From assembly GCF_003663825.1 (NCBI RefSeq), contig NZ_RCCC01000001.1:752501-816500 (forward strand): a DNA stretch of 64,000 nucleotides, read 5' to 3'. A program made the translations under genes and the position numbers. The notes under the pieces are model-generated. The model was not told where the DNA came from and did no database searches. It saw nothing but the letters and a program-made list of their open reading frames with translations. The DNA is from Acidovorax sp. 106. GTDB lineage: Bacteria > Pseudomonadota > Gammaproteobacteria > Burkholderiales > Burkholderiaceae_C. Of the stretch, positions 1 to 64,000 are shown one piece after another. Each line of letters begins with the position of its first letter. Within the stretch, counting starts at the first letter, position 1.

Positions 1-798
1 ACCCAGCACCACCGTCATCTCGCCCGCCGGTGCGGGGCGCGATTCCAGATTGACCAATGCGGCATTCACGGCCTCGTCCACATACTTGCCCAGCAGGGCG
101 TCGTCGAAATAGGCCAGGCCAAAGCGGCCACCGCCACCGGCCGATCCCACTTCGCGGCGGCCATTTTGCTCGGCGATCACCGTGATTGACAGGCGCACCA
201 GCGGACGCACATCGGCCGCCAGGGTGCCGTCGGCACGGGCCACCAGCACTACGTCATATTCACTCGCCAACCCGGCCATCACCTGCGCTACGCGCGGGTC
301 CTTAGCGCGGGCGCGCTGCTCCAGGCGCTCGAGCAGGGCCACCTTGGCGGTGCTGTCCAGCGAAGCAATCGGGTCCACGCCCTGGTACAGGCTGCGGCTG
401 GTGGCAATCTTCTTGGCGGGCACACGCACCCGCGTACCTTGCGCCGCAGACGAGATCGAGCGCACCGTGCGCGCGGCGTCCAGCAGCGAGGCTTCAGAAA
501 TATCGTCGGAATACGCAAACGCGGTCTTCTCGCCACTGACGGCGCGCACACCCACGCCTTGGTCGATGCTGAAGGAGCCGGTTTTCACGATGCCTTCTTC
601 CAGACTCCAGCCTTCGCTGCGGGTGTACTGGAAGTACAGGTCCGCGTCGTCCACCTGGTGGGCGCGGATTTCTGCCAGAGCACGTGCCAGGTGCCCTTCG
701 TCCAGCCCAAAGGGCGTCAGGAGCAGTTCACGGGCGACATCGATGCGTTGGGTGGTGGCGGCACGCTGGGGCGCAGCAGTAGAGGAGCGAAAGGTCAT
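1..798 (-). CDS. tldD: Metalloprotease TldD, N-terminal part (runs off the window)
   Basis: TldD pairs with TldE/PmbA to form a cytosolic metalloprotease that acts on unfolded peptides and is needed for processing some modified peptides. The reading frame is open from the ATG at 798 to the window edge, giving 266 residues. It contains stretches typical of TldD, such as DLYFQYTRSEGWSLEEGIVK and a glycine-rich GSAGGGGRFG near the end. The family is about 480 residues, so roughly 55% is present. The zinc motif HExxxH is expected just beyond the edge and cannot be checked. The start fits the family N-terminus. The frame has no internal stop. Confidence 0.9.
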   Translation of the reverse strand, partial: MTFRSSTAAPQRAATTQRIDVARELLLTPFGLDEGHLARALAEIRAHQVDDADLYFQYTRSEGWSLEEGIVKTGSFSIDQGVGVRAVSGEKTAFAYSDDISEASLLDAARTVRSISSAAQGTRVRVPAKKIATSRSLYQGVDPIASLDSTAKVALLERLEQRARAKDPRVAQVMAGLASEYDVVLVARADGTLAADVRPLVRLSITVIAEQNGRREVGSAGGGGRFGLAYFDDALLGKYVDEAVNAALVNLESRPAPAGEMTVVLG

Positions 799-870
799 CG
801 CTGCATTTTAGGCGCGCCGCCCCGCCCGCGCGGCGCAAGGGGGAAACAGGCTCTGCGGGTAGCCAAAAGC

Positions 871-1209
871 CTACGGCGCCGTCAGGTCATGCAGACTGGC
901 CGCCAGCGCATAGCTTTGCACCGCCTCAATGCCCGCGTCACGGGCCTTGGCGCCCGAGTACATCTGGCTTTGGCCAATCACCTGGCCGTTGGCCGCCTTG
1001 AGGGTGAAATATGGGGCCCCGTTGCGGGCACAAAGGCGCCCATAGCGGGTGTCGTTCGGGGCATGCTTTTTGACCGACTCGATGCCCTGCAAGGCACCCG
1101 CGTGCGAGTCATAGGTCTCGCTGGTCAAAATCACCTGGCCATTAGAGGCCAGCAGGTTGAAAACGAACTTGTCATTGGTCGTCTTCTTGAGCTCGAACTT
1201 CGCTGCCAT
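871..1209 (-). CDS. DUF1508 (YegP-like) protein
   Basis: A small protein of 112 residues built from two tandem DUF1508 repeats, each with the pattern F-x-L-x-A-x-N-G-Q-V-I (FNLLASNGQVILTSETY near residue 20 and FTLKAANGQVIGQSQMY near residue 70). YegP-family proteins are widespread small proteins of unknown role. The ATG at 1209 is preferred over an in-frame GTG at 1218, because the GGAGG at 1218-1222 overlaps that GTG but sits about 8 bases ahead of the ATG. It is a stand-alone gene between tldD and rodA, all on the same strand. Confidence 0.88.
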   Translation of the reverse strand: MAAKFELKKTTNDKFVFNLLASNGQVILTSETYDSHAGALQGIESVKKHAPNDTRYGRLCARNGAPYFTLKAANGQVIGQSQMYSGAKARDAGIEAVQSYALAASLHDLTAP

Positions 1210-1345
1210 CGGAAACACCTCCAGGGGATGTGAAACCCAACAGCCCGGGTTTTAACCGCAGCCCCTCCGTCCGGCAAGGGTGGCGACCCTTGTCCCTACG
1301 CTGCGACGGTCTCTACGCAGGGGCCACAGGCAAAGTGAGTGAACG

Positions 1346-2521
1346 CTACAGCGGCGTGCGCGCCTTCTGCGGCTCCTGGCGCTGCGCCCGCGCCACCGAC
1401 ATCAAAATTCCCAGCGCCAGCCCCAGCGTGACCATGGCTGTGCCACCATAACTGACGAACGGCAGCGGCACCCCCACCACGGGCAAGATGCCGCTGACCA
1501 TGCCCATGTTCACAAAGGCGTAGGTGAAGAAAATCATCGACACGGCCCCGGCCATGAGGCGGCCAAACAGGGTGGTGGCGCCCAGGGCGATGTACAACCC
1601 ACGCCAGACCAGCAGCAAAAAGCCCACGACCAGAAACAGGTTGCCAGCCAGGCCAAACTCTTCGGAATAGGCGGCAAAGATGAAGTCGGTGGTGCGCTCG
1701 GGGATGAACTCCAGGTGCGTCTGCGTGCCCGCCATGAAGCCCTTGCCGGTGATGCCGCCGGAGCCGATGGCGATCATGCCCTGGATGATGTGAAAACCCT
1801 TGCCCAGTGGGTCGCGGGTGGGGTCCAGCAGGGTACAGATGCGCTGCTGCTGGTAGTCGTGCAGCACGGGCCAGCGCACCCCATCGGCGCACAGTTGCGG
1901 CTCAAACCACACGATGAGCGCAATGCCAATGCCGCCCAGCAGCACGGGCGGCAGCACCAGTTTCCACGGTAAGCCCGCAAAAAAGATCACCGACAGCCCC
2001 GCCGCCAACACCAGCAGCGAGGTGCCCAGGTCTGGCTGCTTCATGATCAGGCCCACCGGCATGACCAGCAGCAGCCCGGCGGCGGCAAAGTCCAGCGGGC
2101 GCAATTGCCCCTCGCGCTTCTGGAACCACCAGGCCAGCATCAAGGGCATGGCGATTTTCAAAATCTCGCTGGGCTGGATTTGCGTGACGCCGATGCTCAG
2201 CCAGCGGGTCGCCCCCTTCTTGGTAATGCCAAACAGTGCCACAGCAAACAGCAGCGCCACGCCTGCGGCATAAAGCGGCACGGCAAAGGCCATGATCTTT
2301 TGGGGAGGCACCTGTGCCACCAAAAACAAGATGGCGGCGGCGATCAGCATGTTGCGCCCATGGTCTGCAAACCGCGTGCCGTGGTCGTAACCCGAGGAGT
2401 ACATGGCCACCAACCCGGCGCACGCCAGCAGCAGCACCACAAGAAGCAAGGGCAGATCAAACCCCCTGAACAGGGGCAGTACGCGCTGCGAGAGCGAGGT
2501 CTTTTCAAAAACGGCGGCCAT
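1346..2521 (-). CDS. rodA: Rod shape-determining protein RodA (peptidoglycan glycosyltransferase)
   Basis: SEDS-family inner-membrane glycosyltransferase that polymerises lateral-wall peptidoglycan with PBP2 in the elongasome. The 391-residue product has about ten hydrophobic segments. It carries family motifs including TRWLSIGVTQIQPSEILKI, KQPDLGTSL, and the long periplasmic loop DYQQQRICTLLDPTRDPLGKGF (residues about 220-240), then the C-terminal GVPLPFVSYGGTAM. The start at 2521 matches the usual N-terminus; an in-frame ATG at 2563 would add 14 polar residues. mrdA and mreBCD, often nearby, would lie upstream on this strand but are absent here. Confidence 0.95.
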   Translation of the reverse strand: MAAVFEKTSLSQRVLPLFRGFDLPLLLVVLLLACAGLVAMYSSGYDHGTRFADHGRNMLIAAAILFLVAQVPPQKIMAFAVPLYAAGVALLFAVALFGITKKGATRWLSIGVTQIQPSEILKIAMPLMLAWWFQKREGQLRPLDFAAAGLLLVMPVGLIMKQPDLGTSLLVLAAGLSVIFFAGLPWKLVLPPVLLGGIGIALIVWFEPQLCADGVRWPVLHDYQQQRICTLLDPTRDPLGKGFHIIQGMIAIGSGGITGKGFMAGTQTHLEFIPERTTDFIFAAYSEEFGLAGNLFLVVGFLLLVWRGLYIALGATTLFGRLMAGAVSMIFFTYAFVNMGMVSGILPVVGVPLPFVSYGGTAMVTLGLALGILMSVARAQRQEPQKARTPL

Positions 2522-2546
2522 CTCGCGATTATCGGGCTGCCTGGCG

Positions 2547-2708
2547 TCAGCCCGCTTGCCCAAAGGCCATCACCGCCTGGTTGCGCAGTGTGCGCCGCAA
2601 GCCCAAAGCCTTGTCATCCACCACAATGCCGCCCACCGCAGACTGGTCGGCGTCAATGAGCGCAAAAGTCTGCCCCTTGATCTGCAACGGCAGTTGCAAC
2701 GGCAGCAT
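2547..2708 (-). CDS. Possible small ORF upstream of rodA, unknown
   Basis: A 53-codon frame ending 25 bases before the rodA start. It encodes a peptide containing QIKGQTFALIDADQSAVGGI and ending in AVMAFGQAG. The sequence looks protein-like rather than arginine/alanine-rich shadow translation, and it is on the rodA strand. There is no convincing ribosome binding site. The frame stays open upstream to 2879, where it would overlap the divergent yqiA start. It could be a small conserved gene, a decayed gene end or a chance frame. The rest of the 2522-2849 stretch shows nothing else. Confidence 0.25.
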   Translation of the reverse strand: MLPLQLPLQIKGQTFALIDADQSAVGGIVVDDKALGLRRTLRNQAVMAFGQAG

Positions 2709-2849
2709 CTGGCTGCGGAAAGCGGGGCAAAATCGGTCAAGGTGCAGGCAGCAAAAAAAGGCACTGCGCAGCGCACCTTGTGCTGAACATCTTCTGCCGA
2801 AGACCCTGTTCACACCCCACCCCGCCAAAAGCAGTGATTCCCCTGCCCC

Positions 2850-3434
2850 ATGACCACCACCCACCTCCTGTACCTGCACGGCTTTCGTTCTTCACCCGCC
2901 TCGGCCAAAGCGCGCCAGATGGCGGCCCATGTCGCCCAGCACCATCCAGCAGTCACCTTTTGGTGCCCCCAGCTGCCGCCATCGCCCCAGGCGGCGATGG
3001 CGTTGGTGGTACAGGGCATTGCCCAGTGGCCTCGGGGGGCGATGGGCGTGATCGGATCGTCGCTGGGCGGGTTTTACGCCAGCTGGGTGGCCCAGCATGC
3101 GGGCTGCCCCAGTGTGATGCTGAACCCCGCCGTCGACCCGGCCCGGGATCTGGCGCGCTACATCGGCGAGCAGACCACCTGGCAAAACCCCGAGGAGCGG
3201 TTTTACTTTCTCCCGGAATACATTGGCGAGTTGCAAGCGCTGGACCTGCGCGGCCAGCCCGCCCGGACGCCCGAGCTGGCCATCATTGCCAAGGGCGACG
3301 AGGTGCTGAACTGGCGCGAAATGACAGCCCGCTACCCCCAGGCCGAGCTGTGCCTGCTGGAGGGCGGCGAGCATGCGCTGAGCGACTTTGCAAACCACCT
3401 GCCCCGCATCACCCGTTTTCTGGATCTGGCGTAG
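2850..3434 (+). CDS. yqiA: YqiA/YcfP-family alpha/beta-fold esterase
   Basis: A 194-residue cytosolic serine hydrolase of the YqiA family. It begins with the characteristic LLYLHGFRSSPASAKA (oxyanion-hole HGF), followed by the nucleophile elbow GSSLGG at about residues 70-75. The acid residue is probably the Asp in AKGDEV and the histidine is in GGEHALSDF near the C-terminus. Length fits the family. The gene is divergent from rodA and convergent with the ligase gene, whose stop is 7 bases away. The natural substrate is unknown. Confidence 0.9.
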   Translation: MTTTHLLYLHGFRSSPASAKARQMAAHVAQHHPAVTFWCPQLPPSPQAAMALVVQGIAQWPRGAMGVIGSSLGGFYASWVAQHAGCPSVMLNPAVDPARDLARYIGEQTTWQNPEERFYFLPEYIGELQALDLRGQPARTPELAIIAKGDEVLNWREMTARYPQAELCLLEGGEHALSDFANHLPRITRFLDLA

Positions 3435-3441
3435 AACCTGT

Positions 3442-5073
3442 TCAGGGGGCAGCGCTGGCCTCTGGCTCCCGCTCTTCGGTCATGTCTTCAGCGCCACTGG
3501 CTGGCGCCCATCGGGTTTGCCTCGCCAGCCAATGCGCATGGTCTGCCGGGTAGGCAATGCGGTAGCGCCGCACATGGAAGGCCACCTCATCGTCGCGCCC
3601 CAGAGCCTGGGCACTGGCAATGAGCTTCTCGACCACCCGGGGTTCGGGCGAAAAATGCAGCAACGCCAGCGCTGCGGCGTGCATCTCAGCGGCGTTGGCC
3701 GCCGTCAGCGCATGCGTGGTGAGCCAGGCAAAGCGCACCTGGTCCGGGAACAGGGTGCCCGAAGGCACGGGCACGGCGCGCACATCGCGCAGGGCTGCCG
3801 GGCGCTGGTCCGCCGGTTTGTAAAGCTGGCTCACAGTGCGGTACTGGTAGGCCGCCGTGGCCAGCAAGCCGCCCCCCACCAAGCACGCCAGCGCGCCCAG
3901 ACGCCATAGCCACCCACACAGCCACCGCCGAGCCCAGCCACCGCCGCTGCGCCACAGCAGCAACAGCAGCGCAAACACTGTCGCTACCTGAAAGGGGCCG
4001 TACCACAGCGGGTATTCAAGCAGGCTGTGCACCCCCACCAAAGCCAGCAGGCCCCAGGCCAGTTGGCGCACGGGGTCAGTCTCGCGCCAGGGGCGGGCGC
4101 GGACTACCACTGCAGCGGCGCCCACGCACAGCAGCAGTGCGGCGGGCAGGCCCAGTTCCACGGCCAGGTGCAGGGGCAGGTTGTGGGCGTTGTCCAGCAG
4201 CAGGCAAAAGCGCTCACCCGGGAACAGCGTCATGTAGTGCGCATAGCCCATCTCGCCCCAGCCCCACCCCGTCCAGGGCTTGAGCGAAATCAGGTGCAGC
4301 ATGTTGGACCACATCACCTGGCGGCTGGAGCACTGACGCCCATCGCCTGCCAAGCGGGCAAACAGCCCCTCGCCCTGCACCCCGGTCAGGTGCAGCAGCA
4401 CCTGAGGCAAGGCCCAGGCCGCCAGCACATAGACCGCCAGGCCCAGCAGCGCCACGGGCAAGGCGCGCCTGGCGGGCGTGCCGCGCCAAAGGCACAGCAA
4501 GACCACCATCACGCCCCACTGCAAAGCCCCGGTGCGCGATACCGTGGCTGCCGATGCCAAGGCCAGCAGCGGCAGCAGAGCGGCCAGAGACACGCCCAGC
4601 CAACGCCCCGCGCCACGCTCGGCGCGGTGCCAGTGCCGTGCCGCCTGTGCCATGCGCACCCACAGCCACAGCAGCGCCCACACGCCCATGGCCATCAGGG
4701 TGGCCTGCTGGTTGCGCTGGCGCAGGTTGCCCACCGCCTGCCCCGGGCTGGAAGGGTGGATCCACGGCGATCCCCAGGGCTCTGCACCCAGGTACTGCAG
4801 CAAGCCCACCACGCCCCCCACCACCGCCGCCAGCAGCAGGCCCCAGGCCAAGACCATGGCGGCTTGTCGGTAAAGGCGGCGGCCCTGCGCACGGGTCTGC
4901 ACCTGCCCCCCCCGCGCCAGCGCACCTGCCGCCAGCACTGCGCCGCAACACCAGGCAAACACCAGCGGCCAGAAATTGGGCGACGGCGGTGCCGTCACCG
5001 CGAACAAAAACGGCAGAGCCACAGACAGCACGGACAGCACGGCCCAGGGCATTGCAAAAGCAGAGAACGGCAT
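3442..5073 (-). CDS. Wzy/PglL-type O-antigen ligase-like membrane protein
   Basis: A polytopic inner-membrane protein of about 543 residues of the O-antigen ligase/polymerase superfamily, closest in layout to PglL/TfpO-type O-oligosaccharyltransferases. The core has GNLRQRNQQATLMAMG (about residue 130) and a large periplasmic loop with MLHLISLKPWTGWGWGEMGY. It also has DNAHNLPLHLAVELGLP and HSLLEYPLWYGPF, all typical of this family. A soluble C-terminal region follows the last membrane segment. Such enzymes transfer lipid-linked glycans to pilins or lipid A core. No pilin is adjacent, so the acceptor is unknown. The start is uncertain: ATG 5073 is chosen because the upstream extension to 5190 is not hydrophobic. 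Confidence 0.83.
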   Translation of the reverse strand: MPFSAFAMPWAVLSVLSVALPFLFAVTAPPSPNFWPLVFAWCCGAVLAAGALARGGQVQTRAQGRRLYRQAAMVLAWGLLLAAVVGGVVGLLQYLGAEPWGSPWIHPSSPGQAVGNLRQRNQQATLMAMGVWALLWLWVRMAQAARHWHRAERGAGRWLGVSLAALLPLLALASAATVSRTGALQWGVMVVLLCLWRGTPARRALPVALLGLAVYVLAAWALPQVLLHLTGVQGEGLFARLAGDGRQCSSRQVMWSNMLHLISLKPWTGWGWGEMGYAHYMTLFPGERFCLLLDNAHNLPLHLAVELGLPAALLLCVGAAAVVVRARPWRETDPVRQLAWGLLALVGVHSLLEYPLWYGPFQVATVFALLLLLWRSGGGWARRWLCGWLWRLGALACLVGGGLLATAAYQYRTVSQLYKPADQRPAALRDVRAVPVPSGTLFPDQVRFAWLTTHALTAANAAEMHAAALALLHFSPEPRVVEKLIASAQALGRDDEVAFHVRRYRIAYPADHAHWLARQTRWAPASGAEDMTEEREPEASAAP

Positions 5074-5190
5074 CGGCAAGGGTTCGCGAAATGGGCAGGG
5101 AACGCGCGCAGGGTGCGCGACAGAGGGGGCTACGACCCCAAAGACAGGGCAAAGGGTGGGGATGATAGTGGCGATCCGTGCACTACGCAC

Positions 5191-5238
5191 AAAATGGGCA
5201 TCCAGCGCTTTTCAGACAAGCGCAAGCAGCTATCAAAT
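5191..5238. repeat. Dispersed palindrome family 1, copy 1
   Basis: Imperfect inverted repeat with the family cores CCAGCGCTT and AAGCGCAAGCAGCTAT around a short loop. It lies in the space between the ligase gene and the divergent RNase II-family gene. See the other family copies at 6498, 9074, 18551, 19168, 22672, 33965, 35917, 43749, 51217 and 53580. Confidence 0.8.
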
Positions 5239-5366
5239 AAATAGCATCAACCACACCAACATACCCGAGAGAGTGAGACAGGGAACGCCCACCGCCGCGC
5301 GGCCAAAAAACAACCTTGCAGCCAACGGTAACCAGCACCCCTGATCGCCCATGGGAGAATCCCCGG

Positions 5367-7448
5367 ATGCATGCACTGTTTGAAGAAGCCGGCAAATTCA
5401 TGGCCGGTCGTATCCTGTCCGAAGCCGATACATCCGCCCAGGTCGAGCTCGATTCGGGCAAACGGGTCAAGGTCAAGGCCGCCAACATCCTTTTGCGATT
5501 TGAAAAGCCCGCCCCCTCCGAGCTGATCGCCCAGGCGCAGGCCGTGGCCGAGAGCATCGAGCTGGACCTGGCCTGGGAATTTGCGCCCGAGGACGACTTC
5601 GGCTTTGCCGACCTCGCCCGCGACTATTTTTCGGACAACGCCACCCTGGCCCAGCAGGCGGGCGCGCTGTTTCGCCTGTACGACGCGCCCCACTACTTCC
5701 GCCGCGCGGGCAAGGGCCGGTTCAAGAAAGCCCCCGCCGAAATCCTGCAGCAGGCCCTGGCCGCCATCGAGAAGAAAAAAGCCCTCCTGGCACAGATTGA
5801 CGAATGGGCCGCCGCCCTGGGCCGGGGCGAATGCCCACAACCCATCCGCGAGCAGCTCTACAAAATTCTGTTCAAGCCCGACAAGAACGCGCCCGAGTAC
5901 AAGGCCGTGGTCGAGGCCAGCCGCGCCACGCACACCGCGCCGCTCGATCTGCTGCAAAAAGCCGGCGCCATCGATTCCAGCTACCAGTTCCACTGGAAGC
6001 GCTTTTTGTTCGAGAACTTTCCCAAGGGCACGGGCTTTCCGGCCGTCACGGCACCAGTCATTGCAGACGAGCTGCCGCTGTCCACCGCGCAGGCCTACTC
6101 CATTGACGACTCGCAGACCACCGAAATCGACGATGCGTTGTCGGTGCAGGGTCTGGGCACTGGCACCGTGGTGCTGGGTATCCACATCGCCGCACCCGGC
6201 TTGGCCATCCAGCCGGGCAGCGCCATCGACCAGCTCGGCCGTGCGCGTCTGTCCACCGTGTACATGCCGGGCTACAAGATCACCATGCTGCCGGATGACG
6301 TGGTGCAGACCTACACGCTGGACGAAGGCCGCGCCAACCCGGCCGTGTCGCTCTACGTCACCATTGACGAGGCGACGCTGGAGTTCAAGGGCTCTGAGAC
6401 CAAGCTCGAACGCGTGCACGTGGCCGCCAACCTGCGCCACGACCAGCTCGACAGCGTGGTGACGGAAGAATGGCTCAGCAACCCCGCTTTTGAGCACCAA
6501 AATGCCCCCCAGCGCTTATCTGATCTGCGTGGGCAGCTATCATTTTTATACCGCCTGGCCAAAGAGCTGAAAGCCCGCCGCGAAGTGGTGCGCGGCAAGC
6601 CCGAGAACTTCAACCGGCCGGACTACAACTTCCGCCTGGTCGGCAACAACGGCGCGGAGCCCCAAGGCCACGAGCAGGTGCAGATCAGCGTGCGCCAGCG
6701 CGGCGCGCCACTCGATTTGATCGTGGCCGAGGCCATGATCGTGGCCAACAGCACCTGGGGCAGCTGGATGGCCGAGCTGGGCGTGCCCGGCATTTACCGC
6801 AGCCAGGCCAGCATGGCGCCCGGCGTGAAGGTGCGCATGGGCACCAAGGCACTGCCGCACGCGGGCATTGGCGTCAAAGCGTATTCGTGGGCCACATCGC
6901 CCCTGCGCCGCTACACCGACTTGGTCAACCAGTGGCAAATCATTGCCTGTGCCCGCCACGGCGCCACGGCGGCGCTGGCTGCGCCGTTCAAGCCCAAAGA
7001 TGCCGATCTGTTCTCCATCATCAGTAGCTTTGACGGCGCCTACAGCGCCTACAACGGCTACCAGGCAGGCATGGAACGCTTCTGGACGCTGAAATACGTG
7101 GAGCAAAACGGCATCACCGAGCTGAACGCCACCGTCTTCAAGGAAGGCCCCGGCGGCAGCTTTTTGGTGCGCGCCGACGACATCCCGCTGGTCTTCCCGG
7201 TGCTGGGCGCGCAGAACCTGCCACGCGGCGCGCGCCTGAAAGTCAAGCTGGGCGAGGTGGACGAGATCACGCTGGACCTGCACGGCACCGTGCTGGAGCG
7301 GCTGGACGACCCCGCCGATGCCAGCGATGATGCGCCCCTGGAAGACGACGGAGACGACGAAGCCGTGGCAGGCCCGATTGCCATTGCCGTGGACGTCAAT
7401 GAGGCAGACACACCCACCAACGCCAACGCCGATAACCCAACGCCGTGA
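5367..7448 (+). CDS. RNase II-family 3'-5' exoribonuclease (RNB domain)
   Basis: A 693-residue exoribonuclease that degrades single-stranded RNA from the 3' end. The RNB catalytic core carries SIDDSQTTEIDDALSV (about residues 245-260), whose aspartates bind the catalytic metals. Further conserved blocks are TVYMPGYKITMLPDDV and the late YSWATSPLRRYTDLVNQW, where the arginines contact RNA. A predicted S1-like C-terminal part follows. The ATG at 5367 has GGGAGA 8 bases upstream. The tail is acidic. A copy of dispersed palindrome family 1 lies inside the gene at 6498-6549. The stop overlaps a possible GTG start of the next gene. The closest described relatives are often called ribonuclease II or rnb in this family; RNase R is less likely on length. 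Confidence 0.92.
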   Translation: MHALFEEAGKFMAGRILSEADTSAQVELDSGKRVKVKAANILLRFEKPAPSELIAQAQAVAESIELDLAWEFAPEDDFGFADLARDYFSDNATLAQQAGALFRLYDAPHYFRRAGKGRFKKAPAEILQQALAAIEKKKALLAQIDEWAAALGRGECPQPIREQLYKILFKPDKNAPEYKAVVEASRATHTAPLDLLQKAGAIDSSYQFHWKRFLFENFPKGTGFPAVTAPVIADELPLSTAQAYSIDDSQTTEIDDALSVQGLGTGTVVLGIHIAAPGLAIQPGSAIDQLGRARLSTVYMPGYKITMLPDDVVQTYTLDEGRANPAVSLYVTIDEATLEFKGSETKLERVHVAANLRHDQLDSVVTEEWLSNPAFEHQNAPQRLSDLRGQLSFLYRLAKELKARREVVRGKPENFNRPDYNFRLVGNNGAEPQGHEQVQISVRQRGAPLDLIVAEAMIVANSTWGSWMAELGVPGIYRSQASMAPGVKVRMGTKALPHAGIGVKAYSWATSPLRRYTDLVNQWQIIACARHGATAALAAPFKPKDADLFSIISSFDGAYSAYNGYQAGMERFWTLKYVEQNGITELNATVFKEGPGGSFLVRADDIPLVFPVLGAQNLPRGARLKVKLGEVDEITLDLHGTVLERLDDPADASDDAPLEDDGDDEAVAGPIAIAVDVNEADTPTNANADNPTP
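6498..6549. repeat. Dispersed palindrome family 1, intragenic copy in the RNase II-family gene
   Basis: The sequence here carries CAAAATGC, CAGCGCTTAT and GGGCAGCTATCATTTTTA, matching the intergenic copy at 33965 over most of its length. It is translated in frame as part of the RNB protein (around NAPQRLSDLRGQLSF) without disrupting the frame. Confidence 0.75.
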
Positions 7449-7450
7449 CC

Positions 7451-8305
7451 ATGCGCTCGCTCTTTCGCTCCTTCAGCACGCTGCAGATTGCACTGGGCGT
7501 GTCGGTGGCCGTGCACGCGGCCCTCATCTCTGTGCGCTTCATCGACCCCGAGGGCTTCAATCGCGTGTTCCAAGACACGCCGCTCGAAGTCATCCTGGTC
7601 AACGCCAAGTCCAACGAACGGCCTGAAAAAGCCCAGGCCATCGCCCAGTCCAACCTGGCCGGTGGCGGTGACGCCGCCCAGGGCCGAGCCACCAGCCCCC
7701 TGCCCTACTCGGCCCTGACGGCGGTGGGCGACGACTTTGAAGAGATGCAGCGCAAGATGGACGCAATGCAAGAGCAGCAAACCCAGCTGCTCACGCAAAT
7801 GCGCAAGCAGCTGGCCACCATGCCCGAGCCCGACCCGCGCAAGCAAAGCGACAGCGGCGAGCAGATGTCGCAAGAAGAAAAACGCCGCCAGCTCGTCAAG
7901 CTGCTGGCCGAGATTGAAAAGCGCATCAACGAAGAAAACTCGCGCCCCAAAAAGCGCTACATCAGCCCCGCCACCCGCGAAGAGGCCTACGCCATCTACT
8001 ACGACGCGCTGCGCCGCAAGGTGGAAGACAAGGGCACCGAGAACTTCCCTGAACAGGGCGGTAAAAAACTCTACGGCGAACTGATCATGATCGTCACCGT
8101 CAACCACGACGGGCGCGTGCTCTCCACCGAGGTGGTGCAAGGCTCGGGCAAGGGCGCACTGGACCGCCGCGCCGAAGCCATTGCCCGCGCCGCCGCGCCG
8201 TTTGGCCACTTCACCCCCGAAATGCGCGCCAAGGCCGACCAGGTGGCCATGGTCGCCCGCTTCAAGTTCACCCGCGACCAGACGCTGGAGACGAGCGTGA
8301 GGTAG
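7451..8305 (+). CDS. TonB-like energy-transducing protein
   Basis: A 284-residue TonB-family protein. An N-terminal signal anchor (about residues 8-30, LQIALGVSVAVHAALISV) is followed by a polar linker with a coiled-coil-like stretch rich in Gln/Lys/Glu (about 95-170). The C-terminal TonB domain has GRVLSTEVVQGSGKGALDRRA and then PFGHFTPEMRAKADQVAMV. TonB proteins couple the proton motive force through ExbBD to outer-membrane receptors; no exbBD is in view. The gene overlaps or abuts the RNase stop. GTG at 7445 would share bases with that stop and ATG at 7451 follows immediately, so translational coupling is likely and either start is possible. Confidence 0.85.
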   Translation: MRSLFRSFSTLQIALGVSVAVHAALISVRFIDPEGFNRVFQDTPLEVILVNAKSNERPEKAQAIAQSNLAGGGDAAQGRATSPLPYSALTAVGDDFEEMQRKMDAMQEQQTQLLTQMRKQLATMPEPDPRKQSDSGEQMSQEEKRRQLVKLLAEIEKRINEENSRPKKRYISPATREEAYAIYYDALRRKVEDKGTENFPEQGGKKLYGELIMIVTVNHDGRVLSTEVVQGSGKGALDRRAEAIARAAAPFGHFTPEMRAKADQVAMVARFKFTRDQTLETSVR

Positions 8306-8337
8306 CTTCTGATACCCAAATGCATTCAAAAATATCT

Positions 8338-8401
8338 AACCGTTCACGCTGAGCTTGTCGAAGCGCGGCGCAAGGCTTCGACAAGCTCAGCCCGAACGGT
8401 T
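8338..8401. repeat. REP-like palindrome, copy 1 (best conserved)
   Basis: Near-perfect inverted repeat: arms AACCGTTCACGCTGAGCTTG and CAAGCTCAGCCCGAACGGTT with a GTCGAAG/CTTCGAC inner stem and a CGCGGCGCAAGG loop. It lies downstream of the TonB-like gene, where a hairpin could end transcription or protect the mRNA. Other copies: 9430, 52115 and 52243. Confidence 0.85.
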
Positions 8402-8456
8402 GGGGTGGAGATGAACTGAACGCGAATCCGTCTGAGCCGCCAGCCCCTGGCAAAGC

Positions 8457-8491
8457 CCGTTACCCGCTACCCGTTACCCGTTACCCGTTAC
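8457..8491. repeat. Five tandem copies of a 7-base unit (CCCGTTA)
   Basis: Five head-to-tail units of CCCGTTA, one with a C for T change, followed by a partial sixth. They lie 54 bases upstream of the aroE start. The unit length is not a multiple of three, and the tract is not inside a recognised gene. Confidence 0.9.
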
Positions 8492-8545
8492 CCGCGGCGG
8501 CCCCCGCCCCAAGGCCGCCCCCTGCATGCAGCCCTTGTTGTTCCC

Positions 8546-9394
8546 ATGACCTCTTCGCCTTCCCCCGCCGACCTGTACTGCGTGATGGGCAACCCCGTCG
8601 CCCACAGCCGCTCGCCCGCTATCCACGCCCGCTTTGCCGAACTGACCGGCCAACCTGTGCACTATGAGCGCCGCCTGATACCGCTGGGCGGCTTTGCGCA
8701 AGGCGTGCGCGATTTCTTGGCCGAGGGCGGGCGAGGCTGCAACATCACCGTGCCCTTCAAGTTTGAAGCCCCGGCCCTGGCCGCTGTGTGCAGCGAACGC
8801 GTGCACCTGGCAGGCGCGGCCAACACCCTCAACTTTCAGGTCGACGGCAGCATCCACGCCGACAACACCGACGGCCTGGGCCTGGTGGCAGACATCACCC
8901 GCAACGCAGGCGTAGGCCTGAAAGGTGCCCGCGTGCTGCTGGTGGGCGCGGGCGGCGCCGCCGCCGGCGTGCTGGGGCCCCTGCTGCACGCTGGGGCACG
9001 CCACATCACCATTGCCAACCGCACCGTGGCCAAGGCCGAGGCGCTGGTGGCATCGCACAGCGCCCTGGCAGCGCTACAAAAAGCAGAGCTGCTTGCGCTT
9101 ACTCCACAAGCGTTAGAGGGCAATTTTGATGTCATCATCAACGCCACCGCCAGCAGCCTGAGCGGCGAAGCCGTGCCCATACCCGCCAGCGTATTGCGCC
9201 CTGGCAGCCTGGCCTACGACATGATGTACGGCCCCGCAGCACAAGGCTTTATGGACTGGGCCAGCGCCCACGGCGCCGTGCCGCGCGACGGCCTGGGCAT
9301 GCTGGTGGAGCAAGCCGCCGAGGCCTTCGCCATTTGGCGCGGTGTGCGCCCACCCTCCGCCCAGGTGCTGGAAGAGATGCGCCAGACCGCCTGA
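8546..9394 (+). CDS. aroE: Shikimate dehydrogenase (NADP+)
   Basis: Fourth enzyme of aromatic amino acid biosynthesis: reduces 3-dehydroshikimate to shikimate with NADPH. The 282-residue protein has the substrate-binding GNPVAHSRSPAIHARFAE near the N-terminus and GCNITVPFK with the catalytic lysine at about residue 70. ADNTDGLG (catalytic Asp, about residue 110) and the dinucleotide-binding VLLVGAGGAAAGV with NRTVAKAE follow. The C-terminal DGLGMLVEQAAEAF is conserved. Length is normal. The stretch LQKAELLALTPQALEGNFD is encoded by an intragenic copy of palindrome family 1 and falls at a variable position of the family. It is followed closely by mtgA on the same strand. Confidence 0.96.
   Translation: MTSSPSPADLYCVMGNPVAHSRSPAIHARFAELTGQPVHYERRLIPLGGFAQGVRDFLAEGGRGCNITVPFKFEAPALAAVCSERVHLAGAANTLNFQVDGSIHADNTDGLGLVADITRNAGVGLKGARVLLVGAGGAAAGVLGPLLHAGARHITIANRTVAKAEALVASHSALAALQKAELLALTPQALEGNFDVIINATASSLSGEAVPIPASVLRPGSLAYDMMYGPAAQGFMDWASAHGAVPRDGLGMLVEQAAEAFAIWRGVRPPSAQVLEEMRQTA
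9074..9129. repeat. Dispersed palindrome family 1, intragenic copy in aroE
   Basis: Contains AGCTGCTTGCGCTTA, AAGCGTTAGAGG and ATTTTGATG, which match the reverse complement of the copy at 33965 nearly base for base. It is read in frame by aroE. Confidence 0.8.
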
Positions 9395-9429
9395 GTCATG
9401 AGTCGCCATGAACTTGCATGAACTGGATA

Positions 9430-9495
9430 GGCCGTTCGGGCTGAGCCTGCCCGAGCCTTGCGCGGCGCTTCGACCAGCTCCGCGTGAACGGTTCA
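9430..9495. repeat. REP-like palindrome, copy 2 (degenerate)
   Basis: Between aroE and mtgA: GGCCGTTCGGGCTGAGCCTG on one side and CTTCGACCAGCTC with GTGAACGGTT on the other, the same layout as 8338-8401 with several mismatches. Confidence 0.7.
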
Positions 9496-9538
9496 AGGAA
9501 AGCCATCAGCAGCGCCCCACCTTTGGAGCCATGCAACC

Positions 9539-10273
9539 ATGAAGACACTGGCCCGCTGGCTGGGCCTGGTGCTGATCGCACTGGTGAGCCTGCAACTGTT
9601 TTTTGTGCTGCGCATCGCCGCCATGGCGGTGGTCAACCCCGAGTCCACGACCTTCGAGCGGTCCGAAGCCTGGACGCTGCTGACCAGCCAAGGCAGCATC
9701 CCCTGGCGCCAGCAGTGGGTGCCCTACGCCAAGATTTCCGACCACCTCAAGCGCGCCGTCATTGCCTCGGAAGACGATGGCTTTGTGAACCACGAAGGCG
9801 TGGACTGGGCCGCCATCGAAAAAGCCTGGGAGCGCAACGCCAAGGCCGAAGCCCAGGTGGCCAAAGCCCAAAACCGCACCCCCGACCGCCCCGTGCGCGC
9901 CCCCAAAATCCGTGGCGGCTCCACCATCACCCAGCAGTTGGCCAAAAACCTGCTGCTGTCGGGCGAGCGCACCCTGCTGCGCAAAGGCCAGGAGTTTGTG
10001 CTGACCCTGCTGCTGGAGCAGCTGCTGAGCAAAGAGCGCATCCTCGAGATCTACCTGAACAACGTGGAATGGGGCGAAGGCGTGTTCGGCGCCGAGGCCG
10101 CTGCGCAGCACTACTTTCGCAAAAGCGCCGCCCAGCTCACCCCCACCGAAGCCGCCCGGCTGGCCGTGATGCTGCCCGCGCCCAAGCGGTTTGAGAAAAC
10201 GCCCGGCTCGGCCTACCTGGCAGGGCGCACGCGGACGATTCTGGGGCGCATGGGGAGTGCGGAGCTGCCGTAG
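9539..10273 (+). CDS. mtgA: Monofunctional biosynthetic peptidoglycan transglycosylase
   Basis: GT51-family inner-membrane enzyme that polymerises lipid II into glycan strands. The protein is 244 residues with one N-terminal membrane segment (about 10-32). The GT51 motifs are in order: ASEDDGFVNHEGVDW with the catalytic Glu (about residue 77), GGSTITQQLAKNL, LEIYLNNVEWGEGVFGAEAA, and the C-terminal EAARLAVMLPAPKRF. There is no transpeptidase domain, which separates it from class A PBPs. It lies directly downstream of aroE, an arrangement I know from related betaproteobacteria. Confidence 0.96.
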   Translation: MKTLARWLGLVLIALVSLQLFFVLRIAAMAVVNPESTTFERSEAWTLLTSQGSIPWRQQWVPYAKISDHLKRAVIASEDDGFVNHEGVDWAAIEKAWERNAKAEAQVAKAQNRTPDRPVRAPKIRGGSTITQQLAKNLLLSGERTLLRKGQEFVLTLLLEQLLSKERILEIYLNNVEWGEGVFGAEAAAQHYFRKSAAQLTPTEAARLAVMLPAPKRFEKTPGSAYLAGRTRTILGRMGSAELP

Positions 10274-10301
10274 AACCTTGTCCGAGGTAGCCCTGCATCG
10301 C

Positions 10302-10637
10302 TCAGCCGACCACCCCAGGCCGAGGTTTCAGGCCATGATAGAAAGCCCACGCCGCGCCCACGTAGACGCACGGATAGGCAGCCACCCAGCCCAGTACCAC
10401 CCCAAAGGCAGACAAGGGCTCACTTGAGCCCCACACAGCCTGCGCCAGCACAAAGCCCAGCCTGAGGGTACAGCCCAACAAAGCCAGGTAGGCAATGCCG
10501 CAGGCCATCACCCACCAGCCGCGCCGCTGTGGGCAAAAGTGGAGTTCCGCCAGCCAAAGCTGTTTGGGGATTTGGTACAGCTTCGGCAAGGCAAGTACCA
10601 AGACCAGCGGGAAGATCAACGCAGGCAATACCAACAT
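10302..10637 (-). CDS. Small membrane protein, unknown
   Basis: A 111-residue protein with three likely membrane segments: residues 1-18, about 43-68 and about 78-100. Short loops lie between them, including FCPQRRGWW. It is convergent with mtgA (28 bases between stops) and on the P450 strand, separated from the P450 start by the whole P450 gene upstream. I recognise no family. The alternating hydrophobic pattern supports real coding. Confidence 0.6.
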   Translation of the reverse strand: MLVLPALIFPLVLVLALPKLYQIPKQLWLAELHFCPQRRGWWVMACGIAYLALLGCTLRLGFVLAQAVWGSSEPLSAFGVVLGWVAAYPCVYVGAAWAFYHGLKPRPGVVG

Positions 10638-10663
10638 AAGCCTTGACTATGCGCCACCCAAGG

Positions 10664-12142
10664 TCAGCCCCTGCGCTCTAGCCACACCGACACCCGCTCC
10701 TCAGGCCGCAGCGTCACGTTCAAGCGGGGCGCGCAAGCCGGTGCGGCATCAGGCCAGCGCACGGTGTAACGCTGCAGCAGCATGGCCGCCAGCAGCGTCA
10801 TCTCCAGCATCGCAAAGTGCTGGCCAATGCACACGCGCGGCCCCAGACCGAAGGGAATCCAAGCGCCCTTGGGGATGGGCGGCGCACCCTCCAGAAAGCG
10901 CGCGGGCTGGAACTGCTCGGGCTGCGCAAACCAGCGCGCATCGCGGTGCAGCACCCAGGGGGTGATGCGCAGCATGGCCCCCTGCGGTACCGAGACCCCG
11001 CCCAGAGTGATGGGCGCGGTGGTGCGGCGGTTCATCAGCGCAGCAATGGGCGGGTACAGGCGCAAGGCCTCCTTGAGTGTGGCGCCCAGCCAGGGCAATT
11101 GGGCCATGTGCTCTGGGCCGGGCACACCGCCTTGCAGCACCGCGTCCACCTCAGCCCGGGCGCGCTCGGCAGCTTCAGGGTGCTGGGCCATCAGCGTCGT
11201 CCACCACAGTAAGGTGGTGGCGCTGGTCTCATGCCCCGCCTGAAAGGTGACCAGGCACTGGTCCAGCACTTCTTGGGGTGACAAGGCCTCGCCCGTGCCT
11301 TCGTCGCGCAGGGCCAGCAGCATGTGCAGCAGGTCGGTGCGCTCGGGCTTACCCGAGGCCCCGTCGGCCACAGGGGCTTCGCTCTGGCGGGCGTCAATGT
11401 GCCGCTGCACCAGCCCCTTCAGCGCCCGCAGGGCTCGGCGCTTGTCGGCCTTGCCCGGCAGGGGCAGCCAGTCGGGCAATGTGAAGGGCATGAACATTTC
11501 CCGGAACGCGCCCTGCGACAGCGTCTGCGTGGCCCAGGCGGCATCGCGTGCATCGGCCTGGGCCGATTCGCTGAACAGCGTGCGCAAGATCACGTCCATG
11601 GCGACATCCGTCCACAGCGCATCCACCGGCACCAGCGCGCGCTGCTGGCCCGCAGGCACGGCAGCGTCGAGTGCACGGCGGGCGGCATCGGTCATCAGCT
11701 GTGCGTAGCCTGCCACGCGCTTGGGGGTGAAGGCGGGCATGAGCATGCGGCGCTGGCGCTGCCAGACGGCGCCCTCGGTCACCAGCACGCTTTGGCCAAA
11801 CACCTGTTCAAACACCTCCATGCCACGCTCCCAACGGATCAAATGGTCGGCATGGGTGATGAGCGCCTCGCGCACCAGGTCGGGGTGCATCAGGTCCCAG
11901 GCGTCTTCGTAGCCCAGGCGCATGCGGGTCAGGTCGCCATGCTGCTGGTGCAAGCGGGTGACAAAGCCCAGATAGTCGGCATGCATGTCACGCAGCAGGG
12001 GCAGGCCCCACCAAGCGCTGCGCGGGCCGCTGGGCGACAACGGGCGGGGGGCCGTAGGGTGGTCTGCCATCGGCGCCACAGCGACGGCAGGGGGCGTCAG
12101 GACCATCGGGTCGGCGTGCGAAGTTTGTGCGGCAGTGTTCAT
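10664..12142 (-). CDS. Cytochrome P450
   Basis: A 492-residue haem monooxygenase. The signature motifs are all present: the I-helix AGHETSATTLLWW (oxygen-binding Thr), KEALRLYPP (ExxR of the K-helix), and the haem loop FGLGPRVCIGQHFAMLE with the ligand Cys near residue 440. N-terminal QRRMLMPAFTPKRV is also typical. There is no fused reductase and no ferredoxin gene nearby, so the redox partner and substrate are unknown. ATG 12142 is preferred (GCGGGG upstream); the in-frame extension to 12376 reads through an inverted-repeat element and is not P450-like. It is divergent from the AraC-type regulator at 12386, which may control it. Confidence 0.92.
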   Translation of the reverse strand: MNTAAQTSHADPMVLTPPAVAVAPMADHPTAPRPLSPSGPRSAWWGLPLLRDMHADYLGFVTRLHQQHGDLTRMRLGYEDAWDLMHPDLVREALITHADHLIRWERGMEVFEQVFGQSVLVTEGAVWQRQRRMLMPAFTPKRVAGYAQLMTDAARRALDAAVPAGQQRALVPVDALWTDVAMDVILRTLFSESAQADARDAAWATQTLSQGAFREMFMPFTLPDWLPLPGKADKRRALRALKGLVQRHIDARQSEAPVADGASGKPERTDLLHMLLALRDEGTGEALSPQEVLDQCLVTFQAGHETSATTLLWWTTLMAQHPEAAERARAEVDAVLQGGVPGPEHMAQLPWLGATLKEALRLYPPIAALMNRRTTAPITLGGVSVPQGAMLRITPWVLHRDARWFAQPEQFQPARFLEGAPPIPKGAWIPFGLGPRVCIGQHFAMLEMTLLAAMLLQRYTVRWPDAAPACAPRLNVTLRPEERVSVWLERRG

Positions 12143-12201
12143 GCCCCGCATGGTGTGCCACCCAGCGCAGCGCGTATTGAACGAACACGACACCTGAGGC
12201 G

Positions 12202-12368
12202 AGGGATCCTCTGCACGAATCGCGCTGGCCAAGTGTGCGCTGCGGATCGGGATGGGATGCAAGGCGCAAAACGCAGCAATAGCCGCCGCTATTGCGAGTA
12301 TTTGCAACACCGCAGACCGCCCGAGACCGCAGATGCACACGGCGCGGCGATTTGTGCAGAGGATCCCT
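12202..12368. repeat. MITE-like element with 21-base terminal inverted repeats
   Basis: A 167-base element whose ends are AGGGATCCTCTGCACGAATC(G) and its reverse complement with one mismatch (12348-12368). The interior has a perfect hairpin, GCAATAG-CCGCCG-CTATTGC, at about 12275-12294. It fills most of the space between the divergent P450 and AraC genes, so it must overlap their promoters. No target-site duplication is obvious and it encodes nothing. Confidence 0.7.
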
Positions 12369-12385
12369 GGGTACACTGCGCGGCC

Positions 12386-13297
12386 ATGGCGACCTTGGCA
12401 CCTTTAACCGCAGACCATCCACCTGGGCTGATTCCCTCAGGCCAGCTCTGGCTGCCCCGGGCCTCGCTCACCTCTTGCCTGCGCGCGGCCATGGTGCGCA
12501 GCACCGTGGGGTATGAGCTCACCGACGCGCAGCGGCTCAACCACTTCCCGGCATCGCCCCTGTGCAGCCTGAGCTGGTGGTTTGAGGGTCAAGGCGAGAC
12601 GCTGGTCCCGCGCACCCCAGGCACGGTGGCCACACTGGGCTGCGAGCACGTCCCGTTGCCCGGCCGCTGGGTGCTCAGCGGCCCGCAAACAGCGCCCAGC
12701 ACCAGCTGGTGCGCAGGCCCCACCGAAGGCATGATGGTGTTGCTTCTGCCCGATGCCCTGCACCAGCTGACAGGGCTGGAGCCCGAAGCCCTGACCAACC
12801 GCTTTGTCGATGCCCAGGCCGCATTGCCGCCCGACTGGCACCCCCTACTGCAGGCCGTGCAATCGCAGCCCGACAGCGCCAGCCGCCTGGCTTGCCTGGA
12901 AGACTTTCTGGAGCCCCGCTGGCAGGCGTGCCGCCCCACCACCCTGCACAGCGCACACCGCTACACCGACTGGGCCAACCACCTGGCCCAACGCGCGGCA
13001 CTGTCCGCCCCCGGCCGCAGCCTGCGCCAACTGGAGCGGCGCATCAAGCGCTGGGCGGGCCTCCCCCTGCGGGAGCTGCGCGGCATGGGCAAATCAGAGC
13101 AGGCTTTTTTTGATGCACTGACCGCCCATGTCGGCCAAGGCACCGTGCCATGGGCCGAGGTGGCCGTGGGAGCAGGCTATGCCGACCAGTCCCACCTGTG
13201 CCGGGTCACCCGCCGCATCACAGGCTTCACGCCCCAGGCGCTGTATGACGGCATCCTGCGTGAAGAGGCGTTCTGGGCTTATCGGATCTGGGGGTAA
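12386..13297 (+). CDS. AraC-family transcriptional regulator
   Basis: A 303-residue regulator. The C-terminal DNA-binding domain (about residues 200-300) has two helix-turn-helix units. The second is the well conserved AVGAGYADQSHLCRVTRRIT followed by GFTPQALY. The N-terminal part (about 1-190) is an effector domain of the kind found in AraC proteins with a degenerate sensory region, with a FPASPLCSLSWWFEG stretch. It is divergent from the P450 gene, suggesting control of that gene or of itself. The start is the first ATG after the inverted-repeat element, 17 bases past its end. Confidence 0.88.
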   Translation: MATLAPLTADHPPGLIPSGQLWLPRASLTSCLRAAMVRSTVGYELTDAQRLNHFPASPLCSLSWWFEGQGETLVPRTPGTVATLGCEHVPLPGRWVLSGPQTAPSTSWCAGPTEGMMVLLLPDALHQLTGLEPEALTNRFVDAQAALPPDWHPLLQAVQSQPDSASRLACLEDFLEPRWQACRPTTLHSAHRYTDWANHLAQRAALSAPGRSLRQLERRIKRWAGLPLRELRGMGKSEQAFFDALTAHVGQGTVPWAEVAVGAGYADQSHLCRVTRRITGFTPQALYDGILREEAFWAYRIWG

Positions 13298-13307
13298 TGC
13301 CCCAGGT

Positions 13308-14444
13308 TCATGGAATGTGCATTTCCTGGAACGTCACCCTGCGCCGCTGCGGGTCGAACAAGCCCCCCTCGGGCAGCACATGCATGCGGATGTCTGCTGC
13401 CTTTGCCATGGGGCCATCGTCGTCCACGATCTGGGCACGGCGGGCGTCAAACAGTTTGACGTAGTAGTTGCCCAGCACCTCCCAAATACCATCCGGCCGC
13501 ACCAGCAAAGCCGTTTCCTCGTCAATGCCCACACCGATGAGCTGGGGGTGGTCCAGCACCGCGCTGATGAGCCGGTTGTAGCGGGCGCGGTGCATGAAAT
13601 GCTGGTCCACGATGGCCCCTTTGAAGAAGCCAAACCCAGGGGCCAGCTCCTTCATGCCACGGGCAATGTTGATCTGCTCCTCTTCTTCAGAGTTGCGCGG
13701 CGTGCGCCATTTGCCCGTCAACATCAGGCGGCTCATCACCGAGGCCCCGGCAGACGTACCGCCCACCACCGCGCCCGCCAGGTAGCGCGCCTCCACCGCC
13801 TGCAAGGCACGCGTGCCCACCAGCAGGCCAGACAGGCGCGACTGGTCGCCGCCTGAAAACCAGAAGCCGGTGAAGCCTTCGAGCGTCTGCACTACCGCCG
13901 CACTGTTGGCCTCGCCGGGGCGAAAGTCCACCACCTGCGCCTCGGCCCCCAAGTGCGCAAAATCGCGGGCCACCTCCTGCGCCTCTTCGTCCGACTTGGA
14001 ACTGGCCATGGGCAGCACGGCAATGCGTGCGTTGTCCGCCCCGGCCAACGCCACAAACCGCTTTTGCACACTGACCGGGGTTTCCCCGCCGCCCACGATC
14101 AGCAGATGCCCCTGCGGGCGCATGAACAGCCGCATCACAGCAGAGAGACGGCTGGGGTTGGGCGCACCTGCCTGCGAGGCAGGCTGAGGCTGCGGTGCAA
14201 GCGGCCCTATCAGCATGGTTTGCGCCGTGGGCAACGCAGGATTGGCAGAGCTGGCAGGCTCTGCCGCCGCAGCCTTGGGCGGCACTGGGCCAAAGACGCC
14301 GCCCGGAGCAGGCTGCGTCTGGGCTTGGGTGTCGGGGTGGGGCATGCCCACCATCACCACCAAAGCACCCGCAAGCCAAAAACCCCGGATGCATCCAGAA
14401 CCCCGCAAGCACCCACGCAGCAATGACTTGGCGTACTGAAACAT
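13308..14444 (-). CDS. Exported cyanophycinase (peptidase S51)
   Basis: Cyanophycinase hydrolyses the storage polymer multi-L-arginyl-poly-L-aspartate to beta-Asp-Arg dipeptides. The mature part has GHLLIVGGGETP and FWFSGGDQSRL. The nucleophile elbow is GGTSAGASVMS (catalytic Ser at about residue 235), and DQHFMHRARYNRL follows, all S51/CphB-type motifs. The N-terminus has a basic stretch and a hydrophobic segment (about 20-36) ending in DTQAQTQ, a good signal peptide, so it resembles extracellular CphE-type enzymes. It is convergent with the AraC gene and 11 kb from the cyanophycin synthesis genes. The total of 378 residues includes a proline/alanine-rich linker. Confidence 0.88.
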   Translation of the reverse strand: MFQYAKSLLRGCLRGSGCIRGFWLAGALVVMVGMPHPDTQAQTQPAPGGVFGPVPPKAAAAEPASSANPALPTAQTMLIGPLAPQPQPASQAGAPNPSRLSAVMRLFMRPQGHLLIVGGGETPVSVQKRFVALAGADNARIAVLPMASSKSDEEAQEVARDFAHLGAEAQVVDFRPGEANSAAVVQTLEGFTGFWFSGGDQSRLSGLLVGTRALQAVEARYLAGAVVGGTSAGASVMSRLMLTGKWRTPRNSEEEEQINIARGMKELAPGFGFFKGAIVDQHFMHRARYNRLISAVLDHPQLIGVGIDEETALLVRPDGIWEVLGNYYVKLFDARRAQIVDDDGPMAKAADIRMHVLPEGGLFDPQRRRVTFQEMHIP

Positions 14445-14907
14445 GGATCGATGAGAAAAAAGGAAAGGGCGACTGCCTGCGCCGATGACACGAGCAGGGC
14501 TGAAGTGCGTGCCTCAAGGGTCAAGGCGCACGCCGCAAAGCAAATCAGCGGGCGGATTCTATGCAACAGCGCAGCGCAGCGGAGTATGTCTGCAGGGCTG
14601 GGGAAGACCACCTGACCTGCGAGCAGGCAACACGCCGCGCCACTGCCAGTTTTGATTCACCACTTGCGACGAGATGATCGACCATCATGACCAACCGGGC
14701 TCTTTCCACACCGCACTACATCGATCACTCTTCCAGCTTTACAGCAGTCGCTTGTATGGTGTAGCGACGGGTGACGCAGATGCTTGTGGCACCACGGGAC
14801 TCTTACGATCCCACTACAGATGCCGGATATACGACTGCAGGCGCTCAACCCTCTGGTTCTCAATCGGTCAGGCTTTTGCTGTTGTGGGGGAGTGCATAAA
14901 CGAGGGG
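14445..14907. other. 463-base stretch without a recognised gene; holds a 68-base repeat
   Basis: No frame on either strand gives a recognisable protein. At 14818-14885 it carries GATGCCGGATATACGACTG ... CTCTGGTTCTCAATCGGTCAGGCTTTTGCTGTTG, which recurs with changes at 15806-15873. Part of it (CAATCGGTCAGGC ... TTTGCTGT) resembles the start of the IS110-type fragment at 16392, so it may be an eroded insertion-sequence end. Confidence 0.5.
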
Positions 14908-15426
14908 TTAGGCATCACTGCTCTCGACTTGGCGCAGTCGCACCTCGCTGAAGCGCATGTAGCCCAGATTTCCCTGTGACTCCAGCAGACCCTCGCTAAC
15001 AAGGAATGCAACTCTGGTAGCGAAGTAGCCATCCGCGATCTCCGGGAACCGCTCCGAATGGTGCAGCATAACCGCGCCTACTACGCGAGCCACTTTTCTC
15101 CACGAGGCAATGCACTCAGCGAGGAGCGCTGCATCGATTTCTTGCACTTGTGAGGGCGAGAGGCGGTCCACAGCGTCTTGCTCATTCTGATCTAGCTCGG
15201 TGTCGTAGGGCCCCTGAGGCCCCTCTGTATCTAGATCGGGGTACTCGCGCACCAATGGTGCTCTCAAGTCGCAAAGGATGGAGGTGGTCAGGTGCGAATA
15301 AGCGCGGACAAGGGCTTCACGCTCGGGCCCTTTCGGCAACTGCCAGAGCACCGACTCTGATTCAGCCAAGACCGCAAGTGCACGTTCATAGACCTGATAG
15401 AGACCTTCTGCATCTTCCCGCTTCAT
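14908..15426 (-). CDS. Unknown protein, DUF3658-like C-terminal region
   Basis: A 172-residue soluble, acidic protein. The C-terminal half (LSPSQVQEIDAALLAECIAS, WRKVARVVGAVM, ERFPEIADGYFATRVAFLVS and a final MRFSEVRLRQ) resembles the small DUF3658-type domain. The N-terminal half (QLPKGPEREALVRAYSHLTT) is not recognised. It sits among transposase remnants, flanked by two copies of a 68-base repeat. An orphan immunity protein is possible but unproved. A well-formed start lies at the ATG at 15426. Confidence 0.65.
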   Translation of the reverse strand: MKREDAEGLYQVYERALAVLAESESVLWQLPKGPEREALVRAYSHLTTSILCDLRAPLVREYPDLDTEGPQGPYDTELDQNEQDAVDRLSPSQVQEIDAALLAECIASWRKVARVVGAVMLHHSERFPEIADGYFATRVAFLVSEGLLESQGNLGYMRFSEVRLRQVESSDA

Positions 15427-15588
15427 TCATGCCTCCCGCAAATCAAGATGCCTAACTTTTGAATTCAGCGGACCAGCCAGCACAGGTCCGCTGCAATGAT
15501 GGGATGAACTCCCCGTTTGTTTGCGTGAGATTAGCGCACTGGAATTCATGGGCGTGGGGACAAGGAGTTCAAACCAAAGGCGTCCGAC

Positions 15589-15720
15589 ATGCATGCTAAT
15601 ACCGTGGCCGTCGACTTGGCTAAATCCGTCAACCAGATCGCCATCGCCGACGAACACTGGCACATCCTAGAAACCCAGCGCCTTACGCGCACCCCATTCG
15701 AGCTGGGTGCAGCGCAAAAA
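15589..15720 (+). pseudogene. IS110-family transposase remnant (N-terminal)
   Basis: The frame from the ATG at 15589 encodes NTVAVDLAKSVNQIAIADEH and WHILETQRLTRTPFE. This is the N-terminal DEDD-type start (VAVDLAKSVFQIA-like) of IS110-family transposases. Homology fades after about residue 42 and the frame ends at 15804, against about 340 residues for an intact enzyme. It is a dead fragment. Confidence 0.8.
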
Positions 15721-15805
15721 GACCGATGCCACTGTTGCGGCAACCTTGCTCGAAGCAAGCACAGCACCATCATGTCAGCACGGATCGCGACTGAATCCAC
15801 ATAAG

Positions 15806-15873
15806 ATGCCGGATTTACGACTGCCGATCTTCTGCCCTCTGGTCACCAATCGATCAGGCTCTTGCTGTTGAGA
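15806..15873. repeat. Second copy of the 68-base repeat seen at 14818
   Basis: Shares GATGCCGGAT-TACGACTG, CCCTCTGGT, CAATCG-TCAGGCT-TTGCTGTTG with 14818-14885, in the same orientation. Each copy ends just short of the 3' end of a minus-strand orphan gene (14908 and 15894). Confidence 0.65.
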
Positions 15874-15893
15874 TGGCATCCATATACGAGTTG

Positions 15894-16286
15894 CTAAGCA
15901 TTACAGCTTGCCGCAATGAAGGCCTCAATCTCGCCTGCGCGGCGAGGACCGGACTCCAACCACTCCACGCGCCACTCAGCAATGCGCTCTCCTTTTTCAT
16001 GGATAAGGGTGCCGGGGCTAGGCTCGTTAATCCATTCACGCTGGCGGATGAGAACCAAGGGCTCCTCCGAGCCTGGGGTGTCTTGTGAAAATGCCAGCGC
16101 ATCTTCGTACGCGCTGAAGGCGCAGTAGTAATCGTCGCCTTCACACTCGTCTGGGGCGACGCGCTCAGGATGACACCAGACCCGATACTCAAGAACCTCA
16201 TCAAAGAAGTAACCCCCGCCTGATTTGCTTAAAACTGGGTACTCCCCGACAAGCTCCGGATCAACGGCGACTGGAAATTGACTCAT
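15894..16286 (-). CDS. Conserved hypothetical protein
   Basis: A 130-residue acidic protein with YPVLSKSGGGYFFDEVLEYR and VWCHPERVAPDECEGDDYYC. It also has AFSAYEDALAFSQDTPGSEE and PLVLIRQREWINEPSPGTLI. I recognise it only as a small protein type seen elsewhere, sometimes labelled as an acetyltransferase; nothing in it supports that name. It has no membrane segments. It lies between two IS110-type remnants, which suggests it arrived as mobile-element cargo. Confidence 0.65.
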   Translation of the reverse strand: MSQFPVAVDPELVGEYPVLSKSGGGYFFDEVLEYRVWCHPERVAPDECEGDDYYCAFSAYEDALAFSQDTPGSEEPLVLIRQREWINEPSPGTLIHEKGERIAEWRVEWLESGPRRAGEIEAFIAASCNA

Positions 16287-16391
16287 GCTCTTCTCGATGC
16301 GTAACGAATGAAAAGGACTTTCACACCCCGAGTGCCCCGCGCAATTGAGAGATAAGGCATCTCACTTGTTTGTTGGAAGGGAAGGGCCATC

Positions 16392-16544
16392 ACTGCCATT
16401 GTCACCATCGGAATCGATCAGGCAAAGAATGTCTTTGCTGTGCAGGGCGTTGATGCCACAGGCAACCCGGTATTTTTGCGTCCCAGTACGCCGCGAGCCC
16501 AGTGGCTCGAACTCATCGCAGCACTTCCGCACGCGCCCGCCTGA
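16392..16544 (+). pseudogene. Second IS110-family transposase remnant (N-terminal)
   Basis: The frame reads IVTIGIDQAKNVFAVQGVDA, then TGNPVFLRPSTPRAQWLELI and AALPHAPA before a stop at 16542. This matches the N-terminus of a different IS110-family transposase subgroup (IGIDLAKNVFAVHGVD-like). No proper start codon or downstream catalytic part remains. Confidence 0.8.
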
Positions 16545-16600
16545 ACTGCCCCATCCCAACCATTAGATCGGTGCCGCGCCTGCCCCGTATCATCCCCGCC

Positions 16601-17410
16601 ATGCTTGCCAAGTTAATGAGTTTCCTTTTGCTGGGCGTGGTGCGGTTCCTCACCGGCTCCCAGGCGCGTTGGTATGGTTGCCCGCCCAAGGCGGAGCAGC
16701 GCATCTACTTTGCCAACCACCAAAGCCATGCCGACATGGTGCTGATCTGGGCGGCGCTTCCGGAGGAATTGCGCAGCATCACGCGCCCGATTGCGGCCAA
16801 GGACTATTGGACCAAGACGCCGTTCAAGCAGTGGATCACCACGGCGGTGTTCAACGCGGTGTATGTGGACCGGCAAGCCAGCCCGGCACACCCGCCCAGC
16901 GCAGCCGCCGCGTCTTCAGCCGTCCCCGCTGTGGCCGATGCCGCGCAGGCCACAGCAGCAGTGACAGTGGCAGTGCAACTACCTAGCACCGAGGCCGAAA
17001 CCGCCGCCGCTGGTGGCCCCGACCCGGCGCCCGATGCGCTGCCCCGTGAGCCGAGCCCCGAGGAACTGCGCGCCGCGCTGCCCGAGGGAGATCCGCTGAC
17101 GCCGCTGGTGCGCGCGCTGGAGAGCGGTGACTCGATCGTGATCTTCCCGGAAGGCACGCGGGGCCATGGCGATGAGCCCCAGCCGTTCAAGTCCGGCCTG
17201 TTCAAGCTGGCGCAGATGTTTCCCAACGTGGTGCTGGTGCCCGCGTGGATCAACAACGTGCAGCGGGTGATGCCCAAGGGCGAGGTAGTGCCCGTGCCCA
17301 TCCTGTGCTCGGTGACGTTTGGTGCGCCGATTGCGCTGGAGTCTGGCGAAGAGCGCCGCCCCTTTCTCGACCGTGCCCGCCGCGCTGTCATGGCCCTGCG
17401 CGAGGTTTGA
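16601..17410 (+). CDS. 1-acyl-sn-glycerol-3-phosphate acyltransferase-like protein (PlsC family)
   Basis: A membrane-associated acyltransferase expected to acylate lysophosphatidate in phospholipid synthesis. Motif I is NHQSHADMV (residues about 40-48, H-x4-D), and motif III is FPEGTRGHGDE (about 181-191), followed by motif IV-like VLVPAWINN. A hydrophobic N-terminus (about 1-18) anchors it. Unusually, about 60 residues of low-complexity Ala/Pro/Thr-rich sequence (about 90-155) separate motifs I and III. The cdsA-like gene follows 147 bases later, so the two probably act in the same lipid pathway. The ATG at 16601 is chosen since upstream residues are arginine-rich and fall in transposase-remnant DNA. 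Confidence 0.88.
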   Translation: MLAKLMSFLLLGVVRFLTGSQARWYGCPPKAEQRIYFANHQSHADMVLIWAALPEELRSITRPIAAKDYWTKTPFKQWITTAVFNAVYVDRQASPAHPPSAAAASSAVPAVADAAQATAAVTVAVQLPSTEAETAAAGGPDPAPDALPREPSPEELRAALPEGDPLTPLVRALESGDSIVIFPEGTRGHGDEPQPFKSGLFKLAQMFPNVVLVPAWINNVQRVMPKGEVVPVPILCSVTFGAPIALESGEERRPFLDRARRAVMALREV

Positions 17411-17557
17411 AATGAAGCCCCCCCTGAGTCGCTTCGCGCCTTCCCCCCCGAGGGGGGACGACGCCCTCGCTGCAGGGCGGCCTTTGCTCGGCGTCCCCGG
17501 CAGGGGCAGCGCCCACCACAAAGGCAGCATTGAATAGGCCGGAATGGGATTCTTGGA
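17411..17557. repeat. GC-rich hairpin-forming spacer element
   Basis: A very GC-rich segment with CCCCCCTGAGTCGCTTCGCG, then CCCCCCCGAGGGGGG (a hairpin), and CTCGCTGCAGGGCGGCC. It resembles a spacer element I associate with Comamonadaceae genomes. It is the only copy in this window, so the family assignment rests on memory. It may attenuate or end plsC transcription ahead of cdsA. Confidence 0.4.
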
Positions 17558-18550
17558 ATGAATAGTTTTTTGCGCAACCTCAGCACCTCGCAGCAGATCG
17601 GTGCCTTGTTCATCGTCATGTTTGGCGTGCTCTCGCTGGCCACCCTGTGGGGCTTTGCCAAAACGCTGCGCGAGCATGCCAGTGACGACCCGTTGGCCGA
17701 TGCGCGCACGCAGGAGGCCAAGCGTTTCTGGGGCCTGATCAAAACCTCGTGGATGATGGCCACGGTGTTCTGGATTGGCTGGGCTCTGGGCGATACGGTG
17801 GCCACGGTGCTGTTTGCCATTGTGGGTTTCTTCGCGCTGCGCGAGTTCATCACGCTGTCGCCCACGCGGCGCGGCGACCACCGCAGCCTGGTGCTGGCCT
17901 TCTTTGTGGTGCTGCCGCTGCAGTTCACCATCGTGGGCAGCAAGATGTTTGACCTGTTCACGGTGTTCATCCCGGTGTATGTGTTTTTGGCGCTGCCGGT
18001 AGTGAGCGCGCTGGCCAACGACCCTGAGCGCTTTTTAGAGCGCAACGCCAAGCTGCAGTGGGGCATCATGGTCTGCGTGTATGGCATGAGCCATGTGCCC
18101 GCGCTGCTGCTGCTGGACTTTCCGGGCTACCGCGAAAAGGGCGCCTTCCTCGTCTTCTTTCTGGTGTTTGTGGTGCAAACCTGCATGCTGGTGCAGCACC
18201 TGCTGGGGCGGCGCTTTCCGCACAAGCCGGTGGCGCCACAGGTAAGCCAGAGCTTTCAGTGGGCGAGCTGGCTGGCCGGTGTGGCCGCAGGCGGGCTGGC
18301 GGGCGGGCTGCTGTCGTTCATCACCCCGTTCAAGCCTGGGCAGGCGCTGGGCATGGCGCTGCTGGCGTGCGTTGCGGGCAGCCTGGGGCATTTGGTGATG
18401 AAGGCGCTCAAACGCGACCGGGGCGTGACCAGTTGGGGCATGCAGGGCATGTCGGTCACGGGTGCAGGCGGGCTGCTGGACCGGGTGGATGCGCTGTGCT
18501 TTGCGGCCCCCGTGTTCTTCCACTCAGCACGCTGGTACTTCGGGCTTTAA
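17558..18550 (+). CDS. Phosphatidate cytidylyltransferase-like protein (CdsA family)
   Basis: An integral membrane enzyme of about 330 residues with eight or so membrane segments. CdsA makes CDP-diacylglycerol from phosphatidate and CTP. The family signature lies at the C-terminus: LGHLVMKALKRDRGVTSWGM, then GAGGLLDRVDALCFAAPVFF. The usual K-D pair of the signature is changed here to VTSWG, as in the YnbB-like subgroup, so the exact substrate may differ from the essential CdsA. It is preceded by the plsC-like gene. A palindrome of family 1 follows the stop directly. Confidence 0.85.
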   Translation: MNSFLRNLSTSQQIGALFIVMFGVLSLATLWGFAKTLREHASDDPLADARTQEAKRFWGLIKTSWMMATVFWIGWALGDTVATVLFAIVGFFALREFITLSPTRRGDHRSLVLAFFVVLPLQFTIVGSKMFDLFTVFIPVYVFLALPVVSALANDPERFLERNAKLQWGIMVCVYGMSHVPALLLLDFPGYREKGAFLVFFLVFVVQTCMLVQHLLGRRFPHKPVAPQVSQSFQWASWLAGVAAGGLAGGLLSFITPFKPGQALGMALLACVAGSLGHLVMKALKRDRGVTSWGMQGMSVTGAGGLLDRVDALCFAAPVFFHSARWYFGL

Positions 18551-18600
18551 ACAAAATTGGCCTCTAGCGCTTATTGAATGAGCGCCAGCAGCTACAAATT
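18551..18600. repeat. Dispersed palindrome family 1, copy between cdsA and ruvC
   Basis: ACAAAATTGGCCTCTAGCGC, TTATTGAATGAGCGCCAGCA and GCTAC make an imperfect hairpin that ends 9 bases before the ruvC start codon, so it lies where ruvC translation signals would be expected. Confidence 0.85.
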
Positions 18601-18609
18601 CAATAGCAA

Positions 18610-19158
18610 ATGCGCATCTTAGGGATTGACCCCGGCCTGCAGACCACCGGCTTTGGCGTGGTGGACATGGACGGCCACAAGCTCAGCTACGTGGCCAGCG
18701 GCACCATCCGCACCACCACCCTCGCGCTGGGCGACTTGCCTGGGCGGCTCAAGATTCTGTTTGACGGCATTACCGAGGTGGCGGCGCGCTACGAGCCCGA
18801 TGTGGCCTCGGTCGAAATCGTGTTCGTCAACGTCAACCCGCAGTCCACCCTGCTGCTGGGCCAGGCGCGGGGGGCGGCCATCACGGCCCTGGTGGCCAGC
18901 AACCTGCCGGTGGCTGAATACACCGCGCTGCAGATGAAAAAAGCCGTGGTGGGCCACGGCCGTGCTGCCAAAAGCCAGGTGCAGGAGATGGTGCGACGGT
19001 TGCTGAGCCTGCCCGGCCTGCCCGGTACCGACGCGGCCGACGGCCTGGGCATGGCCATCACCCACGCCCATGCAGGCGCCGCCATGGGCCGCCTGGGCGA
19101 AGCCGCTACGCTGAACCGGCGCCAGCATGCGATGTACAAAGGGGGACGGAGCTATTGA
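18610..19158 (+). CDS. ruvC: Crossover junction endodeoxyribonuclease RuvC
   Basis: Holliday-junction resolvase that nicks symmetric strands in concert with RuvAB. The 182-residue protein has the acidic active site spread over [15 protein letters not shown] (Asp7), [20 protein letters not shown] (Glu near 68), and [16 protein letters not shown] (Asp pair near 140). Length is typical. The ATG at 18610 has no obvious Shine-Dalgarno, because the palindrome ends just upstream. ruvA and ruvB are not in the window. Confidence 0.97.
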
Positions 19159-19167
19159 TCCGGCAAT

Positions 19168-19230
19168 TTTTTGCCATCAATCTGCCCGCAGTGCACATCA
19201 AATAAGCGCAGGCAGCTCACTTATCAATAG
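19168..19230. repeat. Dispersed palindrome family 1, degenerate copy after ruvC
   Basis: Carries the family half AAATAAGCGCAGGCAGCT preceded by a decayed partner half (TTTTTGCCATCAATCTGCCC). It lies between the convergent ruvC and CZB genes. Confidence 0.5.
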
Positions 19231-19259
19231 CAAAAATCCCACAAGGCTCTGAACCACGC

Positions 19260-19745
19260 TCAGCGGCCCAGACCGCGCTTGAGTTCTTTGAGCAACAGCA
19301 GCACCTGGTTGGACGCATGGCGGCAGCTGGTGTTGAACAGTTGCTGCGCCTTGAGCTGGTCCCCCGCATGCATGAGAGCAATCACGGCAGCGGCCTGCTG
19401 GTGGAAGTACTGGTGGCGGGCCACCAGCATGTCAAACGCCGGGTAGTGGCCCAGCCGCAGGCGCCCAGTTCCGCCCAGCCAGCGCCCCAGGTCACAGCGA
19501 TCGGCCTGGCAAATGGAATCTACCTGCGGGACTTCGGTGGAGCGGCCTTGCACCAGGTCGTCTAGCTGCATGCGCCACGCCTCATGGCTGCTTATGGCGG
19601 CATCCAGGTCCAACTCGGTCATCAGGGTGGCTGCGTACTCGGGGTCCAGCACCAGCTCGCTGCCGTTGTCCTCCATGGCCCAGGTGGTCTCTGCAGTGTC
19701 TGGGGCTTGCTCTCGGATTTTGAAAAAACGGCTGAAAAAGCCCAT
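19260..19745 (-). CDS. CZB (chemoreceptor zinc-binding) domain protein
   Basis: A 161-residue soluble protein. The C-terminal two-thirds is a CZB domain: AISSHEAWRMQLDDL (first His), CDLGRWLGGTGRL (the C-x-L-G-x-W core), and HYPAFDMLVARHQYFHQQAA (further His ligands). CZB domains bind zinc and sense redox or zinc changes in receptors and diguanylate cyclases. Here the domain stands alone with a short N-terminal tail. ATG 19745 (MGFFSRFF) is preferred over the in-frame ATG at 19823. Confidence 0.82.
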   Translation of the reverse strand: MGFFSRFFKIREQAPDTAETTWAMEDNGSELVLDPEYAATLMTELDLDAAISSHEAWRMQLDDLVQGRSTEVPQVDSICQADRCDLGRWLGGTGRLRLGHYPAFDMLVARHQYFHQQAAAVIALMHAGDQLKAQQLFNTSCRHASNQVLLLLKELKRGLGR

Positions 19746-19945
19746 GCCTGGCCTCGGGTTGGTGAACAAAGCGAAGGGCGTTGCGGTGGCGAACACACTT
19801 TCGTGAAACATTTTGTATCGCAACCCGTGTTTTGGCTATCAAAAAAATGCACCTCCGTTCGCTTTGGGTGGCAGCAACCCCGACGCGGACAGCGGCTAGT
19901 GCAGGCACGCAAGCAGCCCTCGCCGCACAAGCAGACAATGAATGC

Positions 19946-20989
19946 ATGACCCATGCCCACTCCCCCACCCTGCGCCGCCCCGCCCTGTCCATGCTTGATC
20001 TGGTCGCCGTGCGCGAAGGCGGCACGGTGGCAGAGGCCCTGAAGATTGCGCTGCGCACCGCCCAGCATGCCGAGACGCTGGGCTTTACCCGCTATTGGCT
20101 GGCAGAGCACCACAACATGGCGGGCATTGCCAGCTCGGCCACGGCCGTGCTGGTGGGGCACATTGCGGGGGGCACCTCGCGCATCCGTGTGGGTTCGGGC
20201 GGGGTGATGCTGCCTAACCATGCCCCCTTGGTGGTGGCCGAGGCCTTTGGCACGCTGGCCGAGCTGTACCCCGGCCGCATTGACCTGGGCCTGGGCCGCG
20301 CCCCTGGCACCGACCCCACCACCATGCGCGCGCTGCGCCGCAGCCGGGTGGAGACGGCCGACGACTTTCCGCAAGACGTGGCCGAGCTACAGCGCCTGCT
20401 GGGCCCGGCCGAGCCCGGCCAGCGGCTGGTGGCCACGCCGGGGGCGGGCACCAACGTGCCCATCTGGCTGCTGGGCTCCAGCCTGTTCTCTGCCCAGTTG
20501 GCGGCCGAGCGGGGTTTGCCGTATGCCTTTGCATCGCACTTCGCGCCGCGCTTTTTGCACCAGGCGATTGACCTGTACCGCAACCTGTACCGCCCGTCGG
20601 CCGCCTGGCCCAAGCCCTATGTGGCCATTGGCGTGCCGCTGATTGCAGCCCCCACCGACGATGAGGCCGAATACCTGGCCAGCAGCACCTACCAGCGCGT
20701 GTTGGGCATCCTGACGGGCAGCCGCATCAGCCTGCAGCCTCCCGTAGAGGGCTTTGCGGCCCGGCTGCAGCCGCAAGAGCGCGCGGCGATTGGCGACTTT
20801 CTGGCGGCCGCCGTGATCGGCGGGCCAGACACAGTGCGCGAAGGCCTGGCCCGGCTGGTACAAGACACGGGAGCCGACGAGCTGATCCTGGTGTGCGATG
20901 TGTACGACCCAGCGCTGAGGCTGCGTTCGCTGGACATTGCGGCCCAGGCGCACGCCAGTTTGGCTGATCACACAGCCGCCCTGGCCTGA
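19946..20989 (+). CDS. LLM class flavin-dependent oxidoreductase (luciferase-like)
   Basis: A 347-residue flavin-dependent enzyme of the bacterial luciferase-like superfamily, YhbW-like group. Typical blocks are [20 protein letters not shown] (residues about 45-65), then [20 protein letters not shown], and [19 protein letters not shown]. They are followed by [20 protein letters not shown] and [12 protein letters not shown]. The substrate is not predictable. The ATG at 19946 is the natural start, since the upstream 55 codons are not conserved-looking. It is convergent with the SDR gene. Confidence 0.92.
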
Positions 20990-21009
20990 GCCAAGCCTGC
21001 CAAGTCCGC

Positions 21010-21759
21010 TCAGCGCGCCAGATAGCCGCCATCAACGGGGTAGTACGCCCCGGTGACAAACGAGGCTTTGTCCGACGCCAGCCAGGTCACCAGCTCGGCT
21101 ACCTCCTCGGGCTGGCCCAGCCTGCCGATGGGGTGCGAGGCCACCAGCATGGCCTGCACGGCGGCGTTGGCCTCCAGTCCGCTGATCATGGGGGTGTGGA
21201 TAAAGGCCGGACCCACGGCATTGATGCGCACGCCTTGGGCGCTGTACTCCAGCGCGGCAGCCTGGGTCAGGCCCACCACCCCGTGTTTGGCGGCCGTGTA
21301 GGCCGGTGCCGTGGCAAAACCCACAGCGCCCAAAATGGACGCCATGTTGACGATGGCGCCGCCCCCGCCCTCCAGCATGGCGGCGATCTGGTACTTCATG
21401 CCGTAGAACACGCCCGAAAGGTTGATGTTGATGACCTGCGCCCAGCCGTCCAGCGGGTAGTCTGCTGTGGGGGCCTGCGGGCCGCCAATGCCGGCGTTGT
21501 TGCAGGCCAGATCCAGCCGCCCATAGTGCGCCACGGTGCGCTGCACCAGGGCTTCGCTGTCGGCGGCGCTGCCCACGTCGGCGGCCACAAACAGCGCATC
21601 GCCCCCTTGGGCACGCACCAGCGCCACAGTCTCCTCGCCCGCAGCGGTGTTCACATCGGACACCACCACCTTGGCGCCCTCGCGCGCCCACTGCAGAGCA
21701 ATGGCGCGGCCAATGCCTGACGAAGCCCCGGTCACAAGTCCCACTTTGCCTTTGAGCAT
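21010..21759 (-). CDS. SDR family NAD(P)-dependent oxidoreductase
   Basis: A 249-residue classical short-chain dehydrogenase. The cofactor motif is VTGASSGIGRAIA (residues 9-21). CNNAGIGGPQ follows at about 87, the catalytic Ser is in NMASILGAVGF, and the catalytic Tyr-Lys is in YTAAKHGVVGL (about 153-157). VRINAVGPAFIHTPM and the C-terminal FVTGAYYPVDGGY are also standard. Substrate unknown. It is convergent with the LLM oxidoreductase; the two share no obvious operon. Confidence 0.93.
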   Translation of the reverse strand: MLKGKVGLVTGASSGIGRAIALQWAREGAKVVVSDVNTAAGEETVALVRAQGGDALFVAADVGSAADSEALVQRTVAHYGRLDLACNNAGIGGPQAPTADYPLDGWAQVININLSGVFYGMKYQIAAMLEGGGGAIVNMASILGAVGFATAPAYTAAKHGVVGLTQAAALEYSAQGVRINAVGPAFIHTPMISGLEANAAVQAMLVASHPIGRLGQPEEVAELVTWLASDKASFVTGAYYPVDGGYLAR

Positions 21760-21963
21760 GAATCACTCCCTGGTGTTTGACTGACATGGCCTGCAGCCCT
21801 GTGCCGCAGACACAGGGGGCATTGTGAGACTTCGGTAGGAATCTCGATGTGCGCTGGCGCCCAGAACCACGCCGCGTTCACACCAAGCGGCTACCATCGT
21901 GGGCGTTGCAGCGCCCTGCACTGCAACGTCCCTTGCCCACTGACACCGCTTGCCACCCGATAC

Positions 21964-23196
21964 ATGCCCGCTTTTTCATTTGAAGCCCTGGACGCCCAGG
22001 GCCAGACCCGCAAAGGCCTGCTGGAGGCCGACACCGCCAAGTCCGCACGCGGCATGCTGCGCGCCCAGGGGCTGGTGCCCATGTCGGTGGAGCTGGTGCA
22101 AACAGGACAAAACACCGCAGGGGGCACCAGCGCGCTGGGGCAGCGCCTGTTCACCCGCCCGGTGTTTGGTGCCACAGCGCTGGCGATCTGGACCCGGCAG
22201 TTGGCAGGTCTGGTGTCTTCGGGCCTGCCGCTGGAGCGGGCACTCACCGCGCTGAGCGAAGAGGCCGACGACGACCGACAAAGCCACCTGGTGGCGGCAC
22301 TGCGTGCCGAGGTGAATGCGGGCTCGACCTTTGCCCGGGCGCTGGGGCAACACCCACGGGAGTTTTCTGACATCTACTGCGCAGTGATTGGCGCAGGCGA
22401 GCACAGTGGCGACCTGGGCATGGTGCTCGAGCGCCTGGCCGACGACCTGGAAGACCGCCAGGCCCTCAAGGCCAAGCTCATCGGCGCGGCGCTGTACCCG
22501 GCCATCGTGACGGTGGTGGCCATCGTCATCGTGCTGTTTTTGGTGGGATACGTGGTGCCCCAGGTGGCCAGCGTGTTTGCGGGCACCAAGCGGGCGCTGC
22601 CGTTTCTCACGGTGATGATGCTGACCATCAGCGACTTGGTCCGGCACTACGGCTGGTTGATGCTGATCACTCTCATTTTGATAGCTTCTGGCGCTCGCTG
22701 GGCGCTGACTTTCGAGTCTTTTCGTGAAAAGTTTGACGCCGCCTGGCTGAACCTGCCCGTGGTGGGCAAGCTGGCACGCGGCTACAACGCCGCCCGCTTT
22801 GCAGGCACGCTGGCCATGCTGGCAGGCGCCGGGGTACCCATCCTGAAGGCACTGCAGGCCGCCGCCGAAACACTGAACAACCGCGCCATGCGCGCCGATG
22901 CGCTGGACGCACTGGTGCTGGTGCGCGAAGGCGCCCCGCTGGCATCGGCCTTGGCACAAAAAAAACGCTTCCCGGGCTTGGTGTCCATGTTTGCCCGCCT
23001 GGGCGAGCAGACGGGGCAATTGCCCCTGATGCTGCAGCGCGCGGCCACACAAATATCAACCGAAGTGCAGCGGCGCTCGCTGCAACTGGCCACCATCTTG
23101 GAGCCGCTGCTCATCGTGAGCATGGGCCTGATCGTGATGACCATCGTGCTGGCGGTGATGCAGCCCATCATCGAGTTGAACAAGTTTGTGAAATAA
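21964..23196 (+). CDS. gspF: Type II secretion system F-family inner-membrane protein
   Basis: A 410-residue protein with two F-domains and three membrane segments (about 175-195, 222-245 and 378-400), the standard GspF/PilC layout of the inner-membrane platform. Conserved blocks are LAIWTRQLAGLVSSGLPLER, VIGAGEHSGDLGMVLERLAD, FAGTLAMLAGAGVPILKALQ, and the C-terminal EPLLIVSMGLIVMTIVLAVM and QPIIELN. No other gsp genes are adjacent, so it is an isolated subunit whose partners must lie elsewhere. The second membrane segment (LITLILIASGARWAL) is encoded over a partial copy of palindrome family 1. ATG 21964 gives the normal N-terminus MPAFSFEALDAQG. Confidence 0.92.
   Translation: MPAFSFEALDAQGQTRKGLLEADTAKSARGMLRAQGLVPMSVELVQTGQNTAGGTSALGQRLFTRPVFGATALAIWTRQLAGLVSSGLPLERALTALSEEADDDRQSHLVAALRAEVNAGSTFARALGQHPREFSDIYCAVIGAGEHSGDLGMVLERLADDLEDRQALKAKLIGAALYPAIVTVVAIVIVLFLVGYVVPQVASVFAGTKRALPFLTVMMLTISDLVRHYGWLMLITLILIASGARWALTFESFREKFDAAWLNLPVVGKLARGYNAARFAGTLAMLAGAGVPILKALQAAAETLNNRAMRADALDALVLVREGAPLASALAQKKRFPGLVSMFARLGEQTGQLPLMLQRAATQISTEVQRRSLQLATILEPLLIVSMGLIVMTIVLAVMQPIIELNKFVK
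22672..22714. repeat. Dispersed palindrome family 1, partial intragenic copy in gspF
   Basis: TCTCATTTTGATAGCTTCTG and GCGCTCGCTGGGCGCT match the left half and loop of the copy at 35917 and the start of its right half. It is read in frame through a membrane segment of GspF. Confidence 0.6.
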
Positions 23197-23218
23197 AGCC
23201 CCCTCCGGAACTCACACC

Positions 23219-24151
23219 ATGGCCGTAACGCTGGACGACAAACTGGTGGTGGCGATCTCGTCACGCGCGCTGTTTGACTTTGAAGAAGAAAACCGTGTCT
23301 TTGACCCGCTGGACCCACGGGCCTACATGGAGCTGCAGCAAGCGCGCCTGCAGGTGCCCGCCAAGCCCGGCGTGGCGTTTCAGCTGGTGCGCAAGCTGCT
23401 GGCCTTCAACACGCCCCAGGCACGGCGGGTGGAGGTGGTCATCCTCTCGCGCAACGACCCGGTGAGTGCACTGCGTATCTTTCGCTCGGCCAAGGAGGCT
23501 GGGCTGCCGCTGGAGCGCGGCGTGTTCACCCAGGGGCGCGACCCTTTTCGCTACCTGCGGCCGCTGGGCGCGCACCTGTTTTTGTCGGCCAACGAGCAAG
23601 ATGTAAACGCCGCTTTGGCGCTGGGCTTTCCTGCGGCGCGGGTGCTGACCGAATCGGTGGCCGCCGGGGTGGACTACCCCAACGAGCTGCGCATTGCGTT
23701 TGACGGTGATGCGGTGCTGTTCTCGGACGAAGCCGAGCGCGTGTACCAGGCCGAAGGGCTGGCAGCCTTCCAGACGCACGAGATCAGCAAGGCGGCGCTG
23801 CCGCTGTCTGGTGGCCCGTTCAAGCCCCTGCTGGCCGCCCTGCACCAGCTGCAACAGCAAGCGGGTGCCTCGGGCATGCGCCTGCGCATTGCGCTGGTCA
23901 CGGCCCGCAGCGCCCCGGCGCATGAGCGCGCCATCAACACCCTGATGAAGTGGAACCTAGCGGTGGACGAGGCCATGTTTCTGGGGGGCCTCGAAAAAGG
24001 CCCCTTCCTGCGCGAATTTGAGCCCGACTTCTTCTTTGACGACCAGACGGGGCACGTCAACTCGGCGGCGCAGCATGTGCCATCGGGCCATGTGAGCAGC
24101 GGCATTTCCAATATTCCGGCCCATTCCAGCGCGCCAAGCACCCCGCAATGA
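23219..24151 (+). CDS. Cytosolic 5'-nucleotidase (5_nucleotid family)
   Basis: A 310-residue protein of the family related to eukaryotic cytosolic 5'-nucleotidase I, which dephosphorylates nucleoside monophosphates. Recognisable blocks are KLVVAISSRALFDFEEENRV, EVVILSRNDPVSALRIFRSA, LFLSANEQDVNAALALGFPA, and IAFDGDAVLFSDEAERVYQA, which holds the phosphatase-like acidic motif. It also has FEPDFFFDDQTGHV near the end. The gene follows gspF by 22 bases and may be cotranscribed, though the functions are unrelated. Confidence 0.88.
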   Translation: MAVTLDDKLVVAISSRALFDFEEENRVFDPLDPRAYMELQQARLQVPAKPGVAFQLVRKLLAFNTPQARRVEVVILSRNDPVSALRIFRSAKEAGLPLERGVFTQGRDPFRYLRPLGAHLFLSANEQDVNAALALGFPAARVLTESVAAGVDYPNELRIAFDGDAVLFSDEAERVYQAEGLAAFQTHEISKAALPLSGGPFKPLLAALHQLQQQAGASGMRLRIALVTARSAPAHERAINTLMKWNLAVDEAMFLGGLEKGPFLREFEPDFFFDDQTGHVNSAAQHVPSGHVSSGISNIPAHSSAPSTPQ

Positions 24152-24361
24152 CCGGGCTCAAGCGATGCGCGCGCCCATGCCATCACGGTAAACGGCGGTG
24201 AAGAACTGCAACCTTTGGTGAGCCAGCGGACTCACACGCTTGCAAATGCGTTGCCAAGTCCCAAGCTGCCCTGACGACCAAACCGGAGCGATGGGGTCTG
24301 CAGGGCGCCAATGACGCCCACCCGTCCGCAGCCATCCCCCGAATCACCCAGGAGCGCGCCC

Positions 24362-24769
24362 ATGTCTTTTCTGAAAACCTTGATGGCCTGCAGCACCGCC
24401 CTGGCATGCAGCCTGGTGCTGGCCCAAAGCCCAGACCCCGCCCCGACAGAAACCAGCACCGCCAACGCAGCCCCCAGCAAGGGCGAGCAAAAGGCCATGC
24501 GCGAGTTCAAGATGCTGGATTTCAATGGCGACGGTAAGCTCAGCCGCACCGAGGTCAAGCTGTTCCCCCGCCTGTCAGCAGCGTTTGACGAGGCCGACAC
24601 CGACCACGACAACTACGTTTCGTACGAGGAAGTGCGCGCCTTTGCCGCCAAATACCGTGCAGAACGCGATCGACAGAAAGCCGCCCAGGCAGCCCAGCCT
24701 GCACACAGCCCAACACCGGAACACGCCACGGCCACTGAAAGCGCCAGCGCAGGCAGCAAGGCGGAATAA
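24362..24769 (+). CDS. EF-hand domain protein, probably exported
   Basis: A 135-residue protein with an N-terminal signal peptide (MSFLKTLMACSTALACSLVL, cleavage near AQS) and two EF-hand loops: DFNGDGKLSRTE (about residues 53-64) and DTDHDNYVSYEE (about 78-89). Both keep the calcium-ligand pattern of Asp/Asn at loop positions 1, 3 and 5 and Glu at 12. The C-terminus is Ala/Gln/Pro-rich. It is probably a periplasmic calcium-binding protein of unknown role. The ATG at 24362 is chosen for the signal peptide. Confidence 0.85.
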   Translation: MSFLKTLMACSTALACSLVLAQSPDPAPTETSTANAAPSKGEQKAMREFKMLDFNGDGKLSRTEVKLFPRLSAAFDEADTDHDNYVSYEEVRAFAAKYRAERDRQKAAQAAQPAHSPTPEHATATESASAGSKAE

Positions 24770-24800
24770 AACACGGGCCCGGCAAAGCCCCAGGCCTCGG

Positions 24801-25232
24801 TCAGAGCCCGGCAGTGCGCTTGATCTTGGGGTCGGAGTAAGTCAGCTCTTCTTGCTTGACTTGCTGGGCCAGCCGCTCTTGCTGGGTCATCTTGTTGATG
24901 TCCTGCGCCACCTCCACGGCGCTACCGCTGGCGCGCCACATGGACTGGATCAGCTCCAGCAGCTGCTTGTAGATGGGCTCTTTGGGCGGCTCAGGCGGCT
25001 CCTCCACCGTTTCCTTCTTCTTGACTTCGGTCCAGTCGCGGTTCTGGGTATCGGTGGCAGACGGCTTGTCAGGCTCTCGCACGGTCGCCCCCTCGCCCAG
25101 TCGGTCCGCAGATTCGACGGGATTGGGTGCGTTGATAGGACGCACCGCAGGGGCGCCGGAGGCGCCAGTGGAATACAAATCAGCGCCCTGAGGACGCCAA
25201 CTCGGCGATCGGTCGACAGGTGGCATTTGCAT
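24801..25232 (-). CDS. Hypothetical protein
   Basis: A 143-residue hydrophilic protein with a proline-rich first half and a helical, charged second half (EPIYKQLLELIQSMWRASGS, then AVEVAQDINKMTQQERLAQQ). It has no recognised domain. The start is uncertain: ATG at 25232 or a GTG at 25277. It is the last gene on the strand that carries the DUF1854 and ABC transporter genes, 158 bases downstream of the DUF1854 stop, and may be unrelated to them. Confidence 0.6.
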   Translation of the reverse strand: MQMPPVDRSPSWRPQGADLYSTGASGAPAVRPINAPNPVESADRLGEGATVREPDKPSATDTQNRDWTEVKKKETVEEPPEPPKEPIYKQLLELIQSMWRASGSAVEVAQDINKMTQQERLAQQVKQEELTYSDPKIKRTAGL

Positions 25233-25390
25233 GGCAGTGGCCCGTGGTGAAGTAAAAACATGCGGTGGCTCTGCCACCTTCTTCGTACTTCATTTCGGCA
25301 AAAAGAAGGGCAAATTAAGGTCTTTTTTGCCAATTGGCCAAAATTAAGGGTTAACCCCTAGAAACCACCCACCATCCAGACCATCGCTAC

Positions 25391-25909
25391 TTACAAGAAG
25401 CGCTCCAGTAACTTGCGCGAATGCTTGTCCAGCGCCGTGGTATCGGGCACCTTGAACTGCCCCCCCTCGCCCGCTGCAATCAAAAGCCGGGTACGACCCG
25501 CCAGGCGGCGAATGTCTTCTTCGGCCTTGAGCACCAACCGGGCGGCGCCTCGGTCGGTCTGCACATCCCAGGTACTGGGGGTTGAAAAACTAGACACTGC
25601 AATGATTTTTTCGATAGTAGGCACAAACTCCCGCACCGCCAACTCTTCTTCAAGCAATTGGCGCTGGGGGGCTGGCAAGGTGTCCAGTCGATCGATCCAT
25701 TGCAGTTCATGCCCATCTGCGCCCACCAGGGACAAGCCTTCATGGGGCGCAGCAATAGGGAACGCGCGCACGGGCACCACGCCCTCATGGGCAGTGCCGT
25801 CGGGCAAGGTGAGCACCAAGCGGCCATGGGGGTTGCGGTGCAATTGCCCCGAGAAAGCGGTGGATGGAGCTAAGGATGGAGCGACAGGGGAAGGGGTCTG
25901 AGCAGTCAT
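25391..25909 (-). CDS. DUF1854 protein associated with cyanophycin metabolism
   Basis: A 172-residue DUF1854-family protein. Typical stretches are LHRNPHGRLVLTLPDGTAHE, VPVRAFPIAAPHEGLSLVGA, DGHELQWIDRLDTLP, and the C-terminal RLLIAAGEGGQFKVPDTTAL DKHSRKLLERFL region. The family is known to neighbour an ABC exporter and cyanophycin synthetases, exactly the context here. Its biochemical role is unknown. It starts 15 bases after the ABC transporter stop, so the two are almost certainly one operon. Confidence 0.9.
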   Translation of the reverse strand: MTAQTPSPVAPSLAPSTAFSGQLHRNPHGRLVLTLPDGTAHEGVVPVRAFPIAAPHEGLSLVGADGHELQWIDRLDTLPAPQRQLLEEELAVREFVPTIEKIIAVSSFSTPSTWDVQTDRGAARLVLKAEEDIRRLAGRTRLLIAAGEGGQFKVPDTTALDKHSRKLLERFL

Positions 25910-25924
25910 GGTTCTTCTTCTGTC

Positions 25925-28237
25925 TCAAGGGTTGCCCGCAGGGTGGGCGGGGTGCAGCAAGCTGCTGTCAATGATCACACCTGCGGCCTGGGCGTCTTCT
26001 TCGGCGCGGCGGGCCTGGGCTTCATACAGGCGCCAGTAAGCGCCCTGCTTTTCCATCAGTTCGTCGTGTGGCCCCACTTCCACGACCTCGCCACGGTCCA
26101 TCACCACCAGGCGGTCCGCCTTGCGCAGGGTAGACAGGCGGTGGGCAATGGCAATGGTGGTGCGGCCTTGCACCAGGTTGTCCAGCGCCTTCTGGATTTC
26201 CTTCTCGGTTTCCGTGTCCACCGCCGAGGTGGCTTCGTCCAGGATCAGGATGCGGGGGTCGATCAGCAGCGCACGGGCAATCGAGATGCGCTGGCGCTCA
26301 CCGCCCGACAGGCCCTGGCCGCGCTCACCCACCAGCGAGTCGTAGCCGTGCGGCAGGCGCAGGATGAATTCGTGCGCATGGGCCGCGCGGGCGGCCGCCA
26401 CGATTTCTTCACGTGTGGCGTGGGGTTTGCCGTAGGCAATGTTCTCGGCGATGGTGCCAAAGAACAGGAAGGGTTCCTGCAGCACCAGACCGATGTGGCA
26501 ACGGTAGTCGGCCACCGCAAAGCGGCGGATATCGATGCCATCGACCTGGATGGAGCCATCGCTGACGTCATAAAAGCGGTTGATCAGATTGACCAGCGTG
26601 CTCTTGCCCGAGCCGCTGTGGCCCACCAGGCCGATCATCTCGCCCGCGCGGATCTCCAGGTCCAGCCCCTTGATAACGGCACGGCTGCCATAGCGAAAGC
26701 CCACGCCCTGCATGGTGATGGAGCCCTCCACCTTGTCCACCTTCACAGGCTGGGCCGGGTCGGGCACATTGCTGACGTGGTCCAGGATGTCAAAAATGCG
26801 CTTGGCGCCAGCGGCAGCCTTTTGCGTCACGGACACGATGCGGCTCATCGAATCCAGCCGACCATAGAAGCGCCCGATGTAGGCAATGAACGCGGTGAGC
26901 ACACCCACCGTGATCTGGTTGTGCGACACCAGCCAGATGCCAAAGGCCCACACCACGAGCAAGCCGATTTCAGTGAGCAGCGAAACGGTGGGAGTGAACA
27001 GGCTCCAGGTCTTGTTGAGCTTGTCGTTGACTTCCAGGTTGTGCTGATTGGCATCGCGAAAGCGCTGGGCCTCGCGCTTTTCCTGTGCAAAAGCCTTCAC
27101 CACGCGGATGCCGGGAATGGTGTCGGCCAGCACGTTGGTCACTTCAGACCACACGCGGTCGATCTTCTCAAAGCCTGTGCGCAAACGGTCGCGCACGGTG
27201 TGGATCATCCAGCCAATGAACGGCAGCGGCACCAACGTGACCAGCGCCAGCCACGGGTTGATGGAGAAGAGGATGGCCGCCGTCATGCAAATCATGAGCA
27301 CGTCGGTCACGAAATCCAGCGCATGCAGCGACAGGAACACGTTGATGCGGTCCGTCTCCGAACCGATGCGAGCCATCAGGTCGCCCGTGCGTTTGCCGCC
27401 AAAGTAGTCGAGCGACAGGCGCAGCAGGTGCTCGTACGTGGTGGTGCGCAGATCCGCACCAATGCGCTCGGACACCAGCGCGAGGATGTAGGTGCGCGCC
27501 CAAGACAAGCCCCAAGCGGCCAGCGCCGCCAGTAGCAGCCCCCCCAGATACACCATCACCACTGCGGGATCGATTTGCTGACCGTTTTGGTAAGGAATCA
27601 GGATGTCGTCCATCAGCGGGATGGTGAGGTACGGCGGCACCAACGTGGCGGCGGTGGACGCCATCGTCAGCGCAAAGCCTGCCGCCAATTGCTTGCGGTA
27701 GGGCCGCGCAAAGCGCCACAGCCGCAGCAGCACCCAAGTGGACGTTTGCGGGGGCTGAGCGCGTGCGCAGGCCGGGCACTCTTCGGTGTCGGGCGGCAAC
27801 GGGGTGTGGCAGATGGGGCAGGCGGGGTCGTCAGCCTCTTGCTCGGCGCTTGCCGGGTCCGCCGCATACGCCAGCTGCTGCTCAAATCGTTGCACCAGAC
27901 GCAGCGCCTGCGGGTGGTTGCCCAGCGTGAATCGCCAGAACGACAAGCGCTTTTCGGGGCTGTGCAGCTCCAGTGTGCCCACGCCGCCGTGGTCTTGCAT
28001 CTTCAGTGACAGCCCCTCTCCCACCGCCCAGGTTTGCCAGGTGGTGGAGCCCGCATCGCAAGCGATCAGGCGGTTGGCGGTCACGACCACCCAGCCCTTG
28101 GCAAAACGCAAATCCACGCTCAGGTCAACCTGTAACGTAGCCAACACGTTTTCTTGGGGCGCGAGCATGGCCCGCAAATCGGCCCCCAAAGGGCCAGAAA
28201 AGACACCCGAGGCGTCTACAGAATGGTGATGTTGCAT
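25925..28237 (-). CDS. ABC transporter, fused permease/ATPase, cyanophycin-associated
   Basis: A 770-residue half-transporter. The N-terminal domain (about 1-135) is of unknown type. A zinc ribbon follows, CPIC at 140-143 and CPAC at 154-157. Then come six membrane segments (about 185-470) and a nucleotide-binding domain: Walker A GLVGHSGSGKSTLVNL, signature LSGGERQRISIARALL, and Walker B ILILDEATSAVDTETE. The type is exporter-like (MsbA fold). With DUF1854 next door and cphA'/cphA divergent 188 bases away, a role in cyanophycin metabolism is inferred; the transported substrate is unknown. Confidence 0.92.
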   Translation of the reverse strand: MQHHHSVDASGVFSGPLGADLRAMLAPQENVLATLQVDLSVDLRFAKGWVVVTANRLIACDAGSTTWQTWAVGEGLSLKMQDHGGVGTLELHSPEKRLSFWRFTLGNHPQALRLVQRFEQQLAYAADPASAEQEADDPACPICHTPLPPDTEECPACARAQPPQTSTWVLLRLWRFARPYRKQLAAGFALTMASTAATLVPPYLTIPLMDDILIPYQNGQQIDPAVVMVYLGGLLLAALAAWGLSWARTYILALVSERIGADLRTTTYEHLLRLSLDYFGGKRTGDLMARIGSETDRINVFLSLHALDFVTDVLMICMTAAILFSINPWLALVTLVPLPFIGWMIHTVRDRLRTGFEKIDRVWSEVTNVLADTIPGIRVVKAFAQEKREAQRFRDANQHNLEVNDKLNKTWSLFTPTVSLLTEIGLLVVWAFGIWLVSHNQITVGVLTAFIAYIGRFYGRLDSMSRIVSVTQKAAAGAKRIFDILDHVSNVPDPAQPVKVDKVEGSITMQGVGFRYGSRAVIKGLDLEIRAGEMIGLVGHSGSGKSTLVNLINRFYDVSDGSIQVDGIDIRRFAVADYRCHIGLVLQEPFLFFGTIAENIAYGKPHATREEIVAAARAAHAHEFILRLPHGYDSLVGERGQGLSGGERQRISIARALLIDPRILILDEATSAVDTETEKEIQKALDNLVQGRTTIAIAHRLSTLRKADRLVVMDRGEVVEVGPHDELMEKQGAYWRLYEAQARRAEEDAQAAGVIIDSSLLHPAHPAGNP

Positions 28238-28425
28238 ATTCTTTGTTTTTCAGCAGTCCACAGTCCAAAACTGCAGCCTGTGCAGATGCGGGAATTTTGA
28301 CCGAAACCCAGGCCGCCAACGAAAGCTGACACTTACATCCCACCTTCCCGCCAATTTCCAGCCCAACCGGGCGCACAATTGCAACCCTGTCCGGCCCGTC
28401 CGGTGTCTCTGAACCGCTCCGATCC

Positions 28426-30660
28426 ATGGCAAAAATCGACGACATCCAACTGCTTCGCATCAACTACCTGCGTGGCCCCAATATCTGGACCTACCGCCCC
28501 GTGCTGGAAGTCTGGCTGGACCTCGGGGTTCTGGAAGACCATCCCTCCAACGCTCTGCCTGGTTTCAACGACCGCCTCACCGCCTGGCTGCCCGCCCTGA
28601 TTGAGCACCACTGCGGCGTTGGCGAACGCGGCGGTTTCTTGCAGCGCCTGCAAGAAGGCACCTGGTGCGGCCACGTGCTGGAGCACATCGTCATTGAACT
28701 GCTGAACCTGGCGGGCATGCCCACCGGCTTTGGCCAAACACGCAGCACCTCGGCGCGCGGCGTGTACCGCATGGTCTTCCGTGCCCGTGACGAAAGCGTG
28801 GCGCGTGTGGCGCTGGCCCAGGGCCATGCGCTCATCATGGCAGCCATCAACGACGAACCCTTTGATGTGCAAGCCGCCGTGGCCCGCGTGCGCACCGAGG
28901 TGGACGACCAGTACCTTGGCCCCAGCACCGCCTGCATCGTCACCGCCGCCACCGACCGGGGCATTCCCCACATCCGCCTGAACGACGGCAATCTGGTGCA
29001 ATTGGGCTACGGCGCCAGCCAGCGCCGCATCTGGACGGCCGAGACCGAGCGCACCAGCGCCATCGCCGAAGGCATCGCCAGCGACAAAGACCTCACCAAG
29101 AGCCTGCTCAAGGCCTGCGGCGTGCCCATCCCCGAAGGCCAGGTGGTCAACAGCCCCGAAGAAGCCTGGGAAGCCGCCCAAGACATCGGCCTGCCCGTGG
29201 TCGTCAAGCCGTCTGACGGCAACCACGGTCGGGGCGTGACGCTGGACCTGCGCAAGAAAGAAGACATCGAAGCCGCCTACCACGTGGCTTACCCCGAGGG
29301 CAGCGATGTGATGGTGGAGAGCTTCATCCCTGGCGACGAGCACCGCATCCTGGTGGTGGGTGGCAAGGTGGTGGCCGCAGCGCGCGGCGAGGTGGTCAGC
29401 ATCACTGGCAATGGCCGCTCCACCGTCAAAGAACTCATCGACACCCAGCTCAACTCCGATCCACGCCGTGGCTACGAGGAAGAGTACCCGCTCGAAATCA
29501 TCGACCTGGCCACCGACACCAAAGTACTGCTGGAACTCAAGCGCCAAGACCTCCAAGCCGACTCGGTGCCCGCCGCAGGCCGCCAAGTGGTGGTGCAGCG
29601 CAACGGCAACGTGGCGGTGGACTGCACCGACGACGTGCATCCCGAGGTGGCCTACATTGCCCAGCTCGCCGCCAAGGTGGTGGGCCTCGATATCGCTGGC
29701 ATCGACATGGTGGCCAAGGACATCTCCAAGCCACTGCACGCCCAGGGCGGCGCGATTGTGGAAGTGAACGCAGGCCCCGGCCTGCTGATGCACCTCAAGC
29801 CCGCTGTGGGCGCGCCGCGCCCTGTGGGGCAGGCGATTGCAGAGCACCTGTTCCCTTCCGAGGAACACCAAGAAGGCACGGCAGGCCGCATCCCCGTGGT
29901 GGGCGTGGCGGGCACCCGTGAGACGGCCACCATTGCCCGCGTGGTGGCATGGCTGCTGCACCTGGGCGGCCACCACACCGGCCTGGCCTGTCGCGATGGC
30001 CTCTTCCTGGACCGCCGCCGCGTCGAATCTGCCGACAGCGCCCACTGGGAAGCCGCCCACCGCCTGCTGATGAACCAGATGGTGCAAGCCGCTGTGATAG
30101 AGAACGACGCCCGCACCATCTTGCGCGATGGTCTGGCCTACGACCGCTGCAAGGTGGGCGTGGTGACCGACATGGATGGCCTGGGCGCGCTGGCCGAATT
30201 CGATGTGCATGAGCAAGACCAGATGACCAAGGTGCTGCGCACCCAGGTGGATGTGGTGCTGGACGACGGCGCTGCCGTGCTCAACGCCGCCATCGACCAG
30301 GTGGCAGCGCTCGCCCCGCTGTGCGATGGTGCGGTGGTGCTGTATGCACAAAACCCTGATTTGCCCGCCATCGTGGAGCACCGCGCCAAGGACAACGGCC
30401 GCGCCGTGCTGGTCAAGAACGGGCGCATCGTGCTGGCCACAGGCACTGCAGAACATGTGCTGGGCACCCTGGGCGAGTTGACCTTTGGCCGAAACGCCGT
30501 GGTGCCCAACACCGACGCCTTGCTGGCCGCCATTGGCGCGGCCTGGGCGCTGGACATTGCCCCCGACCTGATCGGCGCGGGCATCAAGACCTTTGAGCCC
30601 GAACTGCACGCCCCGGTCAGCCCCCGCCCCACATCGGTGACGACGCTGGACACCCACTGA
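28426..30660 (+). CDS. Cyanophycin synthetase-like protein CphA' (degenerate Mur-ligase site)
   Basis: A 744-residue CphA homologue. The N-terminal domain and the ATP-grasp domain (about 190-470) look intact: LPVVVKPSDGNHGRGVTLDL, VMVESFIPGDEHRILVVGGK, and GAIVEVNAGPGLLMHLKP. The C-terminal Mur-ligase-like domain has lost its P-loop. Where CphA has GTNGKTT, this protein has GTRETAT (residues 496-502), so the Lys is gone, and the domain is also shorter. It probably performs at most one of the two ligation steps, or assists CphA, as proposed for other two-synthetase bacteria. It precedes cphA on the same strand. Confidence 0.9.
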   Translation: MAKIDDIQLLRINYLRGPNIWTYRPVLEVWLDLGVLEDHPSNALPGFNDRLTAWLPALIEHHCGVGERGGFLQRLQEGTWCGHVLEHIVIELLNLAGMPTGFGQTRSTSARGVYRMVFRARDESVARVALAQGHALIMAAINDEPFDVQAAVARVRTEVDDQYLGPSTACIVTAATDRGIPHIRLNDGNLVQLGYGASQRRIWTAETERTSAIAEGIASDKDLTKSLLKACGVPIPEGQVVNSPEEAWEAAQDIGLPVVVKPSDGNHGRGVTLDLRKKEDIEAAYHVAYPEGSDVMVESFIPGDEHRILVVGGKVVAAARGEVVSITGNGRSTVKELIDTQLNSDPRRGYEEEYPLEIIDLATDTKVLLELKRQDLQADSVPAAGRQVVVQRNGNVAVDCTDDVHPEVAYIAQLAAKVVGLDIAGIDMVAKDISKPLHAQGGAIVEVNAGPGLLMHLKPAVGAPRPVGQAIAEHLFPSEEHQEGTAGRIPVVGVAGTRETATIARVVAWLLHLGGHHTGLACRDGLFLDRRRVESADSAHWEAAHRLLMNQMVQAAVIENDARTILRDGLAYDRCKVGVVTDMDGLGALAEFDVHEQDQMTKVLRTQVDVVLDDGAAVLNAAIDQVAALAPLCDGAVVLYAQNPDLPAIVEHRAKDNGRAVLVKNGRIVLATGTAEHVLGTLGELTFGRNAVVPNTDALLAAIGAAWALDIAPDLIGAGIKTFEPELHAPVSPRPTSVTTLDTH

Positions 30661-30786
30661 CCCGGCCCCACAACCCCTTGGGCGCAACAGCCGCCCAGGC
30701 CACCCCAACCTTCTTGTTGCACGCGATGACACCAGAGCACACTTCGCACCGCACTGCGCTCTGACGGAACATAGAGAGAAAAATTC

Positions 30787-33366
30787 ATGGACGTAACCCG
30801 CACCCGGGCCCTGCGCGGCCCCAACCTCTGGAGCCGCCACATGGCCATCGAGGCCTTGGTGGCCTGCAGCGAGACCGAACGCGCCATTGGCAAGATCGCT
30901 GGTTTTGAAGCGCGCCTGCGCGCACTGTTTCCGGCCATCGGGATGCTGCACCCCGAAGGCGGCGACAGCGACATCTCGCTGGCGCATGTGCTGCAAACCG
31001 CCGCCCTGGCCTTGCAGGCGCAGGCCGGTTGCCCCGTGACATTCGCCCGCACCACCGCCACCACCGATGTTGGCGTGTACCAGGTGGTTGTCGAATACAG
31101 CGAAGAAGCCGTGGGCCGCAAGGCGTTTGAAGATGCGCAGCAGCTCATCCAGGCCGCGCTGGGCAACGGCAGCTTTGACGCCGAAAAGGCCGTGGCCGAC
31201 CTGCGCGAGCTGGACGAAGACGAGCGCCTGGGCCCCAGCACGGGCTCCATCGTCGAAGCCGCGGTGGCCCGTGGCATCCCTTACCGCCGCCTCACACGCG
31301 GCAGCTTGGTGCAGTTTGGCTGGGGTTCCAAGCAACGCCGCATCCAGGCCGCAGAAGTCGACTCGACCAGCGCCGTGGCCGAATCCATCGGCCAGGACAA
31401 AGACCTGACCAAGCGCCTGCTGCATGCTGCAGGCGTGCCTGTGCCGCTGGGCAAGCCGGTCGAAACGGTGGAAGAAGCCTGGGAAGTGGCCCTCAAAGTA
31501 GGCCTGCCCGTGGTGGTCAAGCCGCAAGACGGCAACCAGGGCAAGGGCGTGACGGTGAACATCACCGACCGCGCCCAGCTGGAAGAAGCCTACAAAAACG
31601 CCGCCGACTATGGCACCGTGATGGTCGAGCGCTTCTTGCCTGGCCACGACTTCCGCCTGCTGGTGGTGGGCGACCAACTGGTGGCCGCTGCCCGCCGCGA
31701 GCCGCCCCAGGTGCTGGGCGACGGCGTGCACACGGTGCGCCAACTGGTGGAAGTGGTGAACCAAGACCCCCGCCGTGGCGAGGGCCATGCCACCTCGCTC
31801 ACCAAGATCCGCCTCGATGACATTGCCGTGGCCCGCTTGGCCATGCAAGACCTGACCCCTGACTCCGTGCCCGCCAAGGGCCAGCGCGTCATCCTGCGCA
31901 ACAACGCCAATCTGTCCACCGGCGGCACCGCCACCGACGTGACCGACGACGTGCACCCCGACGTGGCCGCCCGCGCCATTGCAGCCGCCCAAATGGTGGG
32001 CCTGCACATTTGCGGCGTGGACATGGTGGCCGAGACCGTGCTGCGCCCGCTCGAAGAGCAAGGCGGCGGCTTTGTGGAAGTGAACGCCGCCCCCGGCCTG
32101 CGCATGCACCTGGCCCCCAGCTACGGCAAGCCCCGCAACGTGGGCCAGGCCATGGTGGACCGCCTCTACGCCCATGGCGATGATGGCCGCATCCCCACCG
32201 TGGCCGTGACTGGCACCAACGGCAAGACCACCACCGCACGCCTGATTGCGCACCTGTTCACCGCGCAGGGCCTGCGCGTGGGCATGACCAACACCGACGG
32301 CGTGTATGTGAACGGCCGCCAGATCGACAGCGGCGACTGCAGCGGCCCCAAGAGTGCCCGCAACGTGCTGCTGCACCCCGAGGTGGACGCCGCCGTTTTT
32401 GAAACTGCCCGTGGTGGCATCCTGCGCGAAGGCCTGGGGTTTGACCGCTGCCAGGTGGCCGTGGTGACCAACATTGGCGAAGGCGACCACCTGGGCATGA
32501 ACTACATCACCACGGTGGAAGACCTGGCGGTGGTCAAGCGGGTGATCGTGCAGAACGTCGCCCCCACGGGCTATGCTGTGCTCAACGCCACCGACCCCAT
32601 CGTGGCGGCCATGGCATCGGCCTGCCCCGGCAAGGTGATCTATTTTGCGCTGGACCGCCACCACCCCGTGATGGCCACGCACCGCGCCCAAGGCCACCGC
32701 ACCGTGTATGTGGACGGCGACGCAGTCGTGGCGTCCGAAGGCTCGTGGCGCGAGTCCATCCACCTGCGTGATGTGCCCATCACGCGCAACGGCCGCATTG
32801 GCTTCCAGGTGGAAAACGTCATGGCCTCGGTGGCTGCGGCCTGGGCAGCAGGCGTGCCCTGGCAGACCATTCGGCGCGGCCTGTCGGGCTTTGTGAACGA
32901 CAGCGACAACGCCCCTGGCCGCTTCAACGTCATGGACTACCGCGGCGCCACCGTGATTGCCGACTACGGCCACAACCCCGATGCCATGCGCGCCCTGGTG
33001 CAGGCCGTGGACGCCCTGCCCGGCAACCGCCGCAGCGTCGTCATCAGCGGCGCGGGTGACCGCCGCGATGAAGACATCCGCGCACAAACCGTGATCCTGG
33101 GCGCCGCCTTTGACGAAGTGATCCTGTACCAGGATGCTGCCCAGCGCGGCCGGGGCGACGGCGAGGTCATGGCGCTGCTGCGCGAAGGCCTGGCGGGCGC
33201 CAGCCGCACAAAGCATGTCGAAGAAATCCGGGGCGAGTTCGTGGCCATTGACTATGCCCTGGCACGCCTGCAACCGGGCGACCTGTGCCTGGTGCTGGTG
33301 GACCAGGTGGAAGAAGCCCTGGCCCATCTGGCACAGCGCTGCACCGAAACCGGGCCCGCCGCATGA
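30787..33366 (+). CDS. cphA: Cyanophycin synthetase
   Basis: An 859-residue enzyme that builds the Asp-Arg polymer cyanophycin with two ATP-dependent sites. The ATP-grasp domain (LPVVVKPQDGNQGKGVTVNI, VMVERFLPGHDFRLLVVGDQ, and GGFVEVNAAPGLRMHLAP) adds aspartate. The Mur-ligase domain adds arginine and keeps its P-loop VAVTGTNGKTTTARLIAH (GTNGKTT at 476-482). It also keeps VVTNIGEGDHLG and DYGHNPDAMRAL motifs. Length matches CphA. GAGAGA lies upstream of the ATG. Its stop overlaps the start of creA (ATGA). Confidence 0.95.
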   Translation: MDVTRTRALRGPNLWSRHMAIEALVACSETERAIGKIAGFEARLRALFPAIGMLHPEGGDSDISLAHVLQTAALALQAQAGCPVTFARTTATTDVGVYQVVVEYSEEAVGRKAFEDAQQLIQAALGNGSFDAEKAVADLRELDEDERLGPSTGSIVEAAVARGIPYRRLTRGSLVQFGWGSKQRRIQAAEVDSTSAVAESIGQDKDLTKRLLHAAGVPVPLGKPVETVEEAWEVALKVGLPVVVKPQDGNQGKGVTVNITDRAQLEEAYKNAADYGTVMVERFLPGHDFRLLVVGDQLVAAARREPPQVLGDGVHTVRQLVEVVNQDPRRGEGHATSLTKIRLDDIAVARLAMQDLTPDSVPAKGQRVILRNNANLSTGGTATDVTDDVHPDVAARAIAAAQMVGLHICGVDMVAETVLRPLEEQGGGFVEVNAAPGLRMHLAPSYGKPRNVGQAMVDRLYAHGDDGRIPTVAVTGTNGKTTTARLIAHLFTAQGLRVGMTNTDGVYVNGRQIDSGDCSGPKSARNVLLHPEVDAAVFETARGGILREGLGFDRCQVAVVTNIGEGDHLGMNYITTVEDLAVVKRVIVQNVAPTGYAVLNATDPIVAAMASACPGKVIYFALDRHHPVMATHRAQGHRTVYVDGDAVVASEGSWRESIHLRDVPITRNGRIGFQVENVMASVAAAWAAGVPWQTIRRGLSGFVNDSDNAPGRFNVMDYRGATVIADYGHNPDAMRALVQAVDALPGNRRSVVISGAGDRRDEDIRAQTVILGAAFDEVILYQDAAQRGRGDGEVMALLREGLAGASRTKHVEEIRGEFVAIDYALARLQPGDLCLVLVDQVEEALAHLAQRCTETGPAA

Positions 33367-33902
33367 TGCCCCCCACCGCCTTGCGCCGCCTGGCGCGCAG
33401 CACCGTGGCAGCACTGGCCCTGCTGGCGCCTTTGGCGGGCGGCCTGCTGGTGGCCACAGCCCCCAGCGCCGCCCTGGCCGCATCGGGCGAGAAAATTGGC
33501 ACGGTGGACACCGCCTTCCAATGGATTGGCCGCGACCACGACATCATTGTAGAAGCCTATGACGACCCCGGCGTGCAAGGCGTGACTTGCTACGTATCGC
33601 GGGCGCGCATCGGCGGCATCAAAGGCACGCTGGGCCTGGCCGAAGACCGCGCCGAGGCCTCCATCGCCTGCCGCCAGGTGGGGCCCATCAGCATCCCCGA
33701 ACCGCTCAAGAAGCAAGAAGAAGTGTTCAGCGAACGCATGTCCATCTTGTTCAAGCGCCTGCGCATCGTGCGCATGGTGGACGCCCCACGCAACACGCTG
33801 GTGTACCTGACGTATTCCGAAAAGCTCATCGACGGCTCGCCGCAAAACAGCCTGACCGCCGTGCCCGTAGACCGAGCCACAGCCATCCCCGTGCGCAAGT
33901 AG
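33363..33902 (+). CDS. creA: CreA family protein, exported
   Basis: A 179-residue periplasmic protein of unknown function. A signal peptide (about 1-40, ending ALAASGEKIG) is followed by the conserved CreA body: GTVDTAFQWIGRDHDIIVEA, DDPGVQGVTCYVSRARIGGI, and AEASIACRQVGPI, with the paired cysteines in CYVS and IACR. LVYLTYSEKLIDGSPQNS lies near the end. Translation is coupled to cphA through an overlapping ATGA. The link to cyanophycin is positional only. Confidence 0.9.
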   Translation: MMPPTALRRLARSTVAALALLAPLAGGLLVATAPSAALAASGEKIGTVDTAFQWIGRDHDIIVEAYDDPGVQGVTCYVSRARIGGIKGTLGLAEDRAEASIACRQVGPISIPEPLKKQEEVFSERMSILFKRLRIVRMVDAPRNTLVYLTYSEKLIDGSPQNSLTAVPVDRATAIPVRK

Positions 33903-33920
33903 GCCGCCAGCCTCACCACA

Positions 33921-33953
33921 AACGCCCCGCAGCGGCCATCGTTGCGGGGCGTT
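33921..33953 (+). terminator. Hairpin terminator after creA
   Basis: An 11-base perfect stem, AACGCCCCGCA and TGCGGGGCGTT, around an 11-base loop, 18 bases after the creA stop. Only a weak T run (TGTCAATT) follows. A palindrome of family 1 comes directly after. Confidence 0.7.
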
Positions 33954-33964
33954 GTCAATTCAGC

Positions 33965-34019
33965 ATCAAAATAGCCTCTAGCGCTTTATCCATAAGCGCA
34001 AGCAGCTATCATTTTTGAC
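33965..34019. repeat. Dispersed palindrome family 1, reference copy
   Basis: A clean copy: CATCAAAATAGCCTCTAGCG, CTTTATCCATAAGCGCAAGC, AGCTATCATTTTTGA. The arms pair through AGC-GCTT / AAGCGC and AGCAGCTAT. It lies between the convergent creA and DsbA-family genes. Confidence 0.9.
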
Positions 34020-34024
34020 AAAAA

Positions 34025-34672
34025 TCAGACCTGGGCCGCAATCTGGCGCAGCGCCTGCTCAAACACCTCCACAGGCTGGCCGCCCTGAATCAAGTGGCGT
34101 TCGTTGACGATGATGGCGGGCACCGAGTGGATGCCGTTTTGCAGATAGAACTGCTCGCGCTCGCGCACCTCGTCGGCATAGCGGCCCGATGCCAGCACCT
34201 CACGGGCCTCCGCCGCATCCAGCCCCACGTCGCTCGCCACACGCACCAGCACCTCGTGGTCGCCAGGGCTTTGGCCGTCGGTGAAGTAGGCCTGGAACAG
34301 CGCCTTCTTCAATGCGGGCTGCAAGCCCTTTTCTTCCGCCCAGTGCAGCAGGCGGTGGGCGTCAAAGGTGTTGTAGATGCGGCTGCGCTTGTCCATGCGG
34401 AAGGTGAAGCCCAACTCGGCCCCGCGCGCAGCGATGGCGTCGCGATTTTTCTGGCTTTGCTCCGGCGTTGCGCCGTACTTTTCTTGCAGGTGCTCCCCAA
34501 TGTCCTGGCCCTCTGGGCCCATCTGCGGGTTCAGCTCAAAGGGCTGAAAGTGCAAGTCCAGCGCCACCTGGCCCTGTAAGCGCTCGGCCGCCTGCTCCAG
34601 CGCCTTGAGGCCAATGATGCACCAGGGGCAGGAGACATCGGACACGAAATCGATCTTGAGGGTGGTGGTCAT
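34025..34672 (-). CDS. DsbA family oxidoreductase (FrnE-like)
   Basis: A 215-residue thioredoxin-fold protein with a CPWC active site at residues 15-18 (DFVSDVSCPWCIIGLKALEQ). FrnE-type blocks follow: HFQPFELNPQMGPEGQDI, FNTFDAHRLLHWAEEKGLQP-like text, and the C-terminal GIHSVPAIIVNERHLIQGGQ with the cis-proline. It has no signal peptide, so it is a cytosolic member rather than periplasmic DsbA. The ATG at 34672 starts the conserved part. Related proteins are implicated in oxidative stress; the substrate is unknown. Confidence 0.9.
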   Translation of the reverse strand: MTTTLKIDFVSDVSCPWCIIGLKALEQAAERLQGQVALDLHFQPFELNPQMGPEGQDIGEHLQEKYGATPEQSQKNRDAIAARGAELGFTFRMDKRSRIYNTFDAHRLLHWAEEKGLQPALKKALFQAYFTDGQSPGDHEVLVRVASDVGLDAAEAREVLASGRYADEVREREQFYLQNGIHSVPAIIVNERHLIQGGQPVEVFEQALRQIAAQV

Positions 34673-34882
34673 GGGTGGCCCTTCGCAAGCAAAGTCGCCA
34701 TGGTAGGCCGCAATCGGCCTGGGTGCAGGGCGCGCGGCGATGACCTCAAAGGCCAAACACGAGCAGGCCCCAAAAACCCCACACCGTCAGCCATTGATGC
34801 CGCCCAAAGCCCCCTGATATGCGAGGCTTACCCCCGCGCAAGCCCCAGCGCGGCCATTCATTGCCCCCGTGGAGAGAGCCCT

Positions 34883-35854
34883 ATGAACCTGCAACAGCAA
34901 CAGTCCGTCCTCACCATCGCCATGCTGGCCGCCTTTGCCGATGGGGCCAAGGATGACACCGAGCGCGAGGAGATTCGCCGCATCGCGCAATCGCTGGCCG
35001 CAGACGGCAACCTACCAGACCTGCCCCGCCTGTACCAAGACGTGCTGCTGCGCCGCACCAGCCTGCAAGCGGCCACTGCCGCACTGCAAGACCCAGCCCA
35101 CCGCCAATTGGCCTACGAGATGGCCGTGTGCGTGTGCGATGTGGACGGGCGCCAGACCGCTGCAGAGCGCGAGTTTCTGGCAGCGCTCAAGCAAGCCTTG
35201 CAGTTGGGCGCACAACAGACCACGGCCTTTGACCAGGAAGAGCAGGCTCTGGCCTTGGCGCTGGACAACGCTGGTGCCCTAGCCACCGCCGAGGTTTCGA
35301 CGTCAGCGCTTTCCGCCTCTGCCACCACCGCAGTGCCGCACGATGCCGAACTGGACAAATCCATCCTGAACTACGCCCTGCTCAACGGCGCGCTGGAGCT
35401 GCTGCCCCAGTCCTGGGCCTCGATGGCGATCATTCCACTGCAGATCAAGATGGTGCACGCCATCGGCAAGGCGCACGGCGTGGAGCTGGACCGGGGGCAC
35501 ATCAAGGAATTCATCGCCGCCGCTGGGGTGGGCATGGCATCGCAATATGTCGAGCAGTTTGGCCGCAAGCTGCTGGGCGGCCTGCTGGGCAAGGTGGCGG
35601 GCAAAACCATCGGCGGGCTGGGTGGCGCAGCCACCGGCATGGCGTTTTCATTTGCCACCACCTACGCGCTGGGCCAGGTGGCCAAGCGCTACTACGCCGG
35701 GGGGCGCACCATGGACACCGCCCTGCTGCGCGACACCTTTCAGAGCCTGCTCGGTCCTGCCAAGCAAATGCAAACGCAGTACCTGCCGCAAATCCGGCAA
35801 AAGGCTGCCACGCTGGACGCCGGACAAATCATGGCCATGGTGCGTGGGGCCTGA
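34883..35854 (+). CDS. TerB-like protein with a DUF697-type C-terminus
   Basis: A 323-residue protein. The N-terminal 110 residues resemble TerB/DjlA-type helical domains (AMLAAFADGAKDDTEREEIR and MAVCVCDVDGRQTAAEREFL, with the acidic D-G-x-x-x-x-x-E pattern). The C-terminal half has a DUF697-like region with ASMAIIPLQIKMVHAIGKAH, KEFIAAAGVGMASQYVEQFG, and a glycine-rich GKVAGKTIGGLGGAATGMAF that probably inserts into the membrane. GGAGAGAG precedes the ATG. TerB proteins are linked to tellurite or metal stress and envelope processes; the role here is inferred only. Confidence 0.78.
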   Translation: MNLQQQQSVLTIAMLAAFADGAKDDTEREEIRRIAQSLAADGNLPDLPRLYQDVLLRRTSLQAATAALQDPAHRQLAYEMAVCVCDVDGRQTAAEREFLAALKQALQLGAQQTTAFDQEEQALALALDNAGALATAEVSTSALSASATTAVPHDAELDKSILNYALLNGALELLPQSWASMAIIPLQIKMVHAIGKAHGVELDRGHIKEFIAAAGVGMASQYVEQFGRKLLGGLLGKVAGKTIGGLGGAATGMAFSFATTYALGQVAKRYYAGGRTMDTALLRDTFQSLLGPAKQMQTQYLPQIRQKAATLDAGQIMAMVRGA

Positions 35855-35916
35855 GTCGTTTTCACAGGAACAGGTGACCCGTGATGTGACGGCCTCCAGC
35901 GGGGTCTGCGATTTAC

Positions 35917-35970
35917 TCATCTTTTGATAGCTGCTAGCGCTTATCTATCAGGCGCTAGCGCCATTTTTGG
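35917..35970. repeat. Dispersed palindrome family 1
   Basis: CTCATCTTTTGATAGCTGCT, AGCGCTTATCTATCAGGCGC and TAGCGCCATTTTTGG form a good hairpin between the TerB-like and SPOR-domain genes. Confidence 0.85.
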
Positions 35971-36118
35971 CACACAATATTGCCATACCGGGCCAGCAAG
36001 AGCCTCCCGCGCGGCCCGGGCACCGCCCAAACGGCGCTTTTCCACCGATCAAATTCTGGCGGGCGTGCCAGAATGGGCTATGCCCGCCCCATCGGTTCAT
36101 GCCCCCCACATTCCTCTG

Positions 36119-37549
36119 ATGTCCTTGGACTCCCCTTCCGACAGCGCCGTCACCACCCTCTATCGGGCCGCGCTGGGCCCTGTGAACACAGAGCGCTACG
36201 TTCAGGCGTTTGCCCGGCTCGACGCCATGGGCCGCACCCTGACCAGTTGGCACTGGGCCGCCTGCTTCTTCACCCTGGGCTGGATGGTGTACCGCCAGCT
36301 GTGGGGCGCCGCGCTGGTGTATGTGGCCGCTGCCGAAGGCGTGGCGCTGCTGGTGTTTGGCCTGGGCCGCCCGCTGCTGCAGTGGCCGCAGGCGGTGGAA
36401 TGGGGCGTGGTGGGTGCTTTTGCCATATTGGGCAGCGTGGTGCCGGGCCTGTACGCCCACGCCATCCTGCACGCCGACATCCGCAAACGCGTGACCAAAG
36501 CGCTGGCTGCGTCGGCCAACATCCCCGAAGCTTGCGACCTGCTGGCCAAGCAGGCGGTGTCGCGCAAACGGCTCACCTGGGTCATCGCGGGGCATGCACT
36601 GCTGGCGGGTGCGGCACTGCTCGCTTACCTGGTCTTCCCGCAAGGCACCTTCACGGGCGAGTCGCCTGCCCAGGCGGCGCCGGCGCAGGCCGCGGCTCCC
36701 AGCGCCAGTTGGAACACACCCTCCCCCACCCTCACCCCCGCCAGCCGCCCTGTGGCAGAAGAGGCGGACATGGCCGCTGCGCAGCCCAAGCCGCAGCCAC
36801 CCAGTAGTGCGCCCACCGTGGCCGGTGACGCAGAAGATGTGCTGCCCGCTGCCACCGTGGCCGCAGCACCTCAGCAATCCCTTGCCGTGAAGCCCGCTGC
36901 AGCACCAGCAGACAAAGCCCCTGCCAATGGGGTCAATGGGGCCAACGGAGCCAATAGGGCCAAGGGGGCGTCTCAAGCGACGGCCTCTGTCGCGGACAAA
37001 GCGCCTGAGAAAACGCCAGCCAAGCCAGCGGATAAACCCGTCGAAAAGTCGGCCGAAAAGCCAGCGGCAAAACCCACCGAAAAAGCCACCGAAAAAGCCA
37101 CCGAAAAACCCACAGAGAAGCCTGCTGACAAAGCCAAGGAAGCCCCGGCGTCCAAAGCCAGCGCACAGCAGGCGGCAGCCTCCAAGGCCGTGGCAGCCAA
37201 GGCCTCAGAGCCCACGCGCGCCAAGCCGGTGCCAGCAGGCAAAACACCTGCCGCATCCTCTGCGGCCCGCCAGGCTGAGGGCAAGGCCTCTGCCGCCAGT
37301 GGCGTCACCGTGGGCACCGCGCCCGGTTTTTATATCAACGTGGGTCTGTTTGCCGACGAAAGCAATGCACGCAAAGCCCAGTCCCGCCTGCTCAACGAAG
37401 GCCTGCCCGCCTTCCGGCAGACCCTGGACAGCGCCAAAGGCACCCGCACTCGGGTGCGGGTGGGGCCGTTTGCCTCGCGCTCTGAGGCCGAGTCGGCTGC
37501 ATCCAGCGTCCGCGCGCTGGAACTGGATGCCGTTATTTTTCAGAAATAA
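36119..37549 (+). CDS. SPOR domain protein with DUF2628-like N-terminus
   Basis: A protein of about 476 residues. The N-terminal region has a DUF2628-like pattern (SWHWAACFFTLGWMVYRQLW) and about three membrane segments. A long disordered linker (about 180-390) is rich in Ala, Pro and Lys and includes a repeated Lys-Pro-Thr-Glu/Lys-Ala-Thr-Glu motif. The C-terminal 75 residues are a SPOR domain (GFYINVGLFADESNARKAQS and TRVRVGPFASRSEAESAASS). SPOR domains bind denuded peptidoglycan, often at the septum. The start is uncertain; ATGs at 36080 and 36119 both fit, and the frame stays open to 35924. Confidence 0.82.
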   Translation: MSLDSPSDSAVTTLYRAALGPVNTERYVQAFARLDAMGRTLTSWHWAACFFTLGWMVYRQLWGAALVYVAAAEGVALLVFGLGRPLLQWPQAVEWGVVGAFAILGSVVPGLYAHAILHADIRKRVTKALAASANIPEACDLLAKQAVSRKRLTWVIAGHALLAGAALLAYLVFPQGTFTGESPAQAAPAQAAAPSASWNTPSPTLTPASRPVAEEADMAAAQPKPQPPSSAPTVAGDAEDVLPAATVAAAPQQSLAVKPAAAPADKAPANGVNGANGANRAKGASQATASVADKAPEKTPAKPADKPVEKSAEKPAAKPTEKATEKATEKPTEKPADKAKEAPASKASAQQAAASKAVAAKASEPTRAKPVPAGKTPAASSAARQAEGKASAASGVTVGTAPGFYINVGLFADESNARKAQSRLLNEGLPAFRQTLDSAKGTRTRVRVGPFASRSEAESAASSVRALELDAVIFQK

Positions 37550-37714
37550 AAGCGCAGCGGCGCAACAAAATCGGACCACTGGCACCGGGTCTGAATAGCC
37601 CATAGCACCCAAAGGTTTCTAAATGTAAACACATCCAGCCAGGGGTGGTAAATTGGCGCAAGATGGAACTGGTCAACCAGCGCTCTCATTCCATTCGACG
37701 CATTCGGTAACCCA

Positions 37715-40258
37715 TTGACAGGCAGTTTTGTGGACCTCAGCCGAAACTTTCAACGCCGCAAGGATTTCCTGTCGCTGACGCCGCAGGACGAAAGTGCGTT
37801 ACAGCGCCTGCATGTAATGCTTGGCGACAAAGCCCCCGGCTTCATCGAATCGTTTTACGAGCACCTGCTGTCCTTCAGCGAAACACGCGCACTCATTCCG
37901 GACGAAGGCACCCTCGCCCGTCTCAAAAAATCCCAGTCCAGCTATTTCAAATCCCTGATTGCCGGGGTGTACGACCGCGCCTATCTGGAAGACCGCTTGC
38001 GCGTCGGCCTGGTGCATGCCAAGGTGGGCCTGTCGCCAGGTTGGTACCTGGGGGCCTACAGCCACTACCTGACCGAGCTATTTCCGCGCATCGCGCAGGG
38101 GCTGAGCAATGCCCCGGCCGACGAGTTGCTGCACACCTTCCAAGCCCTCATCAAGGTGGTATTTTTGGACGTGGGCCTGGCCATTGACAGCTACATCGCC
38201 CACCGCGACGAACTGATTGCGGACCTGCGCGACTATGGCGCCGCCTTCGCCAACCTGCCCTACGGCACCATGGTGGCCACCCCTGATTTGAAGGTGGTGT
38301 TTGCCAACCGCGCCTTTGAAAAGCTGTTCAGCTTTGCACCCAACAGCCTGCGCGGCTGCCCCTTGGCCAACGTGATGGACGTGACCAACATCACCATCCT
38401 GATCGACGCCGCACTGCGCCAGCAAAGCGCCCGCGACACCGTGGAGGTGCGCCCCCACCACAATCCTCTGGCCGTGCCCGTGAGCATCACCGCACACACC
38501 TTGCCCACGCAAGACAAGGGGCAAGACCAGCGCCTGCTGCTGGTGTTTGAAGACCTGCGCGAGCAAACCCAGCTCACGCGCGACCTGCTCAACGCCCAGG
38601 CCGTGGCCAACATCGGTACTTGGCAGACCCACTTTGATGGCAACTTCGCCCTCACCCCCCAAGCGGCGCGCTTGCTGGGCTGGCCTGTGGCCAAGCCGTT
38701 CACGTACCCCGACTTCCTCACCTGCGTGCACGAGGATGACCGCCAACGGGTGGATGGTGAGTGGACGGCCGCCCAGAAAGTGGGCCGATTCCGCTACGAA
38801 TGCCGGGTGCAATCCAGCCCCGGCGTGCGCTGGATTGAAGCGCGCGGCGTGATCGAGAGGGACCACCAAGGCAACCCGATACGGGGCTACGGCACGGTGC
38901 TGGACATCACTGAACGCAAGTCCACCGAGCAGGCCATGGAGCGCCTGGCCTTCTACGACTCATTGACAGGACTGCCCAACCGCACCAACGGCATGATGTT
39001 GGCGCAGCAAATGCTTTATCACGCGCAGCACCACGGCCAAGCGGCCGCCGTCCTGTTCGTGGACCTGGACCGTTTCAAGGAAATCAACGACACCCACGGT
39101 CATGTGGTGGGCGACAACGTGCTGGCCGAGCTGGCCACCCGCTTTCGCGCCGCCTGCGCCAAGGACGACGTATTTGCCCGCGTGGGCGGCGACGAGTTCA
39201 TGTGCGTTTACGCCCTGGCGCCAGGCGAAGACAAACTGCTGCGTGCCCAGCAATTGCAAGCGGCGCTCGCCCGCCCGGTGCTCATCGACAGCCTCAAGTT
39301 CGAGGTGGGTGCCAGCATTGGCGTGGCCACCTTCCCCGACCAGGGCGAGGACGTGGAAGACCTGCTCAAGCATGCGGACATCGCCATGTACGAAATCAAG
39401 GCGCGCGGGGGCGGCAGCCACCTGTACTCCGACTTGCTAGGGCTGAAGCTGGAGCGCCGCATTTCCTTAGGCACCAAGCTCGCCCGCGCTTTGGCGCAAT
39501 CGCAACTGCAGCTGCACTACCAGCCCAAGGTGCACCTGGCCACGGGTGTGCTGTGCGGGGTCGAGGCCCTGTCGCGCTGGTGCGATGAAGACGGTCACTG
39601 GATCAGCCCGGGCGAATTCATCCCCGTGGCCGAAGAGCGCGGCCTCATTGGCGAGCTGGGCGACTGGACCCTGACCCAGGCCGCCCGAGACATTGCCCAC
39701 TGGCAACAAGACAGCGCCGCCGTGGTGCCCCGTGTGGCCGTCAATGTGTCGGCCACGCAGATGATGGACGAGGGCTTTGCTGAACGTGCAGAGCGCCTGG
39801 TGCGCGCCCAGGGCGTAGCGCCCGGCATGATTGAGCTGGAGATGACCGAGTCCGCCCTGATGAACGAGCCCGAGAAAGCGCGGCTGGTGGCGTCCAGCCT
39901 GGTCGAAGCGGGCTTTTGCCTGTCCATCGACGACTTTGGCACCGGCTACTCGTCGCTGGAGCGGCTGCAGAGCTTTCCGGTGTTCAAGCTCAAGATCGAC
40001 ATGTCGTTCGTGCGTGGCATGGACACGCATGCGGGCAACCGCGCCATCGTCACCGCAGTGATCGGCATGGCCAAGGCCCTGAAGCTGGAGACCGTGGCCG
40101 AAGGCGTGGAGACCGCCGCACAGGCCGCGCTGCTCACCCAGCTGGACTGCGACGAGGCCCAGGGCTACCTGTATTCCAAGGCCATCCCCGCCGAGGCCCT
40201 GCTGCGGCAATGGCTGCATAGCAGGCCTGTGCAGCCAGCCCCGCCCGCAGGCTCTTGA
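37715..40258 (+). CDS. Globin-coupled PAS-GGDEF-EAL protein (c-di-GMP signalling)
   Basis: An 847-residue sensor. Residues about 5-165 form a protoglobin-type haem sensor (YEHLLSFSETRALIPDEGTL; probable proximal His101 in LVHAKVGLSPGWYLGAY). A first PAS-like domain spans about 185-285 and a second about 295-400 (ANIGTWQTHFDGNFALTP to RGYGTVLDITERK). A diguanylate cyclase domain has an intact GGDEF at 491-495 and LFVDLDRFKEINDTHGH. A phosphodiesterase domain has EAL at 617-619 and DDFGTGYSSLERLQSFP. Both active-site motifs are present, so it could make or break c-di-GMP in response to oxygen. The start codon is TTG at 37715 or GTG at 37730; no ATG is available. Confidence 0.9.
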   Translation: MTGSFVDLSRNFQRRKDFLSLTPQDESALQRLHVMLGDKAPGFIESFYEHLLSFSETRALIPDEGTLARLKKSQSSYFKSLIAGVYDRAYLEDRLRVGLVHAKVGLSPGWYLGAYSHYLTELFPRIAQGLSNAPADELLHTFQALIKVVFLDVGLAIDSYIAHRDELIADLRDYGAAFANLPYGTMVATPDLKVVFANRAFEKLFSFAPNSLRGCPLANVMDVTNITILIDAALRQQSARDTVEVRPHHNPLAVPVSITAHTLPTQDKGQDQRLLLVFEDLREQTQLTRDLLNAQAVANIGTWQTHFDGNFALTPQAARLLGWPVAKPFTYPDFLTCVHEDDRQRVDGEWTAAQKVGRFRYECRVQSSPGVRWIEARGVIERDHQGNPIRGYGTVLDITERKSTEQAMERLAFYDSLTGLPNRTNGMMLAQQMLYHAQHHGQAAAVLFVDLDRFKEINDTHGHVVGDNVLAELATRFRAACAKDDVFARVGGDEFMCVYALAPGEDKLLRAQQLQAALARPVLIDSLKFEVGASIGVATFPDQGEDVEDLLKHADIAMYEIKARGGGSHLYSDLLGLKLERRISLGTKLARALAQSQLQLHYQPKVHLATGVLCGVEALSRWCDEDGHWISPGEFIPVAEERGLIGELGDWTLTQAARDIAHWQQDSAAVVPRVAVNVSATQMMDEGFAERAERLVRAQGVAPGMIELEMTESALMNEPEKARLVASSLVEAGFCLSIDDFGTGYSSLERLQSFPVFKLKIDMSFVRGMDTHAGNRAIVTAVIGMAKALKLETVAEGVETAAQAALLTQLDCDEAQGYLYSKAIPAEALLRQWLHSRPVQPAPPAGS

Positions 40259-40403
40259 CCTCTCTCCCACGCGCCATGAAAGCAAGCACCCGCACTGTGT
40301 TGCGCCTGCCCCCACAACTGGGGTAACGCATCTGGTGACAAAGGCTTTCATGGCCTATGCTACGCCACAGACCTTCCTGATCAACGCACCGCCTCCAGCC
40401 ACC

Positions 40404-41096
40404 ATGAGCCACCAAGATAAACCCGTCGTATTCGGCACCGAAGACCTGCTGATGAGCCTGTGCAACTCCGTCACACGCGTGCTCACCGTCGCCACCCAAA
40501 GCCAGGTCCACTATTCGGGCATGGTGCAACGCATCTCCAAAACCTGCCTCAAGCCCGACATCGGCTGCTTTGTGCTGTTCGACGGCGGCTTCTCCGGCCT
40601 GGTCATCATCAACTTCTCGGCCCAAGCGGCCATGGAGTTGTACGAGAGCTACCTGCTGAGCATGGGCATGTCCCGGGACGACCTGGTGACCTCCTACACC
40701 TCGGACGAAGTCAGCAACGTGATGGGCGAGCTGATGAACCAGGTGGTAGGCGACTTCACCGGCAAGATTCGCCGCGAACTGCAAACCCACATCACCCAGA
40801 ACCAGCCCAAGATGCTGGTGCTGAACAAGCAAGTGATGCTGAGCGTGGACGCCAACCTGGACAACCCCGAAGCCCGCCGCGTGACCTTCTACACCGGCAA
40901 CAACAACATCTTCTACCTGGAGCTGGCAATGGACCGCACCGAGTTCATCAAGCTCTACGACTTCGAGGCCCAGGAAGCCCCAGACCCGGACGCCCTGATG
41001 GCCCAGTCGCACGACGCGCCCGCACCGGCGCCCGCCCCAGCAGCCACCAGTGGCAGCAGCGACACCGACGACCTGCTCAAGTCGCTGGGCATGTAA
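40404..41096 (+). CDS. DUF3334 family protein with CheX/CheC-like motif
   Basis: A 230-residue cytosolic protein. The central part has SDEVSNVMGELMNQVVGDFT (about residues 100-120), matching the E-x2-N helix motif of CheC/CheX-type phosphatases. Strands around it (VLFDGGFSGLVIINFSAQAA and RRVTFYTGNNNIFYLELAMD) fit the family fold. DUF3334 length is about 230. The C-terminus is Pro/Ala-rich with an acidic DTDDLLKSLGM tail. A regulatory role in chemotaxis or c-di-GMP signalling is plausible given its neighbour, but unproved. ATG 40404 is chosen on family length. Confidence 0.8.
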   Translation: MSHQDKPVVFGTEDLLMSLCNSVTRVLTVATQSQVHYSGMVQRISKTCLKPDIGCFVLFDGGFSGLVIINFSAQAAMELYESYLLSMGMSRDDLVTSYTSDEVSNVMGELMNQVVGDFTGKIRRELQTHITQNQPKMLVLNKQVMLSVDANLDNPEARRVTFYTGNNNIFYLELAMDRTEFIKLYDFEAQEAPDPDALMAQSHDAPAPAPAPAATSGSSDTDDLLKSLGM

Positions 41097-41128
41097 CCCG
41101 GCAGGTGGCCTGGCCCACCCTGCCTAGC

Positions 41129-41156
41129 AAAAAAGCACCGGCCCCGGTGCTTTTTT
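41129..41156 (+). terminator. Rho-independent terminator after the DUF3334 gene
   Basis: Stem GCACCGG / CCGGTGC with a two-base loop, flanked by AAAAAA and TTTTTT, 32 bases after the stop. The flanking A and T runs mean it could work in both directions. Confidence 0.92.
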
Positions 41157-41175
41157 ATTGCCATTACTTCTATAT

Positions 41176-41191
41176 TTCAATTATTATTGAA
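41176..41191. promoter_or_regulatory. Probable ArsR operator
   Basis: A palindrome TTCAAT-TATT-ATTGAA in an AT-rich stretch, ending two bases before the arsR ATG. ArsR-family repressors bind AT-rich imperfect palindromes of this kind. Its position occupies the place of a Shine-Dalgarno, so arsR lacks one. Confidence 0.6.
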
Positions 41192-41193
41192 TT

Positions 41194-41520
41194 ATGAAAA
41201 CCAACGACATCGTCAAAGCCCTGGCCGCGCTGGCCCAAGCCTCGCGCCTGGAGATTTTTCGCGCCCTGGTCGTGGCAGGCACCGAGGGGCTGACACCCAG
41301 CGCCCTGAGCGAGGCCCTGGGCGTAGCGCCCAACACGCTCTCGTTCCACCTCAAAGAGCTGACCCACGCCGGGCTGGTGGCGCAAGAGCGTGCTGGCCGC
41401 AACCTGATCTACCGCGCCCAGTTCGACCGCATGAACGCGCTGATCGGCTACCTGACCGAGAACTGCTGTCAGGGCCAGACCTGCCTGCCCGCCGCTGCTA
41501 CCACCCCTTGCGCCTGCTGA
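41194..41520 (+). CDS. arsR: ArsR family arsenic-responsive repressor
   Basis: A 108-residue winged-helix repressor. The DNA-binding helix-turn-helix is LTPSALSEALGVAPNTLSFH followed by LKELTHAGLVAQERAGRNLI. The classic CVCDLC metal site in the recognition helix is absent. Instead cysteines sit at the C-terminus (ENCCQGQTC ... PCAC), as in ArsR types that bind As(III) with C-terminal thiols. It is the first gene of the arsenic operon and presumably autoregulates through the palindrome upstream. Confidence 0.93.
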   Translation: MKTNDIVKALAALAQASRLEIFRALVVAGTEGLTPSALSEALGVAPNTLSFHLKELTHAGLVAQERAGRNLIYRAQFDRMNALIGYLTENCCQGQTCLPAAATTPCAC

Positions 41521-41568
41521 GAACACACGTCTCACCGCCCCCAAGAACCCATCCCCAGGAGCCCCACC

Positions 41569-42066
41569 ATGAAGCGCTTTCACGTTCACCTGCATGTCGA
41601 CGACCTTGCCGCCAGCATCGCCTTTTACTCACGCCTGTTTGCGGCCACCCCTGCCCGGGTGGAGGCCGACTACGCCAAATGGATGCTGGAAGACCCGCGC
41701 GTGAACTTTGCGATCTCTACGCGCGGCAACCAGCCGGGGCTGGACCACCTGGGCTTTCAGGTTGACGACGCGGCAGAACTGGCCGATTTGAAAGCCCGCG
41801 CCAACGCCGCCGACATGGCCCTGTTGGACGAAGGCGCCACCACCTGCTGCTACGCCCGCAGCGAAAAGCACTGGGTGACCGACCCGCAGGGCGTGGCGTG
41901 GGAGCACTTTCACACGCTCGAAAACATTCCTGTGTTCAATGAAGCGGCAGCGGCGGCGCAAGGCGCCTGCTGCGCCCCGAAGGCAGCCACGGCACAACCG
42001 GCACCAATGACTGCACAAGCCGCGTGCTGTGGACCGTCCAAATCCTCTTCTTCCAACTGCTGCTGA
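41569..42066 (+). CDS. arsI: ArsI/CadI family metalloenzyme (glyoxalase fold)
   Basis: A 165-residue vicinal-oxygen-chelate protein. ArsI cleaves the C-As bond of trivalent organoarsenicals such as methylarsenite with Fe(II) and oxygen. Candidate iron ligands are His5, His60 (GLDHLGFQVDDA) and Glu112 (WEHFHTLEN). The substrate-binding cysteine pair is C93-C94 in TTCCYARSEKHWVTDPQG. Beyond the core, a tail of about 40 residues carries three more CC pairs (ACCAPK, ACCGPS, NCC), likely to bind arsenic or metals. Second gene of the operon. Confidence 0.9.
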   Translation: MKRFHVHLHVDDLAASIAFYSRLFAATPARVEADYAKWMLEDPRVNFAISTRGNQPGLDHLGFQVDDAAELADLKARANAADMALLDEGATTCCYARSEKHWVTDPQGVAWEHFHTLENIPVFNEAAAAAQGACCAPKAATAQPAPMTAQAACCGPSKSSSSNCC

Positions 42067-42079
42067 CCTGAGGCCCCGA

Positions 42080-42586
42080 ATGACCGAATCCGTCTCCCCC
42101 CTGAACGTTCTTTTTCTGTGCACCCACAACTCTGCGCGCAGCATCCTGGCCGAAGCGCTGCTCAACGCCATGGGCGAAGGGCGCTTCAAGGCGTATTCCG
42201 CAGGCAGCAGCCCGCGCGATAACCAGCAGCCCAACCCGCTGGGCCTGCAAGTGCTGCAAAAGGCCGGCATCCCCACCGAAGGGCTGCGCAGCAAAAGCTG
42301 GGACGAGTTTGCCGCCCCCGGCGCGCCGCACATGGACCTCATCATCACCGTGTGCGACAACGCCGCGGGCGAGGTGTGCCCCTTCTGGCCCGGCCACCCC
42401 GCCACCGCGCACTGGGGCTATGCCGACCCGTCCGAAGGCGATGGCAGCGAAGCTGAAAAGCTCGAAGCCTTCCGCAAAACCCTGCACGCCATCCAGCGCC
42501 GCCTGTCACTGCTCATCAGCCTGCCCGCCGACAAGCTGCAGCACGCCGTGCTGCAAAGCACCGCCCGCGATCTGTCAGCCCACTGA
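42080..42586 (+). CDS. arsC: Arsenate reductase, low-molecular-weight phosphatase type
   Basis: A 168-residue enzyme of the LMW tyrosine phosphatase-like ArsC family. The P-loop is VLFLCTHNSARSILAEALL (C-x5-R). FKAYSAGSSPRDNQQPNPLG, MDLIITVCDNAAGEVCPFWP (second and third cysteines), and AHWGYADPSEGDGSEAEK are also typical. It reduces arsenate to arsenite, probably with thioredoxin or glutaredoxin. ATG 42080 lies 13 bases after the arsI stop. The arsenite product would be exported by the next gene. Confidence 0.94.
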   Translation: MTESVSPLNVLFLCTHNSARSILAEALLNAMGEGRFKAYSAGSSPRDNQQPNPLGLQVLQKAGIPTEGLRSKSWDEFAAPGAPHMDLIITVCDNAAGEVCPFWPGHPATAHWGYADPSEGDGSEAEKLEAFRKTLHAIQRRLSLLISLPADKLQHAVLQSTARDLSAH

Positions 42587-42625
42587 GCCCTTCCGCCCGA
42601 TTGCCCCAAAAGCCTGTGAAGCCCC

Positions 42626-43711
42626 ATGAAAAACACGCCCGCCGCAGCCTGCCACGCCAGCCCTCCCGCCCCACAAGCCATGAGTGTGTTCGAGCGCTAC
42701 CTCACCGTCTGGGTGTTCCTGTGCATCGTGGTGGGCATTGGGCTGGGGCAGCTGTGGCCCGGCGTCTTCCAGGCCATTGGCCGCATGGAAGTCGCCCAGG
42801 TCAACCTGCCCGTGGGCGTGCTGATCTGGGTGATGGTGATCCCCATGCTGATGAAGGTGGACTTTGCCGCCCTGGGTGAAGTGCGCCAGCACCTGCGCGG
42901 CATTGGCGTCACGCTGGTGGTGAACTGGCTGGTCAAACCGTTTTCGATGGCGCTCTTGGGCTGGCTGTTCATCCGCCACTGGTTTGCGCCGTACCTGCCT
43001 GCCGACCAGATCGACAGCTACATCGCCGGGCTCATTTTGCTGGCCGCTGCGCCCTGCACGGCCATGGTGTTTGTGTGGAGCCGCCTGACCGGGGGCGACC
43101 CACTCTTCACCCTGTCGCAGGTGGCGCTCAACGACAGCATCATGGTGCTGGCCTTTGCGCCGCTGGTGGCGCTGCTGCTGGGGGTGTCGGCCATCACCGT
43201 GCCGTGGGCCACGCTGCTCACTTCGGTGGTGCTGTACATCGTGATTCCCGTGCTCATCGCACAAGCCCTGCGCCGCGCCCTGCTGGCGCGTGGCCCGGCT
43301 GCGCTCGACGCCGCACTGCAGCGCATCGGCCCCTGGTCCATCGGCGCGCTGCTGGCCACGCTGGTGCTGCTGTTTGCCTTCCAGGGCGAGGCGATCCTGA
43401 CGCAGCCGCTGGTCATCGCCCTGCTGGCCGTACCCATCCTCATCCAGGTGTTCTTCAACGCGGGCCTGGCCTACTGGCTCAACCGCGCCGTAGGCGAAAA
43501 GCACAGCGTGGCCTGCCCTTCGGCGCTGATTGGTGCATCCAACTTCTTCGAGCTGGCCGTGGCCGCCGCCATCAGCCTGTTCGGCTTTCACTCCGGCGCG
43601 GCGCTGGCCACGGTGGTGGGGGTGCTGATTGAGGTGCCGGTGATGCTGCTGGTGGTGCACATCGTCAACCGCAGCAAGGGCTGGTACGAGCGCGGGCTGA
43701 GCACGGATTGA
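42626..43711 (+). CDS. arsB: Arsenite efflux transporter, ACR3 family
   Basis: A 361-residue permease with ten membrane segments. The ACR3 signature Cys is in LLAAAPCTAMVFVWSRLTGG (about residue 137). Other blocks are VEVAQVNLPVGVLIWVMVIP-like text near residue 55 and CPSALIGASNFFELAVAAAI late in the protein. It exports arsenite with the proton motive force, completing the arsR-arsI-arsC-acr3 operon. The first 18 residues are not hydrophobic; ATG at 42680 (MSVFERYL) is an alternative start. Confidence 0.94.
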   Translation: MKNTPAAACHASPPAPQAMSVFERYLTVWVFLCIVVGIGLGQLWPGVFQAIGRMEVAQVNLPVGVLIWVMVIPMLMKVDFAALGEVRQHLRGIGVTLVVNWLVKPFSMALLGWLFIRHWFAPYLPADQIDSYIAGLILLAAAPCTAMVFVWSRLTGGDPLFTLSQVALNDSIMVLAFAPLVALLLGVSAITVPWATLLTSVVLYIVIPVLIAQALRRALLARGPAALDAALQRIGPWSIGALLATLVLLFAFQGEAILTQPLVIALLAVPILIQVFFNAGLAYWLNRAVGEKHSVACPSALIGASNFFELAVAAAISLFGFHSGAALATVVGVLIEVPVMLLVVHIVNRSKGWYERGLSTD

Positions 43712-43748
43712 GGGCAACCTGAGCGCCGCCCGAGCGCCAAACGCTACT

Positions 43749-43800
43749 AAAAATATAGCTGCCAGCGCTTTATCTGCAAGCGCTAGCAGCACTTTTCATT
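43749..43800. repeat. Dispersed palindrome family 1
   Basis: TAAAAATATAGCTGCCAGCG, CTTTATCTGCAAGCGCTAGC and AGCACTTTTCATT form a hairpin between the arsenic operon and the truncated MFS gene, whose stop it touches. Confidence 0.88.
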
Positions 43801-44208
43801 CACAACCGCCCCGCCAGCCGCACACCCAGCGCCGCCAGCGCCCCCAACGTGGCCAAGCCCACCACGCCCAGCCAGCCCCACTGCGCCAGCGCCATGCTGC
43901 CCAGCGCCGCCCCGGCCGACATGCCGATGAACATGCCCGTGAACAGCAGCGCATTGAGCCGGCTGCGCGCCGCTGGGTCGATGCCGTACACAATGGTCTG
44001 GTGCGCCACCAGCGTGGCCTGCACGCCAAAGTCAAAGCCAATGGCACTGGCCACAATCAACCCCAGCTGCGCCTGTGCAGGCAGCAGCGGTGCCAGCGCC
44101 ATCACCGCAAACGACGCAGCAGCCAGCCCTGCGCCATAGCGCGTCACCACCTCGGGCCCGCGCTTGTCGGCCAGGCGCCCGGCCAATGGTGCAGCCAGTG
44201 CCCCCGCC
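43800..44208 (-). pseudogene. MFS transporter, C-terminal remnant (5' half lost)
   Basis: The frame encodes about 135 residues of the C-terminal half of a major facilitator: LAAPLAGRLADKRGPEVVTR, FDFGVQATLVAHQTIVYGID, PAARSRLNALLFTGMFIGMS, and a final membrane segment. An intact protein has about 400 residues. Upstream of 44208 the frame runs antisense to a LysR fragment and stops being transporter-like, so the 5' half is missing. Confidence 0.85.
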
Positions 44209-44732
44209 GCCCCAACTTCATCGCCGAAGGCATCGACTGCGCCATCCAGGTCGGCGCGGTGGACGACCCCAGTGTGGTGGCCGTGCGCCTGGCCGAAGTG
44301 CCCCGCATGGTGCTGGCCGCCCCCGCCCTGATGGCCGGGCGCCCCACACCCCAGCACGCGCAAGACCTGCAACCCCTGCCCTGGCTGGCCCTGAGCACCT
44401 TCTACCGCCGCGAGGTCACGTTGACCCAAGAGCCAGGCGGCGAGGCCCACACGTTTGGCATCACGCCGCGTTTGGCCACCGACAGCCTGTACGCCCTGCG
44501 CCGCGCCGCCCTGGCCGGGCTGGGGGCGTGCATTTCATCGGCGTGGATCGTGGACAACGATGTGCGGCAGGGGCACTTGCTGCACCTGGTGCACAACTGG
44601 CCTGCGGCACCGCTGCCGGTGTACTTGGTGTACCCGTATGCGCGGTTTTATCCGGCGAGGTTGCGGTTGTTTTTGGAGGCGATGCGGGGGGCGATGCCGG
44701 GGTTGGTGGGGATGCGGGCGGTGGGGTCATGA
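44209..44732 (+). pseudogene. LysR family regulator, C-terminal remnant (5' half lost)
   Basis: The frame begins abruptly at NFIAEGIDCAIQVGAVDDPS and continues through the LysR effector domain: GITPRLATDSLYALRRAALA, GLGACISSAWIVDNDVRQGH, and PVYLVYPYARFYPARLRLFL to a stop at 44732. The DNA-binding domain and half of the effector domain (about 130 residues) are missing. The break coincides with that of the divergent MFS remnant. The last 195 bases recur at 46145. Confidence 0.85.
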
Positions 44733-44795
44733 GACCATTACCCCCCGCCAAAGCAAGCCACTTGTCACGCAGTTACCAAAGGAGCCGCCTCCTCC

Positions 44796-45026
44796 ATGTC
44801 GCACCGCTTTAATGTTTTTGGACGCATCATTGCCATCGAACGCTCAGGTACCGCCTGGACCGCTTACCACATAGGCAACGAAGGCAAGCGCCGCCCGGCA
44901 GGCCTCGCGATTCCGTCCGATGTGCCTCCGGCCGAGCTGGCGCAGTATCTGTACGACATCTATCACGAGTCGGCAACACCGACGAACGGAGATGTTTTTG
45001 AGATTGCACCTGGACTCAGTGGCTAG
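44796..45026 (+). CDS. Small protein, DUF7661-like
   Basis: A 76-residue protein: FNVFGRIIAIERSGTAWTAY, HIGNEGKRRPAGLAIPSDVP, then AELAQYLYDIYHESATP. I recognise the pattern of a small family of unknown function that starts with a V-F-G-R strand and has a G-K-R-R motif. AAGGAGCC precedes the ATG. It lies between two copies of a LysR 3' end, in DNA that is less GC-rich than its surroundings. Confidence 0.6.
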   Translation: MSHRFNVFGRIIAIERSGTAWTAYHIGNEGKRRPAGLAIPSDVPPAELAQYLYDIYHESATPTNGDVFEIAPGLSG

Positions 45027-45154
45027 CAGAAGAGAAGACTCCAAGGAGTCATCTCTCAGAATTTCAGGCACAGCGATATCGCCGCAGATTCAAACGTACA
45101 GTCACGGTCCGCAAAGTAGTCTGCCTAGGCCTACACCTCTCAGTGCGACGATGG

Positions 45155-45571
45155 TCACACGTTCTCCTGATCGTAAGAGCCAGTGCGCACGGGAGGATCT
45201 AGCGATTCACCACACTCAAAATAGTCTGACACCACGCCGTGCGCATATTCATGCCAAGACGAGGCTTCACTCGGGATATGCACCACTTTGACCGCCCCCA
45301 GGTTTTCGTCTTCCGTGGGCTTGGCGCGCTCCAGGAAACACAGCTTGGGGAAGTAGCGCACGTTCTCGTCCTGAAACCAACCCGCATCCAGTTCATACGC
45401 TTGGTTGAACATGAATTGCGCGCAGATCTCTTGCCGCCGCTCAGACGATGAAATGCCGTTTTCACGAAGGCTCGTGTTCAAGCGATGGGTCATGAGCGCC
45501 ATGAACGTCATGGCGACTTCATCGAGCGTTTCGACGGTGTGGTCATCATCGTGCTGGATCTTGATGGACAT
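45155..45571 (-). CDS. Hypothetical protein
   Basis: A 138-residue acidic protein: MSIKIQHDDDHTVETLDEVA, MTFMALMTHRLNTSLRENGI, QFMFNQAYELDAGWFQDENV, and EASSWHEYAHGVVSDYFECG. It has no recognised domain. GGAAAA precedes the ATG at 45571 by 7 bases. It lies in the small-gene group between the duplicated LysR ends. The frame remains open upstream to 45955, but that part has no good start. Confidence 0.6.
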   Translation of the reverse strand: MSIKIQHDDDHTVETLDEVAMTFMALMTHRLNTSLRENGISSSERRQEICAQFMFNQAYELDAGWFQDENVRYFPKLCFLERAKPTEDENLGAVKVVHIPSEASSWHEYAHGVVSDYFECGESLDPPVRTGSYDQENV

Positions 45572-45764
45572 CTGAACTTTTCCTTGGCGTGTGGAAATTT
45601 GGGGGGCTACCTTGGAGGTTAGGAGGCAAGGCGGCTTAAGGAGCCGGTGACCGCAATTGTGGGTTGGCACGGCGGCAATCGATTGGCAGCCAACCATCCC
45701 CGGCTGCATCACATCGCTCAAGATTGCGGAGGGGCAGGTCTGCTGCCCACCAGTGCCTTTGACT

Positions 45765-46073
45765 CTAGTAGTTCGATTTGAATCGCAGAAACACCAGCCC
45801 GATGACAGAGCCAACAAGGCCTGAAAGTGCAGCGGCAAGATAAATTTCGCGATCAGAGAGCCAATGGGCAGTGAACACAAACTTGAGCAAACCTGCCACC
45901 AGGAAGAATCCGAGCAAAGCACCGATGCCCGAGTACATGCGGGCATCCAAAGCATGCGCAGCCTTTTTAAATTCCTTTGAATGCCCTTCGGCCTCGTAAA
46001 TCAACGTTGTCCTGCAGTTTAGGCACCGCACGTCAGTGGCTGAATTGAATTGACTACAAGTTGGACATTGCAT
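45765..46073 (-). CDS. Zinc-ribbon membrane protein
   Basis: A 102-residue protein starting with a zinc ribbon, MQCPTCSQFNSATDVRCLNC (CPTC at 3-6, CLNC at 17-20). Two membrane segments follow (about 46-68 and about 78-97). Such small proteins are common and of unknown role. It lies 71 bases before the second LysR fragment. Confidence 0.65.
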   Translation of the reverse strand: MQCPTCSQFNSATDVRCLNCRTTLIYEAEGHSKEFKKAAHALDARMYSGIGALLGFFLVAGLLKFVFTAHWLSDREIYLAAALSGLVGSVIGLVFLRFKSNY

Positions 46074-46144
46074 TGGGCGCTCCCTTGGCTGTATTGGTTT
46101 GACTGGGCGCAGTGTAGCCAGGGTACCTATGCAGGGAAGCTGTT

Positions 46145-46348
46145 ATTTCATTGGCGTGGATCGTGGACAACGATGTGCGGCATGGGCACTTGCTGCACCT
46201 GGTGCCCAACTGGCATGCGGCACCGCTGCCGGTGTACTTGGTGTACCCGTATGCGCGGTTTTATCCGGCGCGGCTGCGGCTGTTTTTGGAGGCGATGCGG
46301 GGGGCTATGCCGGGGTTGGTGGGGATGCGGGCGGTGGATCGAGGGTAG
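46145..46348 (+). pseudogene. Second copy of the LysR 3' end
   Basis: The frame AWIVDNDVRHGHLLHLVPNW to a stop at 46346 repeats bases 44532-44726 over about 195 bases with only scattered differences (for example HNWPAA against PNWHAA). It has no start and no upstream LysR sequence. Together the two copies bracket the 1.4 kb that carries three small orphan genes. Confidence 0.85.
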
Positions 46349-46491
46349 TGGCGAAGATCAGCCAGCAGCAGCCGTTCGCCCCGCTTCTTACGACCAGCGT
46401 TCTATAGACATCCGACGTGATCGGAGCTACCGGCGCAGATTGAGTGTCGGTGCCTAAACGCACTCAGTGGGACGCATCGGAATCCGGTCAG

Positions 46492-47799
46492 CTATGGCGA
46501 CAGCAGAATAGGACTGCTACGAGGGCGATTCGGGTCACTGAAGACGGCATAGCGCGGGTCACTGGCGTGTTCATTTGTTTGGTTGACGATGTAGTAGGCT
46601 AGGCTCGAGGTCGTCTTAATGGCACCATCATCTACCAAGTGCCCATGCGCTCGGTACACCACCGAATGCACATGGGACCGACTCGGGCTGTTCAATAGAT
46701 CCGAAGTCATCATCTGGATGCTGGTTGCGCTCCGCCTGTCGCTGGAGTCGGCGCTCGCTAGCCCCCCAAGTTGCTTCTCGGATAGATCGTGCAACTGGAC
46801 TGCGAGTACTCCAGGGCGTGCTCTCGTAAACTGACTGAGCGCTGATTCTCTCAACACTGCGCGTACCGAATCGAGCACCTTGTCTCGTTTCATACTGTCT
46901 ACTACCAAAACAACCGCATGCTTTCCAGGCGAGAAGACCGTCATGCTGCTGGTGTTCGATTGACCTGTTATCTGACAGATCATTTCCGAAACTGCAGACT
47001 TCGAAAGCTCAGACTCGTTGCTTATATCGAAGGGACTTCCCAGCAATTGAAATTCATGGACTCGCACCGAGCAGGTTTCAGAAGAGACCTCGGCCCCGCG
47101 TAGCAAAGCTTCGATAACCGTACGAGCAATTCGCCTGTGATCTTCCGGCTTTCCGCTCAATCGGTCTGGCACAGTAACACGCACCACGAGCCCTGCGATC
47201 GCAGATTTGAATACTTGAGTGATTGCCGCGTGTAGCTCCTTGAACAATGCGAGGCTTTTCCGTTTGTGGATTTTGCGACCTATGTCGCCAGATGCCATCT
47301 TGCACTCTATCTCCAGCTCAACTCCGTCACGTCGAGCCAAGAAGTCAAATCCGCCTCCTTCTTCTAGGTCTCGGCACTCTACGTCAAAGCCGCGTGACAT
47401 CAGGTGGACCACGGTGGTCACCTCGTGCTGTATCCCCAGTAGCCCTTGTTCAGTTTTTAAGCCGTCGATCAAGCGCCCCTGAAGTCGCCGTTGACCCGCA
47501 AGTGAGAGCCGTGGATAGATATTCATGACACCGGCGAGGAACGCCACCAGCTCGTATTCCGCCTCAGTGTGTACTCGTAAAGGCTTGGTCTCTGAGACCC
47601 TGTCGCTGGCAAGTATGTCGTTGAAGGTCAATTCCAACGAACAACGCTCGCGCAGCCAAGAATCCATAAAGGGATTTGCAGCGATTTCGCTATGCAACCA
47701 CTCAAACCGGCGGAGCAGGCGCTGTGCGCCAACAATATTGGCGAAGCCTGTCGCAAGTTGAGGGAAGTCTCTGTCGTGAACCTCAGGAACAAAAAGCAT
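46492..47799 (-). CDS. Putative PD-(D/E)XK nuclease-fold protein
   Basis: A 435-residue protein I cannot place in a named family. Residues about 130-180 read HEVTTVVHLMSRGFDVECRD, then GGGFDFLARRDGVELEIECK. This gives the E...(F)D...E-x-K spacing of restriction-endonuclease-like folds. An N-terminal helical region and a C-terminal region of about 200 residues, with no recognised domain, flank it. It is on its own, in AT-richer DNA next to gene fragments, a typical setting for a defence or mobile gene. The start is uncertain: ATG 47799 is used and TTG 47838 is possible. The 293 bases upstream to 48092 show nothing. Confidence 0.6.
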   Translation of the reverse strand: MLFVPEVHDRDFPQLATGFANIVGAQRLLRRFEWLHSEIAANPFMDSWLRERCSLELTFNDILASDRVSETKPLRVHTEAEYELVAFLAGVMNIYPRLSLAGQRRLQGRLIDGLKTEQGLLGIQHEVTTVVHLMSRGFDVECRDLEEGGGFDFLARRDGVELEIECKMASGDIGRKIHKRKSLALFKELHAAITQVFKSAIAGLVVRVTVPDRLSGKPEDHRRIARTVIEALLRGAEVSSETCSVRVHEFQLLGSPFDISNESELSKSAVSEMICQITGQSNTSSMTVFSPGKHAVVLVVDSMKRDKVLDSVRAVLRESALSQFTRARPGVLAVQLHDLSEKQLGGLASADSSDRRSATSIQMMTSDLLNSPSRSHVHSVVYRAHGHLVDDGAIKTTSSLAYYIVNQTNEHASDPRYAVFSDPNRPRSSPILLSP

Positions 47800-48092
47800 G
47801 CGCGATTCTGTCACTTTGGGATAGGAGCCGACGTGCAACCGCAGCTCTTGGATTTGTGCTCACAATCGCAGGAACTGCGAGAGATAGCGGAAACCAGACC
47901 ATCCTACGGAACAATACACGTCCGCTTCGGATGGCAAATTCAGCCCATCGACGCAACACATTGATTGAGCATCTGAACCGGGGTCTGGAGGCCGAGGGGC
48001 TTGCAGGGGCTGTCCCGAAATATCGAGGCTCTTTGGCAAGAACTGCCTCAGCACGCAACCGGCTTCTGCTCCCAGCACTGCCAGCAGCCAAT

Positions 48093-49451
48093 CTACAGCG
48101 CGAGCCGCCCAACACGCTCAGCAGCCACCACCACATGGCGCAGCAACTCAACCTTGCACGCATCAAAGCCCGCGCTAAATCCTTCCTCGTCCTCTAACCG
48201 ACGAACAAACACCCGAGCCATCGCAAGCGCCTCTTTCCAAGCCACCGCGCTGACCTGCTCCCCCACCGTCAGTTCAAGCGCCCGATTCGGCAAGCCTCCC
48301 CCCGCCGTGGGCGCAAACGCCATGGGCGTCATGTCATAGGCAGGCGCCAGCTCATAAGGCCTTTGCCCCTCTGACAAGCACGACAGATTGCCGCTGTGCA
48401 TGTCTGTGTTGCCGATCAGCGTGCCAAACGCCCACAGCAGGCAGGCCGTGTCAAAGGCCTGGGGGGTGATGACCCCGGACTTCCACAACGCCCTGGCAAT
48501 CACCGGCCAGTTGCCGCCGCTGCCGACAAACTCGGCGTCCAGCGCGGCGAAGGAATGCAGCGCCCTGCGCCCGCGTGCGCCCAGCCGGTCAAACCGCTGC
48601 ACTTCTAAAAATCGTTGGGTGCCGTGCATCCAGGTCATTGACTGCGCGGCAGCCACCCCGTGGTCCCGCAGCACCTGCAGGGCGATGTGTTCGGCCAGCA
48701 GCAGGTCGCGCCAGCGGGCGCTCACGGGGGTGTCGAGTTCTGCGGTGAACTTGACCATCACATGCGCGGCGGTGCCATCGGCTTGCTCTGCGTAGGCGGT
48801 GAACTTGGGCTGCTCTCCGGCGGCAGACGAGCCCGCCACTTCGCCGCGCGCAGCCAGGTCGGCCCACTGCGCGTAGGCGGGCAGCTTTTGCGCGGCTGCC
48901 ATCGGCACGGGGTCGGGCGCGTTGACGAACTGGTCGCGCGCGGTGGGGCCGATGAGCAGGTTGCCGGGCATGTCGTCGCCCTGGTCCAGGATGGCGCGCA
49001 GCGCGTGGGTGTCGCTCCAGTCGCCCAGCCGTTCGGGCAAGCCCAGGCGCTGGCCGTGCCGCAGGCAGTAGGCGCGCCCCAGGTAGCCCTGCGGGCGCAT
49101 GTCATAGATCCACCAGGGCAGGCCGTCGCTGTGCAGCCGGGCACCGCCCGCTTCGATCATCACAAAGCCCTCTGGGCATACCGGGACGAGGGTGCCCAGG
49201 GTTTCCAGCGTGCCCTGGGCGGTGACGCGGTACACCGTGGCCTGCAGATCAGCGCGACGTGGGTCGCGCAGGGTGTATTGAATAGATCTTGCGGCGCCGA
49301 AGGGCACCACATCGTCACCCAGCGCGCTGAGTGATCTGGAGACAGTGGGCTGGCTGACCTGGAGCGCCTGGGCCAGCGCCTGCGCCTTGGCGGGGCCGGG
49401 GCGCAGCAGGGTTCGGATGGCGTCAGCGTAGGTTTGGGCGGCGGAAGGCAT
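48093..49451 (-). CDS. yjjJ: HipA family kinase-like toxin YjjJ (HTH fused)
   Basis: A 452-residue protein. The N-terminal 60 residues form a winged helix (QALAQALQVSQPTVSRSLSA). The rest is a HipA-type kinase fold: GEQPKFTAYAEQADG and HVMVKFTAELDTPVSARWRD are in the ATP-binding part. FLEVQRFDRLGARGRRALHS and LLWAFGTLIGNTDMHSGNLS hold the catalytic region with the N-T-D-x-H-x-x-N motif; YELAPAYDMTPMAF has the metal-binding Asp. This matches YjjJ/HipH, in which regulator and toxin are one chain and no hipB partner is needed. None is seen here. It is divergent from the leucine-rich-repeat gene. Confidence 0.9.
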   Translation of the reverse strand: MPSAAQTYADAIRTLLRPGPAKAQALAQALQVSQPTVSRSLSALGDDVVPFGAARSIQYTLRDPRRADLQATVYRVTAQGTLETLGTLVPVCPEGFVMIEAGGARLHSDGLPWWIYDMRPQGYLGRAYCLRHGQRLGLPERLGDWSDTHALRAILDQGDDMPGNLLIGPTARDQFVNAPDPVPMAAAQKLPAYAQWADLAARGEVAGSSAAGEQPKFTAYAEQADGTAAHVMVKFTAELDTPVSARWRDLLLAEHIALQVLRDHGVAAAQSMTWMHGTQRFLEVQRFDRLGARGRRALHSFAALDAEFVGSGGNWPVIARALWKSGVITPQAFDTACLLWAFGTLIGNTDMHSGNLSCLSEGQRPYELAPAYDMTPMAFAPTAGGGLPNRALELTVGEQVSAVAWKEALAMARVFVRRLEDEEGFSAGFDACKVELLRHVVVAAERVGRLAL

Positions 49452-49695
49452 GCGCTAAGGATACGCCTGTTACATTGAAAATTGAATAGATATAAGAATG
49501 GATAAATAGGGCCAATGGGCACACAAACAAAGCGTTGGTGACCTCGCGCTGCAGATGCACCGCGCCCACTGGACAAGCTGTCCACTGCGCTCGCAGGGAT
49601 GCCCCCTATGATCAACAGACGCAGCCCGCTTCACGCTGGCGGTGCGCTTTTCGGGCGCTTTGTGCCCACTGTTCCATCACACCCAACCTGACACC

Positions 49696-51111
49696 ATGGC
49701 CCAGCTCAAATCCAAGTGGACCGACTCGGTTTACACCCGCGTCAAGGTACTCAACCACTCCAAGGGCCTGCGCCTGGAGCGCTTTACCAGTGAAGAACTG
49801 GACCAAATTGCCGACTGCGACGATGTGCTCGAACTGACGCTGGACCGCAGCAAGATGAAAGAGCCCTTGGACTTGGCACGCCTCGCCCATATCACCAGCC
49901 TGCGCAAGCTGGAGCTGCAGGGGCTGAAATTCACCAACCTCCAGGCGCTGCGGGCACTGCCCCACCTGGGGACGCTGATCATCGACAACTGCCGGTTCTC
50001 AGACTTTGATGCACTCAACGGCTTCAAGGTGTTGAGCCACCTATATCTGTGGCACAACAAGCTGACAGCGTTTCCGGCGGGGCTGGACCTGCCGCGATTC
50101 AAGGCCCTGTTCATATCGGACAACCTCATCTCAGACCTGGGCTTTGTGCAAAGCTACCCCGGCCTGGCCACGCTGTACCTGAAACGCAACCAGATCACCG
50201 ATCTGTCCCCGTTGGCCGCATGCCCGGCCGTGGTGGACCTGGACGTGCAGGAAAATCCCGTCACCAGTCTGGCACCGCTGGCGGGCAGAAAATTCACCCG
50301 CTTCTATGCCGACCCACAGCACCGCGAAGAGCAGATCGCCCTGCGGCTGCAGCAGGATGAATGGCCCAGGGGGGAAACCATCACAGAGGACGAGAAGGCA
50401 CCGCGCCACGTGGCCGACCTGATGGCGAAAAATGATTGGCCAGCGCTCTACGCCATCACCGATCTGGCGCTGCTGGGCCGGGCCTTCGCTAGCTTATTGA
50501 ATCGGCGTGGCGACGCAGCGACACTGCGCGGTGCACTGGCGCACCCGGCGGAGGGCGCATTCCACGCCATGGTCGCCAACGGCCTGCGCCCGGACAAAGC
50601 GATGTCGGACTTGCTGGCGTACGTGCTCTGTGAATACGGCGAACGCACCATCGCGCCGATGACCGAGTGCTTTTACACGGCGCTGGCACGGCCCACCTAC
50701 CAGGAGGAGTTCTACGTCGGCAAGATGGAGTCCGAGCACGAGATCATCATGTGCGTCCTGACGGGTATCGCCAGCCCGGCCTGCACCGAGCTGTTCCTCG
50801 CCTTCTTCAACGAGCGCGAGGGCTTCTCTGAGAACTATCTGTACCTCTGCAAGCACCTGCTCGACGTGGTGGGCAAGACCCAGTCTGCGCAGTTGGTGGA
50901 GCCCATCATGGACCTGCTGCGCTTTGAGCAGAAAATCATCGGCGGCGACCCTGCCTTCATGAAAAAGATATTCAAGGCCATCGGCCAGCTGGGCACCAAG
51001 GCCGATGCCGCCGTGCTGGCCAGCCGCTTCCATGCGGCCGCCGAAGAAAGACCGGATGTGCTGCTGGCGTATGAAGCCACGCTGGCGCGTTTGGAGAAAA
51101 AGAAAGCCTGA
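49696..51111 (+). CDS. Leucine-rich repeat protein, paralogue 1
   Basis: A 471-residue soluble protein. Residues about 30-190 contain about six leucine-rich repeats of bacterial type (LRKLELQGLKFTNLQALRAL, FKALFISDNLISDLGFVQSY, and LATLYLKRNQITDLSPLAAC). The C-terminal half is helical (AIGQLGTKADAAVLASRFHA near the end) and ends in a lysine cluster. It is a clear paralogue of the protein at 55366-56772: both share the WTD start, VLNH, LDQIADCDD, the repeat layout and the ending KAIGQLG-KADAAVLASRF. It stands alone on the plus strand, unlike its paralogue, which is in the seven-gene operon. Confidence 0.85.
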   Translation: MAQLKSKWTDSVYTRVKVLNHSKGLRLERFTSEELDQIADCDDVLELTLDRSKMKEPLDLARLAHITSLRKLELQGLKFTNLQALRALPHLGTLIIDNCRFSDFDALNGFKVLSHLYLWHNKLTAFPAGLDLPRFKALFISDNLISDLGFVQSYPGLATLYLKRNQITDLSPLAACPAVVDLDVQENPVTSLAPLAGRKFTRFYADPQHREEQIALRLQQDEWPRGETITEDEKAPRHVADLMAKNDWPALYAITDLALLGRAFASLLNRRGDAATLRGALAHPAEGAFHAMVANGLRPDKAMSDLLAYVLCEYGERTIAPMTECFYTALARPTYQEEFYVGKMESEHEIIMCVLTGIASPACTELFLAFFNEREGFSENYLYLCKHLLDVVGKTQSAQLVEPIMDLLRFEQKIIGGDPAFMKKIFKAIGQLGTKADAAVLASRFHAAAEERPDVLLAYEATLARLEKKKA

Positions 51112-51216
51112 CGCGTTCAGAGCGGCTGGGATGGCATGGGCCCGGCAAGCTGCTGGGCTTCGCCCCATGCACTACAGCTTCGACGAAGTAAGAGCAAAGA
51201 GCAGCGCCCAAACGCT

Positions 51217-51270
51217 CTCATTTTCATAGCTGCCAGCGCTTATTTATTAAGCGCTGGAGCCACTTTTTAT
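51217..51270. repeat. Dispersed palindrome family 1
   Basis: CTCATTTTCATAGCTGCCAG, CGCTTATTTATTAAGCGCTG and GAGCCACTTTTTAT: a good hairpin just before the end of the truncated binding-protein gene. Confidence 0.88.
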
Positions 51271-51293
51271 TCAAATCTGGGGCTGCAGCCCGA

Positions 51294-51600
51294 TCAGACA
51301 GCCCCGCACCACACCTGCGCGTCCGTGATCGCCGCCACGTCCACCCGTGCAGGCAAGATGCCGTCGCGGGCGGATCGGTCGGCCACCGTCTGCAGGGCCG
51401 TGACGTCGGCCTGCGTTACCGGCCGGGCCGCGATGGCGGCGCGCCCGGTGATGGTGCGGGCGGCTTCGATGGGCAGGCGGGTGAGCTGGGTGTAGACCTG
51501 GGCATAGGCCTCGCGGTGGGCCAGGGCCCAGTCGCCTGCGCGGGTAAGGCGGTCGAGGTATTGGACGATGGCGACGCGTTTGGCGGGGTCGGCGTGCGCG
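51294..51600 (-). pseudogene. Sulfonate/nitrate-type ABC substrate-binding protein, C-terminal remnant
   Basis: About 100 residues remain: DPAKRVAIVQYLDRLTRAGD, WALAHREAYAQVYTQLTRLP, and ARTITGRAAIAARPVTQADV. These resemble the C-terminus of SsuA/TauA-type periplasmic binding proteins. About 220 N-terminal residues are missing. The break at about 51600 coincides with the break of the divergent rhodanese remnant. Confidence 0.75.
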
Positions 51601-52055
51601 CCAATATGAGCGCATCGTGGCTGGCGCAGATGGGCTGGGATGTGTGGGTGCTGGACATGACCACCAGCGCCAACTACACCTTGCGCCACATCCCCGGCGC
51701 GTGGTTTGTGGTTCGATCGCAGCTGGCGCAGGCACTGCAGACCATCCCCCAAGCAACGCACTATGTGCTGACCTGCGGCAGCAGCCTGCTGGCCCGCTAC
51801 GCGGCAGTGGATGTGGCCCGCACCACCGGCGCCAACGTGCAGGTGCTCGAAGGCGGCACCCTGGCCTGGATTGCCCAAGGCCTGCCGCTGGAGCAAGGCG
51901 AAACCCATCTGGCCTCACCCCGCATCGACCGCTACCGCCGCCCCTACGAAGGCACCGACAGCCCACGCGAGGCGATGCAGGCTTACCTGGACTGGGAGTT
52001 TGGGCTGGTGGAGCAATTGGGGCGCGATGGGACGCATGGCTTTCGGGTGATTTGA
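51601..52055 (+). pseudogene. Rhodanese-like sulfurtransferase, C-terminal remnant
   Basis: The frame (first ATG at 51606) reads MSASWLAQMGWDVWVLDMTT, then HIPGAWFVVRSQLAQALQTI, YVLTCGSSLLARYAAVDVAR, and VQVLEGGTLAWIAQGLPLEQ. This is the end of one rhodanese domain and most of another of a multi-domain rhodanese protein. The expected active-site Cys of this domain is in VLTCGSS. The upstream domains are missing, and the first codons run straight out of antisense binding-protein sequence. It could still be translated. Confidence 0.75.
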
Positions 52056-52114
52056 GCGTGCATTGGGCAGTCTGCGGCGCTGCACAGGTTTTGGATGGGG
52101 TATGAACCTGCTTG

Positions 52115-52178
52115 AAACGTTCAAGCGGAGCTTGGCGAAGCGCCGCGCAAGGCATCGACAAGCTCAGCCCGAACGGAT
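52115..52178. repeat. REP-like palindrome, copy 3
   Basis: AAACGTTCAAGCGGAGCTTG ... ATCGACAAGCTCAGCCCGAA pair as in 8338-8401, with the same CGCCGCGCAAGG loop. Confidence 0.8.
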
Positions 52179-52242
52179 ATTTCTGGCGCAAAGAAGCAGG
52201 CACACGGATAGCAAGGGTGTGTATCCGCTCAACCCACCCACC

Positions 52243-52304
52243 ACCGTTCACGCTGAGCCTGTCGAAGCGCAGAGCAAAGCTTCGACAAGCTCAGCCAGAA
52301 CGGG
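52243..52304. repeat. REP-like palindrome, copy 4
   Basis: ACCGTTCACGCTGAGCCTGT ... GCTTCGACAAGCTCAGCCAG, same layout as copy 1, 65 bases after copy 3. The pair lies between the rhodanese remnant and the CysB-type regulator. Confidence 0.82.
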
Positions 52305-52315
52305 TATCAACGCAC

Positions 52316-53254
52316 TCACTCATGCGCTGACACACCCCGCACGGCGCGCTCCACCGCCTCGCGGGTCAGCGTGGGAGCAAAGGTCTCGATGAAGCTGTAG
52401 GCATAACCCCGCAGCCAGGTGCCCCGGCGCACGCCCAGGCGGGTGACGTTGACCTCGAACAGGTGGCGCGCATCCAGCATGCGCAAGTGGCGGTCTCGCT
52501 CGGGGTCCACCGCGATGGAGGCCACGATGCCCACGCCCATGCCCAGTTCCACATAGGTCTTGATCACGTCGGCATCCATGGCCGAGAGCACCACCTCGGG
52601 CTTGAGCCCCTCGCGGGCGAAGGCCTCGTCGATGTGCGAACGGCCGGTGTAGCCCAGCTCGTAGGTGATGATGGGGAAGGCCTGCAACTGCTGCAGCGTC
52701 ACGGGCTCTTGCAGATCGAGCAGCGGGTGGCCCGGCGGCACGACGATGCTGTGCGTCCAGCGGTAGCACGGCAGGGTGACCAGGGCGTCGTAGTGCGACA
52801 GCGCCTCGGTGGCCACGCCAATGTCGGCCTCGCCGCTGAGCAGCATCTCTGCCACCTGCTTGGGCGAGCCCTGGTGCAAATGCAGCGAAACCTGCGGAAA
52901 CATGGCTCGGAAGTCGCGCACCACATGGGGCAAGGCATAGCGTGCCTGCGAGTGCGTCGCGGCAATGGACAGGCGCCCCTCGTGGCTGGAGCTGTAGTCC
53001 TGCCCGGCACGCTTGAGGTTGTCGGCATCTTGCAGCAGGCGCTCCACAATCGGCAGCACCGCTTGGCCGGGGGGCGTGAGGCCCGTCAGCCGCTTGCCTG
53101 CGCGCACAAAAATCTCGATGCCCAGCTCTTCTTCCAGTTCACGGATCTGGCGGCTCACGCCAGGTTGGGAGGTGTAGAGCAAGGCGGCCACCTCGGTCAG
53201 GTTGAAGCCGCAGCGCACGGCCTCGCGAACGGAACGCAGTTGTTGGAAGTTCAT
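52316..53254 (-). CDS. CysB-type LysR family regulator
   Basis: A 312-residue LysR regulator of the CysB/Cbl group, which controls sulfur assimilation and alkanesulfonate use. The N-terminal helix-turn-helix has NLTEVAALLYTSQPGVSRQI and RELEEELGIEIFVRAGKRLT. The effector domain has RLSIAATHSQARYALPHVVR, ITYELGYTGRSHIDEAFARE, and ELGMGVGIVASIAVDPERDR, all close to CysB. ATG 53254 fits; an upstream extension to 53455 is not conserved-looking. It probably once controlled the sulfonate-type binding protein and rhodanese genes whose remnants lie beside it. Confidence 0.9.
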   Translation of the reverse strand: MNFQQLRSVREAVRCGFNLTEVAALLYTSQPGVSRQIRELEEELGIEIFVRAGKRLTGLTPPGQAVLPIVERLLQDADNLKRAGQDYSSSHEGRLSIAATHSQARYALPHVVRDFRAMFPQVSLHLHQGSPKQVAEMLLSGEADIGVATEALSHYDALVTLPCYRWTHSIVVPPGHPLLDLQEPVTLQQLQAFPIITYELGYTGRSHIDEAFAREGLKPEVVLSAMDADVIKTYVELGMGVGIVASIAVDPERDRHLRMLDARHLFEVNVTRLGVRRGTWLRGYAYSFIETFAPTLTREAVERAVRGVSAHE

Positions 53255-53659
53255 TGTTGTGTGGTTCTTTCGCAAGCGATGGAGAGCGAAAGGGTTCGGG
53301 CCCTGGAGGCCGCTGCGGGCGGTGTGTGTGAGCACGCCATGCGGCACGGCACTGCACCGAAGGACTTGCAGCAGGGCCGCGGCCCCATCCCTTCGCATGA
53401 CAGGCGCCAAGGTGCTGGCGCACGCCATGCCCTTACTGTAGAAGGCCGCGCGCATAACGATAAATGGTCATTCGCAATAAGCTCGGACTCAGCTGTTTTC
53501 GGCGTGAGCTCATGCCCCACAGCTATGTGCGCGCCCTGCCAGCCGCGGTCTGCAGGCACAGCGCAAGGCGGCAAAATCATCAAAAATGATAGCTACCAGC
53601 GCTTATTTAATAAGTGCTAGAGCCCGTTTTCATTCAAAACCCGAGTGACAGCTGCGCGA
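53255..53659. other. 405-base gap between the CysB-type regulator and the ankyrin gene
   Basis: No convincing gene on either strand. It holds the upstream region of the CysB-type gene and, at 53580-53633, a copy of palindrome family 1 that directly follows the 3' end of the seven-gene operon. Confidence 0.6.
53580..53633. repeat. Dispersed palindrome family 1
   Basis: TCAAAAATGATAGCTACCAG, CGCTTATTTAATAAGTGCTA and GAGCCCGTTTTCATT pair into a hairpin 26 bases beyond the last stop of the operon; it could end transcription there. Confidence 0.88.
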
Positions 53660-55306
53660 TCAGTCCGCCAGAAGTTTCTGCGCCGCCTTGTTGCGCTTGG
53701 ACACCGCCAGCTGCAGCGGTGTGCGGCCCTGGCGGTCGCAGTGGGTGCGGTCGGCCCCAGCCTGCAGCAACAGGGGAATGCAACCGGTCGCCTTGTGCTC
53801 CACCGCCTCATGCAAGGTGTTGCCTCCGTGATGCAGCACCCGGTTCGGGTTGGCACCATGGGCCAGCAGCAGCGCCACCTTGGCTTCAGACTGGGCGTGG
53901 ATAGCGGCCTCCAAGGGGGTGTGCTGCGCATCGGCGGGCGGCTCGGCGGGCACGCCCAGCGCGAGCAGCATGTCCACCATCTCCACAGGCCGGTCCACGA
54001 TGCGGCTGCTGAAATCCTGCAGGCAACTGGTGGCGGCATTCAGCCAAGCGGCGTCCCGCGCCGGAAATGCCTCGGGTGCGCTGCGCTGCACCAGGTCTCG
54101 CATCGTGGCCACGTCCGTGCCTTCGTGCTTGGTGGTGCATTGCGCCAGCAATCGGGACTCGGCCATGGGGTCGATGCACATCAGCGCATGGTCCCCCGGC
54201 CGCCACAGCCGGTCCAACGCAGGGAGGTTCCCCTCGTCCACGGCCCTGCCCAGCAAGCCATGCCGATGGGCTTCGTCCGGCGGGGCCTGCGCCAGCAGCG
54301 CGTCCAGCCGCGCATGGTCGTGGTACGAGATGGCGTGGAGTTGCTGCTCTGGGGCGTCGCACTCCAGCGCATAGCGCGGCCAAATCACCTGACCGCCGTG
54401 CGCCATGAGCAGGTCGCGCAGCGCCTGGTGCACCCCCCCGGCCAGGGCCGAATCCCCGTGGTGGCTCACTGCGTTGACCGCTGCGCCCCGCTCCAGCAAC
54501 CACTGCGCGGCCTGCACGGCCATGGTCACCGGCTTGCCTAAATAGTGCGTTGCATCGGCCAGTTGCATCAAGGGCGTGCGTCCCTCGTCGTCCACAGCGT
54601 TCACCTCCACACCTGCGTCCACCAGCGTCTGCATCAGCGCAATGTCAAACGCCCGGGCCGCGCAGTGCAGCGGAAATACGGGCAATGTGTAGCTGGGCAT
54701 GTGGGTGACCAGCGCCAGGGGGTCGGGCCGCGCCCCGGCTTGCAGCAGGGCAATGATGGCGTCGGTCGGCAACACGCCGCTGGCCTTGCCCGCCTGCGGT
54801 GTGAGCAAATGCACGATGAGTGGGCGGTGGTAAAGCACGGTGTTGGGGTCCAGGCCGTGGTGGTGCACCAGGTTCAAGACCTCGCCGTAGTGTTCTTTGG
54901 AGAGCAACTGGTGCACTTCTTCCAGCGGGTCCAGCTTGCGCACAGCGGCCTCAAACTGCTTGCGCGTGACGGGCTTGGGGCCGTTGAGCCACAAGCCTTC
55001 CGCCTTGGGGCCGTTGTGCCATTCGCAGCCAAAGAGCTTCGCGCCTCGCTCCATCAACCCGGGCGGCCAGCTTGCAGCGGCCAGCAGGTTCCATGGCCCG
55101 AGGACAGCCAGCTCGGCACACAGCTGCGCGGCGCCCGCAAACTCAAAAGAGACCCCAGCGTCTTCGCCCAGGCCGAGCATGGTGCCCAGCACACGGGCCT
55201 GGTCTGGCAGCGGCAGTTGGGCGGTGGCCTGGGCCTCGGCAGCCCAGGCGGCAGCCTGCACACGGGACGCAAAATAGACGGTGTAGTGCAGGCGGGACTC
55301 AGACAT
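53660..55306 (-). CDS. Ankyrin repeat protein (operon gene 7)
   Basis: A 548-residue soluble protein. The N-terminal 150 residues are not recognised. Ankyrin-like repeats then run to the end, including LVDAGVEVNAVDDEGRTPLM, WLLERGAAVNAVSHHGDSAL, LLLAHGANPNRVLHHGGNTL, and LLLQAGADRTHCDRQGRTPL. The last ends in KRNKAAQKLLAD. Ankyrin repeats bind proteins. It is the last of seven closely spaced genes, 59 bases after the LRR gene stop. No enzymatic domain or signal peptide is seen. Confidence 0.85.
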   Translation of the reverse strand: MSESRLHYTVYFASRVQAAAWAAEAQATAQLPLPDQARVLGTMLGLGEDAGVSFEFAGAAQLCAELAVLGPWNLLAAASWPPGLMERGAKLFGCEWHNGPKAEGLWLNGPKPVTRKQFEAAVRKLDPLEEVHQLLSKEHYGEVLNLVHHHGLDPNTVLYHRPLIVHLLTPQAGKASGVLPTDAIIALLQAGARPDPLALVTHMPSYTLPVFPLHCAARAFDIALMQTLVDAGVEVNAVDDEGRTPLMQLADATHYLGKPVTMAVQAAQWLLERGAAVNAVSHHGDSALAGGVHQALRDLLMAHGGQVIWPRYALECDAPEQQLHAISYHDHARLDALLAQAPPDEAHRHGLLGRAVDEGNLPALDRLWRPGDHALMCIDPMAESRLLAQCTTKHEGTDVATMRDLVQRSAPEAFPARDAAWLNAATSCLQDFSSRIVDRPVEMVDMLLALGVPAEPPADAQHTPLEAAIHAQSEAKVALLLAHGANPNRVLHHGGNTLHEAVEHKATGCIPLLLQAGADRTHCDRQGRTPLQLAVSKRNKAAQKLLAD

Positions 55307-55365
55307 GGTGCGGGTTCAACGGCAAGGGCAAAACACAGCGGTATGCGGCGGCTGGCTGCAGCGCA

Positions 55366-56772
55366 TCAGCTCTTTTTCTTTTCCAGCTTCTTGAGGGTGG
55401 CCTCGTACGCCTCGGCCACATCGGTGCGGGTTTCGGCAGACACATCAAAGCGGCTGGCCAGCACCGCCGCATCGGCCTTGGCACCCAACTGGCCAATGGC
55501 TTTGAAGACCTTTTTCATGAAGGCTGCGTCGCCGCCCAGGATGTGCTTTTCACAGCGCAGCAAGTCGATGATCGGCTCCACCAGTTGCGGTGACTGGACT
55601 TTGCCCACCACGTCGAGCAAGCGCTTGTAGTGGTGCAGGTGGGCCTCGGAGAAGCCCTCGCGCAGATGGAAGAACGCCAGGAACAGGTCGGCAAACGCGG
55701 GGATGGGAGCCTCTGCCAGGATGCGGGCGATGGTGGCGTGCTCGAGCTTCAGTTTGCCCGCATAGAACGGTTCGTACTCCGGGTAAAAGGCCAGCTCAGC
55801 GTGAAAGCTCTGGGTCAGCGGGGCCACCAAGTGCTCGCCAAAGCTGCTGAGCACCGACACCAGCAGCTTGGACTCTTCCCAGTAGTGCGGGCGCAGGCCA
55901 TGGGTCACCATCGCATCGAACGCGCCGGGGGCCGGGTGTGCCAGCGCGCCGCGCACCATCTCCTCGTCAAAGTGCCCGTGCACCAGGTGAGAGAACGCAT
56001 CGCCCAGCAAGGCCAGGTCGGTGATGGCGTAGAGCTGCGGCCAATCCTTGGTCTCCATCAGCTTCGCGATGCGCAAGGCTTCGATGCTTTCTGGGGTGCG
56101 CACATACGGCTCCTCAGGCAACTCCAGCTGCAGGGTCACCCGCTCGGCGCTGAGATGGCTGCTCACATGCAGTCGCTGGTAGCGCCGCCCTGCCAGGGGC
56201 GCCAGCGTGGCCAGCGGGTTGTCATCGACCCACAGGGATTCCAAAGCCGCGCAGTGGGCTAACGGAGCCAGGTCAGTGATCCGGTTGCCGTTCACATGCA
56301 AACATTTGAGGGTGGGGTAGCTGGCAACGAACGACAAATCCGTGATGCGGTTGTGCGACAGGTACAGGCTCTCGAGCCTGGGCAACTGGAGCCCCGCCGG
56401 GAAGTGGGTGAACTTGTTGTTCCACGCGAACAGCGTCTTTACATTCAGGCCGTTGAGTGTCTCGAAGTCTTTGAAGTCGCAGTACGCAATGGTCAGCGAG
56501 TTCAGATGGGGCAAAGCTTTGAGGGCCTGCAGGTTGGTGAACTGCAGGCGCTCCAGGCTCAAGCGCCGAAGCCCCTGGATGTGAGCCAGGCGCGACAGAT
56601 CGACCGGCTGCGCCGTGCGGTTGCTGCGCAGGTCGATGTCCAGGATGTCATCGCAGTCGGCGATCTGGTCCAGATCGGCATCGGTGAATTTCTCCAGGTG
56701 CAGGCCGTCGGCATGGTTCAGCACACGGATGGGGCTATGAATGCGGTCGGTCCATTTGGGCTTGGTGGTCAT
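55366..56772 (-). CDS. Leucine-rich repeat protein, paralogue 2 (operon gene 6)
   Basis: A 468-residue protein with about six leucine-rich repeats in residues 30-190 (LRRLSLERLQFTNLQALKAL, LESLYLSHNRITDLSFVASY, and LKCLHVNGNRITDLAPLAHC), then a helical second half ending AIGQLGAKADAAVLASRFDV. It is paralogous along its whole length to the protein at 49696-51111. ATG 56772 matches the paralogue's N-terminus; the frame's extension to 56931 overlaps the next gene's end and is rejected. It lies between two ankyrin genes with 59-61 base gaps. Confidence 0.87.
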   Translation of the reverse strand: MTTKPKWTDRIHSPIRVLNHADGLHLEKFTDADLDQIADCDDILDIDLRSNRTAQPVDLSRLAHIQGLRRLSLERLQFTNLQALKALPHLNSLTIAYCDFKDFETLNGLNVKTLFAWNNKFTHFPAGLQLPRLESLYLSHNRITDLSFVASYPTLKCLHVNGNRITDLAPLAHCAALESLWVDDNPLATLAPLAGRRYQRLHVSSHLSAERVTLQLELPEEPYVRTPESIEALRIAKLMETKDWPQLYAITDLALLGDAFSHLVHGHFDEEMVRGALAHPAPGAFDAMVTHGLRPHYWEESKLLVSVLSSFGEHLVAPLTQSFHAELAFYPEYEPFYAGKLKLEHATIARILAEAPIPAFADLFLAFFHLREGFSEAHLHHYKRLLDVVGKVQSPQLVEPIIDLLRCEKHILGGDAAFMKKVFKAIGQLGAKADAAVLASRFDVSAETRTDVAEAYEATLKKLEKKKS

Positions 56773-56833
56773 GGCGTCAGGCTGTGAAAAGGGGATGGAG
56801 GGGACCGGTGGCTGCGGCAGCGCCGACCTGCCT

Positions 56834-58255
56834 TCAACCCAGGGTTTTGAGGTAGCGGACGCAAAGCTGGCCGATGGCATCGCACAGCACATCGTTGGTG
56901 GGTGGTGCACCTGGCGCCATGGGCAAATCAATCGCTTCGCGCAGCACCCAGTCGTCGCCCTCTACCTGCGAGAAGCGGATGCGCATGACAGACCAATCGA
57001 AGACATGGACACCCATTTCCACCGCGCCGCTGCGGCTGAGGTACGACTTGGTGCGCGACAGCTTCAGGCCACGGAAGTAGTCGTCGTATTCCAGGTACAA
57101 CAGGCCAGGCGGCACACGCGGGTCTTCGCCCGAACCCAGCCGCGCGATCACGTCCTTGAGGCAGGTGCGCAGCCAATCCGGGTATTGGCTGGAGGTCCAG
57201 TCCGTGGGCCCGTCGATCAATCCGGGCGCGCGCTCCCAGGTGGCGCGCTGGGCGGTGCCGTCTGCGGCCTTGGGCTTGGCGGGCTTTTTGGGTGCTACCG
57301 AGGTGGTCAACACCGCCACTCGGGCCTCGTACTCGGTGCCACGGAACAGGCGCACATCGGCAGCCACGAGCTTGCCTTGGGCCGCCAGGGCCTCGGCCAG
57401 CACGGCGGCCACATCCAGGTTGCCAGCGCTGACGGCCAGACGCAGCGGGGTGCGACCACGGGCATTGGCAGCGGCGGGGTCCAGGCCCCATTCGAACAAC
57501 TGGCGGGTGGTGGCGACAGGGTCGACCCCTCGCTGCCACGCCACCGAGATGCCAGCGCGGCTCAGGTTCAGACCGTCCACATCGCCAGCACAGTGCATCA
57601 GCGCGTTGGTGCCTGCGGGGGTGATGAACTGCACATTGGCGCCGCGGTCATTCAAAAAGCGCAACAGCGGCACACTCCCCATGTAGGCGGCCATGAGCAC
57701 CGGGTTGTACATCTCGCGGTGATCCATCGCCTCGATGTCGGCACCGGCCGCCAGCAGCATATCGACCGCCTGGAACACCATTTCGGCATGCCCCGCCTGG
57801 GCGTCATCACGCCGAAATGGGATGCTGCAAATCTCGCCACGCATGTCCCCCAGCCCGAGGGCGATGCACAGCGCGGGGTCCTTGGTCTTGCGGGGATCGC
57901 CCCCTGCCGCCAGCACCATACCCAGCCGCTCCAAAGAGCGCCCCCCGGTATCACCCAACAACTGCTCACAACACACGGCCAAAGGCGTGGCATTGCGGTT
58001 CTTGCGCTTGTTGGGATCAGCCCCACGCTCCAGCATCAAGCGCAGCAACGCGAGTTGTGCGTCCATGCGCTGAGCGGCACAAGCGTCGTCCGGGCCATCG
58101 GAGTACACCCAGTGGGCGTTGCAGACCCACTGCGACGCGGGGTACTGGGACACGCTGATTCGGTCGGGGTGGACGCCGGAGCAGACCAGGCGCTCTATTT
58201 CGGCCATGAGCGCATCGAATCCGATGTCGTGTTCGAGTGTGAAAGAAGTGGCCAT
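56834..58255 (-). CDS. Ankyrin repeat protein (operon gene 5)
   Basis: A 473-residue soluble protein. Ankyrin-like repeats occupy about residues 65-290: LRLMLERGADPNKRKNRNAT, MLLAAGADIEAMDHREMYNP, LRFLNDRGANVQFITPAGTN, and EWGLDPAAANARGRTPLRLA. A charged Lys/Pro linker (about 320-340) leads to a C-terminal domain of about 130 residues (LYLEYDDYFRGLKLSRTKSY and GVHVFDWSVMRIRFSQVEGD) that I do not recognise. It starts 33 bases after the ATPase stop and is clearly different in sequence from the other ankyrin gene. Confidence 0.85.
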   Translation of the reverse strand: MATSFTLEHDIGFDALMAEIERLVCSGVHPDRISVSQYPASQWVCNAHWVYSDGPDDACAAQRMDAQLALLRLMLERGADPNKRKNRNATPLAVCCEQLLGDTGGRSLERLGMVLAAGGDPRKTKDPALCIALGLGDMRGEICSIPFRRDDAQAGHAEMVFQAVDMLLAAGADIEAMDHREMYNPVLMAAYMGSVPLLRFLNDRGANVQFITPAGTNALMHCAGDVDGLNLSRAGISVAWQRGVDPVATTRQLFEWGLDPAAANARGRTPLRLAVSAGNLDVAAVLAEALAAQGKLVAADVRLFRGTEYEARVAVLTTSVAPKKPAKPKAADGTAQRATWERAPGLIDGPTDWTSSQYPDWLRTCLKDVIARLGSGEDPRVPPGLLYLEYDDYFRGLKLSRTKSYLSRSGAVEMGVHVFDWSVMRIRFSQVEGDDWVLREAIDLPMAPGAPPTNDVLCDAIGQLCVRYLKTLG

Positions 58256-58288
58256 GGGAAACTATGAACAGGTCAAAAAATGCCAGGG

Positions 58289-60493
58289 TCAGGCCTTGGC
58301 CAACACCGCCAGCTCTTGGCGCAGCAGCAACTGCACCTCGGTTGGCTCGAACTGGCCCTGCAGCAGCGGGATGGCGAAGCGGTATTCAGCCTCTTGCTTG
58401 CGCAGCACGTAGGCCAGTTGCAGCCGGGCCAGCGACTGGCGCAGGGCCTGCGCGTCGGCCATGATGCCGTGGCTTTGCAGCAGCTGCGCCAGGGCCACTA
58501 GGCTGGTCTGCCCGGTCTGGGCGGTGTGGTAGACCACCACACGGTCGAGACGGCAGGCGGCTTCGTCCTGGCTCAGGCGCCCCCAGCCGGCCAATGCGTC
58601 TTGCACCGCCTGCGAGGCCAGGGCCTGGTTCAGGTGGTGGGCTTCGATGGCGCGCTCGCCGGGTTGCAGGGCCTCCAGGCATTCTTGGCACAGGATGGCC
58701 ACCAGGTTGGCGCGCTGGCCGCTGGCATCGATGAGGCGCTCGACCAGCGCATCGCTGGCAAAGCCCAGGCGCAGGCGGCGCAGCGGCTCGGTGGCCAGTT
58801 CGCGGCAGGCGGCGCGCTCGAGCCCGCCGATGGTCAGCACTTCGCCAAAATTGCGCAGGGGGCTTTGGTAGTCGAGCACCGCGGTGGCATACAAATCCCA
58901 GAACCCTGCCAGCATGAACCAGCAGCGGCCCTCTTCGCTGAGCGAGCGCAGGGTGGACAACTGCGCATAGCCTTGGTCCGACTCGGCACGGAAGAACTGG
59001 TCGGCCTCGTCGATCAACAGCACCAGCCGCTTGCCCACCGCCTGCGCCTGCAGGTGGGCCACGATGTCTTCGAGCGTGGTGTGGGCGGGCAGGCCCAGTT
59101 GCAGCGCCAGGCGTGGGGCCAGCCGGTGGTCGCGCAGCGATACGTAGTGGCACACGGTGTGCGGGTGGCCCTGCAGGCGGCGCTGTACGGCTTTGAGCAA
59201 GCTGCTTTTGCCCAACTGGCGCCCGCCCACCACCAGGTAATTGGCGGGCTCTCGGGTGACCACGCGGGCCAGCAGCTGCGCGCGGCCAAAGAACGAGCCT
59301 TCGCGCGTGACGCCACCGCGCGTCTGGTACGGCGAGATGCGGGTGATGCGCAGCTGGGTGGACAGCAGGCGCAGCAGCACCTGCAGGGCCTGGCCGCCCA
59401 GCAGCCATTCGGTCAGGCTGGCGCTGTCCACCATCACATGCAGGTTGGCGCTGTCTTCGCAATGGGCGCGTAGCAGGGGGAACGGGGCCTCAAGGCTGTG
59501 CTCGCTCAGCACCAGCAGCACGTCGCTGCCAGTCTGCGCAGCACGCAGGCTTTGCACCAGGGCCGCTTCGTCGAGCCCCGGCGTGGGCACCAGCACCAGG
59601 CAGCGGTCCAGCGACACGGGCAGGTCGGGGGCAAATTGCCACTCCAGCACCACGCCAGGCAGGGCCCAGTCGGCACTGGTCTGCTGGCGGGCCACCACTT
59701 TATCGGCCAGGGCATGGGCCAGTGCGACACCGCCGCTTTGGGCAGATTGCACGGCGTTGCGCCAGTCGGCCGTGCGTATCTGGGCCGCCAGCAAGGTGCC
59801 CTGCAGGCGGCCCACCATACGCAGCAACTTGTCGAGCTGGGGCAGCCGGGCCAGCGGTGTGCGCCGCAGCCGCGCTGGCCGCAGTTGCGCAGGTCCGATG
59901 AGCGGGTGGCGCAGGAACCATACAACCGCCCCGCCCACAAAGATCAGACCGCACCAGAGTATGAGGGAGCGCAGCCAGCCAAACGGGTCGCTGGCAGGTG
60001 CAGGTGTAGGTGCGGGCGCAAAGTCGTCGGCAGCGTTTTCCAAGCAATTGATGGGCAGGTAGCCCGCTGGGATGGGCGGGCGCCCAGGGCGACAGGACCA
60101 GGTGGTGGTGCCTGGCGTGAGCCGCAACAGAACCTGCGTGCCCGAGAGCTTGCCCAGCTCGGGGTTGGGCAGAACGTCGGCCTGCAACTGGTAGGGCCCT
60201 GGCGAGGTCACGCGCAGCAAGCGCTGGCCCGTGGGCGGGGCATAGCGTGCGATGTCTTCAGGCCAGTGCCCCTCTTCGTTGGAGGCCTGCATCAGTGCCA
60301 CACGCCACTGCACCAGCTCACCCCACACCGGCCCGGCGCCTTCTGCGCCCAGCACTGCGCCCTTGGTGGCAGGGTTGAGCTTGGGGGTAAGCACGGCGCT
60401 ACCAACGAACAGCGTCACTGCGGCAATGACCACGCCACGCAGCACAGGGCGCGAGAGCAGTGGGCTCAGCAACAGGTTCAATCGTTCGAGCAT
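58289..60493 (-). CDS. Membrane-anchored STAND-like ATPase with a pilin-like domain (operon gene 4)
   Basis: A 734-residue protein. A membrane segment (about 20-36) leads to a periplasmic domain (about 44-155). Its end, TTTWSCRPGRPPIPAGYLPI then NC, gives the W-x-C ... Y-L-P-x-x-C disulfide loop of type IV pilins; EEGHWPEDIARY also fits. A second membrane segment (about 174-194) returns to the cytosol. After about 200 residues comes an ATPase: Walker A LVVGGRQLGKSSLLKAV (Lys near 429), Walker B RLVLLIDEADQF (Asp near 495), and a winged-helix-like C-terminus. ATG 60493 overlaps the previous gene by 16 bases. The layout suggests a sensor that couples an outside signal to the ATPase; this is inference. 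Confidence 0.82.
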   Translation of the reverse strand: MLERLNLLLSPLLSRPVLRGVVIAAVTLFVGSAVLTPKLNPATKGAVLGAEGAGPVWGELVQWRVALMQASNEEGHWPEDIARYAPPTGQRLLRVTSPGPYQLQADVLPNPELGKLSGTQVLLRLTPGTTTWSCRPGRPPIPAGYLPINCLENAADDFAPAPTPAPASDPFGWLRSLILWCGLIFVGGAVVWFLRHPLIGPAQLRPARLRRTPLARLPQLDKLLRMVGRLQGTLLAAQIRTADWRNAVQSAQSGGVALAHALADKVVARQQTSADWALPGVVLEWQFAPDLPVSLDRCLVLVPTPGLDEAALVQSLRAAQTGSDVLLVLSEHSLEAPFPLLRAHCEDSANLHVMVDSASLTEWLLGGQALQVLLRLLSTQLRITRISPYQTRGGVTREGSFFGRAQLLARVVTREPANYLVVGGRQLGKSSLLKAVQRRLQGHPHTVCHYVSLRDHRLAPRLALQLGLPAHTTLEDIVAHLQAQAVGKRLVLLIDEADQFFRAESDQGYAQLSTLRSLSEEGRCWFMLAGFWDLYATAVLDYQSPLRNFGEVLTIGGLERAACRELATEPLRRLRLGFASDALVERLIDASGQRANLVAILCQECLEALQPGERAIEAHHLNQALASQAVQDALAGWGRLSQDEAACRLDRVVVYHTAQTGQTSLVALAQLLQSHGIMADAQALRQSLARLQLAYVLRKQEAEYRFAIPLLQGQFEPTEVQLLLRQELAVLAKA

Positions 60494-61707
60494 GATTCCA
60501 GCACCATCAAACCGGCCTCGCGCACGATGGGGCAGCGCCAATGCAGCCGCGCAGCGTCACCCGCGCCGCGCACGTGGATGAGGTTGCCCCAGAACAGCCG
60601 GCGCAGGTTGTCGTCTTGCAAGTAGGGGCGGGCACGGCCCAGATCAGGGGCCTGCAGCAGTTGTGCCAGGCGCTGGCGCGAGGCCGGTGCCTGCGCCAGC
60701 GGCAAGAAGGTTTGCCACAGGCGCGCACTGCCCAGCAGGTGGCTGCGCAGCGCGCCCGCAGCCACCACATCGCCCTGCAGTGCGGCGGTGCCGTGGTCTA
60801 CCAACCATTGCAGCCCCTCTTCAAACAATGCGGGGTGCGCACCGCTGAGGTCTTGCAGAGCGGCCAGCACGGGCACGGCCCAGGACTGCTCGGGCCAGCG
60901 GTGGCGGGCCAGCACCACCAGGTCGTCCAGCGTGGGCTCGGGCCAATGGTGGACCTGGGCGATGTTGAGCAGCGACAAGTCGCCGCTGCGGTACTTGAGG
61001 TCGGCCAGCGCCTCGCCGCCGCACAGCAGCAGGTGCAGGCGGCCGCTGTGCATTTCGCTCAGGCTGCGCAAAATGCCCGCCAGGGTTTCGCGCAGTGCAG
61101 GGGTGCCCTGCTCGAAGCGGCTGACCAGGCAAAACAGCCGCTCGCCCGCGAGCAAGCGCTGCTCCAGCGCGGCTTCAAATTCATAGTCGGAGGTGACTTC
61201 GCCCAGCCCACACTGGCGGCCGATGGCAGCAAAGTATTCGTCGGCCGCCGTGCTCACGCTGTAGGGCGGCTGGATGTGCAGCACCGCGCCCTCGCCGTAC
61301 TGCGCGCGGGCACGGGCCAACAGCTCTTGCCGAAACGGCGGCTGCCCCCAGTGCGCGGGCGACAGCAGCAGCGAGATGGGGTACGGCATGGCCTGTGCCA
61401 GCTGGGCAAACACCTTGTCCTGGAACGCCGCAAACGGCTGCGCCCCCACCGATTCGGCCTGCAGCGGAAACTCGGGCTCAAACCCTGCCGCGCTGAGCAG
61501 GCGGTTGGACTCGGTCTCCGTCAAGCGCAGGTAGCGGGTGCAGGCCACCACACGGTCACGCGAGCGGGGGTTGGGAGCTGACACACCATTGCGCCAGTTG
61601 TTCACGGCTTCACGGCTCAGGCCAATTTCCGTCGCCACCCCCGAGGCGCTGGCACGGATGCGCCGCATGTAAAGCGAGAGGAGCACGGAGAAAGAATCGC
61701 TGGCCAT
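60478..61707 (-). CDS. HTH protein with a degenerate ATPase-like region (operon gene 3)
   Basis: A 409-residue protein. Residues about 5-75 form an XRE-type helix-turn-helix (ASGVATEIGLSREAVNNWRN). The middle (about 110-270) follows the strand order of a STAND/AAA core but lacks Walker A: the position reads PISLLLSPAHWGQPPFRQEL, and the Walker B position reads ERLFCLVSRFEQG. A sensor-like LHLLLCGGEALADLKYR follows. The C-terminal 130 residues are helical. It may be an ATP-independent DNA-binding partner of the neighbouring ATPase. Start uncertain (61707, 61752 or 61761). Its last 16 bases overlap gene 4. Confidence 0.72.
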   Translation of the reverse strand: MASDSFSVLLSLYMRRIRASASGVATEIGLSREAVNNWRNGVSAPNPRSRDRVVACTRYLRLTETESNRLLSAAGFEPEFPLQAESVGAQPFAAFQDKVFAQLAQAMPYPISLLLSPAHWGQPPFRQELLARARAQYGEGAVLHIQPPYSVSTAADEYFAAIGRQCGLGEVTSDYEFEAALEQRLLAGERLFCLVSRFEQGTPALRETLAGILRSLSEMHSGRLHLLLCGGEALADLKYRSGDLSLLNIAQVHHWPEPTLDDLVVLARHRWPEQSWAVPVLAALQDLSGAHPALFEEGLQWLVDHGTAALQGDVVAAGALRSHLLGSARLWQTFLPLAQAPASRQRLAQLLQAPDLGRARPYLQDDNLRRLFWGNLIHVRGAGDAARLHWRCPIVREAGLMVLESCSND

Positions 61708-61802
61708 GGAGGAAAAGGAGGTACGGGCTTGAAAGGGGAACGGCCTGGACATGGCACGCACAAGGCATGCCTGTCTGTGGATGCAGGCCGTTGAAAAGGT
61801 GC

Positions 61803-62372
61803 TTAGCGCTGCAGCAGCGATTGCACCATGGGCCAGGCTTTGTAGCAGCCCAATGCGCAGGCAACAAACACCGGGCTGTAGAGCAGCAGCATGCCCAGCA
61901 CGGTATAGAAGGTGCCAACCTCCTCGTCATCGTCCTCGCTATCGCCTTCACTGCCGTCGCCCTGGCCTTGCGTCCCCTGGCTCGCCTGCACCGATGCCAG
62001 CGCAGCCGGCACCAGCATGCGGGTCTCTGGGGCATCTTGCACAGTGCTGGCACTGCCTTGGCCCGCACCTGCGGCCTTGGCCTTGGCCTCTTTGGCGGTC
62101 TGAACGTTGTCCCAGATTTCCATACCCAGCGTGGTCACCATGGCCAGCAGCGCCACCGCCAACACACCCAAGTAGGCGTAACGCAACCCCGGGCGCTCCA
62201 GCGGGTAGAAGTAGCCCGCCAGCACCACAGCCGGGGCCAGAAAGAACACGTGCGAGAGCAGCCGATTGGCATCGAACCCTGCGTCCTTGTCGAGCGCTCC
62301 AATGGCCATGCGGTACACCACGGCGCCCACGATAAACAGCACGCCTCCCCACCATTCGATTTCGGTCAACAT
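61803..62372 (-). CDS. Multi-pass membrane protein (operon gene 2)
   Basis: A 189-residue protein with about four membrane segments: residues 8-26, about 40-57, about 66-86 and about 155-180. Between the third and fourth lies an Ala/Gln/Gly-rich loop with a run of acidic residues (GEGDSEDDDEEVG-like). No family is recognised. Gaps to its neighbours are 65 and 95 bases. It may form a membrane complex with genes 1 and 4. Confidence 0.7.
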   Translation of the reverse strand: MLTEIEWWGGVLFIVGAVVYRMAIGALDKDAGFDANRLLSHVFFLAPAVVLAGYFYPLERPGLRYAYLGVLAVALLAMVTTLGMEIWDNVQTAKEAKAKAAGAGQGSASTVQDAPETRMLVPAALASVQASQGTQGQGDGSEGDSEDDDEEVGTFYTVLGMLLLYSPVFVACALGCYKAWPMVQSLLQR

Positions 62373-62437
62373 CGTTTTTGCTCCCTCGTTTTTGTGTATT
62401 CAATGTGTTGTGTTCGGCCCGGCCATCACACGCTCGT

Positions 62438-63217
62438 TCAGGAGAACAGCGACTTGCGCTCCGTGCTCATGTAGTACAGCGGCAGCGCCACCGCCAGCAG
62501 CAGGCCAAGGCCCATCCACAGCCAAAAGCCCTTGAACAGCAGCACCGTGACCAGGGTGAACAGCGCGGCGTGCACCAGCCCCTTGAAGCCCGCCTTCAGC
62601 ATGAAGATGCCCATGATTCCGTCCACCGGGTTGACGCCGCTTTCGCGCATGTCCTTGAACATGCCGACCATGGCCTCCACGGCTTCGCGGCCCTCCCGCT
62701 CACGCTCATCTTGCTGTGTACGCAGGGTACTAATAGGCACCGGCTTGCTCGGGTTCTTGGTGCCGTCGCCCTCTTCTCCCTCCCCCTCTTCTGTGTCGTC
62801 TTCAGCGCGTTCCACCACGGCCTTCAGGGTGGGGTTGCTGCCATAGAACGCGTCGCGGGTGACCCACATGCCTTGCTCGAAGAACATGCGCTCGGTCTCG
62901 CCCACCTGGTCGTAAAACACCTCGGCCACCGCAGAGCGCAGGCCATGGGCAAACAGCTCCTCCAGCATCTGCAGGGGGATACCGTCGTGTGTGCTCGAGT
63001 CAAAGCTCAGCACCAGACCCGGGCCCTGGGCACGGACGCCGTGGTTGAACCAGTCGCTGTCCCACAGCTTGCCCAAGTCTGCGCCGCCCAGCTTTTCGGC
63101 CCAGCGCTCGGCCTGCTCTGGGTTGTCAGATTGCAGGTACTGGAACACCAGCTGGCAGTATTTGAGCCGGATGGGGTCTTCAAAGAACAGGTGCAGGGTG
63201 TGGACGTTTTGGGACAT
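62438..63217 (-). CDS. C-terminally membrane-anchored protein (operon gene 1)
   Basis: A 259-residue protein. The N-terminal 130 residues are a soluble domain of unknown type (LHLFFEDPIRLKYCQLVFQY, WDSDWFNHGVRAQGPGLVLS, FDSSTHDGIPLQMLEELFAH). An acidic linker follows (EDDTEEGEGEEGDG), then two membrane segments near the C-terminus (about 210-228 and 231-249). It is the first gene of the presumed operon. A 21-base palindrome lies 107 bases upstream of its start and a divergent TetR gene beyond that. Confidence 0.7.
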   Translation of the reverse strand: MSQNVHTLHLFFEDPIRLKYCQLVFQYLQSDNPEQAERWAEKLGGADLGKLWDSDWFNHGVRAQGPGLVLSFDSSTHDGIPLQMLEELFAHGLRSAVAEVFYDQVGETERMFFEQGMWVTRDAFYGSNPTLKAVVERAEDDTEEGEGEEGDGTKNPSKPVPISTLRTQQDEREREGREAVEAMVGMFKDMRESGVNPVDGIMGIFMLKAGFKGLVHAALFTLVTVLLFKGFWLWMGLGLLLAVALPLYYMSTERKSLFS

Positions 63218-63323
63218 GGCGGGGAAATGGGGTCAAGGGCGATGGGGTGCTGTGACTGGCACGGATTGTTACCGGATATGACGCAGGCGGCGCTCTCAGG
63301 CTTGTCAGGTGCGCTGGCCACCA

Positions 63324-63344
63324 CACTGGACGAAATGTCCAGTG
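63324..63344. promoter_or_regulatory. Perfect palindrome upstream of the seven-gene operon
   Basis: Arms CACTGGAC and GTCCAGTG around GAAAT. It lies in the 222 bases between operon gene 1 and the divergent TetR gene, a likely operator or short hairpin. Nothing in the sequence says which protein binds it. Confidence 0.5.
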
Positions 63345-63418
63345 AAGGCCCCGCGAGCGTCTGGGGACATGGGTCCAGACCCCGCTCGCATCCCCAGCCC
63401 ACCCCTACAATAAACATT

Positions 63419-63430
63419 CCATCCGGATGG
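63419..63430. promoter_or_regulatory. Probable TetR operator
   Basis: The perfect 12-base palindrome CCATCCGGATGG lies 8 bases downstream of a possible -10 box (TACAAT, 63406-63411) and 9 bases before the TetR start. The position fits autorepression. Confidence 0.55.
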
Positions 63431-63439
63431 TTTGTAGCA

Positions 63440-64000
63440 ATGACAGAAGCCCACCGCCGACAAAAACAACCCGAGCTGATCCGCAGCCAACTGCTCATGG
63501 TGGTGCGCGACATCCTGGTACAAGATGGCCCCCACGCCGTGACGCTGGACGCCGTATCCCGCCGCGCCAACGTGACCAAGGGCGGCCTGCAGCACCACTT
63601 TCGCAGCAAGCAGGCCTTGCTGCAGGCGCTGTGCGATCAGCTGTTTGAAGAATTCCAGGCGAACCTGGCACTGGCGTTTGAGCACGAACCCGCCGGGCCG
63701 GGGCGCCATGCCCGCGCCTACATTCGCACCTGCTTTGACACCCACCACCACCTGAACCAGGTCGAGACCCAGCGGGCGATTGGCCTGCTGGCCCTGACCC
63801 TGCCCGAAGCACGGGAGCGCTGGCACCAGACTATGCAGACCGAGCTGGCCGCAGACGGCGAAACACCTGGCGCGGCAGACCGGCTGCTGGTGTGCCGGAT
63901 GGCCGCAGATGGCTTCTGGTTTTCGCAAATGCTGGGGGTGTATGCCCTGGACGACTCACACCGTGCCCGCATCCTGGCTTTGTTGCTGCAACTGTGCAGC
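63440..64000 (+). CDS. TetR family transcriptional regulator (cut by the window end)
   Basis: The open frame gives 187 residues with no stop before the edge. The N-terminal TetR DNA-binding domain is clear: LLMVVRDILVQDGPHAVTLD, AVSRRANVTKGGLQHHFRSK, and QALLQALCDQLFEEF. The ligand-binding part is helical and typical in length, so only a few residues should be missing. It is divergent from the seven-gene operon and may or may not control it. Confidence 0.9.
   Translation, partial: MTEAHRRQKQPELIRSQLLMVVRDILVQDGPHAVTLDAVSRRANVTKGGLQHHFRSKQALLQALCDQLFEEFQANLALAFEHEPAGPGRHARAYIRTCFDTHHHLNQVETQRAIGLLALTLPEARERWHQTMQTELAADGETPGAADRLLVCRMAADGFWFSQMLGVYALDDSHRARILALLLQLCS

Follow-up and report, generated by a model that had tools for sequence, protein, structure and literature searches.

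As a stretch of seven neighbouring genes in Acidovorax sp. 106 had been predicted to encode one multi-protein system of no described type, we were interested whether these genes indeed belong together and what they might do. In the window, by which we mean the whole 64,000-nt stretch of DNA analysed, all seven open reading frames (g1 to g7 in the order of reading) are present on the minus strand, and with starts at 63217 (g1), 62372 (g2), 61707 (g3), 60493 (g4), 58255 (g5), 56772 (g6) and 55306 (g7) the proposed intergenic gaps of 65, 95, -16, 33, 61 and 59 nt were reproduced. Neither Rfam families nor tRNAs were found in the window, nor was a sigma-70-like promoter found by consensus in 53300-63700. 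For comparison, 83 loci were used, from which the duplicates L009, L011, L012, L014 and L015 (the window itself) had been removed and whose genes were called by a codon-usage caller. g3 lies immediately upstream of g4 in 73 of the 83, in several orders, and in 66 of 78 loci the two genes overlap, by 1-19 nt. Conservation of the neighbourhood, the check proposed with the original prediction, was borne out in part: g1-g4 are kept together in the full order g1-g2-g3-g4 in 32/83 loci, and g5-g7 are optional (at least one of them downstream in 15/83). Instead of a single seven-gene machine, the core of the system is the g3-g4 pair, around which the other genes form layers.

g4 (58289..60493, minus strand) encodes a transmembrane (TM) segment, a pilin-like headpiece, a second TM segment and a STAND ATPase. 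The ATPase was detected by domain search (AAA_22, E 1.5e-10), and conservation located a Walker A motif GGRQLGKSS (residues 423-431; 59201..59227, minus strand) and a Walker B motif LLIDEAD (residues 492-498; 59000..59020, minus strand); with P-loop, Walker B and a predicted STAND/ORC-type fold with winged helix, g4 is assigned to the STAND NTPases. The headpiece (residues 36-151; 60041..60388, minus strand), in which W77-P78, C134 and C150 are invariant among 48 members, had been taken for a pilin domain. A Pfam scan of the window g4 gave no pilin match, and three homologues (P0112-P0114) scored 26.2, 27.3 and 31 bits over the full length of the PF00114 model, above its cut-off of 22; PDB pilin matches for the headpiece were weak (E 0.11-0.9 each), and the Foldseek and VIA match lists for g4 were filled by the ATPase region. 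Since reading of the aligned g4 N-termini revealed no prepilin peptidase motif, g4 is not classed as a pilin. The protein is probably membrane-anchored, with a predicted topology that puts the head in the periplasm and the ATPase in the cytoplasm.

The partner g3 (60478..61707, minus strand) combines a helix-turn-helix (HTH), an eroded STAND/AAA core and a winged helix, and is related to the g4 ATPase by profile comparison. Walker A and Walker B are absent from the g3 alignment on reading, and this loss of the catalytic motifs from a predicted STAND fold places g3 among the inactive STAND proteins, as a pseudo-ATPase. The HTH (residues 6-73; 61489..61692, minus strand; recognition helix SREAVNNWRNG, named by reading), already part of the original prediction, gives only a weak HTH_3 match in the window g3 (E 0.022, under the Pfam cut-off). 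Of 41 homologues scanned, 29 match HTH_3 when E values up to 1 are admitted (best 0.0022), and 18 match HTH_31 (best 3.1e-5). Neither GT4 nor HEPN was seen on these 41 members among the first 25 of 29 families listed. g3 is a probable regulator acting on DNA. In four Thiotrichales g3 proteins a TIR or CHAT-TIR takes the place of the HTH, and the head is a propeller in 8/8 Thiotrichales g4 proteins scanned.

Around this pair, g1 (62438..63217, minus strand; 259 aa) carries a conserved N-terminal domain and, by reading, two hydrophobic segments near its C-terminus, and g2 (61803..62372, minus strand; 189 aa) reads as a poorly conserved membrane protein; neither gave a family above cut-off. Of 47 genus genomes, 27 with full-length g4 matches were counted as g4-positive, and two other E-value matches (of 29), a 43-residue g4 fragment with a stop in G255 and a 28% partial match in G257, as negative. 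g1 is present in 26/27 g4-positive vs 0/20 other genomes, g2 precedes g3-g4 in 32/83 loci, and 25 of the 38 loci bearing g1 are without adjoining g5-g7; g1-g2 are a lineage-limited membrane pair. On inspection by eye, g1 and g7 had seemed to have an N-terminal domain in common; with an hhalign probability of 0.4%, this idea was dropped. For the repeat proteins, the domain search upheld the predicted types: g5 (56834..58255) consists of ankyrin repeats and a C-terminal region without family, g6 (55366..56772) of LRR and an alpha-helical C-terminal half, and g7 (53660..55306) of an N-terminal domain followed by ankyrin repeats, all on the minus strand. NCBIfam names of a Legionella ankyrin effector and of internalin stayed far under their cut-offs and reflect repeat similarity only. 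Homologues of g5 that are 49-52% identical also occur in Stenotrophomonas. g5 was found in 11 of the 47 genomes, in each at most about 560 nt downstream of g4 and in all cases g4-positive (11 vs 0 others); strong matches of g6 (12 of 14 matching genomes) and g7 (7 of 29), counted with weak repeat matches excluded, were likewise confined to g4-positive genomes (12 vs 0 and 7 vs 0). g5-g7 are an optional, partly dispersed layer. Elsewhere other genes accompany the pair: DUF4132-like genes follow g4 in four Pseudomonas/Massilia loci, with a DUF5682 gene further on and, in one of the four (L054), a MoxR-type gene; no paper combining two of DUF4132, DUF5682 and MoxR was found in the literature.

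A connection between these layers is suggested by a palindrome, TKGACR-N3-YGTCMA, which is newly described here as a candidate operator and, spelled four ways, was not found in the literature. One copy, TGGACGAAATGTCCA, lies upstream of g1 (63327..63341), and a second, TGGACAAGCTGTCCA (49570..49584), is situated 111 nt upstream of lrr2 (49696..51111, plus strand), an LRR paralogue of g6 (55% identical) and probable regulon member; both copies and the paralogue were absent from the original prediction. For the pattern TKGACN5GTCMA, the two sites in the window compare with 0.15 expected, and none of 100 shuffles reached two. Of the 78 loci having a g3, 51 show the exact palindrome at most 2.7 kb upstream of this gene, vs 4 copies in the remaining 1.38 Mb, and it is present irrespective of whether the operon opens with g1, with another small gene or with g3; this association is confounded by common descent. 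In 15 further loci the only form is one with a single mismatch, and 12 lack both forms (L017, L042, L046, L060 and eight Thiotrichales loci). In L060 an exact copy lies further out, 3.2 kb upstream; L017, L046 and L089 offer less than 400 bp of upstream sequence, and several Thiotrichales contigs are also short there. No exact palindrome was detected near the 13 Thiotrichales loci, where g3 carries TIR or a diverged HTH. g3 likely binds the palindrome, a site identified in silico whose distribution fits.

That the palindrome would precede unlinked paralogues was predicted before the test. Nine LRR/ankyrin paralogues were examined, all full-length and outside the window, leaving out short or stop-containing g6 matches (G270, G291, G253, G286, G266) and weak ankyrin-only matches; in 8/9 of these unlinked genes of same-genus genomes the palindrome was found 34-176 nt before the start codon, the exception being L130. 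It also precedes a set of orthologues, weakly HEAT/LRV-like, in three genomes. As unlinked repeat genes share the upstream palindrome of the operon, the claim of one multi-protein system is supported in so far as membrane proteins, STAND ATPase and repeat proteins belong together. The own genome (G000) holds 26 sites of the loose pattern, 13 of them of the refined form, of which the 11 outside the window were read; 27 sites of G270, G263 and G292 were read too, those of G285 being left out. Many genomic sites fall within genes or beside unrelated genes. L140, a protein under one of the G270 sites, resembles the g1 N-terminus (25% identity, E 6e-4).

From the conserved gene pair, the eroded g3 site, the placement of the palindrome and the domain swaps, we consider it rather likely that g3 and g4 form a bipartite switch, made of a membrane STAND and an HTH pseudo-STAND, which is autoregulated and controls a repeat-protein regulon. 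g4 would reside in the inner membrane with its head feeling a periplasmic event, either the state of pilin or pilus or something that binds pilins; this event would alter the nucleotide state of g4 and hence the activity of g3, which could co-oligomerise with g4, at the palindrome. g3 would then control its own operon together with unlinked LRR, ankyrin and HEAT-like genes, whose products may act as recognition or neutralising scaffolds. That g4 controls g3 is an inference, and so are the signal sensed, the direction of regulation and the function of the repeat proteins. Two roles given in the original prediction change: the pilin-like head most likely makes the g4 ATPase its own membrane sensor, and g3, the HTH protein, is the likely direct output. 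With the palindrome, the function can be tested directly, as it points to likely target genes of an otherwise anonymous system and offers a reporter for the signal of the receptor.

The TIR or CHAT-TIR on Thiotrichales g3, a caspase-domain gene after the pair in L083, and predicted ATPase folds of g3 and g4 that resemble NLRs, CED-4 and Avs3 are also consistent with an anti-phage or anti-competitor conflict system, kin of two-gene STAND immunity, in which g4 would recognise the invader and the effector role would fall to the repeat proteins instead of to transcription. We regard this as a possible alternative. However, the HTH sits at the position of the enzymatic effector in most members, and the flanking genes are common to many Acidovorax loci, unlike those of mobile defence islands; no match was found in 50,697 phage records, and among 72,556 plasmid records no match extended over 80% of g4. 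PADLOC-DB 2.0.0 yielded only generic ankyrin matches, namely PDC-M72A for both g5 and g7 and Ankyrin for g7, besides weak AAA matches of g4 (PDC-S01, E 0.0023; mad8, E 0.017). An ATPase that is probably anchored in the membrane and bears a pilin-like headpiece would also suit a type IV pilus feedback circuit, with g4 reading the amount of pilin or the state of the pilus within the membrane, as reported for PilS, and g3 tuning surface behaviour. This appears somewhat unlikely, as reading of the neighbours of the 11 own-genome sites revealed no pilus gene and the propeller heads of the eight Thiotrichales g4 proteins scanned imply that the pair does not depend on pilin sensing by its nature.

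We think it improbable that the ankyrin, LRR and HEAT-like products of the regulon serve as orphan immunity proteins that counter polymorphic toxins and are induced upon envelope attack: the gene sets under the palindrome do vary among the genomes examined, and Imm-Ank, Imm-LRR and Imm-HEAT are known immunity classes, as are polyimmunity loci free of toxins (PMC3482391), but no Pfam immunity family was detected in 10 regulon candidates scanned. Least probable of all, the palindrome would belong to another regulator in whose regulon g3-g4, acting otherwise, merely lie; some copies, such as TGGACATTTTGTCCA, recur across genomes with or without g4, by which other proteins may use the palindrome, yet in Beta- and Gammaproteobacteria alike it stays with g3 where the leading gene of the operon differs, and motif density is higher in g4-positive than in g4-negative genomes (1.84 vs 1.24 per Mb, p 3e-4), with no such excess for the reversed motif (0.64 vs 0.63 per Mb).

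In a speculative and rather unlikely extension, the preferred switch of g4 and g3 would be a bacterial, transcriptional counterpart of receptor-helper NLR pairs, in which the pilin-headed receptor would sense surface attack and, by way of g3, induce a scattered, strain-variable arsenal of ankyrin, LRR and HEAT-like proteins for recognition or immunity; in some Thiotrichales the pair would be rewired to TIR/CHAT effectors. If true, this would amount to an inducible innate immune regulon with sensor and output as swappable modules.

Compared with known proteins, the g4 head resembles type IV pilins (PF00114) in its hydrophobic helix, long helix, four strands and two conserved cysteines, and differs from them in that a prepilin cleavage motif is missing and a second TM segment and an ATPase follow. 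The likeness of g3 and g4 to animal and plant NLRs and CED-4 is one of predicted ATPase fold only and implies no function. MalT and AfsR are single-chain STAND transcription regulators, combining a STAND NTPase with a DNA-binding domain; here, in contrast, the HTH and the intact ATPase belong to separate proteins, the latter with TM segments. In MoxR-vWA-iSTAND ternary systems, an inactive STAND carries TIR, caspase-like or EAD N-termini, some membrane-proximal (PMC7159879); by domain scan, neither MoxR nor vWA is among the seven operon proteins, which sets the locus apart from these systems. That no such system had been described holds for the exact composition, as a pilin-headed STAND, a pseudo-STAND with DNA-binding output, a shared palindrome and dispersed repeat targets were not found together in the literature searched, but not for the logic of pairing active and inactive STANDs. 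In the closest precedent, the nSTAND2 two-gene systems, an active STAND adjoins an inactive one carrying a variable module (PMC8195603), so that, by description, both cases have two adjacent STAND genes of which the eroded one is fused to variable modules. nSTAND2 effectors are most commonly GT4 or HEPN, in a mobile operon (PMC8195603); among the families listed here the eroded partner bears HTH, TIR or CHAT-TIR, the active one a pilin-like head with TM segments, and a shared palindrome marks dispersed targets. Through the exchange of HTH for TIR or CHAT-TIR, a single gene pair connects transcriptional switching with effectors of the death type.

The seven minus-strand genes g1–g7 (53660-63217), carried by a genome assembled as a single contig of 4.88 Mb, had been called one operon of no recognised type, and its intergenic gaps matched exactly on re-measuring. 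For comparison, a locus set was built from a g4 profile search of genomes, of which the best 80 of 93 were fetched; with the window, L010 and L013 this gave 83 loci, in which genes were called by a custom codon-usage script. Close relatives of the window's g4 that carry names are from Acidovorax, and hosts of the g3-g4 pair among the fetched loci comprised Acidovorax, Hydrogenophaga, Delftia, Undibacterium and Massilia as well as Pseudomonas, Tahibacter, Lysobacter, Pseudoxanthomonas, Stenotrophomonas and Thiotrichales. The gene g3 was present in 78/83 loci and stood immediately 5' of g4 in 73, with an overlap of 1-19 nt in 66/78 (most commonly 4 or 16 nt). The membrane-protein gene g1 lay upstream of the pair in 38/83 loci and the complete g1-g2-g3-g4 order was found in 32, with different small genes taking the g1-g2 position in other lineages; at least one of the repeat-protein genes g5-g7 followed g4 in 15. 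The seven genes are organised as layers rather than as a single operon type. In L013, L018, L032, L123 and L132, g3, g6, g7 or an LRR paralogue appeared broken into at least two frames, suggesting decay or sequencing errors.

Within the genus, full-length g4 was detected in 27/47 genomes. Presence of g1 (26/27 g4-positive genomes vs 0/20 others), g5 (11 vs 0, always within about 560 nt of g4), strong matches to the g6 family, linked or unlinked (12 vs 0), and strong matches to g7 (7 vs 0) was associated with g4, with Fisher p 2e-12 to 0.014, uncorrected for kinship between genomes. In a family-wide draw of 250 genomes, g4 matches were found in eight, one of them weak. Homologues of g5 with 49-52% identity occur in Stenotrophomonas (P0217, P0220, P0223); no g5 match was obtained in the Stenotrophomonas loci fetched around the g3-g4 pair.

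In the predicted structure of g3 (pLDDT 90.7), a helical HTH region at the N-terminus is accompanied by an alpha/beta core of five strands, a helical part and a winged helix; Foldseek and VIA matched this model to plant NLRs, Cdc6/ORC and 2qen. Profile-profile comparison aligned g3 with part of the g4 ATPase (E 5.5e-6, probability 85.7). As the Walker A and B residues are absent from this homologue and different residues are conserved at those places in the alignment, we call g3 a pseudo-ATPase. Both proteins show domain swapping. WD40 or NHL propellers replaced the pilin-like head in 8/8 Thiotrichales g4 homologues scanned, and the HTH of g3 was replaced by TIR in L083, L093 and L094 and by CHAT-TIR in L088, while a diverged HTH was retained in L084, L085 and L086. 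Therefore, the pair reads as a sensor with an active STAND (g4) and an output with an inactive STAND (g3). Among six of these pairs, the NHL-headed g4 went with the diverged HTH (L085, L086) and the WD40-headed g4 with the TIR-bearing g3 (L083, L088, L093, L094). Downstream of the latter two genes, the Parabeggiatoa contig L083 encodes a protein that combines a caspase domain (Peptidase_C14) with an Lcl_C domain (7963-9927), and in Thiothrix (L088, L093) the pair lies, by reading, amid hypD-like and hypE-like hydrogenase maturation genes. In four Pseudomonas/Massilia loci (L049, L054, L060, L061), g4 is followed by at least two tandem genes of one large family, assigned to DUF4132 (Pfam) in 2/2 loci scanned, with a DUF5682 gene past the array that we place on the same contig, judging by its contig number and position. 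L054 also has a MoxR-type gene. These clusters are similar to the yeh gene set of E. coli.

Alignment of the sequence upstream of g1 from 38 loci led to a palindrome, refined to TKGACR-N3-YGTCMA, which was present within 2.7 kb 5' of g3 in 51/78 loci vs four copies in the remaining 1.38 Mb. Judged by position, one of these four precedes the LRR gene lrr2 in the window, one the DUF4132-type array of L054, and one is found in L060, where it marks the more distant 5' end of the longer cluster; L072 holds the remaining copy. Among the 27 loci that lack an exact refined copy, a one-mismatch form is present in 15 and neither form in 12. The palindrome precedes whichever gene is first at the locus, g3 included. 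The looser form, TKGACN5GTCMA, had no exact match in the 13 Thiotrichales loci, several with short upstream sequence; in the window it occurs twice vs 0.15 expected. As the second of these window copies is 111 nt upstream of lrr2 (49696-51111), a paralogue of g6, the palindrome was predicted before unlinked LRR/ankyrin paralogues, and was found 34-176 nt before the start codon in 8/9 full-length ones from other genomes of the genus (all except L130). It also precedes orthologous genes (60-65% identical) in the window's genome, G263 and G292, whose weak resemblance to HEAT/LRV stays under the Pfam cut-offs, one more ankyrin protein in G292 and additional anonymous families, each shared by genome pairs. 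In both g6 (55366-56772; weak HEAT_2 match, E 0.092) and lrr2, the C-terminal half is helical and conserved, and of no assigned type. Palindrome density was greater in g4-positive genomes, an excess of a few sites per genome, and a reversed-motif control showed no such rise. Many further copies within genes or beside unrelated genes are probably chance or sites of another protein. Some copies, for example TGGACATTTTGTCCA and TTGACAGTCTGTCAA, recur in G251, G252, G253, G254 and others, g4-negative genomes included; in the window's genome one (L116) lies between genes that read as cytochrome oxidase subunit II-like and transporter-like.

The simplest account of these sites would be that g3 binds the palindrome, as it has the sole recognised DNA-binding domain among the seven proteins and the palindrome follows it. 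We consider it fairly likely that g3-g4 form a two-part STAND switch anchored in the membrane. In this branch the switch would have transcription as its output, and its regulon would comprise g5-g7 and the scattered repeat genes. A conflict system, an immunity role of the repeat proteins (of the classes in PMC3482391) and a pilus feedback are less probable rivals, which overlap with this reading. No description of the g1-g7 composition was found among open-licence PMC papers, and the word 'pilin' is absent from the main text of both eLife papers on related systems (PMC8195603; PMC7159879). The two-gene nSTAND2 system likewise pairs an active with an inactive STAND (PMC8195603), and the ternary iSTAND systems have N-terminal TIR and caspase-like domains in common with g3-g4 loci (PMC7159879).
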